From contig CACWQH010000016.1 of NCBI GenBank assembly GCA_902762955.1, positions 1 to 47,561 of the forward strand: a stretch of 47,561 nt of DNA, written 5' to 3'. This document shows, piece after piece, positions 1-47,561 of this stretch. Position 1 is the first letter of the stretch. Each line of letters begins with the position of its first letter. The stretch is from an uncultured Lachnospiraceae bacterium (lineage in GTDB: Bacteria > Bacillota > Clostridia > Lachnospirales > Lachnospiraceae). Both the position numbers and the translations under genes were made by a program. The notes beneath the pieces were generated by a model. It had not been told where the DNA came from, did not search any database, and saw nothing but the letters and a program-made list of their open reading frames with translations.

Positions 1-2
1 AG

Positions 3-190
3 AGAAAATCAAAACATCATAAGAAGGCAAGCTGGTAACAAAAACTGCGAATAATCAAGATTTGTTACCTGTTTAGGAAAAATCAAAGCAACATAAGAAG
101 GCAAACTGGTAACAAATGTTGCAAAAAATCAAGATTTGTTACCTGTTTAGGAAAAATCAAAGCAACAAAAGAAGACAAGCTGGTAACGAT
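3..190. repeat. 74-bp tandem repeat, about 2.5 copies, running in from the left edge
   Basis: Units start near 3, 77 and 151, a period of 74 bp. Units 1 and 2 are nearly identical; unit 3 diverges after about 185. Each full unit holds an inverted repeat GGTAACAAA...TTTGTTACC (34-42 with 61-69; 108-116 with 135-143), so each copy can fold as a hairpin. The array may continue left of the window. It lies just downstream of mnmE (minus strand). I do not recognise the family. Confidence 0.8.
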
Positions 191-204
191 TGTGGCTAGC
201 TCAT

Positions 205-248
205 CACGCGAAGCGTGTCGGCAGTTACACCCTTTATATCCTGCCGAC
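205..248. other. Two adjacent hairpins downstream of mnmE
   Basis: CACGC-GAA-GCGTG (205-217) is followed by GTCGGCAG (217-224) paired with CTGCCGAC (241-248). They lie just after the mnmE stop on the minus strand and could slow or end transcription. There is no clear U-run, so a classic intrinsic terminator is not supported. Confidence 0.35.
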
Positions 249-270
249 TATCACCTCGACAAACCGGAAT

Positions 271-1644
271 TTACTTGCCCATACAGAATTCGGAAAAGAT
301 TTTGTTTACGAGGTCGTCTTCAAGCTCTTCGCCGATTATTTTGCCGAGAGATGTGTATGCAGCCATAAGGTCTATGGTAAAGAAGTCTTCGCCCATGTTT
401 AGGTCAATGCTTTCTAGAACCTTGGTCAGACTTTCTTTTGCTTCAGATAAAAGATTTTTGTGGCGGAGACTTGTTATGTAAACCTCATCGTTATATGAAA
501 GTTCATTGTTGAAGAACATTTCTTTAAGGGTATTATATAAGTCATCCTTGCCCGTCCTTTCTTTTGCTGAAAGCTCCACAATTTTCGTATCAATTTTTTT
601 AGTTATCCACAACTTATCCACAACCACCTTCATGTCATTTTTATTAATGATAGTTATGACTTTTTTTCCGTGTAATTTGTCCATTATCGTACGGTCATTA
701 TCGCTTAGAGGAACACTTCCATCAACGATATATAGAATTAAATCGGCCTCCTCAAGAGTGTCAATTGCTTTATCAACTCCGATTTTCTCTACGGTATCAT
801 CAGTGTCTCTGATACCCGCTGTATCCACGATATTTAGCGATATTCCGTCGATATTTAAGTATTCTTCAAGGGTGTCTCTGGTGGTTCCTTCTATGTCTGT
901 TACTATAGCTCTGTCTTCATCAAGAAGCATATTGAGTACGGAGGACTTGCCTGCATTGGGTTTACCTACTATTACGGTTCTTATACCTTCATTTATAAGT
1001 CGTCCGTTACTGCTTGATTTTATTAGTTTATCAATAGTTATCAACAAGTTTTCCACAACGCTTTTCAACTCCTGTGGAAACTCGTCCAAAGAGTAATTTT
1101 CAGGGTCATCCAAGGCGGATTCTATATAAGCGATATTATATAATAGCTTTTCTCTCATGTCCGCTATAATGTCTTTTAAGCCACCCTGTAATTTTTTAAG
1201 GGAGGCTTTGGCAGCTAATTCATTTTTGGAATTAATAAGATCCATGACAGCCTCTGCCTGTGACATATCAATTCTTCCACCAAGAAAGGCTCTTTTTGTA
1301 AATTCTCCTCCTTCAGCCGGTCTTGCACCGAGACTTATTACAAGGTCAAGGATTCTCTTTAAAACCGTGATACCGCCATGGCAGTCAAATTCAACCACAT
1401 CCTCTGTTGTATAGGTATGTGGAGCACGCATAACAAGAGCAACTGCCTCATCATATACTTCATCATTATATGTTATATGACCGAAAGCAGCAGTGTAGCT
1501 TGCCATGTTGCAGATTTTTTTATTATGGTTCTTTGGCACAAATATTTTGTCAGCTATCTGTATAGCTTTTTCGCCGCTTATTCTTATAATTCCTATGCCG
1601 GAGCTTCCCATACCGGTAGCTATGGCAGCTATTGTATCATTCAT
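271..1644 (-). CDS. mnmE: tRNA modification GTPase MnmE (TrmE)
   Basis: With MnmG, MnmE installs the (carboxymethyl)aminomethyl group at C5 of the wobble uridine of certain tRNAs, using a tetrahydrofolate C1 unit and GTP. The 457 aa match the family length. The N-terminal folate-binding domain begins MNDTIAAIATGMG. The G domain is intact: P-loop GKPNAGKSS at about 227-235, TTRDT at 254-258, DTAG at 274-277 and NKND near 334. The protein ends in the diagnostic CMGK, with the catalytic Cys. Its start overlaps the end of the upstream ATPase gene by 8 nt, so the two are probably co-transcribed. The usual partner mnmG lies about 9.7 kb away on the other strand, which is abnormal for this gene pair. 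Confidence 0.97.
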   Translation of the reverse strand: MNDTIAAIATGMGSSGIGIIRISGEKAIQIADKIFVPKNHNKKICNMASYTAAFGHITYNDEVYDEAVALVMRAPHTYTTEDVVEFDCHGGITVLKRILDLVISLGARPAEGGEFTKRAFLGGRIDMSQAEAVMDLINSKNELAAKASLKKLQGGLKDIIADMREKLLYNIAYIESALDDPENYSLDEFPQELKSVVENLLITIDKLIKSSSNGRLINEGIRTVIVGKPNAGKSSVLNMLLDEDRAIVTDIEGTTRDTLEEYLNIDGISLNIVDTAGIRDTDDTVEKIGVDKAIDTLEEADLILYIVDGSVPLSDNDRTIMDKLHGKKVITIINKNDMKVVVDKLWITKKIDTKIVELSAKERTGKDDLYNTLKEMFFNNELSYNDEVYITSLRHKNLLSEAKESLTKVLESIDLNMGEDFFTIDLMAAYTSLGKIIGEELEDDLVNKIFSEFCMGK

Positions 1645-2692
1645 AATCGTCTCCTAAATAATTATTAAGTACATAGTTTTCAAAGCATGGAAGTGTAAAT
1701 TTTACAATTCCGCGTTCATCACCATTTATTAGACCTCTTTTAATAAGTCTTTCTCTGTAGGGACTGAATTCATTTGGCTTAAGGTTAAGTAATTCTCGTA
1801 TATCAATTATTTTTCCACCTTTGGAAGAGGCTATTGCATACATTATTCTTTTTTCTTTTTCAGATAATTCGGACCAAATTTTATTATAAACATATTCATC
1901 CAGATATTCACGGTATTTATCTATAATCGATTTATAATCTCCGTTATTTTCAAATGTAAAATATCCAAGTACCTGGAAGGCAAAAGAATAACCTCTTGTA
2001 AGTTTTGCCATTTTCCTTGCGTTTTCATCATCAAGATGAAATGTATTTTTATATTGATTAACTATACTTCCTATATTTAAAGGTTTTAAAAAAATCTTTG
2101 GGGCACGATGTAAAAATGTTAAAGTCTGTTCATTTTGAAGAGCATCAATATTTTCGTATAAGCCGGTCATTATAAGATATAAAGGTAAATCTTGTCGTAT
2201 AAATATTTGAAATGCACTGGCAAATTCTCTCATGGTTTGAGAATTGACAGCTTCGTCTATGGTTATTAATACTCTTTTATTTTGCTTTTTCAGACTTTCA
2301 AGCATACGTGACAATGCTACTTCGATATCAGTTATCTTTTCAGACTTGGCAATTTCTACACCTATACCCCAAAAAGAAAGATTAATTTTTGCATCGCGTA
2401 TTATATCTGTTGCTTTTTTTTCATTGTAAAGTTTAGCTGCAAAATCAAGCAAAAGGTCTTTAACCGGATTTAATTCAAGAACAATCCAATTTTCTTCTTC
2501 CTTTATTCTTTTTGATATTTCGGTCATTTGAACAGTCTTACCTGATCCTCGTACACCGGTTATCATATATACCTGTTGCGGTGATACTTCAGAAAGAAAA
2601 TTTCGATATATATCTTCAGATTCACTTACTCTTGATATCATTTGTATAGGTTCTTTTCCAAACATTAAAGTATATGGGTTGGCTGTATTCAT
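1637..2692 (-). CDS. Solo AAA+ ATPase (Orc1/Cdc6-like fold)
   Basis: A 351-aa stand-alone ATPase with Walker A GVRGSGKT at about 46-53, Walker B-like VLITIDEA near 142-149, and a C-terminal winged-helix-like region. This layout is seen in archaeal/bacterial AAA ATPases related to Orc1/Cdc6, often on mobile or defence DNA; the cellular role is unknown. A GTG lies three codons further out, but GGAGTG sits 8 nt before the ATG at 2692, so I take that ATG as the start. The gene overlaps mnmE by 8 nt, in the place where jag or yidC is more often found. Phased TTTATA boxes lie immediately upstream and may be bound by this protein. Confidence 0.8.
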   Translation of the reverse strand: MNTANPYTLMFGKEPIQMISRVSESEDIYRNFLSEVSPQQVYMITGVRGSGKTVQMTEISKRIKEEENWIVLELNPVKDLLLDFAAKLYNEKKATDIIRDAKINLSFWGIGVEIAKSEKITDIEVALSRMLESLKKQNKRVLITIDEAVNSQTMREFASAFQIFIRQDLPLYLIMTGLYENIDALQNEQTLTFLHRAPKIFLKPLNIGSIVNQYKNTFHLDDENARKMAKLTRGYSFAFQVLGYFTFENNGDYKSIIDKYREYLDEYVYNKIWSELSEKEKRIMYAIASSKGGKIIDIRELLNLKPNEFSPYRERLIKRGLINGDERGIVKFTLPCFENYVLNNYLGDDYE

Positions 2693-2705
2693 AATTATCA
2701 CTCCA

Positions 2706-2799
2706 TTTATATTCGTTTATAGTTTTTAAAAATTTTTATAGTCGTTTATATTCATTTATATTCATTTATAGTTATGATATTATTTTATAGTCGTTTATA
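2706..2799. promoter_or_regulatory. Eight phased TTTATA boxes (iteron-like) before the AAA+ gene
   Basis: TTTATA occurs at 2706, 2716, 2735, 2745, 2755, 2765, 2784 and 2794. Spacing is 10 bp within groups and 19 bp between groups, so all eight face roughly the same side of the helix. The boxes are mostly followed or preceded by GTCG or TTCA (unit about NTCRTTTATA). They end one base before the GGAG ribosome site of the ATPase gene. This is an operator or iteron array by appearance; the protein that binds it is not known. Confidence 0.7.
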
Positions 2800-2826
2800 G
2801 TTGTTGTCAACATAAATTTATAATAG

Positions 2827-2857
2827 AAAAAGCCTATACGAATATATAGACTTTTTT
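2827..2857. terminator. Bidirectional hairpin terminator candidate
   Basis: AAAAAG-C-CTATA pairs with TATAG-A-CTTTTT across a 6-nt loop, giving A and T runs on the two sides. It lies between the ATPase promoter region and the far end of the CRISPR array. Confidence 0.5.
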
Positions 2858-3092
2858 AAAGATAATAATAATTTAATAGATAATCCAACTATTTCCACAT
2901 TCGTAACATCCTTGTTTTAATAGGTATTTTTAGCAGTTACAAGGTGTTATAGAATATCTCTCCAACCCTTGAAAACCTTAACTTTTTTGACAACAGCACA
3001 CCGTTTCGTGTTACATCATATTATATCCATTCAAAGCATTCCCCGAACTATCACAAGGGAAAAAATGAGGGAAAGAAAATCTGATAACACTC
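2858..3092. other. Non-coding stretch at the distal (trailer) end of the CRISPR array
   Basis: I find no open frame with a ribosome site, no degenerate repeat copy and no clear hairpin here. By array polarity this is the old, leader-distal end. Confidence 0.6.
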
Positions 3093-3524
3093 GTTTTACA
3101 ATAACTTAATTTCTTCAGGTGCTAAAACTAACGGTACACTATCCTAATTCTTCAGACGGTTTTACAATAACTTAATTTCTTCAGGTGCTAAAACCAAGTT
3201 CATTCGTCTTACCTTGAAGCCTGTGTTTTACAATAACTTAATTTCTTCAGGTGCTAAAACCTACTACACAAGCAAATTAAACAATCTTTAGTTTTACAAT
3301 AACTTAATTTCTTCAGGTGCTAAAACATCCAATCAAGATTTTCTTGCGTTACCTCTGTTTTACAATAACTTAATTTCTTCAGGTGCTAAAACATGTGTCA
3401 AAACACAATGGAGTTATTGATTGTTTTACAATAACTTAATTTCTTCAGGTGCTAAAACTACTTCACTTATAATTGTTATCTCATCAGTGTTTTACAATAA
3501 CTTAATTTCTTCAGGTGCTAAAAC
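3093..3524 (-). CRISPR. Type II-A CRISPR array, 7 repeats and 6 spacers
   Basis: Seven identical 36-bp repeats start at 3093, 3159, 3225, 3291, 3357, 3423 and 3489; all six spacers are exactly 30 bp. Read on the minus strand the repeat starts GTTTTAGCACCTGAAG and ends ATTGTAAAAC, the usual orientation for type II-A. The minus orientation is supported by the tracrRNA anti-repeat, by the cas gene direction, and by the leader-anchoring motif beside the 3489 repeat. The newest spacer should therefore be 3459-3488. No repeat is degenerate, even at the distal end. I see no convincing protospacer for any spacer inside this window. Confidence 0.98.
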
Positions 3525-3599
3525 CTCAAATCTTCCATACATACACAATATCCTAGTAAAGATTGAAGTTTAATCATCTACAAGCCCCCTTTCCTATTT
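3525..3599 (-). promoter_or_regulatory. CRISPR leader with ATTTGAG anchoring motif
   Basis: On the minus strand the bases directly before the first repeat (3531-3525) read ATTTGAG. This is the leader-anchoring sequence known from type II-A arrays of the S. thermophilus CRISPR1/CRISPR3 kind, where it directs polarised spacer insertion. The rest of the 75-bp gap to csn2 is AT-rich and should hold the array promoter; I see no consensus boxes I would commit to. Confidence 0.75.
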
Positions 3600-4598
3600 T
3601 CATTTTACCATATTTTCATTCTTAAGAAAAGCCAAAACCATTGGATTTACCGATTTTTTTATACAGTTTGTGATGCCCACTGTCCGGTTGACCAGTTTTC
3701 TGATTGTCTCCGATTCCAAAGAAATTATTTCACCGTCTTTACCAATCCGATGTACTACCTCTTTTATTCTTTCAAAAATGTCATCTTCTGAATATTCTAT
3801 TGCATAGGGAAAATTATCAAGAATAAAGGAACACATATGTTCAGAATCCGGAAAGGAAAATATCAAATCATTGAATGTGGATACGCCTTCTATCGTTCCC
3901 TGATCAATGTATACATACCCATCAAGACTTGTAGTAAAAATAAAATATGTCTCCGTTTGTCTCGAAATCAAAAGGCTTTTTTCTATGAAATGCCTATAAT
4001 CTTGTAGTTCAACCAGATGATCAATATTTTCTATGATTATAATAATTCGATTGGGAACACTATATTGGTATTCGCAAATACATTCCATCAAAGATTCCAA
4101 TAATTCAGTCTCATTCAATTTTTCTAACACATCCCCACTTTTCGAGAGCAATTCACTTTTTTGCACTATATCAAATAAATCATCTCTTTCATAATTAATG
4201 GAAAGATTAGGAATGTGAGCAAATAGTTCCTCCTCAACTCCCGAAAAAATACGTGTTAATTCCATATCAATTCGTTCAAGAGAATCTTGATAATTAAATG
4301 CATTTAAACGTTCCTTAAGCAGTTTAATAAAAAGACCGGTTTTAGCATTGCGAATAGTAGAAATCATTTCTTCCTTGTTATGTACCATTATTGTCTGATA
4401 CGATTTTCTCCCTATCTTTTCCCCTTCTAGAAGAATAATAGGCTCTTCCTCCCAATCGTAATATTTTCCAGCAGAAAAATATTTTCCAATATACCGAAGA
4501 ATCTTAGATTTAAGAATCACGTTCTGACCACACCATTGATTTACTCTTTCAAAATTAACATCATAACTTTTACTTTCAAATGTAATTGTAAAATTCAT
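3600..4598 (-). CDS. csn2: Csn2, long variant (Csn2-St-like)
   Basis: Csn2 is the type II-A-specific adaptation factor; it forms a toroidal tetramer that slides on DNA ends and works with Cas1-Cas2 and Cas9. At 332 aa this is longer than the common form of about 220 aa and fits the long subfamily (Csn2-St type) found with compact Cas9s. The identification rests mainly on position, between cas2 and the array, and on overall character; there are no catalytic motifs to check. The stretch IIIIIENIDHL near 190-200 looks like the degenerate Walker B-type strand of the Csn2 fold. The start ATG overlaps the cas2 stop by 4 nt (ATGA), indicating translational coupling. Confidence 0.85.
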   Translation of the reverse strand: MNFTITFESKSYDVNFERVNQWCGQNVILKSKILRYIGKYFSAGKYYDWEEEPIILLEGEKIGRKSYQTIMVHNKEEMISTIRNAKTGLFIKLLKERLNAFNYQDSLERIDMELTRIFSGVEEELFAHIPNLSINYERDDLFDIVQKSELLSKSGDVLEKLNETELLESLMECICEYQYSVPNRIIIIIENIDHLVELQDYRHFIEKSLLISRQTETYFIFTTSLDGYVYIDQGTIEGVSTFNDLIFSFPDSEHMCSFILDNFPYAIEYSEDDIFERIKEVVHRIGKDGEIISLESETIRKLVNRTVGITNCIKKSVNPMVLAFLKNENMVK

Positions 4599-4918
4599 AT
4601 AATGATCATCCTTTCACTCCCTATTGCCTTTTCCTGCGCCCGCTTCGTGCCTACCATAATCTTCATATCTTCATATTGTTTTTCTGTGATCATCAGTGTC
4701 CTAACATTTCCCGCAGGAGGAACTATCTTTAATAATCTTTTTTCAATTCTCTTTGCGTAATCCCGATTCAGGCATACTCGAACGTATACTGAATATTGCA
4801 TCATAACAAATCCTTCTTGAATTAATTTTTTCCTGAATATTCTATAAGCTTTTTTCTCCTTTGCTGTATCTGTAGGAAGATCAAACATACATATCAATCT
4901 CATAACTTTATACTTCAT
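4595..4918 (-). CDS. cas2: CRISPR-associated endonuclease Cas2
   Basis: A 107-aa ferredoxin-fold subunit of the Cas1-Cas2 spacer integrase. MKYKVMRLICMFDLPTDT holds the conserved first strand with Asp13, and QYSVYVRVC is the typical second-strand segment. The open frame extends further upstream, but the AGGAGGAGG at about 4922-4930 sets the start at the ATG at 4918, giving a normal Cas2 length. It overlaps the end of cas1 by 11 nt and the start of csn2 by 4 nt, so cas1-cas2-csn2 form a tightly coupled unit. Confidence 0.95.
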   Translation of the reverse strand: MKYKVMRLICMFDLPTDTAKEKKAYRIFRKKLIQEGFVMMQYSVYVRVCLNRDYAKRIEKRLLKIVPPAGNVRTLMITEKQYEDMKIMVGTKRAQEKAIGSERMIII

Positions 4919-5843
4919 AGTCCTCCTCCTCAAAATTTTTTTCATCTGGCACTTCATATCCATTTACATCCGGTAAAAGAATACATTCTCTGTTCCCCAT
5001 CAGAAAAGATGCATACTGTTCAACATACTCTTCTATCATATTAGATAAAAACATATTCTTATTATTATAAAAGACCTTATGGTTCAAAATGTTTACCAAC
5101 TGATGACGATGCTTGGGCATGAAATATTCTTTACTCTCCAGCAAGAAATACGCATATAAATCCACAAACGGTCGTAGCGGTTCAATTAAATCGTCCACAA
5201 GATTAAAACGGTTATATTCGTTTTTATGATGTATTCCAATCTGTGTATTCATTCCATAACCAACACAAGCTCTGGCAATAAAAGAACGAACAATGGCATA
5301 ACCGAAATCTAATCCGGAATTTAGAAGAATATCTTCATTTCCTCTTGAAAAGGATTGTCCCATCAGCGTATTAAAATAAATTTTTGCTGCATGTGCCTCA
5401 CGATTAGTTATATCCCCGCTTACAACCTCCCTGCTAAATTGCTCCAACTCCACCACAGAAACGACATTTCCCATAATTTTTTTGAGAACTACTTTCTGAT
5501 TTTCTATCTTTCTTCTTACAATTTCAGCCCATATATCATCATATAAATCCTTAGAAAATTGAATCTGATATTTGATTGTTTTTGCCACACGACTATGATT
5601 ATCATACGCTCCATATATTCCGATAGGGTTGTGCTTCTGATCTGTGATTACAACACCTATCCCCTCTTGTGCCAAAACGCTTAACATTCTTGCACTCAAG
5701 GTTGTTTGAAGGTTATCAATCACTACCATTGATATATCATCTAACGGAATCCATATATCCCCTTCCCCTTTATTAATAATTAAATTATCAAGTTTAAGTG
5801 ACATTTTTGCTTCGTTTTCGATAAATATAATGCGAAATCCCAT
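4908..5843 (-). CDS. cas1: CRISPR-associated integrase Cas1
   Basis: The catalytic subunit of the spacer integrase, 311 aa. The metal-binding residues of the family are visible: Glu149 in NREAHAAKIYF, His205 in GIHHKNEYNRF and Glu221 in DDLIEPLRPF. AAAGGAGG lies just before the ATG at 5843, so the in-frame ATG five codons earlier is not the likely start. The tracrRNA terminator ends about 20 nt upstream of this start. Expression of cas1-cas2-csn2 must therefore come from read-through past tracrRNA or from a promoter within that short gap. Confidence 0.97.
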   Translation of the reverse strand: MGFRIIFIENEAKMSLKLDNLIINKGEGDIWIPLDDISMVVIDNLQTTLSARMLSVLAQEGIGVVITDQKHNPIGIYGAYDNHSRVAKTIKYQIQFSKDLYDDIWAEIVRRKIENQKVVLKKIMGNVVSVVELEQFSREVVSGDITNREAHAAKIYFNTLMGQSFSRGNEDILLNSGLDFGYAIVRSFIARACVGYGMNTQIGIHHKNEYNRFNLVDDLIEPLRPFVDLYAYFLLESKEYFMPKHRHQLVNILNHKVFYNNKNMFLSNMIEEYVEQYASFLMGNRECILLPDVNGYEVPDEKNFEEEDYEV

Positions 5844-5862
5844 ACTTCCTCCTTTCATATAA

Positions 5863-5961
5863 CAAAAAAAGCACCCATAGGTGCTTTCTTGCTCTTCAAA
5901 AATGCAATTTCGGCATAAAGCCTTATTTTAACAGATCTGAAGAAATTAAGTTATTGTAAAC
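5863..5961 (-). ncRNA. tracrRNA: tracrRNA of the type II-A system, about 99 nt
   Basis: On the minus strand the RNA starts with an anti-repeat (5961-5937) complementary to about 24 of the last 26 bases of the crRNA repeat. A looped region and UAAAAU follow, the latter pairing with GUUUUA of the crRNA as the lower stem. Next comes the nexus AAGGCUUUAUGCCGAAAU with GGC/GCC stem; S. thermophilus CRISPR1 tracrRNA has almost the same nexus. A small UUGC/GCAA stem and a strong terminator hairpin end the RNA. A perfect promoter places the 5' end at or beside the first base of the anti-repeat, so the primary transcript is already near the minimal form. Confidence 0.93.
5864..5887 (-). terminator. Intrinsic terminator of tracrRNA
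   Basis: AAAGCACC (5868-5875) pairs perfectly with GGTGCTTT (5880-5887) around a 4-nt loop. On the minus strand a run of seven U follows (5870-5864). In the guide complex this hairpin also serves as the 3' stem of the tracrRNA. Confidence 0.9.
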
Positions 5962-5967
5962 AATAAT

Positions 5968-5996
5968 ATTATAACAAATCATTTCCATTTGGTCAA
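5968..5996 (-). promoter_or_regulatory. tracrRNA promoter
   Basis: Minus strand: -35 TTGACC at 5996-5991, a 17-bp spacer and -10 TATAAT at 5973-5968. Start of transcription is expected near 5961. It lies in the gap between the end of cas9 and the anti-repeat. Confidence 0.88.
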
Positions 5997-6030
5997 TTTC
6001 AAAAGTCAAAAAATTATTCAAAAATTCAGA

Positions 6031-9000
6031 TTAAAAATCAATAGTTGTTATAAAGCGTTCCTTTTCTATGACTTTCTCATTTCCCAAGATATCCGTAATA
6101 ATCTTTTTGACACTAGTTGTTTTAGACAAACCAACTAGATTTTGTTTTTTTTGTTTTGGAAACTTTCCGGCATCGATCGGCTTTGTCTCTATATAATTGC
6201 ACTTAGCAGGCATGGTTCTGGACAAGAAACGTTCTTTGTACACTTCTCCGCCCTTTTCATATTCAATAATGTTTTCTTTGTAGAAAGTCAAGCAGAACTC
6301 CCAACCATGCGAAAGAAGATCCAAACGATTTTCTCCGTTGGTCAGCATCTTTTCAGCTAAAAGGATCTTTGCATAAGCATCTTCGTCAATCACACGTTTT
6401 TTCCCGACGCATTTGATATCTGATTGCTTTATTCCAACAAAGCGATACATTCCGGTATCTTTATTCTTATAAACATCCATGCGGTATGGCTTAAGCGACA
6501 TCAAGAGAACTTTCTTACTGCCCTTTTCGTGTCCATATTTATGCGAAATATCCAGACTGCTATTTGCTTTTTCATTTCTAAACTTTATCTTTCTGATTGG
6601 TGCGCCGTTATGATTCTTTGCATATTTTCTCACAACATCACCGGTTGCTTGCTGATATGCAGTAAATGGATTTTTCTCATCTTCATATTCGTGAAAGACC
6701 TTCATCAAATCTTCAAAAGTTCTTGGATCGTTTTCATACATAAGGAAGTTTTTCTCTTTGCCCTTCTTGATCATTTCCTTAAATCGCGCCACATCCACAT
6801 TATCATACAAATCCAGCTTATCAATCACCCAGACTTCACCGTCTTTTTCTCTGGTACCGTATATCGTCTGGTCACACAGTCCTCGATTACATTTGCGGTT
6901 TTCCTTGTGAGAGAATTTGATCTTCTTCTCAGCCATACGGATTTCTTGTACGGTCTTGTACCAAGTCTCTTGATAAAGAAGCTTTTTATAGTAATCGTCC
7001 TGACTCTCCCAGTCTCTTTTTGAGAGAATCTCACCTGTCTCAAAATCGATAATCTGTTTCTGTCGTGCAAGAAAAGCATCATATCCAAGCTGTGAATAGG
7101 CAATCAACATGGCATCTACGGCATGATGCCGAAAGTTTTCATCCCTATTTTTTTCTAGCTTTAAATTATCCCTCATCTGGTGGGTAAAGGAACCTCGTAT
7201 TACAGATACAACTGTATCGGCATTTTTTGCTTTAAAATAATCCTGAAGTGTGTTTAAAACTTCTTTGGACGCATACCTTGTATCATTCAAATTGCGATTG
7301 ATAAATCCCTGAATAACTTCATGCTTGGTAATCTCTTCTTCAAACAAGAGATTTCTCAGTTTATTTTTTCCATAGTAATCTGCTTTCGTTTTACCGAATC
7401 CAAGACTCTTGACATATTCACGGTATGTATCATAGTTCCATTCCCGATTGATTGTTGCCAAATATCCAAAAGGTGTCTTGTTTCCCTTTTGCTGGTTCTC
7501 GGTGGCATATACCAAAACTTTGTTGCTCTGGCTGTCATTAAATGAAATTGAGATTGGAATAATATGATCCACCTCAAACATTCCTTGATTACGAACCAAC
7601 TCGTCAATAGGAATTGGCTTTCCGGAATATAAACATCTTCCACCCTGTTCATTCCACAACTTCAACTTAAGAACAAGTCCCTTGTGGTGTCTGAAATCTT
7701 CATCTTTGATCTCTAATCCGTACTCTTCGCGAATTTTTTTTAGGATTGTATTCAGTTCATTATGGTTATCTTTCTGAAGTTCATTGATCTTTTTCTTCTC
7801 TTCTTCCGAATTGGTTTCTCTAGGCATTTCTATTACAATTTTATTAGGATAACCATATTTTTTTATAAGTCCATTCGTAATCTGGTACACCACGGAAACG
7901 CTTTTTCGCACAATAGGATTATAAATATCCTTAACCGATTCCTTGACGGGTATCTCAGTGCAATCAGCAAATCGTTCACTCCTGGAATGAAATACTCCCA
8001 TTTCTGTTAATAAAACCATTTGGTTTTTAGATTGACAATATAATTCCGGAATCAGTTCAGACATTATCTTTATCGATAACGATTGCCATTTTGAGAATAG
8101 GCTTGGATTTTTTTGCCGAATGGCAATAAAAGCATCTACTGCCGCTTCATCACAAATAATAGGTCCTTTCTCAAAAGCCTCGATAATTCCGTCTCTTTCC
8201 GTATTTAGTGTAAGGATTCTTCCGACAATGTTCAAATCTTCTGCGGAAAAAATCTCAATTGTCAGCCCCTTTTCAGCTAAAGCCATTTTCATCCTGCGAT
8301 AGATTTCCATCGTGTGATAAAGTTCTACTCCATTTTTATCAATGCAGAAGCCGTCCAAACTTTCAATTTTCTCACCAATCACTGTCTCAAAAATCTTCCT
8401 GACACGTGTAGCGCTCAAATTAAAGGTATTTGCATTTTTGTATTCTTCTATTATCTTCTTTTTTTCATCTTCCTCTAGCTTCCGTCCATTGATAACAAGA
8501 TTATTCAAATCATTTAGTGCATTAAACTCCTGCGCAGTATAGGAAGCCCCGGCACCTCTTTCTTCATTGGAATAAACAGAACATTTCCCGATTAACTTAT
8601 CAAACAAATTATCATCTGTAATATATTCATCATTTTCATTCCTTCGCGTTGTGTACACACCATAATCGGTTCGGGACAACTCATTTCCAGGTCCAATATA
8701 ATATTTCCTTTTACGGGAAAAGATTTTAATGTACTCCTGAACAAACCCTTCCGTGATTCTGGGATTATTCTTACTCTGTGTTTCAAGAAATTCTTCAATC
8801 TCTTTTTTATATGCACTGATAGTAAATACATTCCGCACATTTACCTGCTCATTGTCTATCACTACCGCCTGATTGCCACGATAAGCACCGTACTGATCAA
8901 GCCGCTCAGCCTGAATCTGGCAAGGAAGTTTGGTTAAGAGTTCTTTTTGATTCAGTGCGATTCCCTTTTGGTAATCTCCAGTCGCATTTTCATCTATATC

Positions 9001-9360
9001 ATCTTCCAAATAAGAAATTCCACGTTTCTTTAACATATAGCGAAGAACACAAAATATTTCATCGTCCGTTAGTGCTTCAGTAAGCCCTCGAAGGCGAAGA
9101 GATAATACATCTACTTCATTTTCATTAGGAATGGAAAACCCGTTCTTCTCCCAAAGTTTTCTAAAATCATGGATTCTAGTTGCTTTCCTGCGATGCAATC
9201 TTCGATCATGACGGAATTTGCGTCTTTCCTGATTTTGCGATGCATCACCCGACGGAAAATTGTTTACTCCGCTTTCTAAAACTTCACGGGTATCTGCACT
9301 GACTACAGCCCAACCGGTCTGCCCGATTCCAATATCATATGCAAAAACAATATGATTCAT
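6031..9360 (-). CDS. cas9: CRISPR effector endonuclease Cas9, compact type II-A
   Basis: RNA-guided double-strand DNA nuclease, 1109 aa, close to the compact Cas9s of S. thermophilus CRISPR1 and S. aureus. RuvC-I is FAYDIGIGQTGWAVV with Asp9, followed by the Arg-rich bridge helix (46-66). RuvC-II is IVIEMPRETN with Glu511. HNH is FEVDHIIPISISF with His599, and Asn622 lies in the ENQQKGNKTP segment. RuvC-III is FRHHAVDAMLIAY with His746 and Asp749. All catalytic positions are present, so the enzyme should cut. The C-terminal part from about 850 carries wedge and PAM-interacting domains; the PAM cannot be read from sequence. AAGGAGG precedes the ATG at 9360. It is the first gene of the cas unit. 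Confidence 0.98.
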   Translation of the reverse strand: MNHIVFAYDIGIGQTGWAVVSADTREVLESGVNNFPSGDASQNQERRKFRHDRRLHRRKATRIHDFRKLWEKNGFSIPNENEVDVLSLRLRGLTEALTDDEIFCVLRYMLKKRGISYLEDDIDENATGDYQKGIALNQKELLTKLPCQIQAERLDQYGAYRGNQAVVIDNEQVNVRNVFTISAYKKEIEEFLETQSKNNPRITEGFVQEYIKIFSRKRKYYIGPGNELSRTDYGVYTTRRNENDEYITDDNLFDKLIGKCSVYSNEERGAGASYTAQEFNALNDLNNLVINGRKLEEDEKKKIIEEYKNANTFNLSATRVRKIFETVIGEKIESLDGFCIDKNGVELYHTMEIYRRMKMALAEKGLTIEIFSAEDLNIVGRILTLNTERDGIIEAFEKGPIICDEAAVDAFIAIRQKNPSLFSKWQSLSIKIMSELIPELYCQSKNQMVLLTEMGVFHSRSERFADCTEIPVKESVKDIYNPIVRKSVSVVYQITNGLIKKYGYPNKIVIEMPRETNSEEEKKKINELQKDNHNELNTILKKIREEYGLEIKDEDFRHHKGLVLKLKLWNEQGGRCLYSGKPIPIDELVRNQGMFEVDHIIPISISFNDSQSNKVLVYATENQQKGNKTPFGYLATINREWNYDTYREYVKSLGFGKTKADYYGKNKLRNLLFEEEITKHEVIQGFINRNLNDTRYASKEVLNTLQDYFKAKNADTVVSVIRGSFTHQMRDNLKLEKNRDENFRHHAVDAMLIAYSQLGYDAFLARQKQIIDFETGEILSKRDWESQDDYYKKLLYQETWYKTVQEIRMAEKKIKFSHKENRKCNRGLCDQTIYGTREKDGEVWVIDKLDLYDNVDVARFKEMIKKGKEKNFLMYENDPRTFEDLMKVFHEYEDEKNPFTAYQQATGDVVRKYAKNHNGAPIRKIKFRNEKANSSLDISHKYGHEKGSKKVLLMSLKPYRMDVYKNKDTGMYRFVGIKQSDIKCVGKKRVIDEDAYAKILLAEKMLTNGENRLDLLSHGWEFCLTFYKENIIEYEKGGEVYKERFLSRTMPAKCNYIETKPIDAGKFPKQKKQNLVGLSKTTSVKKIITDILGNEKVIEKERFITTIDF

Positions 9361-9523
9361 TTGATTTCCTCCTTGAATATTTGTGTTCCTTTAGATTCTC
9401 TTTTGTACGTATATCTTAGATTGATGTCATAATTTGTAAATTGGATATCTGTAAAACAGACAAATCCTGTTGGGGTTTATAGGGTATGTGATACACGTAA
9501 CTGTGCTTGTAATACTACAAAAC
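9361..9523. other. Gap upstream of cas9
   Basis: Contains the cas9 ribosome site (AAGGAGG on the minus strand). A weak minus-strand promoter such as TTTACA-16 bp-TAAGAT is possible. I find no crRNA-like or second anti-repeat sequence here. Confidence 0.4.
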
Positions 9524-10648
9524 TCATATTCCCATCTCCTCCATTTGTCGGAGAAGAAATTCCGTCAGCTGCTTTTTGTCCGGAAGCTGAAGCATATAGG
9601 TTGACACAAATAGCTGATTATCTATACCGGAAAGCGCATATTCCACCATTTTAGGTCCTTTTTTCGAACAAAGCAAAATTCCTATGGGTGGATTATCTCC
9701 TTCATACATCTCGTTTTCTTTGTAGTATGCAACATACGCATTCAGCTGTCCAAAATTTTCATGGCTGAATTCCTCATTCTTTAATTCAATGATGACATTG
9801 CAATGAAGTATGCGATTATACAAAATTAAATCTGGAAAATAATATTCGCCATCAATGATAATTCGCTTTTGTCTTGCCTCAAAGCAAAATCCTTTTCCCA
9901 TTTCAAGCAGAAACTCTTGAAGATGATTCATCAAAGCCTGTTCAATATCAGATTCCTTCACTGTGTCTTTTGCATCAAGTCCAAGAAATTCAAATGTAAA
10001 TGGCTCTTTTATGTTAAGCATAGCATTCTGCTTGGAATTTACAGCCTGTGCCAATAATTTTTCCGGATTTTTGCTGATTCCGGCACGCACAAACAGATTT
10101 GTTGTAATCTGCCTCCGTAACTCTTTGACACTCCAATTGCCTCTTATGCATTCGAATTCGTAAAAAAATCTCTCCAAGGGATCTTCAATGGGTACAATCT
10201 CCATGATATGCGAAAACGAAAGTCGGCTGACTAGCATCTCCGGCTCTGTTTCAAATTTTTTCGATGTTATCGAAAATTTTTCAGGATGCAAGGTTTCTTC
10301 AGAAAAATCCGGTAAAATTGGCAATTCAAACACATTTTCAATACTTTTTAATTTTTTCGACGCTGTCGAAAAAATTTGAGGATAGCGCAAATAAAATGCT
10401 CTGCATTTATAAAACAGCATTTTATTCATTCCTTTTATTTTTAAGCTCTCCTCTAATTTTTGCAGAAGATGTGTTCCATATTCGGCTCTATCCCGTCCGT
10501 TTTGTTCGAATTCAACTATATAATATCCAATGGACCAGTTTCTCACAGTTAGCAATTGATTAATGGCATTTTTTGCATAGGAGCTTGTAATGTTATGCAC
10601 ATGTTCAACCTGTCCAACCAAGTTTTTAAACGAAAGTTCTTCTGACAT
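9524..10648 (-). CDS. DUF1016 (YhcG-type) PD-(D/E)XK nuclease
   Basis: 374 aa with the two-part DUF1016 layout: an N-terminal helical domain (about 10-180) with the conserved NWSIGYYIVEFEQNG and GNWSVKELRRQI segments, and a C-terminal restriction-like nuclease domain. The nuclease motif is complete: Asp273 in FPDLILYN, E288-L-K290 in VIIELKNEEF, then GQLNAYVAYY. Family members occur next to restriction, toxin and CRISPR genes; their substrate is not firmly established. AAGGA lies before the ATG at 10648. It stands alone here, on the same strand as cas9 and directly upstream of it, but with no sign of functional linkage. Confidence 0.88.
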   Translation of the reverse strand: MSEELSFKNLVGQVEHVHNITSSYAKNAINQLLTVRNWSIGYYIVEFEQNGRDRAEYGTHLLQKLEESLKIKGMNKMLFYKCRAFYLRYPQIFSTASKKLKSIENVFELPILPDFSEETLHPEKFSITSKKFETEPEMLVSRLSFSHIMEIVPIEDPLERFFYEFECIRGNWSVKELRRQITTNLFVRAGISKNPEKLLAQAVNSKQNAMLNIKEPFTFEFLGLDAKDTVKESDIEQALMNHLQEFLLEMGKGFCFEARQKRIIIDGEYYFPDLILYNRILHCNVIIELKNEEFSHENFGQLNAYVAYYKENEMYEGDNPPIGILLCSKKGPKMVEYALSGIDNQLFVSTYMLQLPDKKQLTEFLLRQMEEMGI

Positions 10649-10740
10649 ACCTTTTTCCTTTCATATATCAAGTAAGTTTTCAGAAATTTACAATTTTATA
10701 ATATCACAAATCCTTTCTTTTTTCACCTTATAATTCCAAT

Positions 10741-10760
10741 TAAAAAAGCATGAATGCTTA
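10741..10760 (-). terminator. Terminator of the membrane-protein remnant
   Basis: Minus strand: AAGCAT-TC-ATGCTT followed by TTTTAATT. It closes directly on the stop codon of the remnant frame and may also limit read-through toward the DUF1016 gene. Confidence 0.65.
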
Positions 10761-10928
10761 TTCTTGATTCTTCCTGCAACCTCTGACATATGCCTTTACT
10801 CCGCAATATATCAGATGCACCACCACATTAAGCAGAATCAGATTTACCGGAAAAAAACTCCTTATCTCACTTCCAAGGAAAATGCTGACTGCCAGTGTGA
10901 CAAACGCTGTCCACAATGAAATATTGAA
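10758..10928 (-). pseudogene. C-terminal remnant of a membrane protein
   Basis: A 56-codon minus-strand frame runs from directly after a TGA (about 10929-10931) to TAA at 10758-10760. It reads as two hydrophobic helices, around WTAFVTLAVSIFLG and VNLILLNVVVHLIYCG, with a basic tail KAYVRGCRKNQE. There is no ATG, no plausible ribosome site, and a stop immediately before it. The frame has its own downstream terminator. I read it as the surviving 3' end of a gene cut by insertion or deletion at the island boundary; the parent family is not recognised. Confidence 0.5.
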
Positions 10929-10967
10929 TCAAGTATTATATTATCTATATACTTTTATATATCTTTT

Positions 10968-10996
10968 TTAAATTCCACGAATGATAAAACTATAGT
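10968..10996 (+). promoter_or_regulatory. Promoter of the type I toxin mRNA
   Basis: -35-like TTAAAT at 10968, a 17-bp spacer and TATAGT at 10991-10996. The start is expected near 11003, inside the left arm of the inverted duplication. It is weaker than the opposing antitoxin promoter. Confidence 0.55.
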
Positions 10997-11063
10997 GTAT
11001 TTAACCGGTTAGTCGGGGGGACGTGCTTTCACCTGTTCTGAGCTTGCAGAAAGGGTGATGCTT

Positions 11064-11174
11064 ATGAGTACATATGAATTACTGATGATTGTTGTTGCCA
11101 TTTTAAAGTTGGTGATTGATATAGTCAGATTACATAGAGAAAGTAAAAACAGCCGTCCTGACACTGGCAAGTAG
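11064..11174 (+). CDS. Small hydrophobic type I toxin (holin-like toxin family)
   Basis: A 36-aa peptide: MSTYELLMIVVAILKLVIDI, then a basic, polar tail (VRLHRESKNSRPDTGK). The MSTYE start, one membrane helix and charged tail match the short putative holin-like toxins of Firmicutes (Fst/Lpt-like type I toxins), which damage the membrane when over-made. AAAGGGTG lies 6-9 nt before the ATG; an in-frame ATG two codons earlier is possible. The 5' leader TCACC can pair with GGTGA of the ribosome site. The gene is too short for normal gene calling. It is flanked by an opposing promoter and a shared terminator. Confidence 0.8.
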   Translation: MSTYELLMIVVAILKLVIDIVRLHRESKNSRPDTGK

Positions 11175-11244
11175 CAGACGACTGTTTTAACTTAATATTT
11201 CGCCAGAACAGGTGAGTAGTGGTCACCTTCCCGACTAGCTTGTT
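11145..11244 (-). ncRNA. Antisense antitoxin RNA of the type I pair
   Basis: Predicted from position: a perfect promoter at 11279-11251 would start an RNA near 11244, running on the minus strand through the right repeat arm and the 3' part of the toxin gene. It would end at the hairpin 11188-11146, giving roughly 100 nt, normal for such antitoxins. It overlaps the toxin mRNA at the end of the reading frame and shares its 5' sequence with that mRNA. Confidence 0.7.
11146..11188. terminator. Shared bidirectional terminator of toxin and antitoxin RNAs
   Basis: AAAACAGCCGTC (11146-11157) pairs with GACGACTGTTTT (11177-11188), with one G-U pair. U-runs follow on both strands, longer on the minus strand. 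The stem contains the last codons of the toxin gene, as in par/Fst-type loci where the two RNAs converge. Confidence 0.75.
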
Positions 11245-11250
11245 AAATAT

Positions 11251-11279
11251 ATTATAGAATATCTTTTTTTTTATGTCAA
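11251..11279 (-). promoter_or_regulatory. Consensus promoter of the antitoxin RNA
   Basis: Minus strand: TTGACA at 11279-11274, a 17-bp spacer and TATAAT at 11256-11251. This is an exact consensus match, stronger than the toxin promoter, as expected when the antitoxin must be in excess. Confidence 0.88.
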
Positions 11280-11290
11280 TTATTTTTAAG

Positions 11291-11319
11291 TTGAGTAACC
11301 GTGGTTAAAAGTGTATAAT
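11291..11319 (+). promoter_or_regulatory. mnmG promoter
   Basis: TTGAGT at 11291, a 17-bp spacer and TATAAT at 11314-11319. The start is expected near 11326, leaving about 40 nt before the mnmG ATG. Its -35 box is 11 bp from the -35 box of the antitoxin promoter on the other strand. Confidence 0.85.
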
Positions 11320-11364
11320 AGGCAAAGTAAAGTATCTACAGAAAAAGGTCAGGAAGGCTATAAA

Positions 11365-13281
11365 ATGAACGTTAATTCAGTAGTTGAAGAATATGATGTG
11401 GTAGTTGTAGGTGCAGGTCACGCGGGATGTGAGGCTGCGCTTGCTTCGGCGCGCATGGGAATGAATACAATTTTATTTACGATAAGCATGGACAGTGTGG
11501 CGATGATGCCATGTAATCCAAATATCGGCGGAAGCTCCAAGGGACATCTTGTTCGTGAGCTGGATGCACTTGGTGGAGAGATGGGTAAAAATATCGATAA
11601 GACCTACATACAGTCCAAGATGTTAAATGTATCGAAGGGTCCTGCAGTTCATTCACTTAGGGCACAGGCGGATAAGGTTGAGTACACCAAGCAGATGAGA
11701 CTTACACTTCAAAATCAGGAAAACCTTACCTTAAGACAGGCAGAGGTTTCTGAACTTTTGTATGAGGTTGATATAAATGAAGAGGATGATTTCAAAAAAG
11801 TTATCCGCGGAGTGAGAACCTTTTCCGGTGCGGTTTACTATGCCAAGGCTGTTGTTCTATGTACCGGTACATATCTTAAGGCAAGATGCATATACGGTGA
11901 TGTGGTTAATTATACCGGACCTAACGGACTTATGGCTGCCAATCATCTGTCGGACTCCATGAAGGAAGCTGGTATATTTATAAGAAGATTTAAGACCGGC
12001 ACACCTGCAAGACTTGATAAGAAAACCATTGATTTTTCCAAGATGGTTGAGCAAAAGGGTGATGAGCATATAGTTCCTTTTTCCTTTACCAACAAGGAGG
12101 AGGATATAAAGCGTGATCAGATATCGTGCTGGCTCACCTATACCAATGAAGAAACTCATGAGATAATTAAGGCAAATATTGATCGTTCACCGCTTTTTTC
12201 AGGATTTATCGAAGGTACGGGACCGAGATATTGTCCTTCTATCGAGGATAAGGTAATGAAGTTCCCGGACAAAAATAAACATCAGCTTTTTATCGAGCCG
12301 GAGGGCGAGTTTACCAATGAAATGTACATGGGTGGTATGTCTTCCTCTTTGCCGGAGGATGTTCAGTATGCCATGATTAGGACGGTTGCCGGACTTGAAA
12401 ATGTTAAGATTATCAGAAATGCTTATGCTATCGAGTACGATTGTATAAATGCCATTAACCTTAAGGCAAATCTTGAATTTAAAGAGATTGATGGACTTTT
12501 TGCCGCAGGTCAGATAAACGGAAGTTCAGGCTATGAAGAAGCAGCTGCCCAGGGAATTATGGCGGGTATAAATGCAGCGAGAAAGCTTCAGGGTAAGGAT
12601 GCAGTTATCCTTGATCGTTCACAGGGATATATCGGAGTATTGATCGATGATCTTGTAACCAAGGAGACTCAGGAGCCATACAGGATGATGACTTCAAGAG
12701 CAGAGTACAGACTGCTGTTAAGACAGGATAATGCAGACTTAAGACTTACGGATATCGGTCACGAAATCGGTCTTATAGATGACGAGCGTTATGCTGCATT
12801 TTGTGATAAGAGAGATAAGATAAATAATGAGATAAAAAGACTTAATGAGGTAATGGTCGGAGGTAATAAAAAGGTACAGAGCTTTCTTGAAAAGTATGAT
12901 AGTACTCCTTTAAAAACTGCAGTTTCACTTGCAGAATTAATAAGAAGACCGGAGCTTGATTATGATAAAATTGCAGAGATAGATGAAGGAAGAGATGAAG
13001 TTGAAGAGCTTTCACCTGAAATAATCGAGCAGATTAACATTGATATAAAATATGAAGGATATATCGTAAGGCAAAAGCAACAGGTTGAGCAGTTTAAGAA
13101 AATGGAGAAAAAGCTTATACCGGAGGATATAAATTATGATGATGTATCCAATCTTCGTAAGGAAGCAAGACAGAAGCTTGCTGCCATAAGACCAACGTCT
13201 ATTGGACAGGCATCGCGTATCTCCGGAGTATCACCGGCGGATATCTCCGTACTGCTTATCTATATTACAGCAATGGGATAA
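11365..13281 (+). CDS. mnmG: tRNA uridine-5-carboxymethylaminomethyl modification enzyme MnmG (GidA)
   Basis: The FAD-dependent partner of MnmE in wobble uridine modification, 638 aa. The N-terminal FAD-binding motif is [33 protein letters not shown] and the segment [13 protein letters not shown] are family hallmarks, and the C-terminal helical domain that contacts MnmE ends around [15 protein letters not shown]. An open frame reaches back to 11311, but the promoter -10 box is at 11314. AGGAAGG before the ATG at 11365 gives the start. It has its own promoter here, since the mnmE gene that usually precedes it is elsewhere. Confidence 0.97.
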
Positions 13282-13377
13282 ATTTTTGAGTTGTCTGAGG
13301 TTATATAAGTATATCGCAGGCACGCTCTCGCTACTCTCGGACGCAGCAGTACTAAACTCTTTGAATGAGGATAATAT

Positions 13378-14082
13378 ATGAAAAAGTTGAAGGAATTTTT
13401 GGATAATATAGATACAGCATTAATGGATGATAATAAAATCTTGCAGTTTGAAAAGTACTATGAGATGCTTATTGAGAAAAATAGGGTTATGAATCTTACT
13501 GCGATTACGGACAGGGATGAGGTTATCTTAAAGCATTTTATCGATAGTGCAGCTCTTCTTAAGTTTCATAGACTTTCAGATGAAAGAATTATAGATGTCG
13601 GAACAGGTGCTGGGTTTCCGGGTATCCCACTTAAAATTATATGTCCGGGACTTAAGGTTACCTTATTTGATTCACTTAATAAGAGAGTCGGCTTTTTAAA
13701 TGAGGTTATAGATGAGCTTGGTCTTTTTGGTATAGAAGCCGTTCATGGAAGAGCTGAAGAGGGCGGCCGTGATAAGTCGATGAGAGAGACTTATGATATA
13801 GCTGTTTCAAGAGCAGTTGCCAACATGGCAGTTTTATCAGAATACTGTCTTCCTTTTGTAAAAACTGGAGGTTATTTTATACCATATAAGGCTTATGAAA
13901 TAGAAGATGAATTAAATGAAGGGAAAAAAGCTGTTTCTATACTTGGCGGCAAGCTTGAACGTGTTGAAAAGCTTGATATAGAAGGAAACGGAAGAAGCAT
14001 CATATTTATAAAGAAGGAAAAACTTACTCCAAAAGCTTATCCGAGAAAGGCAGGTACAGCCAAGAAACAACCGCTTATATAA
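13378..14082 (+). CDS. rsmG: 16S rRNA (guanine527-N7)-methyltransferase RsmG (GidB)
   Basis: Methylates N7 of G527 in the 530 loop of 16S rRNA using S-adenosylmethionine. 234 aa, normal length. The SAM-binding loop is DVGTGAGFPGIPLKI, followed by the acidic strand VTLFDSLNKR. SRAVANMAVLSEYCLPFVKTGGYF and the C-terminal TPKAYPRKAGTAKKQPL are family signatures. It follows mnmG by 96 bp, the usual order, and probably shares its mRNA. The stop codon falls inside the first copy of a short direct repeat (14071-14145). Confidence 0.96.
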   Translation: MKKLKEFLDNIDTALMDDNKILQFEKYYEMLIEKNRVMNLTAITDRDEVILKHFIDSAALLKFHRLSDERIIDVGTGAGFPGIPLKIICPGLKVTLFDSLNKRVGFLNEVIDELGLFGIEAVHGRAEEGGRDKSMRETYDIAVSRAVANMAVLSEYCLPFVKTGGYFIPYKAYEIEDELNEGKKAVSILGGKLERVEKLDIEGNGRSIIFIKKEKLTPKAYPRKAGTAKKQPLI

Positions 14083-14145
14083 AATGTATATATGTATAAA
14101 GTATGTAAAAAAGTAGCCGCTTATAAAAAAGTATATATGTATAAA
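14071..14145. repeat. Direct repeat spanning the rsmG stop codon
   Basis: A segment starting CCGCTTATA and ending TATATATGTATAAA occurs at 14071-14100 and again at 14117-14145, offset 46 bp, with small differences. The first copy holds the last three codons and the stop of rsmG. Confidence 0.75.
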
Positions 14146-14162
14146 CATTGGTATAAAGCTTG

Positions 14163-14196
14163 AAAAAACAGCCTCTGTTTTAAGAGGCTGTTTTTT
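14163..14196. terminator. Bidirectional terminator between rsmG and the exonuclease gene
   Basis: AAAAAACAGCCTC (14163-14175) pairs with GAGGCTGTTTTTT (14184-14196) around an 8-nt loop. It serves two convergent genes. The last codons of the minus-strand exonuclease form one arm of the stem and its stop codon lies in the loop. Confidence 0.92.
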
Positions 14197-15145
14197 TACG
14201 ATTATGGCGTTTTTCCTGACGTTTTTCCCGAAGTTCGATTTGCCTTTCTTTTATTGCTTCTACACCCTTTTTATTTTCAGGTTTTACTGTTTTTATAACG
14301 AAAAATTTTCCTTCCTTAGTTTGTTTAAATTTTAATTTTGCTGATATATATCCGTGGTACCAGCATTTACAAACACATACATATGAATTTGGAGTGTTTG
14401 CGAACCACTTGATTTTTTTAGTGGTTTTTTTATTACATTTGTAGCATTTTACAGTTAAAAGATCCTTGTCGTTCATGGCATCCTTTTTACTGTCATACTC
14501 CATGGAAATGTGTTCCATATAGTTTTTATGATATGAGATAATCTCATCATCCTTATCTTTAGGGTTATAATATATATCAACACTATATCTGTCTTCAAAA
14601 TCTGAAGGATGAAGCTTCTTCAATACATTTCCTGTATAATAAGCATCATTAAGTGCCGAATGATAAGGTCTGTCGGATTCAATTCCCAAAGTATTGACAG
14701 CGGTTTCAAGCTTTGCGATAAGTTCATCACCCTGTATGTCCGCATAAATCTTTTGAAGATTATAATACTTGAGTGGAGTTTCAAAAGGTTTCATATGATA
14801 GTATTCCATATTGTTCTGGAGATAATTTAAATCCATCGGTCCCCAGGTTACAAATGAAAAGTCCTGGCCATTATTACACCATTTTAAAAACTCTCTGCAA
14901 ACCATATCAAACGGACGGCCTTTTTTAAGAACCTTTTCATCATAGTTTAGTATCTCTCGTATGTGAGGTTGAAGTCTTTTATAAAGTCTTGGTTTAATGA
15001 TACTTGAATACTGGTCTATTAAATTGAATTTTTTATCGAGTCGTACAGCACCAATCTCGATTATCTCAAATGGCATACGTGATTCTTCATACTCACGTGA
15101 ACCGTAGCATTGGTTCCATTCGAGATCAAATACGATGTAGTCCAT
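14180..15145 (-). CDS. DEDD-type 3'-5' exonuclease (ERI1/KapD-like) with a C-terminal Cys cluster
   Basis: 321 aa. The exonuclease domain fills about 1-185: motif I FDLEWN (Asp and Glu metal ligands), motif II around FVTWGPMDLNYL (Asp), and motif III PYHSALNDAYYTGNV (His and Asp), so the DEDDh set is complete. After it come a linker and a four-Cys pair CYKC...CVCKC (about 232-270), probably zinc-binding, then a very basic tail that may bind nucleic acid. Related proteins trim structured RNA or DNA 3' ends; the substrate here is unknown. GGAG before the ATG at 15145 sets the start. It follows the membrane-protein gene by 14 bp. Confidence 0.82.
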   Translation of the reverse strand: MDYIVFDLEWNQCYGSREYEESRMPFEIIEIGAVRLDKKFNLIDQYSSIIKPRLYKRLQPHIREILNYDEKVLKKGRPFDMVCREFLKWCNNGQDFSFVTWGPMDLNYLQNNMEYYHMKPFETPLKYYNLQKIYADIQGDELIAKLETAVNTLGIESDRPYHSALNDAYYTGNVLKKLHPSDFEDRYSVDIYYNPKDKDDEIISYHKNYMEHISMEYDSKKDAMNDKDLLTVKCYKCNKKTTKKIKWFANTPNSYVCVCKCWYHGYISAKLKFKQTKEGKFFVIKTVKPENKKGVEAIKERQIELREKRQEKRHNRKKTAS

Positions 15146-15159
15146 AGTGTACTCCAAAA

Positions 15160-15750
15160 TTAGTCAACATTAGTTTTCATAACACGAAGGTGTGAGTGAT
15201 CCTTACCTGAACCTTCGTTTTTTCTTTCAAGCTCTTTGCATATGTCGTTTAATATTTCAATAGCTTCATCAGAAGATTTAGCATTGGCAGTAGCCATCTT
15301 GGCAATAAGGATAGCAAGCTTTTCATTGCTGTTTACAACCTGAGTTGTATTATCCATATTCTTCTTAATCTGAAGCTTATTAATAACTTTATCCTGTTCA
15401 AGTAAATCATTCATAAGCTTTGCGTTTTCATTTTTCATGCTTGTGAGCGTATCCACAAGAGATGAAATATTTTCACTTCTTGAAATCTCTTCACGCTTGG
15501 CAACGGAATAAATACCCTTCTGAACTTTGGTAAGCTCATTTTGCTTATCAATATTTATAGAGGCTATATCATCTACAAGTGAAAGAATGCTGTCAACAAG
15601 AAAATAAGTATCAATTACAACAATCAATGAAATTGCAATGATTACATTTAACTTTGCCGGATAAGCAATTATCATATAAAAATCAACCAGTAACGCAGCT
15701 ACAAATGCTACAGCACTTACTGTTAGGGTTGCACTCTTTTTATGCTTCAT
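15160..15750 (-). CDS. Membrane protein with two N-terminal helices and a coiled coil
   Basis: 196 aa. A basic start MKHKKS is followed by two membrane helices (about 8-28 and 35-58). A long, charged and probably coiled-coil cytoplasmic tail follows, with Asn- and Lys-rich stretches around 75-150. AGGAGG lies 8 nt before the ATG. I do not recognise a family. The gene lies between tRNA-Arg and the exonuclease gene, in the same direction as both, so they may be co-transcribed. A membrane tether with a helical tail would suit a scaffold role, but that is a guess from shape only. Confidence 0.75.
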   Translation of the reverse strand: MKHKKSATLTVSAVAFVAALLVDFYMIIAYPAKLNVIIAISLIVVIDTYFLVDSILSLVDDIASINIDKQNELTKVQKGIYSVAKREEISRSENISSLVDTLTSMKNENAKLMNDLLEQDKVINKLQIKKNMDNTTQVVNSNEKLAILIAKMATANAKSSDEAIEILNDICKELERKNEGSGKDHSHLRVMKTNVD

Positions 15751-15820
15751 AACATTAACCTCCTATTATTAATTATAAATTTATAGATTTAAAAAATCTA
15801 AAAAAATATTTTCAATATAG

Positions 15821-15894
15821 TGTTCCCGAGGCGATTCGAACGCCCGACCTACCGCTTAGGAGGCGGTTGCTCTATCCTGCTGAGCTACGGAAAC
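15821..15894 (-). tRNA. tRNA-Arg (anticodon CCT)
   Basis: Minus strand, 74 nt including discriminator A. The acceptor stem GTTTCCG/CGGGAAC has one T-G pair. The D arm is GCTC...GAGC, the anticodon stem ACCGC/GCGGT with loop CTCCTAA gives anticodon CCT, which reads AGG. The T arm GGGCGTTCGAATCGCC is normal. The 3' CCA is not encoded. Confidence 0.96.
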
Positions 15895-15976
15895 AAATTT
15901 TTGCTTTAACAAAACAACAAATAATATATCCTTTTGCTATTTAGGTTAAAGCATTTTAAAAAATTACACTCTTTAC

Positions 15977-16005
15977 ATTATACAACTTAGAGGCATAATT
16001 CTCAA
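15977..16005 (-). promoter_or_regulatory. Promoter upstream of tRNA-Arg
   Basis: Minus strand: TTGAGA at 16005-16000, a 17-bp spacer and TATAAT at 15982-15977. Transcription would start near 15970, leaving a leader of about 75 nt before the tRNA. Confidence 0.75.
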
Positions 16006-16048
16006 GTAAAATTACGTCGATAGGTCATAGTAAAAAACGGAAAAACAA

Positions 16049-16924
16049 TTATATTTTTACATAACCCTGTAGCCAGATCTCTCCCCTGAATCTCCTGCCC
16101 GGGAGAGGTTCTCCTTCAAGGTCGATGCTGTTAATACCAACGTTTATCAACAAATCATAGGTTTCAATTAAAAGGTTATATACTGTTTCATCGGTATAGG
16201 AATTTTTTTCTTCTCTTACACTTAAAATGTTACCTATGACTGAATAGTGATCACATTCTACACCACAAGGCATAATAGAGGTATCAATTATAGAAAGAAT
16301 ATCTTCATTTTTCACACGTCTGGCAATACTTTCATAAGTAACCATTTCATCATGAGCGAAGTATTCTATGGCATCCTTATTTCCTTCCCGGATAGCGTAA
16401 AGCAAATTATCACGATAGCTTTGTTCTATCGTGTCGGTTATTTTTTGTATTTCATTTTTCTTTACTCCAAGGAGAATTACTCCGTGTGTGGAAAGAGCCG
16501 AAAATTTTACTCTTGAAAAGTTTTTGTTGGAGTAATTAAACCATTTTGACTTGGCATAGTCGGAAATGTTTTGAAGGAAAAAAATGAGTGACATACCAAG
16601 CCGGGTATCTTCGCAGACACCGGCGTAGGATTCTTTGTCAGTTTGCTTTTCTATATAGATTCGTTCCATCTCGATATTTGAACTTCCTTTAATGTAAGGA
16701 TAATAATGTTCAATAGACAGGTCACCGTCTATGCCGTATTCTCCTACAAGAGTCAGCCCAAAGGAAGGACCGAAATCCTTTTCAAACTGAATGAGAGATG
16801 TGTCTATACTTATAGTGGTTATCATCTTACGATTAGGATTACGCAAAGCAGTTGAGTATATATTTTCTAATTGTTTTCTGGTTTTGCATTTGCTAAAACC
16901 AACCGCTCTAAGATAGGAATGCAT
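16049..16924 (-). CDS. DUF3881 family protein
   Basis: 291 aa, starting MHSYLRAVGFSKCKTRKQLE, which matches the DUF3881 family known from Lachnospiraceae and relatives. Function is unknown. No membrane helix or signal peptide is visible; the protein looks cytoplasmic, with mixed alpha/beta character and no obvious catalytic motif. AAGGAG lies before the ATG at 16924. It sits 87 bp after serS on the same strand. The constant position near serS and parAB in this group suggests a housekeeping role. Confidence 0.8.
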   Translation of the reverse strand: MHSYLRAVGFSKCKTRKQLENIYSTALRNPNRKMITTISIDTSLIQFEKDFGPSFGLTLVGEYGIDGDLSIEHYYPYIKGSSNIEMERIYIEKQTDKESYAGVCEDTRLGMSLIFFLQNISDYAKSKWFNYSNKNFSRVKFSALSTHGVILLGVKKNEIQKITDTIEQSYRDNLLYAIREGNKDAIEYFAHDEMVTYESIARRVKNEDILSIIDTSIMPCGVECDHYSVIGNILSVREEKNSYTDETVYNLLIETYDLLINVGINSIDLEGEPLPGRRFRGEIWLQGYVKI

Positions 16925-17011
16925 AAAATCTCCTTACATAACTTTCTAATTAATACTGCTTGTAAATGAATAAGCTTATGAACAAATCAATAAAAGGTAT
17001 CTTTGTTTTAA

Positions 17012-18292
17012 TTATTTAATAACCGATTTACCACCCATGTATGGACGAAGTACTTCAGGTATATTAATACTTCCGTCTTCATTTAAATTATTTTCCAAAA
17101 ATGCTATGAGCATACGAGGTGGAGCAACTACGGTATTGTTTAAGGTATGGGCAAAATATTTGCTGCCGTCTTTACCTTTAACTCTTATCTTTAATCTTCT
17201 TGCCTGTGCATCACCAAGGTTAGAACAGCTTCCAACCTCAAAGTATTTTTTCTGACGAGGTGACCATGCTTCAACATCATAGGATTTAACCTTAAGGTCA
17301 GCTAAATCACCTGAACAGCATTCGATAGTTCTAACCGGAATATCCATTGAACGGAATAAGTCAACAGTGTTTTTCCAAAGCTTATCAAACCACATTTTGC
17401 TCTCTTCAGGTTTGCAGACAACTATCATTTCCTGTTTTTCAAACTGATGGATTCTGTATACGCCTCTTTCCTCTATACCATGTGCACCCTTCTCTTTTCT
17501 GAAGCAAGGTGAATAGCTGGTAAGAGTTTTAGGAAGAGTCTCTTCATCAGTTATGGTATTTATAAATTTACCTATCATGGAGTGTTCGCTTGTACCGATT
17601 AGATAAAGGTCTTCGCCTTCAATCTTATACATCATGGCATCCATTTCTGCGAAGCTCATAACACCGGTAACTACATCACTTCTAATCATAAATGGAGGAA
17701 CACAATAAGTAAATCCTCTGTCAATCATAAAGTCACGGGCATAGGAAATTACAGCAGAATGAAGTCTTGCGATATCACCCATAAGATAGTAAAATCCGTT
17801 ACCGGCAACTTTTCTTGCACTATCTAAATCTATGCCGTTAAGCTTTTCCATAATGTCAGTATGATAAGGAACTTCAAAATCAGGAACAACAGGCTCACCA
17901 AATCTTTCAAGCTCTACATTTTCAGAATCGTCCTTACCGATAGGAACAGTTTCATCAATTATATTTGGAATAACCATCATAAGCTTGGTAAGCTTTTCTC
18001 TAACTTCAGGTTCTTTAGCTTCAAGCTCAGCAAGTCTTGCAGCATTTTTTGCAACCTCTTTTTTAACTTCTTCTGCTTCATCCTTTTTACCCTGCGCCAT
18101 AAGAGCACCTATCTGTTTTGCGATAGTGTTTTTCTTTGCACGAAGTCCATCTGCTTCCTGCTGTATCTCTCTTACCTCTTTATCTAATTCGATAACCTCA
18201 TCAACCATAGGAAGCTTGTTATCCTGAAATTTCTTTTTAATGTTCTCCTTAACGATATCCGGATTTTCTCTGACAAATTTAATATCTAACAT
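17012..18292 (-). CDS. serS: Seryl-tRNA synthetase
   Basis: Charges tRNA-Ser (and tRNA-Sec where present) with serine. 426 aa, standard bacterial length. The N-terminal long coiled-coil arm that holds the tRNA variable loop spans about 30-100. Class II motif 2 is around CFRKEKGAHGIEERGVYRIHQFEKQE, with the LIGTSEH serine-binding segment before it. Motif 3 is NNTVVAPPRMLIAFLENN near the C-terminus. GAGGAG precedes the ATG. It lies 15 bp after the DUF4446 gene, so it is probably read with parAB. No T-box leader is visible. Confidence 0.98.
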   Translation of the reverse strand: MLDIKFVRENPDIVKENIKKKFQDNKLPMVDEVIELDKEVREIQQEADGLRAKKNTIAKQIGALMAQGKKDEAEEVKKEVAKNAARLAELEAKEPEVREKLTKLMMVIPNIIDETVPIGKDDSENVELERFGEPVVPDFEVPYHTDIMEKLNGIDLDSARKVAGNGFYYLMGDIARLHSAVISYARDFMIDRGFTYCVPPFMIRSDVVTGVMSFAEMDAMMYKIEGEDLYLIGTSEHSMIGKFINTITDEETLPKTLTSYSPCFRKEKGAHGIEERGVYRIHQFEKQEMIVVCKPEESKMWFDKLWKNTVDLFRSMDIPVRTIECCSGDLADLKVKSYDVEAWSPRQKKYFEVGSCSNLGDAQARRLKIRVKGKDGSKYFAHTLNNTVVAPPRMLIAFLENNLNEDGSINIPEVLRPYMGGKSVIK

Positions 18293-18307
18293 TTTTTTCT
18301 CCTCACT

Positions 18308-18952
18308 CTATATATTTCTTACATCGATTTCAACTTCATTTTCCGCAGGTTGTTCATTATCATTTTGAACATATGCCCTGTTTGGTATAGTATCATCTAT
18401 AGGAATATCAAATTCGAAGTTTAAATCGTTATCGGCATCATTGGTCAAATCATCTATTTCTTCTTCAACCGTTTTGGCTTTTTCTATCGCTTCTTTTTCT
18501 TCATCGGAAAGAGGAATATAGGATTCACCCTTTATAATTTCCTTTGCATAATTAAAGCAGCCCTCCCGGGAGTGCATTGAGTTAAATACAAAACCGGAAT
18601 TGTCTTCATTTAAAAGAGCAATAACAAAGCTTAGCTTACCTGCCATCTGTTCAAATGCATCATATTTTACGATACCTAATTTGCTGTAGCAGGATTTCAG
18701 ACTGCGCTTGATTTCCTTATGCTCCTTGGTTACCCTTTTGGCATTGGCTTTAACCTGATCCATCTCTTTGAAACGGACACGAATTATTTTTTCCAGGTCG
18801 GCACCTTTCTTACCGCTCATAAGAGCTTCATATTTTCTGGCCATAACATTAAGCTTATTGATTATGGCAATAAGTAATATTAAAAGTATAACCAACAAAA
18901 CAAGTAAAATAACGCAGAAGGTTTTAATATTTATTCCAAATACAGTTTCCAT
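18308..18952 (-). CDS. DUF4446 family membrane protein
   Basis: 214 aa. One N-terminal membrane helix (about 8-30, rich in Leu, Val and Ile) is followed by a cytoplasmic domain with KYEALMSGKKGADLEKII and KYDAFEQMAGKLSFVIALL, both characteristic of DUF4446. The acidic C-terminal tail looks disordered. GGAG 9 nt upstream supports the ATG at 18952 over the in-frame TTG three codons earlier. It lies between parB and serS, 19 bp after parB. The family commonly neighbours parAB in clostridia, but its function is unknown. Confidence 0.85.
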   Translation of the reverse strand: METVFGINIKTFCVILLVLLVILLILLIAIINKLNVMARKYEALMSGKKGADLEKIIRVRFKEMDQVKANAKRVTKEHKEIKRSLKSCYSKLGIVKYDAFEQMAGKLSFVIALLNEDNSGFVFNSMHSREGCFNYAKEIIKGESYIPLSDEEKEAIEKAKTVEEEIDDLTNDADNDLNFEFDIPIDDTIPNRAYVQNDNEQPAENEVEIDVRNI

Positions 18953-18971
18953 GTTAAACAACTCCGTTTTT

Positions 18972-19898
18972 CTATCTTGCGTTATAAAGCATATGAGCTA
19001 TTCTGTCCAAATCCTCTTCAGAATAGTATTCAATTTCAATTTTACCTTTATTTCTATTGGAAGCTTTAATTGTTGCTTTTGTTCCGAGTGTATCTTTAAG
19101 TCTTTCTTCAATCTCTTTATATAGGAAAGAAAAATCTTCAGTGGCTGCACTTTCTTTTTTTGTCGGTCCACCGCGAAGAACTTTTTTTACATAAGCTTCT
19201 GTTTCGCGGACGCTAAGCTTCTTATCGAAGATGTATAAGGCAGTCTCATATTGAAGAGTTGAATCTTCTATACTTATTAATGCTCTTACATGACCGGTTG
19301 AAAGCATATCATCTATAAGCATCTGCTGAACCGGTTCGGCAAGCTTTAACAGTCTTAATGAATTGGTTATTGTGGTTCTGCTCTTTGATACTCTTTCGGC
19401 AACCTCATCCTGTTTAAGATTAAATTCTTTAATTAATCTTTCGTAAGCATGAGCTTCTTCAATAGGATTAAGATCTTCACGTTGAATATTTTCTATAAGA
19501 GCAATCTCAACGATTTCCTGATCTGTATAATCCTTTATTACTACAGGAACCTCTTTAAGTCCGGCAAGTCTTGCTGCTCTCCAACGTCTTTCGCCGGCAA
19601 TTATTTCATAATACTTATTGCGTTTTGCGACAACAAGTGGTTCGATAATTCCATATTGTTTTATGGAATCAGCAAGCTCCGCGAGAGCATCCTCATCAAA
19701 ATGTTTTCTTGGCTGACTTTTGTTAGGTTCGATTTTATTTATATTTATTGTCCGCTCAACTTCTCTAACAACCTCTTTAACGATTTCCTTTACTTCTGTT
19801 TTAACAGGTTGTTTTGCGGCAGATGTTTTTGCTTTTTTCTCTTCTCCGGTAGGGATAAGATTATCCAAGCCTCTTCCCAATCCTCTTTTAACTGCCAT
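18972..19898 (-). CDS. parB: Chromosome partitioning protein ParB (Spo0J)
   Basis: Binds parS and spreads as a CTP-dependent clamp to organise the origin region. 308 aa: a low-complexity Ala/Lys-rich start, then the N-terminal CTP-binding domain with NKSQPRKHFDEDAL and the signature GERRWRAARLAG. The central helix-turn-helix is around KQDEVAERVSKSRTTITNSLRLL, and a C-terminal dimerisation domain completes it. AGGAGG precedes the ATG. It is 41 bp after parA. Its likely targets, perfect parS palindromes, are about 1-1.3 kb upstream. Confidence 0.97.
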   Translation of the reverse strand: MAVKRGLGRGLDNLIPTGEEKKAKTSAAKQPVKTEVKEIVKEVVREVERTININKIEPNKSQPRKHFDEDALAELADSIKQYGIIEPLVVAKRNKYYEIIAGERRWRAARLAGLKEVPVVIKDYTDQEIVEIALIENIQREDLNPIEEAHAYERLIKEFNLKQDEVAERVSKSRTTITNSLRLLKLAEPVQQMLIDDMLSTGHVRALISIEDSTLQYETALYIFDKKLSVRETEAYVKKVLRGGPTKKESAATEDFSFLYKEIEERLKDTLGTKATIKASNRNKGKIEIEYYSEEDLDRIAHMLYNAR

Positions 19899-19939
19899 TT
19901 AGTTTTTTTCCTCCTAATTTGTCGTGATGTGTATTACTG

Positions 19940-20731
19940 TTACATACCGGCATAAAGTTTATTGTTAATTACTTCATCTGCTAAATCCCGATATCCCTGC
20001 GCACCTGCTGATCGGCTGTCGTATAGATTAATCGGCAAACCAAAGCTTGGTGCTTCTGCTAATCTAACATTTCTCGGTATAATAGTTTTATATATAAATT
20101 GATCAAGATTGTTTTTAACATTCTCAACAACCTCCAAAGAGAGATTGGTTCTTGCATCAAACATTGTAAAAACAACACCTTCAATTTCAAGGGACTTGTT
20201 TAGTTTCTTCTTAATAAGATTAATTGTGTACATAAGCTGGGTAAGTCCGTCCAATGCAAAAAACTCACACTGTATCGGAACAAGTACCGTATCAGCTGCT
20301 GTCATAGAATTGACCGTAAGTATACCCAACGCAGGTGGGCAGTCAATTATTACAAAATCAAATTTATCTCGTACTTTTGCTAATAAATCTTTTAAAATGT
20401 ATTGTGGTTTATCGGCTTCTATAAATAATTCTACCTCTGCTCCGGCCAAGTCTCTGTTTGCCGGAAGAAGACTTAAGTTCATTTTTTTGTTTTCAAGTGG
20501 ATGAACAATCATGCATTCTCCTACATTACATTCACCACACATAGCAGTATAGATAGTGTTTTGTATTGAATTTTTATCTACACCTAAGCCGCTTGTCATA
20601 TTTCCCTGAGGATCCATATCCACAGCTAAAACCTTTTGTCCTTTTTCTGCAAGACAAGCTGCAAGATTAATAGAAGTCGTGGTTTTTCCAACTCCGCCCT
20701 TCTGGTTGGCGACAGCTATAATTCTTCCCAT
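19940..20731 (-). CDS. parA: Chromosome partitioning ATPase ParA (Soj)
   Basis: A deviant Walker-type ATPase that works with ParB in origin segregation and, in Bacillus, modulates DnaA. 263 aa. The P-loop is NQKGGVGKTTTSINL near 9-23, with both the signature Lys and the normal one. Walker A' is DMDPQGN and Walker B is VIIDCPPALGIL. GGAGGT lies before the ATG. It is the first gene of the minus-strand block parA-parB-DUF4446-serS, and its upstream side is the parS/DnaA-box region. Confidence 0.97.
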   Translation of the reverse strand: MGRIIAVANQKGGVGKTTTSINLAACLAEKGQKVLAVDMDPQGNMTSGLGVDKNSIQNTIYTAMCGECNVGECMIVHPLENKKMNLSLLPANRDLAGAEVELFIEADKPQYILKDLLAKVRDKFDFVIIDCPPALGILTVNSMTAADTVLVPIQCEFFALDGLTQLMYTINLIKKKLNKSLEIEGVVFTMFDARTNLSLEVVENVKNNLDQFIYKTIIPRNVRLAEAPSFGLPINLYDSRSAGAQGYRDLADEVINNKLYAGM

Positions 20732-20895
20732 TTCTCTAACCTCCGTATGTATTCAACATTATAGCACTATCCGACATCTTTCGCTATATCTAAATGTAGT
20801 AAGATTATTTTATTTAATACAATATGTAGAATTATATGTGTAAATCATATATTTTACAGAGATTTTGAATATATTTTTTTCAAAAAAATAATAAA

Positions 20896-20911
20896 TGTTT
20901 CACGTGAAACA
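20896..20911. promoter_or_regulatory. parS: parS site 1 (perfect)
   Basis: TGTTTCACGTGAAACA, the full 16-bp palindrome bound by Spo0J/ParB. Confidence 0.95.
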
Positions 20912-21003
20912 TTTGGATATATCTTTTGGCTTATAATTTTTTGCTTTTGACTCTTATAATCTATTATTGATAATATTTTTTGAAATTTTTATTTTGGTTT
21001 ATA

Positions 21004-21019
21004 TGTTTCACGTGAAACA
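21004..21019. promoter_or_regulatory. parS: parS site 2 (perfect)
   Basis: TGTTTCACGTGAAACA, identical to site 1 and 108 bp away from it. Confidence 0.95.
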
Positions 21020-21124
21020 TTTTTGTTATAAATCTAATAATTTGAGTTATAAATAAAAATTTGATTTTTCGATTTCAATAAATCTAAGCTTATTATCTGT
21101 TTTCTTGCTATATAATTTTTTTTG

Positions 21125-21140
21125 TGATTCACATGAAACA
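21125..21140. promoter_or_regulatory. Degenerate parS-like site
   Basis: TGATTCACATGAAACA differs from consensus at two positions, so one half-site is weakened. It may bind ParB poorly or not at all. Confidence 0.6.
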
Positions 21141-21206
21141 TAATATCGCAAAATTATCATAATATTACAAAATCATCATGATAAAAGTTCTATAATTCAG
21201 ATATAA

Positions 21207-21222
21207 TGTTTCACGTGAAACA
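21207..21222. promoter_or_regulatory. parS: parS site 3 (perfect)
   Basis: TGTTTCACGTGAAACA, identical to sites 1 and 2. Confidence 0.95.
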
Positions 21223-21534
21223 TTATATATAATTATTTGTGTTTCAACATATATCTATTATATTATTATTTGCCCACAATAAATCAAAGAATGATTTCAA
21301 ATAATAGAATCAAATTATAAATATTCGCCTATCATATGGTAAAAACTAAAAGCACAGTATTATTCATATTTGTTTAGAAATAATTGCATAATAAGATTAT
21401 TGCGAGCTATTTTGTTTAATAAATTAGATATTCGTTTAATTTGATATTTACTTTGAATATTTGAATAATATGATAATAATTAAATGTTATATAATATAGT
21501 AGAAGTGCACATATTGTATAAATAATGTTGAAAA

Positions 21535-21615
21535 TGTGGAAAACATTGTGGATTTCAACTTTGAAATGTTGATAACTTTTGAAATCTATCCACAATTACA
21601 ATATTTTGTGGATGA
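21535..21615. promoter_or_regulatory. Cluster of five DnaA-box-like nonamers
   Basis: Relative to TGTGGATAA / TTATCCACA: TGTGGAAAA at 21535, TGTGGATTT at 21547, TGTTGATAA at 21567, CTATCCACA at 21586 (opposite orientation) and TGTGGATGA at 21607. Each differs from consensus by one or two bases. Five in 81 bp, next to parS, is far denser than expected by chance. Confidence 0.65.
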
Positions 21616-21645
21616 AATAATATTAATACAAAATAAAGGAAATTT

Positions 21646-21744
21646 ATGATAAGTAGATTAGTAAAAACTAAAAAAGCTATTAATATTATATTCAGATTAA
21701 ATAAAAATATTCATTTGAAACCACAGAGAAAAAATCTTAATTGA
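21646..21744 (+). CDS. Possible 32-aa basic peptide
   Basis: ATG at 21646 after AAAGGAAATTT, reading MISRLVKTKKAINIIFRLNK and ending LKPQRKNLN at TGA 21742-21744. The ribosome site is reasonable and the peptide strongly basic, but this AT-rich DNA yields Lys/Asn/Ile-rich frames by chance. No family is recognised. It lies directly beside the DnaA-box cluster. Confidence 0.25.
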   Translation: MISRLVKTKKAINIIFRLNKNIHLKPQRKNLN

Positions 21745-21854
21745 TCTATTTGTCTATATTGCAACATGAGAGATGGCTTTAAGGACTTGCAAGAATGTAT
21801 GGTGGATTGATATAATAATCTTGAATAAACTATGCGCAAGGATGACTTAAGAAA

Positions 21855-22631
21855 ATGTATAAAAATAATGGGTCTTTTATTCCTGATATAGATAAAAATA
21901 TAAAATCTACTAAAAGAATGAAAAGAAAACCTAATAGAAATATAATTATAAATCCAAAATTAAAAAGAGCATTATGCTTTTTGACCGGTTGTATCCACAT
22001 TGTAATTTTTATATTAATATATGTTTATGGAATATATGATTTGTATATTGGTATAGACATAGATGAGACGATTGCCTATATGGTTTTGGGAATCGGTTTT
22101 CTTGTTGCAGGTATTTTTTGCTTCAGGCATTTCAAATTACAGGATAGGGATAAGGTTAATATCGTAACGTTTAATATTGGAGTATTGCTTGTGGCTTTTT
22201 TTGCTGCGACAATGGTCGGTATATGGATGGACGAATGGATTAACCATCTGAATGAAATAGATGAAGATGTCGATGGTTCGATTGTTTGTATTATTGGAAT
22301 TGTTTTAGGCGTATTTGTGACTATTGGTGGTTTAAAAGGTGATCGTGCAAAGGAAGTACTTGACTCATTGGAAAAGCATGATGCAATAGATGATGAAAGA
22401 AGGAGTAGTCTGAAAAACTATGCTGACATTTTGCGAGATGATTCCGGTTGGGAAAAGAATGATAAAGAGAATGATGAAGAGGCGGATAACGATGTAACAG
22501 ATGGAGAAAAAGATAAGGATGAAGATACGATTTCAGATAAAGAAAAGAATATAGACAAACATGAAAGTGAAAGAAATGTAATATACAATACATTGATAAA
22601 TAATAAACCAAATGATAATAATTTTTATTGA
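21855..22631 (+). CDS. Membrane protein with four helices and an acidic tail
   Basis: 258 aa. A basic N-terminus (KRMKRKPNRN) is followed by four hydrophobic segments, at about 37-57, 73-92, 105-125 and 142-158. A charged C-terminal tail from about 165 follows, rich in Asp, Glu and Lys and probably disordered. No family is recognised. The ribosome site before the ATG is weak. It is the first rightward gene after the parS/DnaA-box region and is followed by another membrane protein gene 54 bp later, so the two may be read together. Confidence 0.7.
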   Translation: MYKNNGSFIPDIDKNIKSTKRMKRKPNRNIIINPKLKRALCFLTGCIHIVIFILIYVYGIYDLYIGIDIDETIAYMVLGIGFLVAGIFCFRHFKLQDRDKVNIVTFNIGVLLVAFFAATMVGIWMDEWINHLNEIDEDVDGSIVCIIGIVLGVFVTIGGLKGDRAKEVLDSLEKHDAIDDERRSSLKNYADILRDDSGWEKNDKENDEEADNDVTDGEKDKDEDTISDKEKNIDKHESERNVIYNTLINNKPNDNNFY

Positions 22632-22685
22632 TTAAACACATAATGGAAAATTATAATGGATAAACTGGTTTTGGGGAGAGATGTT

Positions 22686-23951
22686 ATGAATGAAGAAAAA
22701 AAGATTAAATGGTCAAAATCAAGCAGCAATATATATGAAAAATTTGCTGCTGAATTAGAGGATGGAATAGAGACCGGTTCTAAAGTCACCTCCGGTGATC
22801 AGGATGTAAGATATGGAGTTTCGCTTTGGCGAAACAGACTTGAGAAAAAAGGTCTTAAGATGAATTATGATATTGCGGCAAGGGGACTCAATCCTGACGG
22901 TAATCGTTTTCGTGAATGGAAGGATGAGCATTACAGCAGCAAGCTTTATTACAGAACCTGTGAGCTTAGGAAAACAGTTTACAGTGGGGAGAAAAAGATT
23001 TATTCGGAATTTGACAATATGGATATGTACCAGACTGTAACAGATGTTATATCCGGAGTGCATGTTGACGAAGAAATATACTGCTGTCCTAATTGTGGAG
23101 CCAATGTAAAGATTAAAGAGCTTGTTGAAGGCTGTCCCTATTGCAATACATATTTTAAGATGAGCGAGCTTTATCCAAAGGTTTCCAATTATTATTTTCT
23201 TCGTGATTATTCAAGGACGGGAAGTGAATTAAAAACTGAAATTTGGAAGGTTCTTGCTCCTTTTATGATTGTTTGGGCCATAATATATACAATTACTTTT
23301 TTGTCATCTATGCATCCTATATTGGCTGTAATAGCCGGATCGATAGGAGGATTTATAACCGGTGGATTTATGGGTTATATATTTTGGGCATATTCAAAGC
23401 TTGGGGGATTGTTTAAGGATGCAGGTAAGTCCATAGGGCTCTTGGCGAATGTTGCAGGAACAATGAAAAACTTTAACAGTTATATGAAAAAATATGGTCA
23501 GGATATCTCTTATGAATATTTTCAGGCAAAGATTATATCGATGATAAAGGTGGTTGCTTTTTCCGATAGTCCGGATGAACTGCCTATATACGATGGTCCG
23601 AATATAAACGGATATTTTGATGATATTATAGATATGGATTATCGTGGTGGACTGGCTCTTAGAAAAATCAGTGAACAAAATGGTATGCTTCAAACAACGG
23701 TTGATGCATTTATGATAAATACATACGAGAAAAACGGAAAGGTAAAAAGACGTGAAGAAAAGGTTCATGTTGTTTTGGAACGTAAGCTTGATGTACCGGT
23801 TGACCTGGTTTTTTCCATCAAGAAGATACAGTGCCCTTCCTGTGCCGGCAGCTTTGATGCCACGAAAAACAAAGTATGCCCATATTGTAATACTTCATAT
23901 AAAATAGAAGATATGGATTGGATTATCAAAACTATAAAGATAGAGAAATGA
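22686..23951 (+). CDS. Zinc-ribbon membrane protein, Tim44-like
   Basis: 421 aa. Two zinc ribbons are plain: CCPNCGANV...CPYC (about 133-152) and CPSCAGSFD...CPYC (about 393-410). Between them lie two membrane helices (about 193-213 and 217-240, the second Gly-rich) and a region with YFQAKIISMIKVVAFSDSPDELP that resembles Tim44-like domains of Firmicute membrane proteins. GGGGAG before the ATG at 22686 favours this start over the in-frame ATG ten codons earlier. The same CPxC ribbon style recurs in the two kinases downstream, hinting at a shared partner. Domain naming is tentative. Confidence 0.65.
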   Translation: MNEEKKIKWSKSSSNIYEKFAAELEDGIETGSKVTSGDQDVRYGVSLWRNRLEKKGLKMNYDIAARGLNPDGNRFREWKDEHYSSKLYYRTCELRKTVYSGEKKIYSEFDNMDMYQTVTDVISGVHVDEEIYCCPNCGANVKIKELVEGCPYCNTYFKMSELYPKVSNYYFLRDYSRTGSELKTEIWKVLAPFMIVWAIIYTITFLSSMHPILAVIAGSIGGFITGGFMGYIFWAYSKLGGLFKDAGKSIGLLANVAGTMKNFNSYMKKYGQDISYEYFQAKIISMIKVVAFSDSPDELPIYDGPNINGYFDDIIDMDYRGGLALRKISEQNGMLQTTVDAFMINTYEKNGKVKRREEKVHVVLERKLDVPVDLVFSIKKIQCPSCAGSFDATKNKVCPYCNTSYKIEDMDWIIKTIKIEK

Positions 23952-23958
23952 CGTTTAT

Positions 23959-24004
23959 AAGAGACAACCGGGTGGCAGAGAATCACGTCGGCTGTCTCTT
24001 TTTT
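23959..24004. terminator. Bidirectional terminator between the Tim44-like gene and the XRE gene
   Basis: AAGAGACA-A-CCG (23959-23970) pairs with CGG-C-TGTCTCTT (23989-24000), followed by more T. It sits between convergent genes. Confidence 0.8.
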
Positions 24005-24329
24005 ACAATTTATGCGCTAAGCCTTTCATATATGTTATAGCGAGTTCCTGGTCTTCGGGGGTTAATATGCTAAAAAGATTAAGGCACTCGGACTGCTCAG
24101 GCAAAAGCGCGTCAGATTTTGGATTGAGCTGAAAAAATTGAAGTATACTTATACCAAATCCATTACATAGCTTATAAAGCGTCGGAAGTGTTGGTGAATT
24201 GTTTTTTAAAATCATACTATTTAAGGTTGAATACGCTATGTTGGATCGCTTAGCTAATTCATAATAAGAATAATGTCTTTCATTACATAAATCTTTGATG
24301 CGTTTAATAGCGTCAAATTCGCTTGTCAT
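24003..24329 (-). CDS. XRE-family helix-turn-helix regulator
   Basis: 108 aa. The HTH spans about 8-62: IKDLCNERHYSYYELAKRSN, then IAYSTLNSMILKNNSPTLPTL and YKLCNGFGISILQFF, the normal Cro/C1 spacing. The remaining 40 residues may serve oligomerisation. AGGAGA precedes the ATG. It is transcribed away from the large FHA/kinase operon that starts 400 bp to the right, the usual position for a local repressor. A perfect palindrome overlapping the operon's -10 box is a likely target. Part of the same 13-bp sequence occurs inside this gene (24143-24155). Confidence 0.87.
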   Translation of the reverse strand: MTSEFDAIKRIKDLCNERHYSYYELAKRSNIAYSTLNSMILKNNSPTLPTLYKLCNGFGISILQFFQLNPKSDALLPEQSECLNLFSILTPEDQELAITYMKGLAHKL

Positions 24330-24650
24330 TTCTTTTCTCCTAAAGATGTCAAAAATTATATTTTTATTTTAGTTAAAAACCATTTTTAATAATAGATGTA
24401 AAAGGACGTGGCATATATAACTAATCAACGTAACAAATTTCCTTGTAATTATAGCATTTTCGTACAAAGTGAGCCATAAAAAACGTAAAAATTCATTAAA
24501 AAAATTGACAAATTGGTAAAAAACAAAATTTGTTTATAACAAATTGATTTTGTTTGGTTTGCAAAAAATATCCTGTTTTAAAAACGTGACAAAAGTGGTA
24601 AAAGCACAAAACTACTGTGTTTGTGTCACCTTTGGGGGTGGTAAAAATCA

Positions 24651-24679
24651 TTGTAAAACTAACGATTATTTGGTATACT
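24651..24679 (+). promoter_or_regulatory. Promoter of the FHA/kinase operon
   Basis: TTGTAA at 24651, a 17-bp spacer and TATACT at 24674-24679. A transcript starting near 24686 would have a leader of about 45 nt to the first gene. Confidence 0.75.
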
Positions 24680-24685
24680 TATACC
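24672..24685. promoter_or_regulatory. Palindromic operator candidate over the -10 box
   Basis: GGTATACTTATACC: perfect 6-bp arms around 2 bp, covering the whole -10 box. A bound XRE dimer here would block RNA polymerase. Confidence 0.6.
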
Positions 24686-24730
24686 ATATAACGCAAAAGA
24701 GTTATAAATAATGTACAAAGGGGATGGCTT

Positions 24731-26137
24731 ATGGGTAATACTATTTTTTATAGGGATATCAAAAAAAATCCCAATAGAATTACATTTAAAGAAATATTTT
24801 CCGAATGCACAAAGAAACATAGCAGAAGAGATTTTGATTATCAGATGTCGGCCGGTATGGACTTCAATCAGGCTTCGGAAAGTGATATGTTGCAAAAATG
24901 GCAGAAGCCTTGGTTATTTTACAGGTTGTTCATTATCGGTGCAATAATAACTGCTATAATTGTTGGATTTTACAAGCTTATGCCGAAGCTTTTGGATGGT
25001 CTGGACTATGGTACGGCGATTATGGTTATGTTTGTTATTCCGATGATTGTTCCTTTTATTGTTGCTGTTTTTTATTGGGAAATGAATATTCCGAGAAATA
25101 TAGCGCTATATGAGGTTGTCCTTTCAATTATCATAGGTGGTTCTTTATCCTTTTTCGTAAACATGGTTATTAATAAGTTTGGCTCGGAGAAGCTTCATGA
25201 GGCTGCTTATGCGGGTGTTTATGAAGAACCGGCAAAGCTTATAGCGGCACTTATCATAATTGCCGTATTGTTTAAAGGTAAAAAAATATACGGGTTGACA
25301 GGAATAGTAATAGGCGGCGCTGTAGGAGCGGGCTTTTCTGCATTTGAAGCGATGTCATATGTTTTTTCAAATTTGATGACTACGGGTGACTTAACAGGAA
25401 TGGCTAAATACTATTTTCAAGCAAGATTCCTCGGAGCATTTGCCGGTCATCTTACAAGAGCTGCAGCGATAACAGGAGCCGTAACTTTACATACCGAAAA
25501 AAATAAAATAACGATTTCTTCATTTTTAAATTCCGATTTTATAATAATGCTTGCGGCGACGATAACAACACATTATATAAATAATTCGAATGATGTTATG
25601 TCTGCACTTGGAATAGACAGCGAAATGAAATGGTATATTTTTAAAATAGGATTGGATATTGTTGAGTGGTTAGTCCTTTTGTTTATATTAAGGAAGTGTT
25701 TGTATCAGGCAGTTGTAAGAGGAAGATATCAAAGCGGAGAAGGAATTGGTTATACTGAGGCTGTCGGTTCCATGGGAGGAGAAATTGCTGCGAATGCACA
25801 GATGGCAGCAGCCAATGCTGCAAGAATTACCGTTATGAGTGTTGAAGGTGCTATAAAAGGAGCGGTTTGGCAGTCAAACGGAGGAGAAACTCTTTCTATA
25901 GGACGTGAAGAGGGCAATACATTTAAAATACCTTCAAATGTTGCGGGTATAAGCAGAAAGCATTGTATTATTAAATACTCGTCCGGAAGGTGGGTAATAG
26001 TTGATCTTAATTCGTCATATGGAACCTCGGTAAACCGGGTCAAGATACCGGCCAATACCGAACAGCCTTTAAGAGAAGGAGATATCATTTATCTTGGAGG
26101 ATCGGGACAGGCGTTTAAGGTTTCTTATAAATCTTAA
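24731..26137 (+). CDS. PrsW-type intramembrane protease fused to a C-terminal FHA domain (copy 1)
   Basis: 468 aa. Residues 60-325 form a polytopic domain with about eight helices and the PrsW family motifs: YEEPAKL (Glu165, Glu166), FSAFEAMSY (Glu206), His240 in FAGHLTR and His281 in TTHYINN. PrsW enzymes cut membrane anti-sigma factors. After a linker, 380-465 is an FHA phosphothreonine-binding domain: SIGREEGN, GISRKHCII and LNSSYGTSVN carry the Arg, Ser, His and GT positions. An N-terminal cytoplasmic segment of 60 residues is shared with copy 2. The ATG follows AAAGGGGATGGCTT. It is first in the operon. The fusion suggests proteolysis steered by kinase activity, but the substrate is unknown. 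Confidence 0.85.
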   Translation: MGNTIFYRDIKKNPNRITFKEIFSECTKKHSRRDFDYQMSAGMDFNQASESDMLQKWQKPWLFYRLFIIGAIITAIIVGFYKLMPKLLDGLDYGTAIMVMFVIPMIVPFIVAVFYWEMNIPRNIALYEVVLSIIIGGSLSFFVNMVINKFGSEKLHEAAYAGVYEEPAKLIAALIIIAVLFKGKKIYGLTGIVIGGAVGAGFSAFEAMSYVFSNLMTTGDLTGMAKYYFQARFLGAFAGHLTRAAAITGAVTLHTEKNKITISSFLNSDFIIMLAATITTHYINNSNDVMSALGIDSEMKWYIFKIGLDIVEWLVLLFILRKCLYQAVVRGRYQSGEGIGYTEAVGSMGGEIAANAQMAAANAARITVMSVEGAIKGAVWQSNGGETLSIGREEGNTFKIPSNVAGISRKHCIIKYSSGRWVIVDLNSSYGTSVNRVKIPANTEQPLREGDIIYLGGSGQAFKVSYKS

Positions 26138-26212
26138 AAGTAAATTTTGTTATGTGTATATACATATATATTAACAGATTACTTTTTATACTACAGAACA
26201 TGGAGGGTTAAA

Positions 26213-27652
26213 ATGTCAAATACGGTTTTTTACAGGGATGTTAAAAAAAATCCGAATAAAATAACTGTTAAAGAAATATTATCAGAATGCACGAAAAAAC
26301 ACAGTAAGAGAGATTTTGATTATCAATTGTCGGCAGGAAGCGAATTCAATACGGCTACAGAAAGGGATATGCTTCAAAAATGGCAAAAACCATGGATATT
26401 CTATAAGCTGGCAGTAGTGGGGCTTATAGGCATGGCTGCTTTGTTTGGGTTTGATCTTCTTTCCAATAAGATTCTTGGAGAGGGAGGCTGGTACCCTGCT
26501 TCCGCAACTATGGCGATAGTTGTTCCACCGCTTATTGTTCCGCTTATTATTACTGTGTTTTTATGGGAATTAAATATACCAAGAAATATTGCTCTTTATG
26601 AAGTGTTTTTGGCTTTTATGTCCGGAGCAATTTTATCACTATTTACAAATCTGATATTAAGACAGGTAGGTTCGGGTAAGCTTGCGGAGGATGCGGCATA
26701 TGCAGGTGTTTTTGAAGAGCCTGCCAAGCTTTTGGCGGCGATTATATTGCTGACGGCACTTTTTAAAAACAAGAAAAAGATGTATGGTATGTCAGGACTT
26801 GTTATAGGCGCAGCGGTAGGTGCCGGATTCGGTGGATTTGAATCTGTATGGTATACGCTAGGTAATACACTTTTAGCGGGAAATCTTGATATAGCAAAAT
26901 TCTTTTTCATGAATCGTTTTATCGGAGGATTCGGAATGCATACGGTATGGTGTGCCGGTTATACGGCAGCACTTGCCCTGCATACAAATAAATCAAAAAT
27001 ATCCGGAGAATCATTTTTAAATGCTGATTTTGCAATAATGTTTGCGGGAGCCGTATTGACACATTTTCTTAATAATAATGATACAACGTGGACGACACTT
27101 GGAGCCGTTGAGGATGATGGCAGTCTAAATGAAGCGGTTTATATAATGATTCAAATAGGTCTTCGCGTAATTGAGTGGCTTATCCTTTTATACATTATAA
27201 AAAGATGTTTATATCAGGTTGTTTCACTTGGAAGATATCAAAGTGGTGAGGGAATAGGTTATACGGAGGCAGTCGGTAATTTAGCTAATAATATGGCCGG
27301 AGCACAGATGGCAGCATCCGTAGCAGTGCCTGCAAGAATTACAGTGGTTTGTATGAGTGGTGCGTTAAGAGGAGCAGTATGGCAATCATCAGGCACAGGA
27401 GACAGTTTAACCATAGGTCGTGATGACGGAAACCGGTTTAAGATTCCATCAAATGTTGCCGGAATAAGCAGACAGCATTGCGTCATAAAATATTCTGCTA
27501 ATGGATGGACAATTACGGACCTTAATTCTTCATACGGAACATCGGTTAATCAGGTTAGGCTTGCACCGGGAACGGAGCAACCGTTAAGAGAAGGAGATGT
27601 TATTTATCTTGGTGGCTCTGAGCAGTCATTTAAGATTTCTTATAATTCTTAG
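26213..27652 (+). CDS. PrsW-type intramembrane protease fused to a C-terminal FHA domain (copy 2)
   Basis: 479 aa, a paralogue of the preceding gene along its whole length, including the first 60 residues (MSNTVFYRDVKKNPNKITVK compares with MGNTIFYRDIKKNPNRITFK). PrsW motifs are present: FEEPAKLL, FGGFESVWY, the GMHTVW His and THFLNNND. The FHA domain has TIGRDDGN, GISRQHCVI and LNSSYGTSVN. GGAGGG sets the ATG at 26213, 66 nt inside the longest frame. It lies 75 bp after copy 1. The membrane part has diverged more than the FHA part, so the copies may cut different targets while reading similar phosphosites. Confidence 0.85.
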   Translation: MSNTVFYRDVKKNPNKITVKEILSECTKKHSKRDFDYQLSAGSEFNTATERDMLQKWQKPWIFYKLAVVGLIGMAALFGFDLLSNKILGEGGWYPASATMAIVVPPLIVPLIITVFLWELNIPRNIALYEVFLAFMSGAILSLFTNLILRQVGSGKLAEDAAYAGVFEEPAKLLAAIILLTALFKNKKKMYGMSGLVIGAAVGAGFGGFESVWYTLGNTLLAGNLDIAKFFFMNRFIGGFGMHTVWCAGYTAALALHTNKSKISGESFLNADFAIMFAGAVLTHFLNNNDTTWTTLGAVEDDGSLNEAVYIMIQIGLRVIEWLILLYIIKRCLYQVVSLGRYQSGEGIGYTEAVGNLANNMAGAQMAASVAVPARITVVCMSGALRGAVWQSSGTGDSLTIGRDDGNRFKIPSNVAGISRQHCVIKYSANGWTITDLNSSYGTSVNQVRLAPGTEQPLREGDVIYLGGSEQSFKISYNS

Positions 27653-27723
27653 GATGAAGAATTGTTGTAATAGAATTGTAAGTAATAAAGCTTATATGAT
27701 AATAAAAGACAGGGGGAAAAGAT

Positions 27724-29145
27724 ATGTATTTAAAAAACAAAAAGAAAAAATACATAATGAGTTTTTTGTTTGCGATAGCATTTGTTATAACTGCAATCGC
27801 GCCTGCTAATATTTCCAAGGCAGAGGATGAAGATTTGTTTTCAGGTCTTGAAAAGGTGGCATTTACAGATGGTTCAAGCTCGGGAGCCTCGGGATATGCA
27901 GGATTATCCGGTGTGGTAGGAAGTGTTGACTCAAGCGGAAATGTATTGGCTGTAGATTATGCAGTTGCATTAAGCGGAGGTATTATCTTTTCATCAACAA
28001 ATGCTTATGCAGAAGGTGCGGCAGGATATGCTTTTGTATCTGCGATGGAAGGTCAGTGTGTGCTTCAATATGAAGGTCAGGATTCAAGTCTGGGTGCAAC
28101 CAAGTGGACTGTTGCAAGTGGATCCGAAGACGCGACATTTATGAATGTAACATATCCGTACGAAAACCAACAGGCAACTTTATATTGCTTTGATTCACAA
28201 GGCAATGCGATTTCCATGGGTGTAGTAATTACCGGATACAACATGGTAAATGATTACTGTATGCTTGATGTAGGAACAGATGGTGATACTTCACAGATTG
28301 CTTCATTGGGAGTAATATGTGATGCTAACGGTTCGGTTGTTGCCATTCTGTTTTCGGGTGGTGTTATGGCTCCGTATTTTGATGAAAGTCTTTTCTATCA
28401 GTCAGGCGGTGGTGGTACCAGCAACAATAATAATAACAATAATAACAACAATAACAACAATAACAACAATAACAACAATAATAATAACAATAATAATAAC
28501 AATAGCAACAATAATAACAGTAATGATAAAAAAGATGGAATTAAAAAATATTGGTGGGTTCTTCTTATCGTTGCAGCAGGCGGAGTTTATTTCTATATGA
28601 ATAAGAATAAAAACAATGGCAATGGCTATGGCGATGATGGTTCAGCAAAGGATATAGCTTTAGACGGAGGACCTTACAATAGTAATTCAGGTAGTTCAGT
28701 GGGAGGTGCTTCAAACAGTGATATAGGTGCAACCGCTCCTTATACTCCACCGATGGATGATATTGCACCAACGGCTCCGGCAAGTGCAGCACCGGTTTCA
28801 CAGCCAAGTGCACCATCACCTTCACCGACAGCTACAAGCTATAAGCTTCATGCAGTAGGTGGATATATGGATGGAAGAGTTTATCCGTTTGATGGCAAGG
28901 AGATAACCTTTGGACGTGATAATTCGGTAAGTATTAAGTTCCCTCAGGAAACAAAGGGTGTAAGCCGCATCCACTGTAAGCTTTATATGCAGGGTGGAAA
29001 GGTTATGCTTATGGATTTGGGCTCAAGTTACGGAACATTTGTTGAAGGAAAAGGAAAGATTCCGGCACAGTCTCCGGTTGAAATCAAACCGGGTGATAAG
29101 TTCTGTGTAGGTGAACAGAAGAATTCCTTTGTATTAAAGCTTTAA
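27724..29145 (+). CDS. Signal peptide, extracellular domain, poly-Asn stalk, membrane helix, cytoplasmic FHA
   Basis: 473 aa. Residues 1-32 form a signal peptide ending near SKA. An exported domain (about 33-225) follows, rich in Gly, Ser and Ala, with two or three Cys. Its SLGVICDANGSVVAILFSGG resembles the end of a trypsin-like beta-barrel that has lost its active-site Ser; this is tentative. Next comes a run of 27 Asn (234-260), a membrane helix (277-293), a Pro/Ser/Ala-rich linker, and an FHA domain at about 380-470 with FGRDNSV, GVSRIHCKL and LGSSYGTFVEG. GGGGG before the ATG supports the start. It probably senses outside and docks phosphoproteins inside. Confidence 0.82.
   Translation: MYLKNKKKKYIMSFLFAIAFVITAIAPANISKAEDEDLFSGLEKVAFTDGSSSGASGYAGLSGVVGSVDSSGNVLAVDYAVALSGGIIFSSTNAYAEGAAGYAFVSAMEGQCVLQYEGQDSSLGATKWTVASGSEDATFMNVTYPYENQQATLYCFDSQGNAISMGVVITGYNMVNDYCMLDVGTDGDTSQIASLGVICDANGSVVAILFSGGVMAPYFDESLFYQSGGGGTSNNNNNNNNNNNNNNNNNNNNNNNNNNNSNNNNSNDKKDGIKKYWWVLLIVAAGGVYFYMNKNKNNGNGYGDDGSAKDIALDGGPYNSNSGSSVGGASNSDIGATAPYTPPMDDIAPTAPASAAPVSQPSAPSPSPTATSYKLHAVGGYMDGRVYPFDGKEITFGRDNSVSIKFPQETKGVSRIHCKLYMQGGKVMLMDLGSSYGTFVEGKGKIPAQSPVEIKPGDKFCVGEQKNSFVLKL
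28423..28521 (+). repeat. AAT/AAC triplet tract coding poly-Asn
   Basis: 27 consecutive Asn codons (28423-28503), then Ser, four Asn, Ser and Asn. AAT and AAC are mixed, so it is not a perfect microsatellite, but short sub-runs could slip in whole codons. Confidence 0.95.
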
Positions 29146-29246
29146 ATAATAGTGTATTAATTGGCATTATCGTGGGCATTGTTGCAGTGTGCCTGATAAT
29201 TGCAGTAATAATAAAAATCAAGAAAAAGTCTAAGGAGGATAACGAT

Positions 29247-29864
29247 ATGGAAATCGTAAGATGTGAAAAAGGTCATTTCTATGATGCAGAAGCAAATTCA
29301 AGCTGCCCACAGTGCGCAGCAGAAGCAGGAGGAGCAGCTCCTTCATTTACACAGGCAGCTATGAGTGGTGGTTATGGTGCAACTGAACCGGCAGGCTATA
29401 TGGGAGAGACCATGGCAGTAGAAAATCCGTCAGGTTTATTTGAAGCTCCGGGCAGTTCAGCAGGTGGCGTAGAGGATTATGATGGTGCAACACAGCCTGT
29501 AAATATGGGTGGAATTTCAGGTTTTTCTCCTGTAACAGGATGGCTTGTATGTGTTGATGGTCCTGCAAGAGGAACTGATTATAGAATCAAGGCCGGATAT
29601 AATTATATCGGAAGAGGCGAAGATATGGATATAAGTATCCAGGGTGATCAGAAGATAGGCAGAGAAAGACATGCACTTATCGCTTATGATCAGGAAGAAA
29701 AAGTATTCTTCTTTGGCCCTGCAGATGGCAAGAGCATCGTAAGATTAAACGGAAAGATGGTTATGACTCCTATGCAGGTTAATTCACATGATGAGATTAC
29801 CATTGGTTCAACTAAGTTACTGTTCATACCGCTTTGCGGAGATAAATTTGATTGGAATGAGTGA
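29247..29864 (+). CDS. Zinc-knuckle protein with an FHA domain
   Basis: 205 aa. The N-terminus MEIVRCEKGHFYD...CPQCA has a likely zinc-binding pair of Cys and a His. A Gly/Ala/Ser-rich, Met-rich linker (30-95) follows, with DGATQPVNMG and YGATEPAGYMG; Thr residues before Glu/Gln-Pro could be phospho-acceptors. FHA covers about 105-195 (YIGRGEDMDISI, GRERHALI); the usual GT-N part is altered to SIVRLNGKM. AAGGAGG directly upstream favours the ATG at 29247. The frame is open further upstream and encodes a membrane helix (about 29154-29225), which has no good start codon. Confidence 0.75.
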   Translation: MEIVRCEKGHFYDAEANSSCPQCAAEAGGAAPSFTQAAMSGGYGATEPAGYMGETMAVENPSGLFEAPGSSAGGVEDYDGATQPVNMGGISGFSPVTGWLVCVDGPARGTDYRIKAGYNYIGRGEDMDISIQGDQKIGRERHALIAYDQEEKVFFFGPADGKSIVRLNGKMVMTPMQVNSHDEITIGSTKLLFIPLCGDKFDWNE

Positions 29865-29866
29865 TT

Positions 29867-31138
29867 ATGATTTATAAGGGATATGAATATTTTATAGAAA
29901 TGGAAGAATCGGATGATTCCATAATAAATCTTGGCAAGCCGACGGAAGATAAAACTGAGGATGGAACCGAGGAAGCAACGGAAGATGTTACGGAAGAAGC
30001 TTCAACAGAGGAAGAATCTCAAGGGCAAGGCCGAAAGGATAAAAAGGATAAGACCGAGGAAGAAACAACAACTGAGGATAGTACAGAGGAAGGCTCTTTA
30101 ACAGGAGTAGGTCTTACTACGGAAGAGGCTGTAGAGGATACTACAGAAGAGTTGATTACAACAACTGAGGCGGCTGAAGAGTCTGATGACTCAAAGCAGG
30201 GACTTAATCTTACAACGGTTTTTGGTATAACCAGTGCAGTTTTATTGCTTATAGTTATCTATCTTGCCGGTGCACTTTCAAAGCTTAAAAATAAGCAGAA
30301 TAACTATGATGATTCAGATGATGATTATTCTGATTCTTCAAGTGGTTTCTCCGGTGAGGTTGCCGAGACAGGTCAGAGTGAGATTTCGAATTTATCAAAG
30401 ACGGCTGAAGACAGAGTAGGTAAGCTTCACAATATCGGTAGAAGAAAGGGTCAGCAGGACAGCCTTGGTCTTACCGAATATAATGGTGGAACTCTTGCTA
30501 TCGTTGCAGATGGTATGGGTGGACTTGCAGACGGAGACAGAGTAAGTCAGAAGATAGTTATGACTCTGCTTCAAGATTCTTCAAAGTTATCAGGTGGTTC
30601 ACCTGACAATAAGCTCTATGAAATGATTGCTCATGCTAACAGAGAGGTCAATCAGATGCTTGGTCCGGAGGGCTTATATAAGAGCGGTTCCACGCTTCTT
30701 GCAGTTATGGCAGAAAAGGATGGTTTCCACTGGGCAGCAGTAGGTGACAGCCATATATACCTTTACAGGGCCGGAAAGCTCCTTCTTATGAACCGTGAGC
30801 ATGTCTATGAGGCTGAGCTTATTCAAAAGGCAATAAACGGAGAGAATTCCTTTGCAGAGATAAAGACCAATCCTAAAAAGAGCGGACTTACCAGCTTTAT
30901 AGGAATGGGTAATCTGAAGTATATCGATGGAAGTATCGATAAGGTTGCATCGGGTGAAGGCGACTGGATTCTTCTTATGAGTGACGGTGTATTTAATACC
31001 GTTCCTGAACCGGATATGTGCAAGCTTTTAAATGATGCACCTTCAGCTAAAGTTGCAGCTGAAAGGCTTGAACAGGAGGTCTTAAGAAGACAGAATCCAA
31101 AGCAGGATAATTTTACAGCAATAATATTGGAATTGTAA
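29867..31138 (+). CDS. Membrane-anchored PP2C-family Ser/Thr phosphatase
   Basis: 423 aa. The first 110 residues are strongly acidic and Thr/Glu-rich (repeated TEE and TED), then one membrane helix (115-136) and a PP2C domain from about 185 to the end. Metal-binding motifs are present: QQDSLG, IVADGMGGLADGD, AAVGDSHIYLY, LLMSDGVFN and DNFTAIIL. The enzyme should remove phosphate from Thr/Ser, presumably undoing the operon kinases. It overlaps the previous gene's end region: the previous TGA ends at 29864 and the ATG is at 29867. A GTG at 29861 is a possible alternative. No cleavable signal peptide is seen, so topology of the acidic part is uncertain. Confidence 0.87.
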   Translation: MIYKGYEYFIEMEESDDSIINLGKPTEDKTEDGTEEATEDVTEEASTEEESQGQGRKDKKDKTEEETTTEDSTEEGSLTGVGLTTEEAVEDTTEELITTTEAAEESDDSKQGLNLTTVFGITSAVLLLIVIYLAGALSKLKNKQNNYDDSDDDYSDSSSGFSGEVAETGQSEISNLSKTAEDRVGKLHNIGRRKGQQDSLGLTEYNGGTLAIVADGMGGLADGDRVSQKIVMTLLQDSSKLSGGSPDNKLYEMIAHANREVNQMLGPEGLYKSGSTLLAVMAEKDGFHWAAVGDSHIYLYRAGKLLLMNREHVYEAELIQKAINGENSFAEIKTNPKKSGLTSFIGMGNLKYIDGSIDKVASGEGDWILLMSDGVFNTVPEPDMCKLLNDAPSAKVAAERLEQEVLRRQNPKQDNFTAIILEL

Positions 31139-31174
31139 GATACGGATTTTAATTTACTATGTGGGGTAAATGAT

Positions 31175-32482
31175 ATGGAGTTATATAATCTTTGTACAAA
31201 TTGTATGAATGGTTCTACAGAAAGGTATATATGTCCTACCTGTGGAAAGCCGGCTGATTGGGACACTAACCGGCCTGCAACAGCTTTGCCTGCAAAGTAC
31301 ATTTTGGGCGGGCAGTATTATCTTGGAAAGGTAATAGGCTGCGGAGGCTTTGGAATAACCTACCTCGCATGGGATACAAATTACAACAGAAGAGTTGCGG
31401 TTAAAGAATTATTTCCAAATAAGGATGTAGTCAGAGACCGTAACGGAAATAATATCAATGTTATATTGGGTCAGGAGGATTATGTAAAACATATAAAGAA
31501 GCGTTTTCTGGAGGAGGCGCAGGCTTTATATGCATTTTCCTCAGAACCCGATATAATAAATGTTTACAGATTGTTTGAAGAAAACAATACGGCGTATTAT
31601 GCCATGGAATACCTGGAGGGTATGGATTTAAAGTCTACCCTTTTAAAGCGTGGAAAGATGAAATGGGATCAGTTATCCGTTTACATGAATATGGTTATTA
31701 ATTCCCTAAAGTCAATCCATGCAAGAGGACTTATTCACAGAGATATAAGTCCGGATAATATATTTCTGACTACAAATGGCAGAGCCAAGCTTATAGATTT
31801 TGGCTCACTTCGAAGCTATAACAATCCAAATGGACTGACAACTATATTAAAGCATAACTTTGCACCGTATGAGCAGTATCAGACAAACGGAAATCAAGGT
31901 CCGTGGACGGATATATATGCTCTATGTGTTACTATGTATTATTCGCTTGGCGGAGTATTGCCTCCTAAGGCACCGGATAGAATTATGGCGGATAAAACCG
32001 TTAATATCAGGCAGCTTTGTCCTGATGTCCCGGACAATGTTGCAAATGCTATACATAAGGGTATGGCGGTTATACCGCAGGACAGATTCCAGACTGTAGA
32101 TGAGCTTTCAAGAGCTTTATTTGGAAGCAATCAGGTTAATCAGTATATCGGTATTCAACCCGGACAGCAGACCAGGGTATCATATCCGCATCTCGAATTT
32201 TATGGAAGCCTAAATGGTAAGAAATGGTATATGAAGCCGGGTTCGAGTATTGTTATCGGAAGAGATACCAGCTGTGATATACAGTTCCCGACCAATACCG
32301 GTGGTGTAAGCCGCAGACAGTGTATGGTTTATGTCGATGATGATCAGAAAATCTGGATCAAGGATGAAAATTCATCCTACGGAACATTTTTAAACGGTCA
32401 GAGAGTTCCGGCGGGTGGATGGCTTGAGGCTCAGAGAGGATATGTAATAAGCTTCGGAAAAGAACAGATAAAGATTTTATAA
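31175..32482 (+). CDS. Ser/Thr protein kinase with N-terminal zinc ribbon and C-terminal FHA domain
   Basis: 435 aa. A zinc ribbon (Cys7, Cys10, Cys20, Cys23: CTNC...CPTC) comes first. The Hanks-type kinase domain spans about 45-320: Gly loop IGCGGFGITY, Lys77 in VAVKELF, Glu113 or Glu114, catalytic HRDISPDN (Asp190, Asn195), and DFGS (Asp208). All needed residues are present. FHA is at about 345-435 with VIGRDTSC, GVSRRQCMV and NSSYGTFLNG; the usual SxxH His is replaced by Gln. There is no membrane helix, so it is cytoplasmic unless recruited. It follows the membrane phosphatase by 36 bp. Confidence 0.93.
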   Translation: MELYNLCTNCMNGSTERYICPTCGKPADWDTNRPATALPAKYILGGQYYLGKVIGCGGFGITYLAWDTNYNRRVAVKELFPNKDVVRDRNGNNINVILGQEDYVKHIKKRFLEEAQALYAFSSEPDIINVYRLFEENNTAYYAMEYLEGMDLKSTLLKRGKMKWDQLSVYMNMVINSLKSIHARGLIHRDISPDNIFLTTNGRAKLIDFGSLRSYNNPNGLTTILKHNFAPYEQYQTNGNQGPWTDIYALCVTMYYSLGGVLPPKAPDRIMADKTVNIRQLCPDVPDNVANAIHKGMAVIPQDRFQTVDELSRALFGSNQVNQYIGIQPGQQTRVSYPHLEFYGSLNGKKWYMKPGSSIVIGRDTSCDIQFPTNTGGVSRRQCMVYVDDDQKIWIKDENSSYGTFLNGQRVPAGGWLEAQRGYVISFGKEQIKIL

Positions 32483-32507
32483 TTGATTAAAGATAAAGGA
32501 TGAAAAA

Positions 32508-35500
32508 ATGGAAGTAAATCGCTGTTTAAATTGTATGGAAGAAACTGAAGATGCAGTGTGCCCTAAGTGTGGTTTTAATTATTATAAAATATATGAACAG
32601 CCACCTATGGTATTGAAGCCAAATACGGTTCTTTATGGAAGGTATCTTGTCGGAAAGATGATCGGACAGGGCGGATTTGGTATGACTTATATCGGCTTTG
32701 ATTTGCTTCTTAATATAAAGGTTTGTATAAAGGAATACTATCCTATGGGAAGTGTTAGCAGGGATAATACCGTAAGTAATCTTATTCAGTGGAATTTTAC
32801 CACTAATAAGGAGGAACAGTGGAGAGAAGGCTGCGAGAGCTTTCTTAAGGAAGCCAGAAAGATGGCAAAGCTGGATTCTATCTCCGGTATAGTAAGAGTC
32901 AGGGATACCTTTTATGAAAATCAGACTGCTTATATTATCATGGATTTCATTGAAGGTAAGACTCTTAAACAGTATCTTCAGGAAACAGGAACCATGGATT
33001 TTGGTACCTGCATAAATATGCTTGCACCTATGATGAATAGTCTTTCCAAGGTTCATGGGCAGGGACTTATTCATAGAGATATAAGTCCTGACAATATGAT
33101 GGTAACCAAGGATGGCAGTTTAATGTTGCTTGATCTTGGTGCTGCAAAGGATGTAAGTAACGGCAGAGAGGGCATGTCACAGCTCGTTACCAAGAGAGGC
33201 TTTTCACCTGCAGAGCAATATATGGAAAGCGGATCTGTTGGTCCTTGGACAGATGTATATGCATTTTGTGCAACCATGTATTATTGTATGTATGGAAAGC
33301 TTATACCTGAGGCTATGGAAAGACTCATGCAGGATACACTTTCATTTCCGCCTCTTCCAAACGGAAGTGAACTGCCGGAGGATATAAAGGTAACTCTTAC
33401 GGATGGTATGGCGGTTCATACCGAAAACAGAATTCAGACTATGGATGAGCTTTTTGCAAGGCTTTCACCATATGTTACAATGCCTAATCCGGAAATGTTA
33501 AGTACAATGCAGGCATATAGTCAGACTGCAAATAATAAAAAGAAGAAGGACAGGAAAAAGAAGAAGAAAAAGCTCGCCAAGGTTTTGATACCGGTTTTCA
33601 GTGTTTTAATTCTTGCGGCAGCGGCCATATTATTATTTTTATTTAAGCCGTGGCTTCCTAAGGTGGAAAAGCTCGGAAATTCAAACAGCAATATACTTAA
33701 TGATGGTGGTCTGCTTATAAAAACAAAGGAGTATGAATATTTCCTTGACCATAATAAAAACCTGAGAATGTGTACCTACGACGGATATAACGGATGCTTT
33801 TATGTGGATTCATCGGTAATAGTTGCCGAAAATACTATGTATATTAATCAGGGAAAAAATAAGATATATTTTATGCAGGATGACGGCACAGACAGTGTAA
33901 AAATCTACAGCATGGACTTTGACGGAAGTAATTTAAGTGTTTTGGCGGAAGGCTTAAATACTTCTATGCTTATGCAATATGCTCTTTTGTCAAACGGTAA
34001 GGAATATCTTTATTATATTACCATGAATGATAACCAAACCCATCCCGTACTAAATCGTTGTGATGCCAAAACCGGAAAAATCGAAACGGTTATCAATGAG
34101 GATATGTGCTGGTATAATCTGGACGGTAAATACATTTATTACACGGTTTTTGATGATAATAACAAGACTTATCTTAAAAGGGCAGCTCTTGATGGTAAAC
34201 ATTCAAAGACCTTGAATAATGATAAGTATTTTTGTTATGGATTTATCGAAAATGATTCGATTTTCATCTACTCACTTTCGGATAAGGCTATGTATGTACT
34301 TGATATGAAGGGTAACAAAAAGACGGTATTATATGATGCACCGATGGATACAAGAAGCTTTACCTTTGCATATGGTGATGGCTGGATTTATTATATGAAT
34401 GAAAAAGAAGGCGGGGTATATCGCATACGGGAAGATGGTACTGCCAATGCCTGTCTTATAGAAGAAAAAACCTTTATATCAATATGTTTTGATTCCGACG
34501 AGCTCTGGCTTCAGGAGTGTAGATATGATGCGGACGGCAATTCAACGAACCTTCAATCCTTCCTATGCTATAAGGATGGAACTACGGTTATTCCTATAGA
34601 CGAGTCGGAGATTTTAAAGACGGAGGACGGTCTATTATATAGAACGTCTGATGATGGTGAAACTTATATTATCTGCGGTTATGAGGGAGATGAGGATATT
34701 GTCGGTATACCATATGAAATAGACGGAGTTTCAGTATCCAACATTGACACCGATTCCTTACCTTCGGATAAGAAATTTTTGGTTTATACATATGACGATG
34801 ATTTTGAATATAAAAAGACTGATGACGGAACGGGAATCATCATAACAAAATATAAAGGCGACATATGTAATTTTATCATTCAAGATAGTATAGAGGGACT
34901 CCCGATTGTTGAAATAGGCGAGGATGCTTTCGAGGCGAGTGATGTTGAGACGGTGGCTATACCTTCGACAGTTAAGAAGATAGACCGGGATGGTTTTTAT
35001 AATTGTAAGAAGCTTGAAAAAATATATCTAAGCGAGGGACTTGAAGAAATAGGGCAGGATGCATTTAATAGTACGGCGCTTACCGAAATTGACCTGCCGG
35101 ATAGTCTTATAAAGCTGGGTAGCGGCTGCTTTGCATATACAAAAATTAAAAAGGTGAGTATTCCTAAAAATGTAAACAGTATTCATTCATTAGCCTTTGC
35201 TTATTCTGAAATAGAAGAATATGACGTCGATAGAGCTAATGATACATTTGCTTCAAGCGAGGGAATAATTTATCTTAAAGATATGAAAACGCTGTGTATG
35301 TGTCCGTCCGCTAAATCAGGCAGCGTGGTTATCTCTGCTGATGTTACGACTATCGGTGGCGGAGCCTTTATATGCTGCAATAACATCACGGAAATAAGCC
35401 TTGAGGAGGGTTCACAGCTTAATGAAATAGGATGTGCATTTTGTTACTGTACCGGTCTTACCAGGCTTGATTTATCCAAGAGCGGAAACAGTATAGCTTC

Positions 35501-35684
35501 GGAAGCTTTGGTTGGTTGTTCAAGCCTAAGTGAAATATATTTTCCAAAGGATTTAAAGACTATATCTGCAGATTTATTTGGTGATGACGGTGTACCTTCT
35601 TCAGTAAAAGTCGTTAAATATAATGCTGAATGCGACTGTCAGATTGAGTGGCCGGAGAGTGTTGAAGTACAGACTTATGAATAG
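32508..35684 (+). CDS. Receptor-like Ser/Thr kinase: zinc ribbon, kinase, membrane helix, propeller-like region and LRR_5 repeats
   Basis: 1058 aa. It has a zinc ribbon (CLNC...CPKC, 6-21). The kinase domain (about 44-320) has IGQGGFGMTY, Lys75, HRDISPDN (Asp191, Asn196) and DLGAAKD, in which Leu replaces the usual Phe. A Lys-rich stretch precedes a membrane helix (359-379). The outside part has a region of YYxxxDG-type repeats (about 395-720) resembling DUF5050-like propellers. A BspA/LRR_5-type leucine-rich section (about 800-1040) follows, seen in EIGEDAFEASDVETVAIPST and similar units. It looks like a sensor kinase with a large ligand-binding exterior. It follows kinase 1 by 25 bp. Confidence 0.9.
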   Translation: MEVNRCLNCMEETEDAVCPKCGFNYYKIYEQPPMVLKPNTVLYGRYLVGKMIGQGGFGMTYIGFDLLLNIKVCIKEYYPMGSVSRDNTVSNLIQWNFTTNKEEQWREGCESFLKEARKMAKLDSISGIVRVRDTFYENQTAYIIMDFIEGKTLKQYLQETGTMDFGTCINMLAPMMNSLSKVHGQGLIHRDISPDNMMVTKDGSLMLLDLGAAKDVSNGREGMSQLVTKRGFSPAEQYMESGSVGPWTDVYAFCATMYYCMYGKLIPEAMERLMQDTLSFPPLPNGSELPEDIKVTLTDGMAVHTENRIQTMDELFARLSPYVTMPNPEMLSTMQAYSQTANNKKKKDRKKKKKKLAKVLIPVFSVLILAAAAILLFLFKPWLPKVEKLGNSNSNILNDGGLLIKTKEYEYFLDHNKNLRMCTYDGYNGCFYVDSSVIVAENTMYINQGKNKIYFMQDDGTDSVKIYSMDFDGSNLSVLAEGLNTSMLMQYALLSNGKEYLYYITMNDNQTHPVLNRCDAKTGKIETVINEDMCWYNLDGKYIYYTVFDDNNKTYLKRAALDGKHSKTLNNDKYFCYGFIENDSIFIYSLSDKAMYVLDMKGNKKTVLYDAPMDTRSFTFAYGDGWIYYMNEKEGGVYRIREDGTANACLIEEKTFISICFDSDELWLQECRYDADGNSTNLQSFLCYKDGTTVIPIDESEILKTEDGLLYRTSDDGETYIICGYEGDEDIVGIPYEIDGVSVSNIDTDSLPSDKKFLVYTYDDDFEYKKTDDGTGIIITKYKGDICNFIIQDSIEGLPIVEIGEDAFEASDVETVAIPSTVKKIDRDGFYNCKKLEKIYLSEGLEEIGQDAFNSTALTEIDLPDSLIKLGSGCFAYTKIKKVSIPKNVNSIHSLAFAYSEIEEYDVDRANDTFASSEGIIYLKDMKTLCMCPSAKSGSVVISADVTTIGGGAFICCNNITEISLEEGSQLNEIGCAFCYCTGLTRLDLSKSGNSIASEALVGCSSLSEIYFPKDLKTISADLFGDDGVPSSVKVVKYNAECDCQIEWPESVEVQTYE

Positions 35685-35722
35685 CAGGATTTGAAATTTA
35701 TATAATTAAAGGTGGATTTAAT

Positions 35723-36448
35723 ATGGTAGAAGTTGCGCAGCTTACAGGTCAGGGCGGAAGACCTTATAACGAGGATACTATAGGAATATCACAGGAGAAT
35801 AATCGTACCTGTGTTGTGGTTGCTGATGGTGTCGGTAGCAGCGGAGGCGGCGAGATTGCGTCGAGAGCAGCGACGGAGGCTATAATAGAGCAGTTTTTGA
35901 ATAACCGCATGAACAATGCTGATGAGATGGCTGAAGCAATTCATGTAGCCAACAAAGAGGTTATAAAAAAACAAGACGATAAGGTTCAGATGAAAACTAC
36001 GGTTGTATGTCTTGTAATAGATGAATTTGAAAATGCCAGGTGGGCACATGTAGGAGATTCGAGGCTCTACAGGTTCAAAAATGGTGAGCTTATATATCAG
36101 ACTGCGGATCACAGTGTTTCACAGATGGCAGTTTTTATGAATGAGATAACCACAAGCCAGATTCGTTTTCATGCGGACAGAAGTAAGATTTTAAGAGCTC
36201 TTGGAAGTGACAGCGCCGAGCCGGATGTGGTGGATGATGTCCATCTTGAAGCTGAAAAAGGATTTCATGCATTTTTACTATGTACGGACGGCTTTTGGGA
36301 GTATGTATATGAGGCAGAGATGAGCAAGCTTTTAAAGCAGGCACATACACCGGAGGAATGGTTAAATGGAATGAAGCTTATCTTAGACAGCAGAGCTCCT
36401 GAAAATAATGATAATTTTTCTGCGGCGGCAGTCTTTGTAGCATCATAA
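35723..36448 (+). CDS. Soluble PP2C-family Ser/Thr phosphatase
   Basis: 241 aa, almost entirely a PP2C domain: GRPYNEDTIG, VVADGVGSSGGGEIASRA, WAHVGDSRLYRF, LLCTDGFWEY and ENNDNFSAAAVF supply the metal-binding acidic residues. There is no membrane helix or extra domain. It resembles the stand-alone phosphatases found next to Hanks kinases in Gram-positive bacteria. AAAGGTGG precedes the ATG. It is the last gene of the operon, just before a strong hairpin, and is the second phosphatase in the unit; one is tethered and one free. Confidence 0.93.
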   Translation: MVEVAQLTGQGGRPYNEDTIGISQENNRTCVVVADGVGSSGGGEIASRAATEAIIEQFLNNRMNNADEMAEAIHVANKEVIKKQDDKVQMKTTVVCLVIDEFENARWAHVGDSRLYRFKNGELIYQTADHSVSQMAVFMNEITTSQIRFHADRSKILRALGSDSAEPDVVDDVHLEAEKGFHAFLLCTDGFWEYVYEAEMSKLLKQAHTPEEWLNGMKLILDSRAPENNDNFSAAAVFVAS

Positions 36449-36454
36449 TATATG

Positions 36455-36496
36455 TAAGTTATGGGGACAGGCAAGTGTGCCTGTCCCCATAACTTA
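36455..36496. terminator. Strong hairpin closing the operon, also REP-like
   Basis: Arms 36455-36473 and 36478-36496 pair perfectly over 19 bp around a 4-nt loop (core ATGGGGACAGGCA...TGCCTGTCCCCAT). A T-run follows at about 36499. The GGGGACAGGC palindrome resembles REP-type elements mobilised by REP-associated transposases in Firmicutes, so it may be both a terminator and a repeat element. Confidence 0.8.
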
Positions 36497-36602
36497 TGTT
36501 TTTTATGGTTGCATTTAAAAGAATAAAAATGTACTGGAATGTAGCAGGATTATGTGTTATCTTTATGCATAGGATAGTAAAAGATATGGAGAATTTTTTA
36601 AT

Positions 36603-37175
36603 ATGGCGAGTGGGATTTCGGATGTAAAATATAAGGATTTGGATTTGGTAAAAGAAGAAGTGGCGGCTGCTTTAAAGGAGCTTTTGGAGCAGAGCGTATA
36701 CGAAGAAGGAGATATTCTCGTAGTAGGCTGTTCAAGCAGTGAGGTATGCGGAAAAAAGCTTGGAACCTTTTCGAGTGAGGAGGTTGGCAGAGCTATAGCT
36801 GTTACCTTATATGAGGAATGTAAAAAGCATGGTATTCACCTGGCAGCCCAATGCTGTGAGCATCTTAACAGGGCACTTATTATAGAAAAGTCTGTTGCGA
36901 AGGATAGGGGCTATGAGAGAGTAAGTGTAGTACCAAAGCTAAAGGCAGGCGGTTCATTTGCGACAGCTGTCTATGATATATTACCGGATGCGGTTGCCGT
37001 GGAGCATATAAGGGCGGAGCTTGGGATAGATATAGGTGATGTTATGATAGGTATGCATCTAAAGGATGTTGCGGTGCCTGTCAGGATTAAGACCGATGCT
37101 ATCGGAAGTGCGCATATTGTGTGTGCAAAGACGAGACCTAAGCTTATCGGTGGAGAAAGAGCCAAGTATTGTTAG
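36603..37175 (+). CDS. UPF0340 / DUF436 family protein (YwlG-like)
   Basis: 190 aa, standard for the family (TIGR01440). Hallmarks are the N-terminal LVVGCSSSEVCGKKLGTFSSEEVG, then AAQCCEHLNRALIIEK and GSFATAVYDILPDAVAVEHIRA; the C-terminus has IGSAHIVCAKTRPKLIGGERAKY. Function is not established. It is cytoplasmic, with no membrane helix. GGAGAA lies about 9 nt before the ATG. It lies beyond the REP-like hairpin and so is likely a separate transcript from the kinase operon. It is about 100 bp ahead of maf. Confidence 0.9.
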   Translation: MASGISDVKYKDLDLVKEEVAAALKELLEQSVYEEGDILVVGCSSSEVCGKKLGTFSSEEVGRAIAVTLYEECKKHGIHLAAQCCEHLNRALIIEKSVAKDRGYERVSVVPKLKAGGSFATAVYDILPDAVAVEHIRAELGIDIGDVMIGMHLKDVAVPVRIKTDAIGSAHIVCAKTRPKLIGGERAKYC

Positions 37176-37275
37176 CGGATATGGTTTTGCAGCCTTTAAG
37201 GTAAGGTTTAGTATTTTATTTGGTTAATTATTATTTGTTTTGAACTGATTTTATGAGATGCCGGGAGCGATGGAT

Positions 37276-37863
37276 ATGCAGATTGTACTTGCGTCACAGT
37301 CTCCGAGGAGACGTGAGCTTTTAGATAGAGCGGGGTTTTTATTTGAGGTTATCCCTTCTGATAGGGATGAGATTATTACAAAGACTATACCAAGCGAGGT
37401 GGTTTGTGAGCTTTCATATCAAAAGGCTATGGATGTATATGAAAAGCTGGCAAATCAAGAAAACTATCTGGTTATAGGTGCTGATACGGTTGTGGCATCT
37501 GAAGGTGAGATTTTGGGAAAGCCAAAATCCAAGCAGGAAGCATATGATATGCTTAAGAAGCTCGCCGGAAAGGATCATGAGGTATACACCGGAGTAACTT
37601 TTGTATATAATGAAGATGTATTGAAAAGTCACACATTTTTTGAATGTACCAGGGTTACATTTTACCCTATGACGGATAAGGAAATTAATGATTATATAAA
37701 AACCGGTGATCCGATGGATAAGGCGGGAGCCTATGGTATTCAGGGACCTTGCGGGATATATATCGAAAAGATAGACGGAGATTATAATAACGTTGTGGGA
37801 CTTCCGATTGCAAGAGTCTATCAGGAGTTAAAGGAGCTCGGATTATATGAAGTGGGGATTTAG
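37276..37863 (+). CDS. maf: Maf-like nucleoside triphosphate pyrophosphatase
   Basis: House-cleaning enzyme hydrolysing non-canonical or modified nucleoside triphosphates (dTTP/UTP or m7GTP, by subfamily). 195 aa. The signature LASQSPRRRELLDRAGF is followed by GADTVVASEGEILGKPKS (catalytic Asp), HEVYTGV and DKAGAYGIQG. GGGAG eight bases upstream makes the ATG at 37276 the best start; two in-frame ATGs lie 6 and 18 nt further out. The last 17 nt overlap the start of the AAA+ gene in another frame. Confidence 0.93.
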   Translation: MQIVLASQSPRRRELLDRAGFLFEVIPSDRDEIITKTIPSEVVCELSYQKAMDVYEKLANQENYLVIGADTVVASEGEILGKPKSKQEAYDMLKKLAGKDHEVYTGVTFVYNEDVLKSHTFFECTRVTFYPMTDKEINDYIKTGDPMDKAGAYGIQGPCGIYIEKIDGDYNNVVGLPIARVYQELKELGLYEVGI

Positions 37864-39550
37864 TTTTTTTAAAGGGGATATTGTAAAAGAAGAAAGCAGG
37901 CAGATGTATGAGCTTTGTCTTAAAAGAGCCCAAAGTATAGGTCGTGCTGCTTATATAAGGAGCGAGGGGCGTGTTGATCTTGTAGAAATGTATAAGGATG
38001 ACATGCTTCATTTTCTTGTTTACATCGCATTTGCAGATGGAGATATAAGTCAGGCGGAAATTGACTACATTAATTCACTTATGCATATGCAGTTTAATGT
38101 GGGACTTATCTCCCAGTATGCTGAAGGCACGGAGCTTAAAGGAGAGAAGATTCTTGAAAGACCGCCTATGTCACTTGAGGCCTTTGTCAGGTCAAATGTC
38201 GGCCCGGAAACCGGTGAAGTGAGCAATGGCTATTATGACTTGATCATGCTTTATGTGACTACCTTTAATTACATAGGAAATGACCTCATAGCCTGCAATG
38301 AGGAGATAAAGCAGGGTGAGCTGGATTGTCTTTCGGCTTATATCAATATGATCCGTGACAATATAGAATTAATCAATGGAAAGATAGAGGATGAAAAGCC
38401 TACTATTGCATTTAAGCCGGGTAAAAGGTTTGAAGGAAATAATGAGTCTTCTTTTACAGGTTATATAAAGGAAACGGTTTATGATGAGCCTGATAAGGTT
38501 GAAGCAGCGGATAATTCAGAGGATTCCGTAAGCTTTGGCAGAAATGAAGACGGAATTAAGGTAAATAAGAATAATAAAATAAGTGGTAAGGACGAACTTC
38601 CTCAAAGGCGTGGTTTCAATGAGTATTATTCTGATAGAGATAAAAATTCCAATAATAGTTCTATGAATTCTTATGATAGAAACGATGAGAAGGTTGATGA
38701 GCCTAAAGATGAGATAAATCCTGAAACCCTTGATCTTGCCAAGCTTATGGAGGAGTTAAACGGACTTACCGGCATGCAGAGTGTAAAACGCGAGGTAAAT
38801 AATCTGGTCAATCTGCTTAAGGTTTGTGAGCTTAGAAGGAAAAAAGGCTTAAAGGTTCCGCCGACCACTAACCATCTTGTGTTTTTGGGTAATCCGGGAA
38901 CCGGTAAAACTACCGTAGCAAGAATTCTTTCAAAGATTTATCACAACCTCGGAATATTATCAAAGGGACATCTTGTTGAGGTTGATCGTTCAGGTCTTGT
39001 AGCAGGATATATGGGACAGACCGGAGAAAAGGTTATGGAGGTTGTCGAAAAAGCAAAGGGCGGAGTACTGTTTATAGACGAAGCATATGCACTTTCTTCC
39101 AATAAACAGGATGGCGATTTCGGACAGGAAGCTATAGATATCCTAAATAAAGCCATGGAGGATTATCGTGATGATTTGATTGTTATAGCTGCCGGATATC
39201 ATGATGAGATGCAGACCTTTCTTGATGCAAACCCGGGACTTCGTTCAAGGTTTAACCGAACGATAGAATTCCCTAATTATACGGCTGAGGAGCTTGTTGA
39301 GATAATAGTTGAAAGAGCGAAAAAGCTTGACTACAGCTTTGATGAAGAGGCACTTTCCTTTATAAAAAATAAGTTTAAAATGACTCTTATAGCACCACCG
39401 CACAACTTTGGTAATGCACGTTCGGTAAGAAATTATCTTGAAAGGGCGATAAGTAATCAGGCTAACCGCCTCGTCACAGACATGGATATTTCAGAGGATG
39501 ATCTGATGCTTATAAAGCTTAAGGATGTTGAAGGTCTCAAGCTTGAGTAA
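37847..39550 (+). CDS. AAA+ ATPase of the CbbX/SpoVK/EccA group with an N-terminal TerB-like domain
   Basis: 567 aa. About 35-165 looks TerB-like, with VYIAFADGDISQAEIDYINS. A polar, Asn/Asp-rich linker (185-290) joins it to the AAA+ domain (about 300-550). Walker A is LGNPGTGKTTVAR (near 350-357) and Walker B VLFIDEAYAL. An exposed loop GLVAGYMGQTGEKV is typical of CbbX/EccA pores, and PGLRSRFNRTIEF contains arginine-finger and sensor parts. Related proteins remodel Rubisco, act in sporulation, or support type VII secretion. It overlaps maf by 17 nt, so it may be coupled to it; closeness to the kinase operon suggests but does not prove a link. No EssC/EccC or WXG100 gene is present. Confidence 0.87.
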   Translation: MKWGFSFFKGDIVKEESRQMYELCLKRAQSIGRAAYIRSEGRVDLVEMYKDDMLHFLVYIAFADGDISQAEIDYINSLMHMQFNVGLISQYAEGTELKGEKILERPPMSLEAFVRSNVGPETGEVSNGYYDLIMLYVTTFNYIGNDLIACNEEIKQGELDCLSAYINMIRDNIELINGKIEDEKPTIAFKPGKRFEGNNESSFTGYIKETVYDEPDKVEAADNSEDSVSFGRNEDGIKVNKNNKISGKDELPQRRGFNEYYSDRDKNSNNSSMNSYDRNDEKVDEPKDEINPETLDLAKLMEELNGLTGMQSVKREVNNLVNLLKVCELRRKKGLKVPPTTNHLVFLGNPGTGKTTVARILSKIYHNLGILSKGHLVEVDRSGLVAGYMGQTGEKVMEVVEKAKGGVLFIDEAYALSSNKQDGDFGQEAIDILNKAMEDYRDDLIVIAAGYHDEMQTFLDANPGLRSRFNRTIEFPNYTAEELVEIIVERAKKLDYSFDEEALSFIKNKFKMTLIAPPHNFGNARSVRNYLERAISNQANRLVTDMDISEDDLMLIKLKDVEGLKLE

Positions 39551-39572
39551 AAATAAATTTAAGGAAGTTTAG

Positions 39573-41060
39573 ATGAAGAGATACATTGCAGAAGGTTTAA
39601 CAAGGTATTTAGGTGAATTTCATAGTGTATGGCATATGCCGGGGCATAAGAGAAAGGCAGTTGATTATTCAGGAGATTTTGAGGCTTTGAAGCAGGTTTT
39701 TGATGGAGAAAAGGATGCTTTGAAAAGGCTTGATTTAACTCTTGATATGCTGCATGAACTGGATGTTACCGAGGTGCCGGGACTTGATGATCTGCATAAT
39801 CCCATGGAAATGATTCTTGAGTCGGAAAAAGAGCTTGCAAGAGTTTATGATACTCTTGCAAGCTATTATCTTGTTAACGGTTCAACCGGTGGTATCTTTG
39901 CCGCTATCTCGGCATGTGTATCACATAAGGATAAGATAATTGTTGCTTCAAACTGCCATAAATCAGTTCATAATATCATAGAACTGCTTGAGCTTGAGGC
40001 GGTTTATGTCTCTCTGAAAGGTCTTGAAATTGTCGATGAATCAATAAAAAAAGCCTGTGATGATAATACGGATGCTAAAGCTGTTATTATTACAAGCCCT
40101 ACGTATGAGGGGGTAATTTCCGATATTGACAGGATAAGCAGGATTGTTCATGAAGCCGGCATGAAGCTTATAGTAGATGAAGCTCATGGAGCACATCTTC
40201 CGTTTATCTGTTCTTTGAAAAAATATTCTGCCATATATAACGGTGCGGATGTAATTATCCAGAGTCTTCATAAGACTATGTCGTCCATGACACAGACCGC
40301 GCTGCTTCATGTTATGGATGAGGAGCTTAACCTTAATATAAAAAAATATCTTTCGGTCTTTATGAGTTCTTCTCCGTCGTATATAATGCTTTTGGATATG
40401 GAAAGAGCTGTATATATGGCGCAAAATAAAGATTATGAAAAATACCTGTCACGCCTTTATTTGACAAGAGACAGATTAAAGAAGCTAAATAATATAACGC
40501 TTTTAGACAATCGCGAAGATTTCGACAAAATTAATCGGAATAATATCAGCAAAAAAACTGAAATAACGAAGGATAAATATACAAACAGTTTTATAATTGA
40601 TCCGACAAGAATTGTTTTATATGCAAAGGAACCGATAAAAGGTGCGGGCCTTTACAAGCTTTTATCGGATGAATACGGTATAGTTTGCGAAATGTCAGGA
40701 CTTGATTATGTAGTACTTATTTCGACATATTTCGACACAGATGAGGATTTTGATTATTTATATAATTCTCTTAAAAATCTGGATGATAATTATGATCTAT
40801 ATATAAAAAAAATAAAGGATATTGAAAAAGAATCAAATCAAGTATATACTTTCAATGCGAATTTTAAAGATAAAGCATACATTGAAAAAACAGTAGATAT
40901 ATTAAAGGATTTGGAAGGAACTGTCGCAAAGGATAATATATACGTTTATCCGCCGGGGATTTACATAGTAAAAAAGGGCGAGATTTATACAAAAGAAAGT
41001 ATCGATGTGCTCATTTCACATGTAAGACAGGGCAGGCAGTTACGTGGTGAATTAATTTGA
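39573..41060 (+). CDS. PLP-dependent Orn/Lys/Arg decarboxylase
   Basis: 495 aa, the short clostridial/Bacillus SpeA/YaaO-like form. The start holds the family signature HMPGHKR, then DVTEVPGLDDLHNP. NGSTGGIFAAISA is the PLP phosphate-binding turn, LIVDEAHGAHLPF has the PLP-ring Asp, and Lys234 in QSLHKTMSS is the Schiff-base lysine. The C-terminal domain ends YVYPPGIYIVKKGE. It makes a polyamine precursor (agmatine, cadaverine or putrescine); the substrate cannot be told from sequence. AAGGAAG precedes the ATG. Its stop overlaps the TTG start of the MATE gene, so export of the amine or another cation by that protein is conceivable. Confidence 0.9.
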   Translation: MKRYIAEGLTRYLGEFHSVWHMPGHKRKAVDYSGDFEALKQVFDGEKDALKRLDLTLDMLHELDVTEVPGLDDLHNPMEMILESEKELARVYDTLASYYLVNGSTGGIFAAISACVSHKDKIIVASNCHKSVHNIIELLELEAVYVSLKGLEIVDESIKKACDDNTDAKAVIITSPTYEGVISDIDRISRIVHEAGMKLIVDEAHGAHLPFICSLKKYSAIYNGADVIIQSLHKTMSSMTQTALLHVMDEELNLNIKKYLSVFMSSSPSYIMLLDMERAVYMAQNKDYEKYLSRLYLTRDRLKKLNNITLLDNREDFDKINRNNISKKTEITKDKYTNSFIIDPTRIVLYAKEPIKGAGLYKLLSDEYGIVCEMSGLDYVVLISTYFDTDEDFDYLYNSLKNLDDNYDLYIKKIKDIEKESNQVYTFNANFKDKAYIEKTVDILKDLEGTVAKDNIYVYPPGIYIVKKGEIYTKESIDVLISHVRQGRQLRGELI

Positions 41061-42403
41061 AGGAATTAACAAAGGGATATCCGGCAAAGGTAATACTATT
41101 ATTTGCATTTCCGCTTATTGCAAGCTTTATATTTCAGCAGCTTTACAATATGATAGATGCTAAGATTGTTAGTGCTTATGTGGGAACAAATGCTTTTGCT
41201 GCGATAGGTGCAACAGCGGTTATATCAAATACAATTGTCGGTTTTATAAATGGTCTTACACAGGGCTTCGCAATCCCTGTTGCGAATTCCTTTGGTGCGC
41301 AGAATTTTAAGCAGATAAGGAGATTTGTTGCCGGTGCTGTTATTCTTACATTTTTCACGGCAGTTATACTTACAGTTATTAGTGAGATATTTATAAAAGA
41401 TATTCTAATCGCACTAAATACGACGGATGACATTATGGACTATGCCGTTTCGTATGTAAGAATAATACTGGTGGGTATTATATTTACGGCGGTTTATAAT
41501 TTTTGCACCAATATGCTTCGGGCGATAGGCGACAGCAAGACGCCGCTTTATTGTCTTATTATTTCCGTTGTTCTTAATATCTTTCTTGACCTTTTGTTTG
41601 TAAAGGGATTTTCATGGGGGATAGAGGGAGCAGCCTATGCAACCATAATTTCACAGGCGGTTGCCGGTTTTTCCTGTCTTTTTTATATGGTTTATAAGTA
41701 TAAGGATATTCTTCCGAAAAGGGAGGATTTTGCGGTTACGGGTAAGGAGTACTCAAATCTTATAACAACCGGTCTTGCTATGGGGCTTATGTCCTGTATA
41801 GTAAATATCGGAACGGTTATACTGCAGGGTGCAATTAACGGACTGGGAACTTCGATTATAACGGCACATACTGCGGCAAGAAGATTATTTGATATATTGA
41901 CCATATTTTTATACTCTATCGGTATTGCAATGACTACGTATGTGAGTCAGAATATGGGAGCAGGAGAGATAAAAAGAATAAAACAGGGGATATGGCAGGC
42001 TCATATAATAGTCACAGTCATAACGACAGTGCTGGTGGTAATTTGTTTTACATTAGGGCGTTTTATCGTAGAATGGATAACCAGTACGGACAGTCCTGAT
42101 ATAGTTGATCCGGCAGTGATGTACATGAGAATAAGTGTATTGTTTTTTTATGTGCTTGGTCCGCTTTTTGTCATGCGCTGTTCTCTGCAGGGCATGGGCC
42201 ACAAGGTCATGCCGGTGGTCTCAAGCATATCTGAAATGCTGATTAAGATTTTGTCGGTTATATTTCTTGTACCGAGGTTTGCATATAAGGGTGTTGCATT
42301 TACCGAGCCTATAAGCTGGGTTGTGATGGCGGTCATTTTATGGATAGCTTATTTTATGGCATTGCCCGGGCTTGCGGCAAAAGAGGATATAAAAGCTTCA
42401 TAG
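41057..42403 (+). CDS. MATE-family efflux transporter
   Basis: 448 aa, about twelve membrane helices in two homologous halves. The N-half begins PLIASFIFQQLYNMIDAKIV with the family's Asp, and RAIGDSKTPL follows helix 4. The C-half has NIGTVILQGAINGLGTSII and RCSLQGMGHKVMPVV. MATE proteins exchange Na+ or H+ for cationic drugs or metabolites. The start is TTG at 41057, overlapping the decarboxylase stop (TTGA), with a weak GGTGAATT ribosome site; translational coupling explains the poor start. Confidence 0.92.
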   Translation: MKELTKGYPAKVILLFAFPLIASFIFQQLYNMIDAKIVSAYVGTNAFAAIGATAVISNTIVGFINGLTQGFAIPVANSFGAQNFKQIRRFVAGAVILTFFTAVILTVISEIFIKDILIALNTTDDIMDYAVSYVRIILVGIIFTAVYNFCTNMLRAIGDSKTPLYCLIISVVLNIFLDLLFVKGFSWGIEGAAYATIISQAVAGFSCLFYMVYKYKDILPKREDFAVTGKEYSNLITTGLAMGLMSCIVNIGTVILQGAINGLGTSIITAHTAARRLFDILTIFLYSIGIAMTTYVSQNMGAGEIKRIKQGIWQAHIIVTVITTVLVVICFTLGRFIVEWITSTDSPDIVDPAVMYMRISVLFFYVLGPLFVMRCSLQGMGHKVMPVVSSISEMLIKILSVIFLVPRFAYKGVAFTEPISWVVMAVILWIAYFMALPGLAAKEDIKAS

Positions 42404-42426
42404 GATTTTAATGAAAAAATAAAAAC

Positions 42427-42455
42427 TTTATAATATTTATTTTTCATGTTATAAT
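42427..42455 (+). promoter_or_regulatory. ptb-buk promoter
   Basis: TTTATA at 42427, a 17-bp spacer and TATAAT at 42450-42455. The start is expected near 42462, about 55 nt before the ptb ATG. Confidence 0.6.
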
Positions 42456-42516
42456 ATAATGTAATTGCTTTATGAACGGCAAAATAATAAATATATATGG
42501 AAAGGATTATTTAAAA

Positions 42517-43437
42517 ATGAACAAAGGTTTTGATGCTTTACTTGCAAAGATCAGTGAATGCAGCATGAAAAAGGTTTCTGTTGCAAATGCACAGGATGAT
42601 GCGGTTCTTGAGGCTGTAAGAGCTGCAAAGGATAAGAATATTGCAGATGCAATTCTTGTTGGTGATGAGGATAAGATTAAAGAGATAGCGGCTTCAAAGA
42701 ATATTGATGTATCAGACTTTGAGATGGTAGATGTTAAGGATATGATCGAGGCTGCCAGAACGGCTGTTAAGCTTGTACATGACGGTAAGGCTGACATGTA
42801 TATGAAGGGTCTTATTGACACAAAGGACTTTTTAAGAAGTGTTCTTGATAAGGAGGTTGGTTTAAGAACCGGTAATCCTCTTTCTCATGTTGCAGTTTTT
42901 GAGGTTGAGGGATATGACAGACTTTTATTCTTGTCAGACGTTGCATTTATTCCATATCCTACTCTTGAGGATAAGGTTGGTATAATAAAGAATACTGTTG
43001 AAGTTGCACAGGCTTGCGGTATTGCCTGCCCTAAGGTTGCACCTGTTGCAGCAGTTGAGGTTGTAAATCCTAAGATGCCTGTTACCGTTGAGGCAGCAGA
43101 GCTTACCAAGATGAATGAGGAAGGACAGATAGAAGGTTGTATCGTAGACGGTCCGCTTTCACTTGACCTTGCCATTGATCCGGAGGCAGCAAGACATAAG
43201 GGAGCTACAGGACGTAAGATCGTTGGTGATGCTGATGTAATCTTATTCCCTGATATTCATGCAGGTAACCTCGTATATAAGTGTCTTGTTCATACTGCAA
43301 ATGTTAAGAACGGATGTATTCTTACAGGAACCAAGGCTCCGGTTATCCTTACTTCACGTTCGGATGAATTTGAGACAAAGGTTAATTCTATCGCACTTGC
43401 AGCAATCGTTGCTGAAGAGCTTAGCAAGACAAAGTAA
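42517..43437 (+). CDS. ptb: Phosphate butyryltransferase
   Basis: Converts butyryl-CoA and phosphate to butyryl-phosphate, the first step of the kinase route to butyrate. 306 aa, normal length. Features of the PTA/PTB fold are seen: KADMYMKGLIDTKDFLR, the GNPLSHVAVFE loop, and GPLSLDLAIDPEAARHKG, with the C-terminal phosphate/CoA-site region FPDIHAGNLVYKCL. The frame extends 15 codons upstream, but AAAGGA before 42517 gives the better start. It directly precedes buk (63 bp), which argues for butyrate rather than acetate specificity. Confidence 0.92.
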   Translation: MNKGFDALLAKISECSMKKVSVANAQDDAVLEAVRAAKDKNIADAILVGDEDKIKEIAASKNIDVSDFEMVDVKDMIEAARTAVKLVHDGKADMYMKGLIDTKDFLRSVLDKEVGLRTGNPLSHVAVFEVEGYDRLLFLSDVAFIPYPTLEDKVGIIKNTVEVAQACGIACPKVAPVAAVEVVNPKMPVTVEAAELTKMNEEGQIEGCIVDGPLSLDLAIDPEAARHKGATGRKIVGDADVILFPDIHAGNLVYKCLVHTANVKNGCILTGTKAPVILTSRSDEFETKVNSIALAAIVAEELSKTK

Positions 43438-43500
43438 TTGATAGTAAAACAGAGTTTCAATTATATTAACAATAAAAAATATCATAAAAAGGAGACAATG

Positions 43501-44571
43501 ATGGGATATAAATCACTTATTATCAATCCGGGTTCAACTTCAACAAAGATTGGTGTATTTGAAGATGAGAACCTTTTATTTGAACAGACTTTAAGACATG
43601 CAACCGAAGAAATAGCTAAATATGATTCAATAGTTGCACAAAAGGATTTCCGTAAAGAAGTTATTACCAAGGTTTTGGCAGATAACAATTTTGACATCAA
43701 GACACTTGATGTAGTAGTAGGTCGTGGTGGTTTGCTTAAGCCTATACCGGGCGGAACTTATGAGGTAACAGATGCGCTTATCAAGGATTTGGTTGAAGCT
43801 AAAAGAGGTGAGCATGCATCAAACCTTGGTGGTTTAATTGCAAAGGAAATAGCAGATGAAGTAGGTGTTCCTGCTTACATAGTTGACCCTGTAGTAGTTG
43901 ATGAGCTTTCAGATGTTGCAAGAATTTCAGGACATCCGGAGATGCCAAGAACCAGTATCTTCCATGCACTTAACCAAAAGGCAGTTGCAAAAAGATATGC
44001 CAAAGAAAAGGGTGTTCCTTACGAATCACTCAATCTTATAGTAGTTCATATGGGTGGCGGTGTTTCTGTCGGAGCTCATAAGGACGGAAAGGTTGTAGAT
44101 GTATTTAATGCACTTAATGGTGACGGTGCATTTTCACCTGAAAGAGCAGGAGCTATACCAAATGGTGAGCTTGTTAGACTTTGCTATTCAGGAAAGTATA
44201 CAGAAAAAGAGATGGTTAAGCAGCTTGTCGGTAAGGCAGGTTACAATGCTTATCTTGGAACAAATGACCAAAGAGATGTTGAGGATCTTGCATTTAACAA
44301 GAATGATGCTAAGGCTAAGCTTGTTATGGATGCTTTTATATATCAGGTTGCCAAGGATATGGGAGCTCAGGCTACAGTGCTTTGCGGTAAGGTAGACCAG
44401 GTAATTCTTACAGGTGGTATAGCTTACTCGGACTATGTTGTTGATGAGCTCAAAAAGCGTGCAGGATTTATAGCACCATTTACCGTATATGCAGGTGAGG
44501 ATGAGCTCCTTGCATTGGCACAGGGTGCTTTAAGAGTATTAAATAAAGAAGAGGATGCTAAGGTTTATTAA
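43501..44571 (+). CDS. buk: Butyrate kinase
   Basis: Transfers phosphate from butyryl-phosphate to ADP, giving butyrate and ATP. 356 aa. ASKHA-fold signatures are clear: [14 protein letters not shown] (phosphate 1), [38 protein letters not shown] (phosphate 2), [10 protein letters not shown], and [12 protein letters not shown] (adenosine loop). AAAGGAG lies 6 nt before the ATG at 43501; an ATG three bases earlier is also possible. Upstream in-frame codons back to 43438 lack a ribosome site. Possession of buk rather than only butyryl-CoA:acetate CoA-transferase narrows the host among Lachnospiraceae. Confidence 0.95.
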
Positions 44572-44588
44572 GAAAGGGGAAAGAAATA

Positions 44589-47039
44589 ATGGACAATAAT
44601 TTTGGTAATGGAAATTATGACCCAAATCAAAATCCGCTTAATATGACCGGTGGACAGCCGATGGATGCCGGAATGACCCAACCTGTAGGCAATACAGGAT
44701 TTAACCAGCCGATGGATGCGGGTATGACACAGCCGGTGAACACAGGCTTCAACCAGCCGATGGATGCGGGCATGACACAGCCGGTAGGAAACACAGGTTT
44801 CAATCAGCCGATGGATGCAGGTATGACACAGCCGGTAGGAAATACAGGTTTCAATCAGCCGATGGATGCAGGTATGACACAGCCGGCAGGAAACACAGGC
44901 TTCAACCAGCCGATGGATGCAGGTATGACACAGCCGGTAGGAAACACAGGTTTCAATCAGCCGATGGATGCTGGTATGACTCAACCTGTAGGTGCAGGCA
45001 TGACACAGCCGGTTTCTCCGGATATGAGCTCACAGTTCGCCCAGATCAATCAGCAGAATATGCAGCAGTTTGGAGGAAATACAGGCTTTAATCAGCCTAT
45101 GAATACAATGCCTCAGCCTGATGGCAAGAAGGCTAAGAAGCAGAAAGGCCCTAAGAAGCCTTTAAGCGGTGGAGCAATCGCAGGAATAATAACTGCTTGT
45201 GCTGCTGTTGTTGCGCTTGTTGTCTGTGGCATCATCTTCCTTCCAAAGGTATTTAAGACACCTAAGGAAAAGGTTAAGGATGCATTTGAAAAAACATTTA
45301 CAAAAACAGATAATACAGCTGATTTCAGCAAGAAGTATATAGAAGAAGGCGGAGAGACAAAGATTAGTGCCTCTGTTGAACAGATTGAAGGTCAGGATGT
45401 GCCGGCAGATTTCAGCATAGATGTAATATATGCACCTTCAAACAAGCTTATGAATGCCAATGTTGATTTAAATGTATCAAATGACAGCATCCTTAAGCTT
45501 AATATAGTAGGAACAGAAACTAATACATACATTTATGCTCCTGATCTTATAGACGGATATTTTATGCTTCCAAATGATGACTTTGCAAATAAGCTTGCAA
45601 ATTCAGAGCTTGGACAGATGATGAACATTGATGCAAGTCAGCTTAGTAATGTAAACCTTGATTACTTCAGTGCTCCTACCACGGTGGTAGATGAGAGTTC
45701 AGATTCGGTTGATGATCTTTGGGATAAATGTGAAGTTGAAAAAGATGGTAAAGCAACCGTAAGTGTAAATGGTAAGAGTGTTAAGGCTAAGAAATATATA
45801 GTTACTATTCCAAAGGATGTTTTACTTGATGAAATCGAAGCTGCAGCAGGTACTGCATTAGATCAGTATGTATCACAGTACGGTATGAGTACCTCTGATC
45901 TTAGAACTTCAATATCAGCAATCATCGGCGGAGATATAGTTGCAAATGTATATGTTAAGGATAATAAGGTCGTTAAGGTAGATTGCAAGAATGAATCCGG
46001 AATGGTCAACTATGAGCTTTGGTTAGATTATGACAGCGATGAAATAGCAGGTGAAGTTAAGCTTTCCATGATGGGTGAGCAGATATCCATAAAGGTTGAT
46101 GTTAAGGATCCTGAAGGTAATCCAAACGGTTCAGTAAATGTAAACTACCTTGGAGAAATCTATGATGTAAACTTTGATACAACTGTTATAGATAAGAACG
46201 ATGAAAAGGGTGCAGATATAAATATTGAAGCAAAATACAATGCAGAAACTCTTTTCAAGGGTAAGATAAGCTTCAACCAGAATCTTAATAACAAGTCAGC
46301 ATCAGATATCGACAGCTCAGTTAAGGTATATGATGTATGTGCTATGTCACAGCAGGATTTAATGACAGCAGTACAGGAAAATATGTACGCTATAAATGAG
46401 TGGGCAACCAGAGTATCACAGAATCCAATCCTTTCAGGCATATTTGGAGGTTTTGCAGGTGATATCGGTATGGACGATTATGATGATTATGATGATGATT
46501 TGGATGATACCGATGATGATGATTTGGATGATGCAGATAATGACACCGATGATGTAGGTGATATGACTCTTGTTGATTCAAACGGAATCAGTGTAAAGAT
46601 TCTTGGATGCTTAGATGGTTTGGAATGTGATTATTCAAGTGAGTATTCAGTTGATTTTAGAGATAACGATTATAATATATCTGTTGAATACGAGCTTGAA
46701 AATTCATTTTGGTATGACTCATCGTTTGATGTGGCAAATGATAGTATGTACATACCTGAAGATGATGAATATTCAACCTATGAATTCCCTGAACAGGAGT
46801 TGGGTGTATCCCTTGACTTTGAAGATACTACAATTTACTACTCGATTGTTCATACAATCGAAACTTATAAAGATGGTGGCTGGACATCAGAATACAAGAG
46901 ATATAAATTTGTCAGAGATGTAGCTGACGGTGTTTATTTGGTAGCGGATGTTTACGTTTATCCTGATTCAGATAAATGGAACGCATCAGCGGAGGAGCTT
47001 GCGCAGGTAATATCCTCACAGTACTTTAGTGTGCAGTAA
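44589..47039 (+). CDS. Membrane-anchored protein with seven 17-aa N-terminal repeats and a large exterior
   Basis: 816 aa. Residues 23-140 hold seven near-identical units NQPMDAGMTQPVGNTGF (the second lacks one Gly, the last is altered). A basic stretch KKAKKQKGPKK follows, then a membrane helix (about 197-220). The large exterior to the end has beta-rich sequence and an Asp-rich run (about 635-660: DDYDDYDDDLDDTDDDDLDD) that may bind calcium. There is no cleavable signal, so the repeats should be cytoplasmic. Thr residues in the MTQP repeats could be kinase sites, but this is a guess. AAGGGG precedes the ATG. No family is recognised; the exterior recalls large lipoprotein-like DUFs. Confidence 0.8.
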   Translation: MDNNFGNGNYDPNQNPLNMTGGQPMDAGMTQPVGNTGFNQPMDAGMTQPVNTGFNQPMDAGMTQPVGNTGFNQPMDAGMTQPVGNTGFNQPMDAGMTQPAGNTGFNQPMDAGMTQPVGNTGFNQPMDAGMTQPVGAGMTQPVSPDMSSQFAQINQQNMQQFGGNTGFNQPMNTMPQPDGKKAKKQKGPKKPLSGGAIAGIITACAAVVALVVCGIIFLPKVFKTPKEKVKDAFEKTFTKTDNTADFSKKYIEEGGETKISASVEQIEGQDVPADFSIDVIYAPSNKLMNANVDLNVSNDSILKLNIVGTETNTYIYAPDLIDGYFMLPNDDFANKLANSELGQMMNIDASQLSNVNLDYFSAPTTVVDESSDSVDDLWDKCEVEKDGKATVSVNGKSVKAKKYIVTIPKDVLLDEIEAAAGTALDQYVSQYGMSTSDLRTSISAIIGGDIVANVYVKDNKVVKVDCKNESGMVNYELWLDYDSDEIAGEVKLSMMGEQISIKVDVKDPEGNPNGSVNVNYLGEIYDVNFDTTVIDKNDEKGADINIEAKYNAETLFKGKISFNQNLNNKSASDIDSSVKVYDVCAMSQQDLMTAVQENMYAINEWATRVSQNPILSGIFGGFAGDIGMDDYDDYDDDLDDTDDDDLDDADNDTDDVGDMTLVDSNGISVKILGCLDGLECDYSSEYSVDFRDNDYNISVEYELENSFWYDSSFDVANDSMYIPEDDEYSTYEFPEQELGVSLDFEDTTIYYSIVHTIETYKDGGWTSEYKRYKFVRDVADGVYLVADVYVYPDSDKWNASAEELAQVISSQYFSVQ
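44653..44993 (+). repeat. 51-bp coding tandem repeats in the N-terminus of the 816-aa protein
   Basis: Seven units of about 51 bp (one of 48) encode the 17-residue motif. Nucleotide identity among middle units is very high, including third positions, which points to recent expansion or gene conversion. The opposite strand is also open here, but only because of the repeat composition. Confidence 0.9.
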
Positions 47040-47082
47040 AAATATATACATTTTTTAATAAACAAGCATCACTGGCGATAAG

Positions 47083-47169
47083 ATGAACATAGGTATAATC
47101 ATTATGCTTATGGTTGATTCGGCTATGGCAGCACTTTATCTGACACTCAGAAGGAAAATGATTAAGTAG
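47083..47169 (+). CDS. Possible 28-aa membrane peptide
   Basis: ATG at 47083 to TAG at 47167, reading MNIGIIIMLMVDSAMAALYL then TLRRKMIK: one hydrophobic helix and a basic end, positive-inside. The ribosome site is weak (GGCGATAAG). It sits between the repeat protein and a terminator. It may be a real small protein or chance. Confidence 0.3.
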   Translation: MNIGIIIMLMVDSAMAALYLTLRRKMIK

Positions 47170-47219
47170 CATATTGGATAACCGTATAATTGCATATATA
47201 AAAAAGGATATATATAAAT

Positions 47220-47266
47220 CAAAGGACTGTGTAACTATCTTAAAAGATGGTTGCATGGTCCTTTGT
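47220..47266 (+). terminator. Terminator after the repeat protein gene
   Basis: AAAGGAC and AACTATCTT on the left pair with AGATGGTT and GTCCTTT on the right (two stems with a small internal loop), then TGTTTTG. Confidence 0.7.
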
Positions 47267-47351
47267 TTTGATTGAAATTTCAGCCTTTTTGTGTTAGAGT
47301 TTAGGAAAGCGTTAATAATGATTTTAGTGCTTTCATGAGGAGGTGTATATC

Positions 47352-47561
47352 GTGAAAAAGATTGGCATAGGATATGAGGATTACAAAAGATTTATAGATG
47401 ATGACATGTATTACATTGATAAGACTATGCTTATTCGTGACGTTGTAGAGAATGGCGGAGTAGTAACACTGTTTACCAGACCGAGACGTTTTGGTAAGAC
47501 ACTTGCCCTTTCTATGCTTCGTACATTCTTTGAGCTTGAATACGATTATGATGGAAATGTG
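47352..47561 (+). CDS. AAA-ATPase-like protein (DUF1703/AAA_34 group), 5' part only
   Basis: The first 70 codons of a gene cut by the window edge. GTG start at 47352 with AGGAGG 8 nt upstream. KKIGIGYEDYKRFIDDDMYY, then DKTMLIRDVVENG and the P-loop-like TRPRRFGKTLALSMLRTFFE are the standard opening of the widespread AAA-like ATPase + PD-(D/E)XK (DUF1703) proteins, common in many copies in Bacteroides and Lachnospiraceae. The role of these proteins is unclear; a defence or mobile link is suspected. Confidence 0.9.
   Translation, partial: MKKIGIGYEDYKRFIDDDMYYIDKTMLIRDVVENGGVVTLFTRPRRFGKTLALSMLRTFFELEYDYDGNV

Follow-up and report, generated by a model that had tools for sequence, protein, structure and literature searches.

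An operon of PrsW-FHA proteases, Ser/Thr kinases and PP2C phosphatases in a Lachnospiraceae bacterium: a possible unit of phosphorylation-gated membrane proteolysis

The window, the whole stretch of DNA analyzed here, comprises 47,561 nucleotides from an uncultured Lachnospiraceae bacterium. Between positions 24731 and 36448 it contains eight genes, all on the plus strand. Based on open reading frames and Pfam domains, these encode two PrsW-FHA proteases, one membrane FHA protein, one zinc-ribbon FHA protein, two PP2C phosphatases and two zinc-ribbon Ser/Thr kinases. The genes and their flanking features are as follows (TM, transmembrane segment; pThr, phosphothreonine).

24003..24329, minus strand: divergent HTH_26 protein of 108 aa (Pfam HTH_26, 5.1e-9)
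24651..24679, plus strand: candidate promoter TTGTAA-17-TATACT with TG before the -10 element (consensus match only)
24666-24691: inverted repeat of 12 bp, 92% complementary, overlapping the -10 element of the candidate promoter
24731..26137, plus strand: PrsW-FHA 1, predicted intramembrane metalloprotease with a C-terminal FHA domain (Pfam PrsW 6.5e-11, FHA 9.7e-17)
26213..27652, plus strand: PrsW-FHA 2 (Pfam PrsW 2.5e-11, FHA 7.6e-18)
27724..29145, plus strand: protein with a signal-peptide-like start, predicted pseudo-S1C ectodomain, Asn-rich linker, TM and FHA domain (Pfam FHA 5e-14)
29247..29864 (ORF open from 29172), plus strand: zinc-ribbon FHA protein with a non-canonical pThr pocket (Pfam FHA 6e-5)
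29861..31138, plus strand: PP2C phosphatase preceded by a TM and a Thr/Glu-rich N-terminal region (Pfam PP2C_2 6.2e-14)
31175..32482, plus strand: zinc-ribbon Ser/Thr kinase with a C-terminal FHA domain, no TM called (Pkinase 3.4e-31, FHA 2.3e-14)
32508..35684, plus strand: zinc-ribbon Ser/Thr receptor kinase with TM, DUF5050 and BspA-type LRR region (Pfam LRR_5 7.8e-41, Pkinase 1e-26, DUF5050 2.5e-20)
35723..36448, plus strand: soluble PP2C phosphatase (Pfam PP2C_2 9e-16)
36453..36498, plus strand: strong, terminator-like hairpin with a T-run

FHA domains exceeded the Pfam cut-off in the products of 24731, 26213, 27724, 29172/29247 and 31175, as did two PrsW, two Pkinase and two PP2C_2 domains, confirming the domain content given in the initial annotation (five FHA proteins, two kinases, two PP2C phosphatases and two PrsW proteins). 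For the zinc-ribbon FHA gene, the ATG at 29247 has a better ribosome binding site (AAGGAGG) than the GTG at 29172. With gene starts at 24731, 26213, 27724, 29247, 29861, 31175, 32508 and 35723, the intergenic gaps are, in order, 75, 71, 101, -4, 36, 25 and 38 bp; the largest, 101 bp, agrees with the earlier description of eight co-directional genes separated by less than about 105 bp. The genome has seven FHA genes, and four lie within 12 kb of one (p ~1e-4, a rough value assuming uniform placement).

The initial annotation had also proposed one promoter and one strong hairpin for this gene set. A consensus match does lie at 24651-24679, and a like -35/-10 arrangement was read by eye upstream of the cluster in two related loci (L025 and L027), but promoter-like sites are hardly commoner in the region than in shuffled sequence (61 versus a mean of 56.2). 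Likewise, the hairpin is a strong one, but shuffled sequence has about as many terminator-like sites as the region (8.8 versus 10), and the hairpin's palindromic core, GGGGACAGGC...GCCTGTCCCC, is present at three places in the genome, so that the hairpin at 36453-36498 may be a small dispersed element. Judged by its position over the -10 element, the inverted repeat at 24666-24691 is a possible operator. We count the HTH gene at 24003-24329 as belonging to the picture, and it is possibly the operon's own regulator; a homologue lies upstream of the cluster on the opposite strand in L025, L027 and L068, making four loci with the window. The upstream genes 21855 and 22656 were considered as members and rejected: 22656 was found again in three near relatives (L023, L024 and L025), and 21855 only in L025.

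The two PrsW-FHA proteins are 59% identical. PrsW-FHA 1 keeps EExxK, FxxxE and two His residues, both window copies retain the catalytic motifs, and each joins its PrsW domain to an FHA domain, in line with the earlier assignment of two intramembrane proteases. Across 54 sequences, the individual motif residues were found in 51 to 54. From these residues, both copies are predicted to be motif-intact intramembrane proteases. The AlphaFold2 model of PrsW-FHA 2 shows, by our own reading, about eight long membrane-spanning helices, followed by a disordered linker (residues 342-372) and the FHA domain. A Foldseek search with a PrsW-FHA model had FHA-bearing chains among the matches listed and was uninformative on the PrsW part. 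The PrsW-FHA fusion was noted in 2012 by Zhang et al. and independently predicted to form signalling peptidases; the same article also describes zinc-ribbon fusions (PMC3482391), which some of the relatives studied here carry as well.

The FHA domains differ in how well they preserve a canonical binding pocket. Arg and Ser are both kept in the pseudo-S1C-type (23/23), S1C (19/19) and kinase-FHA (21/21) classes; among 57 PrsW-FHA domains, Arg is kept in 52 and Ser in 56. In the zinc-ribbon protein at 29247, the pThr-contacting Ser is replaced by Arg, as in 31 of the 38 domains of its class, and in the window's kinase FHA domain a conserved His is replaced by Gln, as in 11/21. Asn contacts pThr in the Rad53 FHA domain; this position is Tyr in the window's other four FHA domains and in most FHA domains compared (for example, 38/57 in PrsW-FHA). 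The claim of five phosphothreonine readers thus stands as five FHA domains, not all of which look like canonical readers.

The gene at 27724 had been described as encoding an outward FHA protein. We re-identify its ectodomain as being of a degenerate trypsin/S1C type. Aligned with active S1C-FHA relatives, it has lost all three catalytic motifs (His, Asp and Ser) expected of an S1C/HtrA protease; scored by pattern among 19 S1C-FHA relatives, His and Ser are each kept in 17 and an Asp motif in 15. The AlphaFold2 model has pLDDT values of 88-96 over residues 61-220 (blocks of ten). Foldseek matched it with a probability of 1.00 to the RsgI9 S1C domain, MamO and DegS, with query TM-scores of 0.35-0.45 among the matches listed, the best match being the sensor part of RsgI9 (PDB 7sjy; TM-score 0.41), so that a trypsin-like fold is predicted. 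We therefore regard 27724 as a degenerate trypsin/S1C-type sensor, with a predicted trypsin fold and without catalytic residues. Active and dead S1C-type FHA proteins lie side by side in eight loci, offering an example, within a single gene cluster, of a protease that became a sensor.

Both kinases appear catalytically equipped: 31175 keeps Lys, the HRD Asp and the DFG Asp, and 32508 keeps Lys, the HRD Asp and a DFG-type Asp, the three positions being kept in 77 of 90 kinase domains including these two. Five kinases of relatives differ in their C-terminal regions (DUF5050, LRR_5 in two, Sel1 and LRR_4), as expected for variable input on a constant circuit; one protein scanned as a kinase in a relative (L053:15162) had no Pfam kinase match. 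The soluble PP2C encoded at 35723 reaches 148.9 bits with the Stp1/IreP model of NCBIfam, below the cut-off of 230.

We compared the locus with its relatives in a neighborhood census that drew on 80 of the 211 relatives found. The bacterium is related to gut and rumen species, and its relatives hold much the same set on one strand. Kinase and PP2C genes were present in the fetched flanks of 38/49 other PrsW-FHA loci, compared with 1/30 loci in which no FHA domain was called on PrsW (Fisher 2e-11, loci not being independent), and all 264 of 264 further cluster genes, in 50 loci, share the strand of PrsW-FHA. These counts argue that the gene grouping is not due to chance; they also bear out the expectation of a conserved unit and exclude that homologues occur only as unlinked genes. 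A TM-PP2C gene is found in 33/49 PrsW-FHA loci, and an FHA-only gene followed by TM-PP2C, with 20 occurrences, is joint first among adjacencies. Part of the shortfall in the 11/49 loci without a kinase-plus-PP2C call is technical, since six of them are no longer than 12,230 bp and in two, L037 and L055, divergent genes for a kinase and a PP2C score above the Pfam cut-off. A match spanning both PrsW and FHA was found in only 6/299 family genomes, the source genome included, and a genome of the same genus (G180) is without the unit, which is thus an accessory function. G180 does not offer a clean empty site: ParA is differently arranged, and a single DUF436 match, 47% identical, lies on a separate contig. 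Carriers include [Clostridium] asparagiforme DSM 15981, Blautia sp. MSJ-9 and Murimonas intestini DSM 26524, the last with a record flagged UNVERIFIED_CONTAM.

Because relatives keep the set together on one strand, the eight genes look like an undescribed signalling unit. Our favored mechanism, by inference, is phosphorylation-gated membrane proteolysis. It builds on features with direct support: the order of the genes, their domains and catalytic motifs, the recurrence of the set in further genomes and the predicted pseudo-S1C fold. In full, this reading, to which we give an even chance, is of one transcription unit encoding a membrane Ser/Thr-phosphorylation circuit whose output is cleavage by PrsW, which its own FHA domain would recruit. 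Sensing of something outside the cell would fall to the LRR/DUF5050 receptor kinase and to the pseudo-S1C ectodomain, and the two kinases would phosphorylate threonines on cluster partners, namely the single-pass proteins ending in FHA or PP2C domains, and on each other. The FHA domain of PrsW would then dock on a phosphorylated partner, and PrsW would cleave this partner within its membrane segment or close to it, so that the sensor is shed or its cytosolic domain set free. The PP2C phosphatases would reset the circuit, the zinc-ribbon FHA protein may act as a scaffold rather than a canonical pThr reader, and the HTH protein may tune transcription. In gene content the operon agrees with the closed module that the initial annotation proposed, with regulated proteolysis as its presumed end. 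The directons of relatives, however, share no general output gene: among 135 unclassified ORFs in the same directon, only five groups occurred in at least three loci, and none in more than six. The ultimate target is probably the product of a gene outside the operon, and the substrates of PrsW-FHA might have no connection with the cluster. A more novel version, which we put forward tentatively and consider less probable, is a receptor array with threonine phosphorylation as the direct gate of an intramembrane protease: receptor kinases would mark the cytosolic tails of sensors (active or dead S1C, vWA or LRR ectodomains), PrsW-FHA would dock and cut the sensor free, and PP2C would reset the system. 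If true, phospho-gated shedding by a protease that is itself fused to a phosphothreonine reader would amount to bacterial transmembrane signalling of a new kind. To our knowledge, few links between bacterial Ser/Thr kinases and membrane proteolysis have been described. The conserved unit places a writer and an eraser next to a reader, a receptor and an intramembrane protease, and it is present in named strains such as Blautia sp. MSJ-9, which makes such a link directly testable.

Other outputs for such a circuit can be envisaged. A sigma-W-like pathway, in which PrsW-FHA cleaves an anti-sigma factor, the kinases gate this step and an ECF sigma factor provides the transcriptional output, has a precedent in the characterized PrsW, which catalyzes site-1 cleavage of RsiW (PMC3482391). 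In one genome (G114, locus L011), the gene after one of the cluster's FHA genes encodes an ECF sigma factor, and the structure ranked first for the pseudo-S1C domain is the sensor part of an anti-sigma protein (PMC12203970). However, no sigma or anti-sigma domain, and hence no cognate pair of such genes, was found by Pfam in the window's operon, and an ECF call was made in only 2/45 PrsW-FHA loci (domains ranked by E-value, not score), making this pathway unlikely. Control of envelope or growth, as by the mycobacterial fhaA-fhaB-pstP-pknA-pknB genes with proteolysis added for turnover, seems distinctly unlikely: the protein classes are the same, FHA precedes PP2C (the 20 occurrences above) and there is domain-level similarity to FhaB (NCBIfam), but no FhaB score exceeds 38.0 of 125 bits, Pfam found no PASTA, RodA or penicillin-binding domains in the operon, and occurrence is patchy. 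The same patchiness would suit an anti-phage or conflict system, and one theme of predicted conflict systems joins kinase, PP2C and vWA genes (PMC7159879). PADLOC matched the kinases to PD-T4-6 and Mad6 models, the soluble PP2C to PDC-M21C and the dynamin-FHA protein of a relative to LeoA. These matches are generic, those of the kinases spanning the generic kinase domain, or weak, as for the Asn-rich stretch of 27724 (2.5e-4); PrsW-FHA, zinc-ribbon FHA and the one VWA-FHA protein scanned had no match, and no nuclease, toxin or immunity family exceeded the Pfam cut-off in the operon. We have rejected this assignment as the least probable of all.

It is also very improbable that the operon regulates a type VII secretion system (T7SS) encoded elsewhere in the genome, its kinases, phosphatases and FHA proteins controlling EssC assembly. 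T7SS subtypes c to j often have kinases, PPM phosphatases and vWA or FHA proteins (PMC11217815), and EssC exceeded its cut-off in 12/34 cluster-bearing genomes versus 42/200 family genomes, which served as background for EssC only and not for WXG100; this excess is not significant (Fisher 0.079). A thirteenth genome (G312) has a split EssC just below the cut-off as well as WXG100 genes, with the cluster and part of EssC about 17 kb apart on one contig, but in the other 12 of these 13 genomes EssC and the cluster are apparently on separate contigs, many of which are short. Neither EssC nor WXG100 exceeded the cut-off in 21/34 cluster-bearing genomes, among them the complete 6.35-Mb chromosome of [Clostridium] asparagiforme DSM 15981. 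In the source genome, which is 88.9% complete, the best match to the EssC/TsxC ATPase model TIGR03928 scored 109.6 bits against a cut-off of 778.4, and WXG100 (PF06013) had no match, extending to the genome the initial observation that no secretion ATPase or substrate gene is present. A home-made WXG100 profile found no match in loci L008-L022 and L023-L101, where 58/59 EssC-model matches lie below model position 300, in the FHA part, and the remaining one, which extends to 305, is to an FHA protein of 278 aa. The searches of the source genome and the 34 cluster-bearing genomes thus gave no support for type VII secretion as the parent system.

For the unit as a whole, no description was found in the literature searched, the PrsW-FHA fusion itself having been known since 2012. 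Zhang et al. (PMC3482391) describe the same joining of PrsW intramembrane peptidase and FHA domain, but their main text names the fusion only, and no operon with kinases, PP2C, S1C-FHA or VWA-FHA. T7SSc-T7SSj likewise bring together Ser/Thr kinases, PPM phosphatases, vWA and FHA proteins in Bacillota clusters (Garrett et al. 2024, PMC11217815), but their sets contain the TsxC ATPase and the WXG100 protein TsxA, neither of which was found here. PrsW-FHA and S1C-FHA are not named for them in the portions of that survey consulted, nor is the present set, consistent with the view that it had not already been described as a type VII locus. Domain matches in fetched T7SS loci were 24-46% identical to cluster proteins over local stretches. 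RsgI9 of Clostridium thermocellum (PDB 7sjy; PMC12203970) also carries an S1C protease-like sensor domain on a single-pass signalling protein, but it is of the anti-sigma type rather than an FHA protein, and its TM-score to the pseudo-S1C domain is only 0.41. As in TerY-P, kinase and PP2C genes lie together in the window, but Pfam found no vWA gene in its operon; in L037 and L055, PrsW-FHA lies close to genes for vWA, PP2C and kinase, each of which exceeds its Pfam cut-off. The TerY-P triad consists of vWA, PP2C and kinase, and type VI secretion control employs PpkA, PppA and Fha. The mycobacterial operon fhaA-fhaB-pstP-rodA-pbpA-pknA-pknB likewise unites two kinases, a TM-PP2C and FHA proteins; it encodes a PASTA kinase, RodA and a penicillin-binding protein, none of which was found between 24731 and 36448, whereas the window's unit has LRR_5 and DUF5050 in place of PASTA and is set apart by its predicted intramembrane proteases and pseudo-S1C sensor.

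The eight genes lie on contig C16 (the window) of a 2.65-Mb assembly of 81 contigs that is 88.9% complete. As the initial annotation described, they share one strand and are closely spaced, with intergenic gaps of at most 101 bp and one overlapping pair. The features are as follows.

24651-24679: promoter-like site
24731-36448, + strand: the eight genes, including two PrsW-FHA genes (intramembrane metalloproteases with a C-terminal FHA domain; copy 1 at 24731, copy 2 at 26213), a zinc-ribbon FHA protein, a TM-PP2C and a soluble PP2C
27724-29145, + strand: membrane FHA protein with a signal-peptide-like start, ectodomain, Asn-rich linker, TM segment and FHA domain
+ strand, same span: two kinases, one a zinc-ribbon kinase with FHA, the other a zinc-ribbon kinase with TM, DUF5050 and BspA-type LRR
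36453-36498: strong hairpin with T-run

Of the single promoter and single strong hairpin proposed initially, the hairpin is indeed strong, whereas the promoter rests on its position and on a like arrangement, read by eye, in two related loci (L025 and L027), because promoter-like sites were no commoner than in shuffled sequence (61 versus 56.2). Terminator-like sites were likewise not above shuffles (10 versus 8.8). The hairpin core, GGGGACAGGC/GCCTGTCCCC, is present at three genomic sites, so it may be a dispersed small palindrome that also serves as a terminator. At ~21 kb the GC skew turns from mostly negative to positive (noted for window 11311-21000). Because this switch lies beside MnmG and RsmG homologues and ParA/ParB look-alike genes (named by eye), the operon may be near the origin of replication and on the leading strand.

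To find relatives, we queried 84,980 species genomes with an alignment of seven PrsW-FHA proteins, which gave 580 pattern-matching stretches, 211 of them encoding a relative. The best 80 of these 211 relatives, corresponding to 79 loci, were compared using domain profiles made from window and relative proteins, with flanks fetched up to 10 kb a side. PrsW-FHA was encoded in 49 of the 79 loci; the other 30 had PrsW without an FHA call, or no PrsW. By architecture-based classes, which do not prove orthology, the flanks of the 49 loci contained a kinase in 40, PP2C in 39 and both in 38, an FHA-only protein and TM-PP2C in 33 each, kinase-FHA in 20, S1C- or pseudo-S1C-FHA (the class of the membrane FHA protein and its active relatives) in 21, another tm-tm-FHA protein in 16, VWA in 15 and dynamin in 1. 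Kinase and PP2C occurred together in only one of the 30 remaining loci (L068), and any of the classes in four (Fisher 2e-11 for the kinase-plus-PP2C linkage, in a similarity-ranked sample including near relatives). Because of this ranking, the flank counts are not population rates. Across 50 loci (the window plus the 49), all 264 further cluster genes lay on the PrsW-FHA strand. The gene-neighbourhood comparison establishes the parts of the unit and their linkage, and its flank counts exclude the alternative that homologues exist only as unlinked genes.

Eleven PrsW-FHA loci lacked both calls together (L024, L031, L037, L044, L045, L049, L055, L060, L062, L067 and L069). Six of these span at most 12,230 bp, L045 has PP2C, L069 has kinases, and L037 and L055 carry divergent kinase and PP2C genes above the Pfam cut-off; in the latter two, Pfam confirmed vWA, kinase and PP2C. 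L037, L049, L051 and L055, in which PrsW-FHA lies near a vWA gene of one family, are a second kind of PrsW-FHA locus. At L025:8423-9905 the first PrsW-FHA copy is broken into two overlapping ORFs, with the second copy intact.

The unit is rare, patchy and taxonomically broad. Matches at 1e-15 were found in 10 of 299 family genomes, six of which, counting the operon's own, spanned both PrsW and FHA; at 1e-20, 30 of 391 class genomes matched, three spanning both parts (own genome again counted) and the remainder covering either PrsW or FHA. A same-genus genome (G180, 100% complete) had no match in either search, and none of the cluster domains was present in the 19 kb surrounding its ParA gene. 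Records labelled Lachnospiraceae, Ruminococcaceae, Oscillospiraceae, Monoglobus and Selenomonadaceae are among the carriers.

Between 51 and 54 of 54 sequences keep the positions of the PrsW motifs EExxK and FxxxE and two His, the exceptions being gaps and one Tyr; within a selected set of 20 rows these positions do not vary. For copy 2, the AF2 model (mean pLDDT 84.6) places the FHA domain behind a disordered linker (342-372); by our reading of its helices there are eight membrane-spanning segments, so both ends would face one side of the membrane. For FHA domains, we scored phosphothreonine-contact columns (Arg, Ser, Asn) chosen from the contacts of Rad53. Arg and Ser were kept in 23/23 pseudo-S1C-type, 19/19 S1C and 21/21 kinase-FHA domains; in PrsW-FHA, Arg was kept in 52/57 and Ser in 56/57, and in VWA-FHA each in 12/14. 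Not all of the five phosphothreonine readers proposed initially look canonical: in the FHA-only class, to which the zinc-ribbon FHA protein belongs, Ser is replaced by Arg in 31 of 38 domains, the window's among them. Tyr occupies the Rad53 Asn position in most FHA domains (38/57 in PrsW-FHA), and 11 of 21 kinase FHA domains, that of the window included, have Gln in place of the structural His; both substitutions speak against a plain canonical FHA reading.

Lys, HRD Asp and DFG Asp were all kept in 77 of 90 kinases, some of the rest being gaps. Five of six relatives' kinases scanned with Pfam had a kinase match plus DUF5050, LRR_5 (two), Sel1 or LRR_4; the sixth, L053:15162 (Big_2 and MORN), had no Pfam kinase match. 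At L054:14525-19117 and L059:3336-8357, LRR_5 or LRR_4 regions come after the cluster kinases, an arrangement resembling plant LRR receptor kinases in mirror image.

For the membrane FHA protein, Pfam returned FHA and otherwise weak or chance matches, whereas relatives at L015:13281 and L017:13527 have a Trypsin_2 ectodomain above cut-off. A 23-row alignment (identities low, 13-24% except the two nearest rows) showed a D-x-x-G-x-V-hydrophobic strand common to both types, and the window type without the TNxHV, DxAxL and GNSGG motifs. AF2 gave a beta-rich ectodomain core (pLDDT 88-96 at residues 61-220, in blocks of ten), from an alignment whose last four rows are active-type relatives and may bias the model to that fold. 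Its best Foldseek matches were RsgI9 S1C, MamO, DegS and HtrA structures (E from 9e-7, probability 1.00), with low query TM-scores of 0.35-0.45 among the matches listed. Because the RsgI9 S1C peptidase-like domain is described, in the accessible text of PMC12203970, as able to bind cellulose, the analogy suggests at most a ligand-binding role. Both types occurred together in eight loci, S1C alone in nine and pseudo alone in fourteen, window included, some pseudo rows being tm-tm-FHA proteins whose shared fold is not proven. The Asn-rich linker that joins its ectodomain to the TM segment is encoded by a 9-bp (or 12-bp) tandem repeat (28422-28524).

Upstream of the cluster, the window and the loci L025, L027 and L068 each carry an opposite-strand HTH gene. 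Among 135 unclassified ORFs of the directons no gene was generally recurrent; five groups were shared by at least three loci, the largest by six. One genome has an ECF sigma gene with the cluster (G114) and another a dynamin-FHA gene (G147). At L012:13698-18338, from the Lachnospiraceae genome that also holds L030, dynamin-FHA and a second dynamin gene adjoin the cluster, a possible membrane-remodelling output. We infer a Ser/Thr-phosphorylation circuit in which PrsW-FHA would be recruited through its own FHA domain and would then cleave; in this general form we judge the chances to be even, and that phosphorylation gates PrsW directly seems rather doubtful.

The alternative that the cluster is a type VII secretion (T7SS) locus draws on T7SS loci having kinases, PP2C, VWA-FHA and FHA proteins with distant likeness to the cluster proteins. 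In line with the initial annotation, which saw no secretion ATPase or substrate gene, the own genome had no WXG100 and no EssC above cut-off. Among 34 genomes bearing the cluster (drawn from 33 of the 49 loci and from L068), EssC was above cut-off in 12, WXG100 present in 12 and neither found in 21; the EssC excess over the family background (42/200) was not significant (0.079). G312 would make a 13th, as it has WXG100 genes and an EssC that is split and falls slightly under cut-off. EssC and the cluster were apparently on different contigs in 12 of 13 genomes with EssC regions fetched; in G312 they share a contig, ~17 kb apart. With neither marker above cut-off in 21 of 34 carriers and in the own genome, this identity for the cluster was not supported. 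An AAA ATPase (37847-39550), three genes downstream of the hairpin, is related to SpoVK, EccA and CbbX and fell under all three curated cut-offs.

The initial annotation knew of no described system with this set. For the whole unit, no paper was recognized as describing it among the matches listed, most subscription journals being outside the scope, which is weak evidence of absence. For the fusion itself, the accessible text of Zhang et al. 2012 reports PrsW fused to PilZ, cyclic-nucleotide, FHA and zinc-ribbon domains in several bacteria and considers such fusions more likely signalling peptidases. In the accessible part of a 2025 survey of bacterial PP2C, FHA is named once, in a legend.

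As far as the accessible text of Garrett et al. 2024 goes, T7SSc-j contain kinases, phosphatases, vWA and FHA proteins, and the cluster shares their kinase, phosphatase and FHA classes; all novel subtypes have the ATPase and WXG100, whereas the genome of the cluster has neither above cut-off. Contig C15 of this genome carries a second module (L008:3-11917) of two FHA proteins, one with DUF6382 by Pfam, a PP2C, a TM kinase and an Ig-like-domain protein, and a separate DUF6382-FHA gene (L009:10254-11747). Although found in a genome with neither marker above cut-off, the C15 module resembles, by the same partial account, components of T7SSe and T7SSj.
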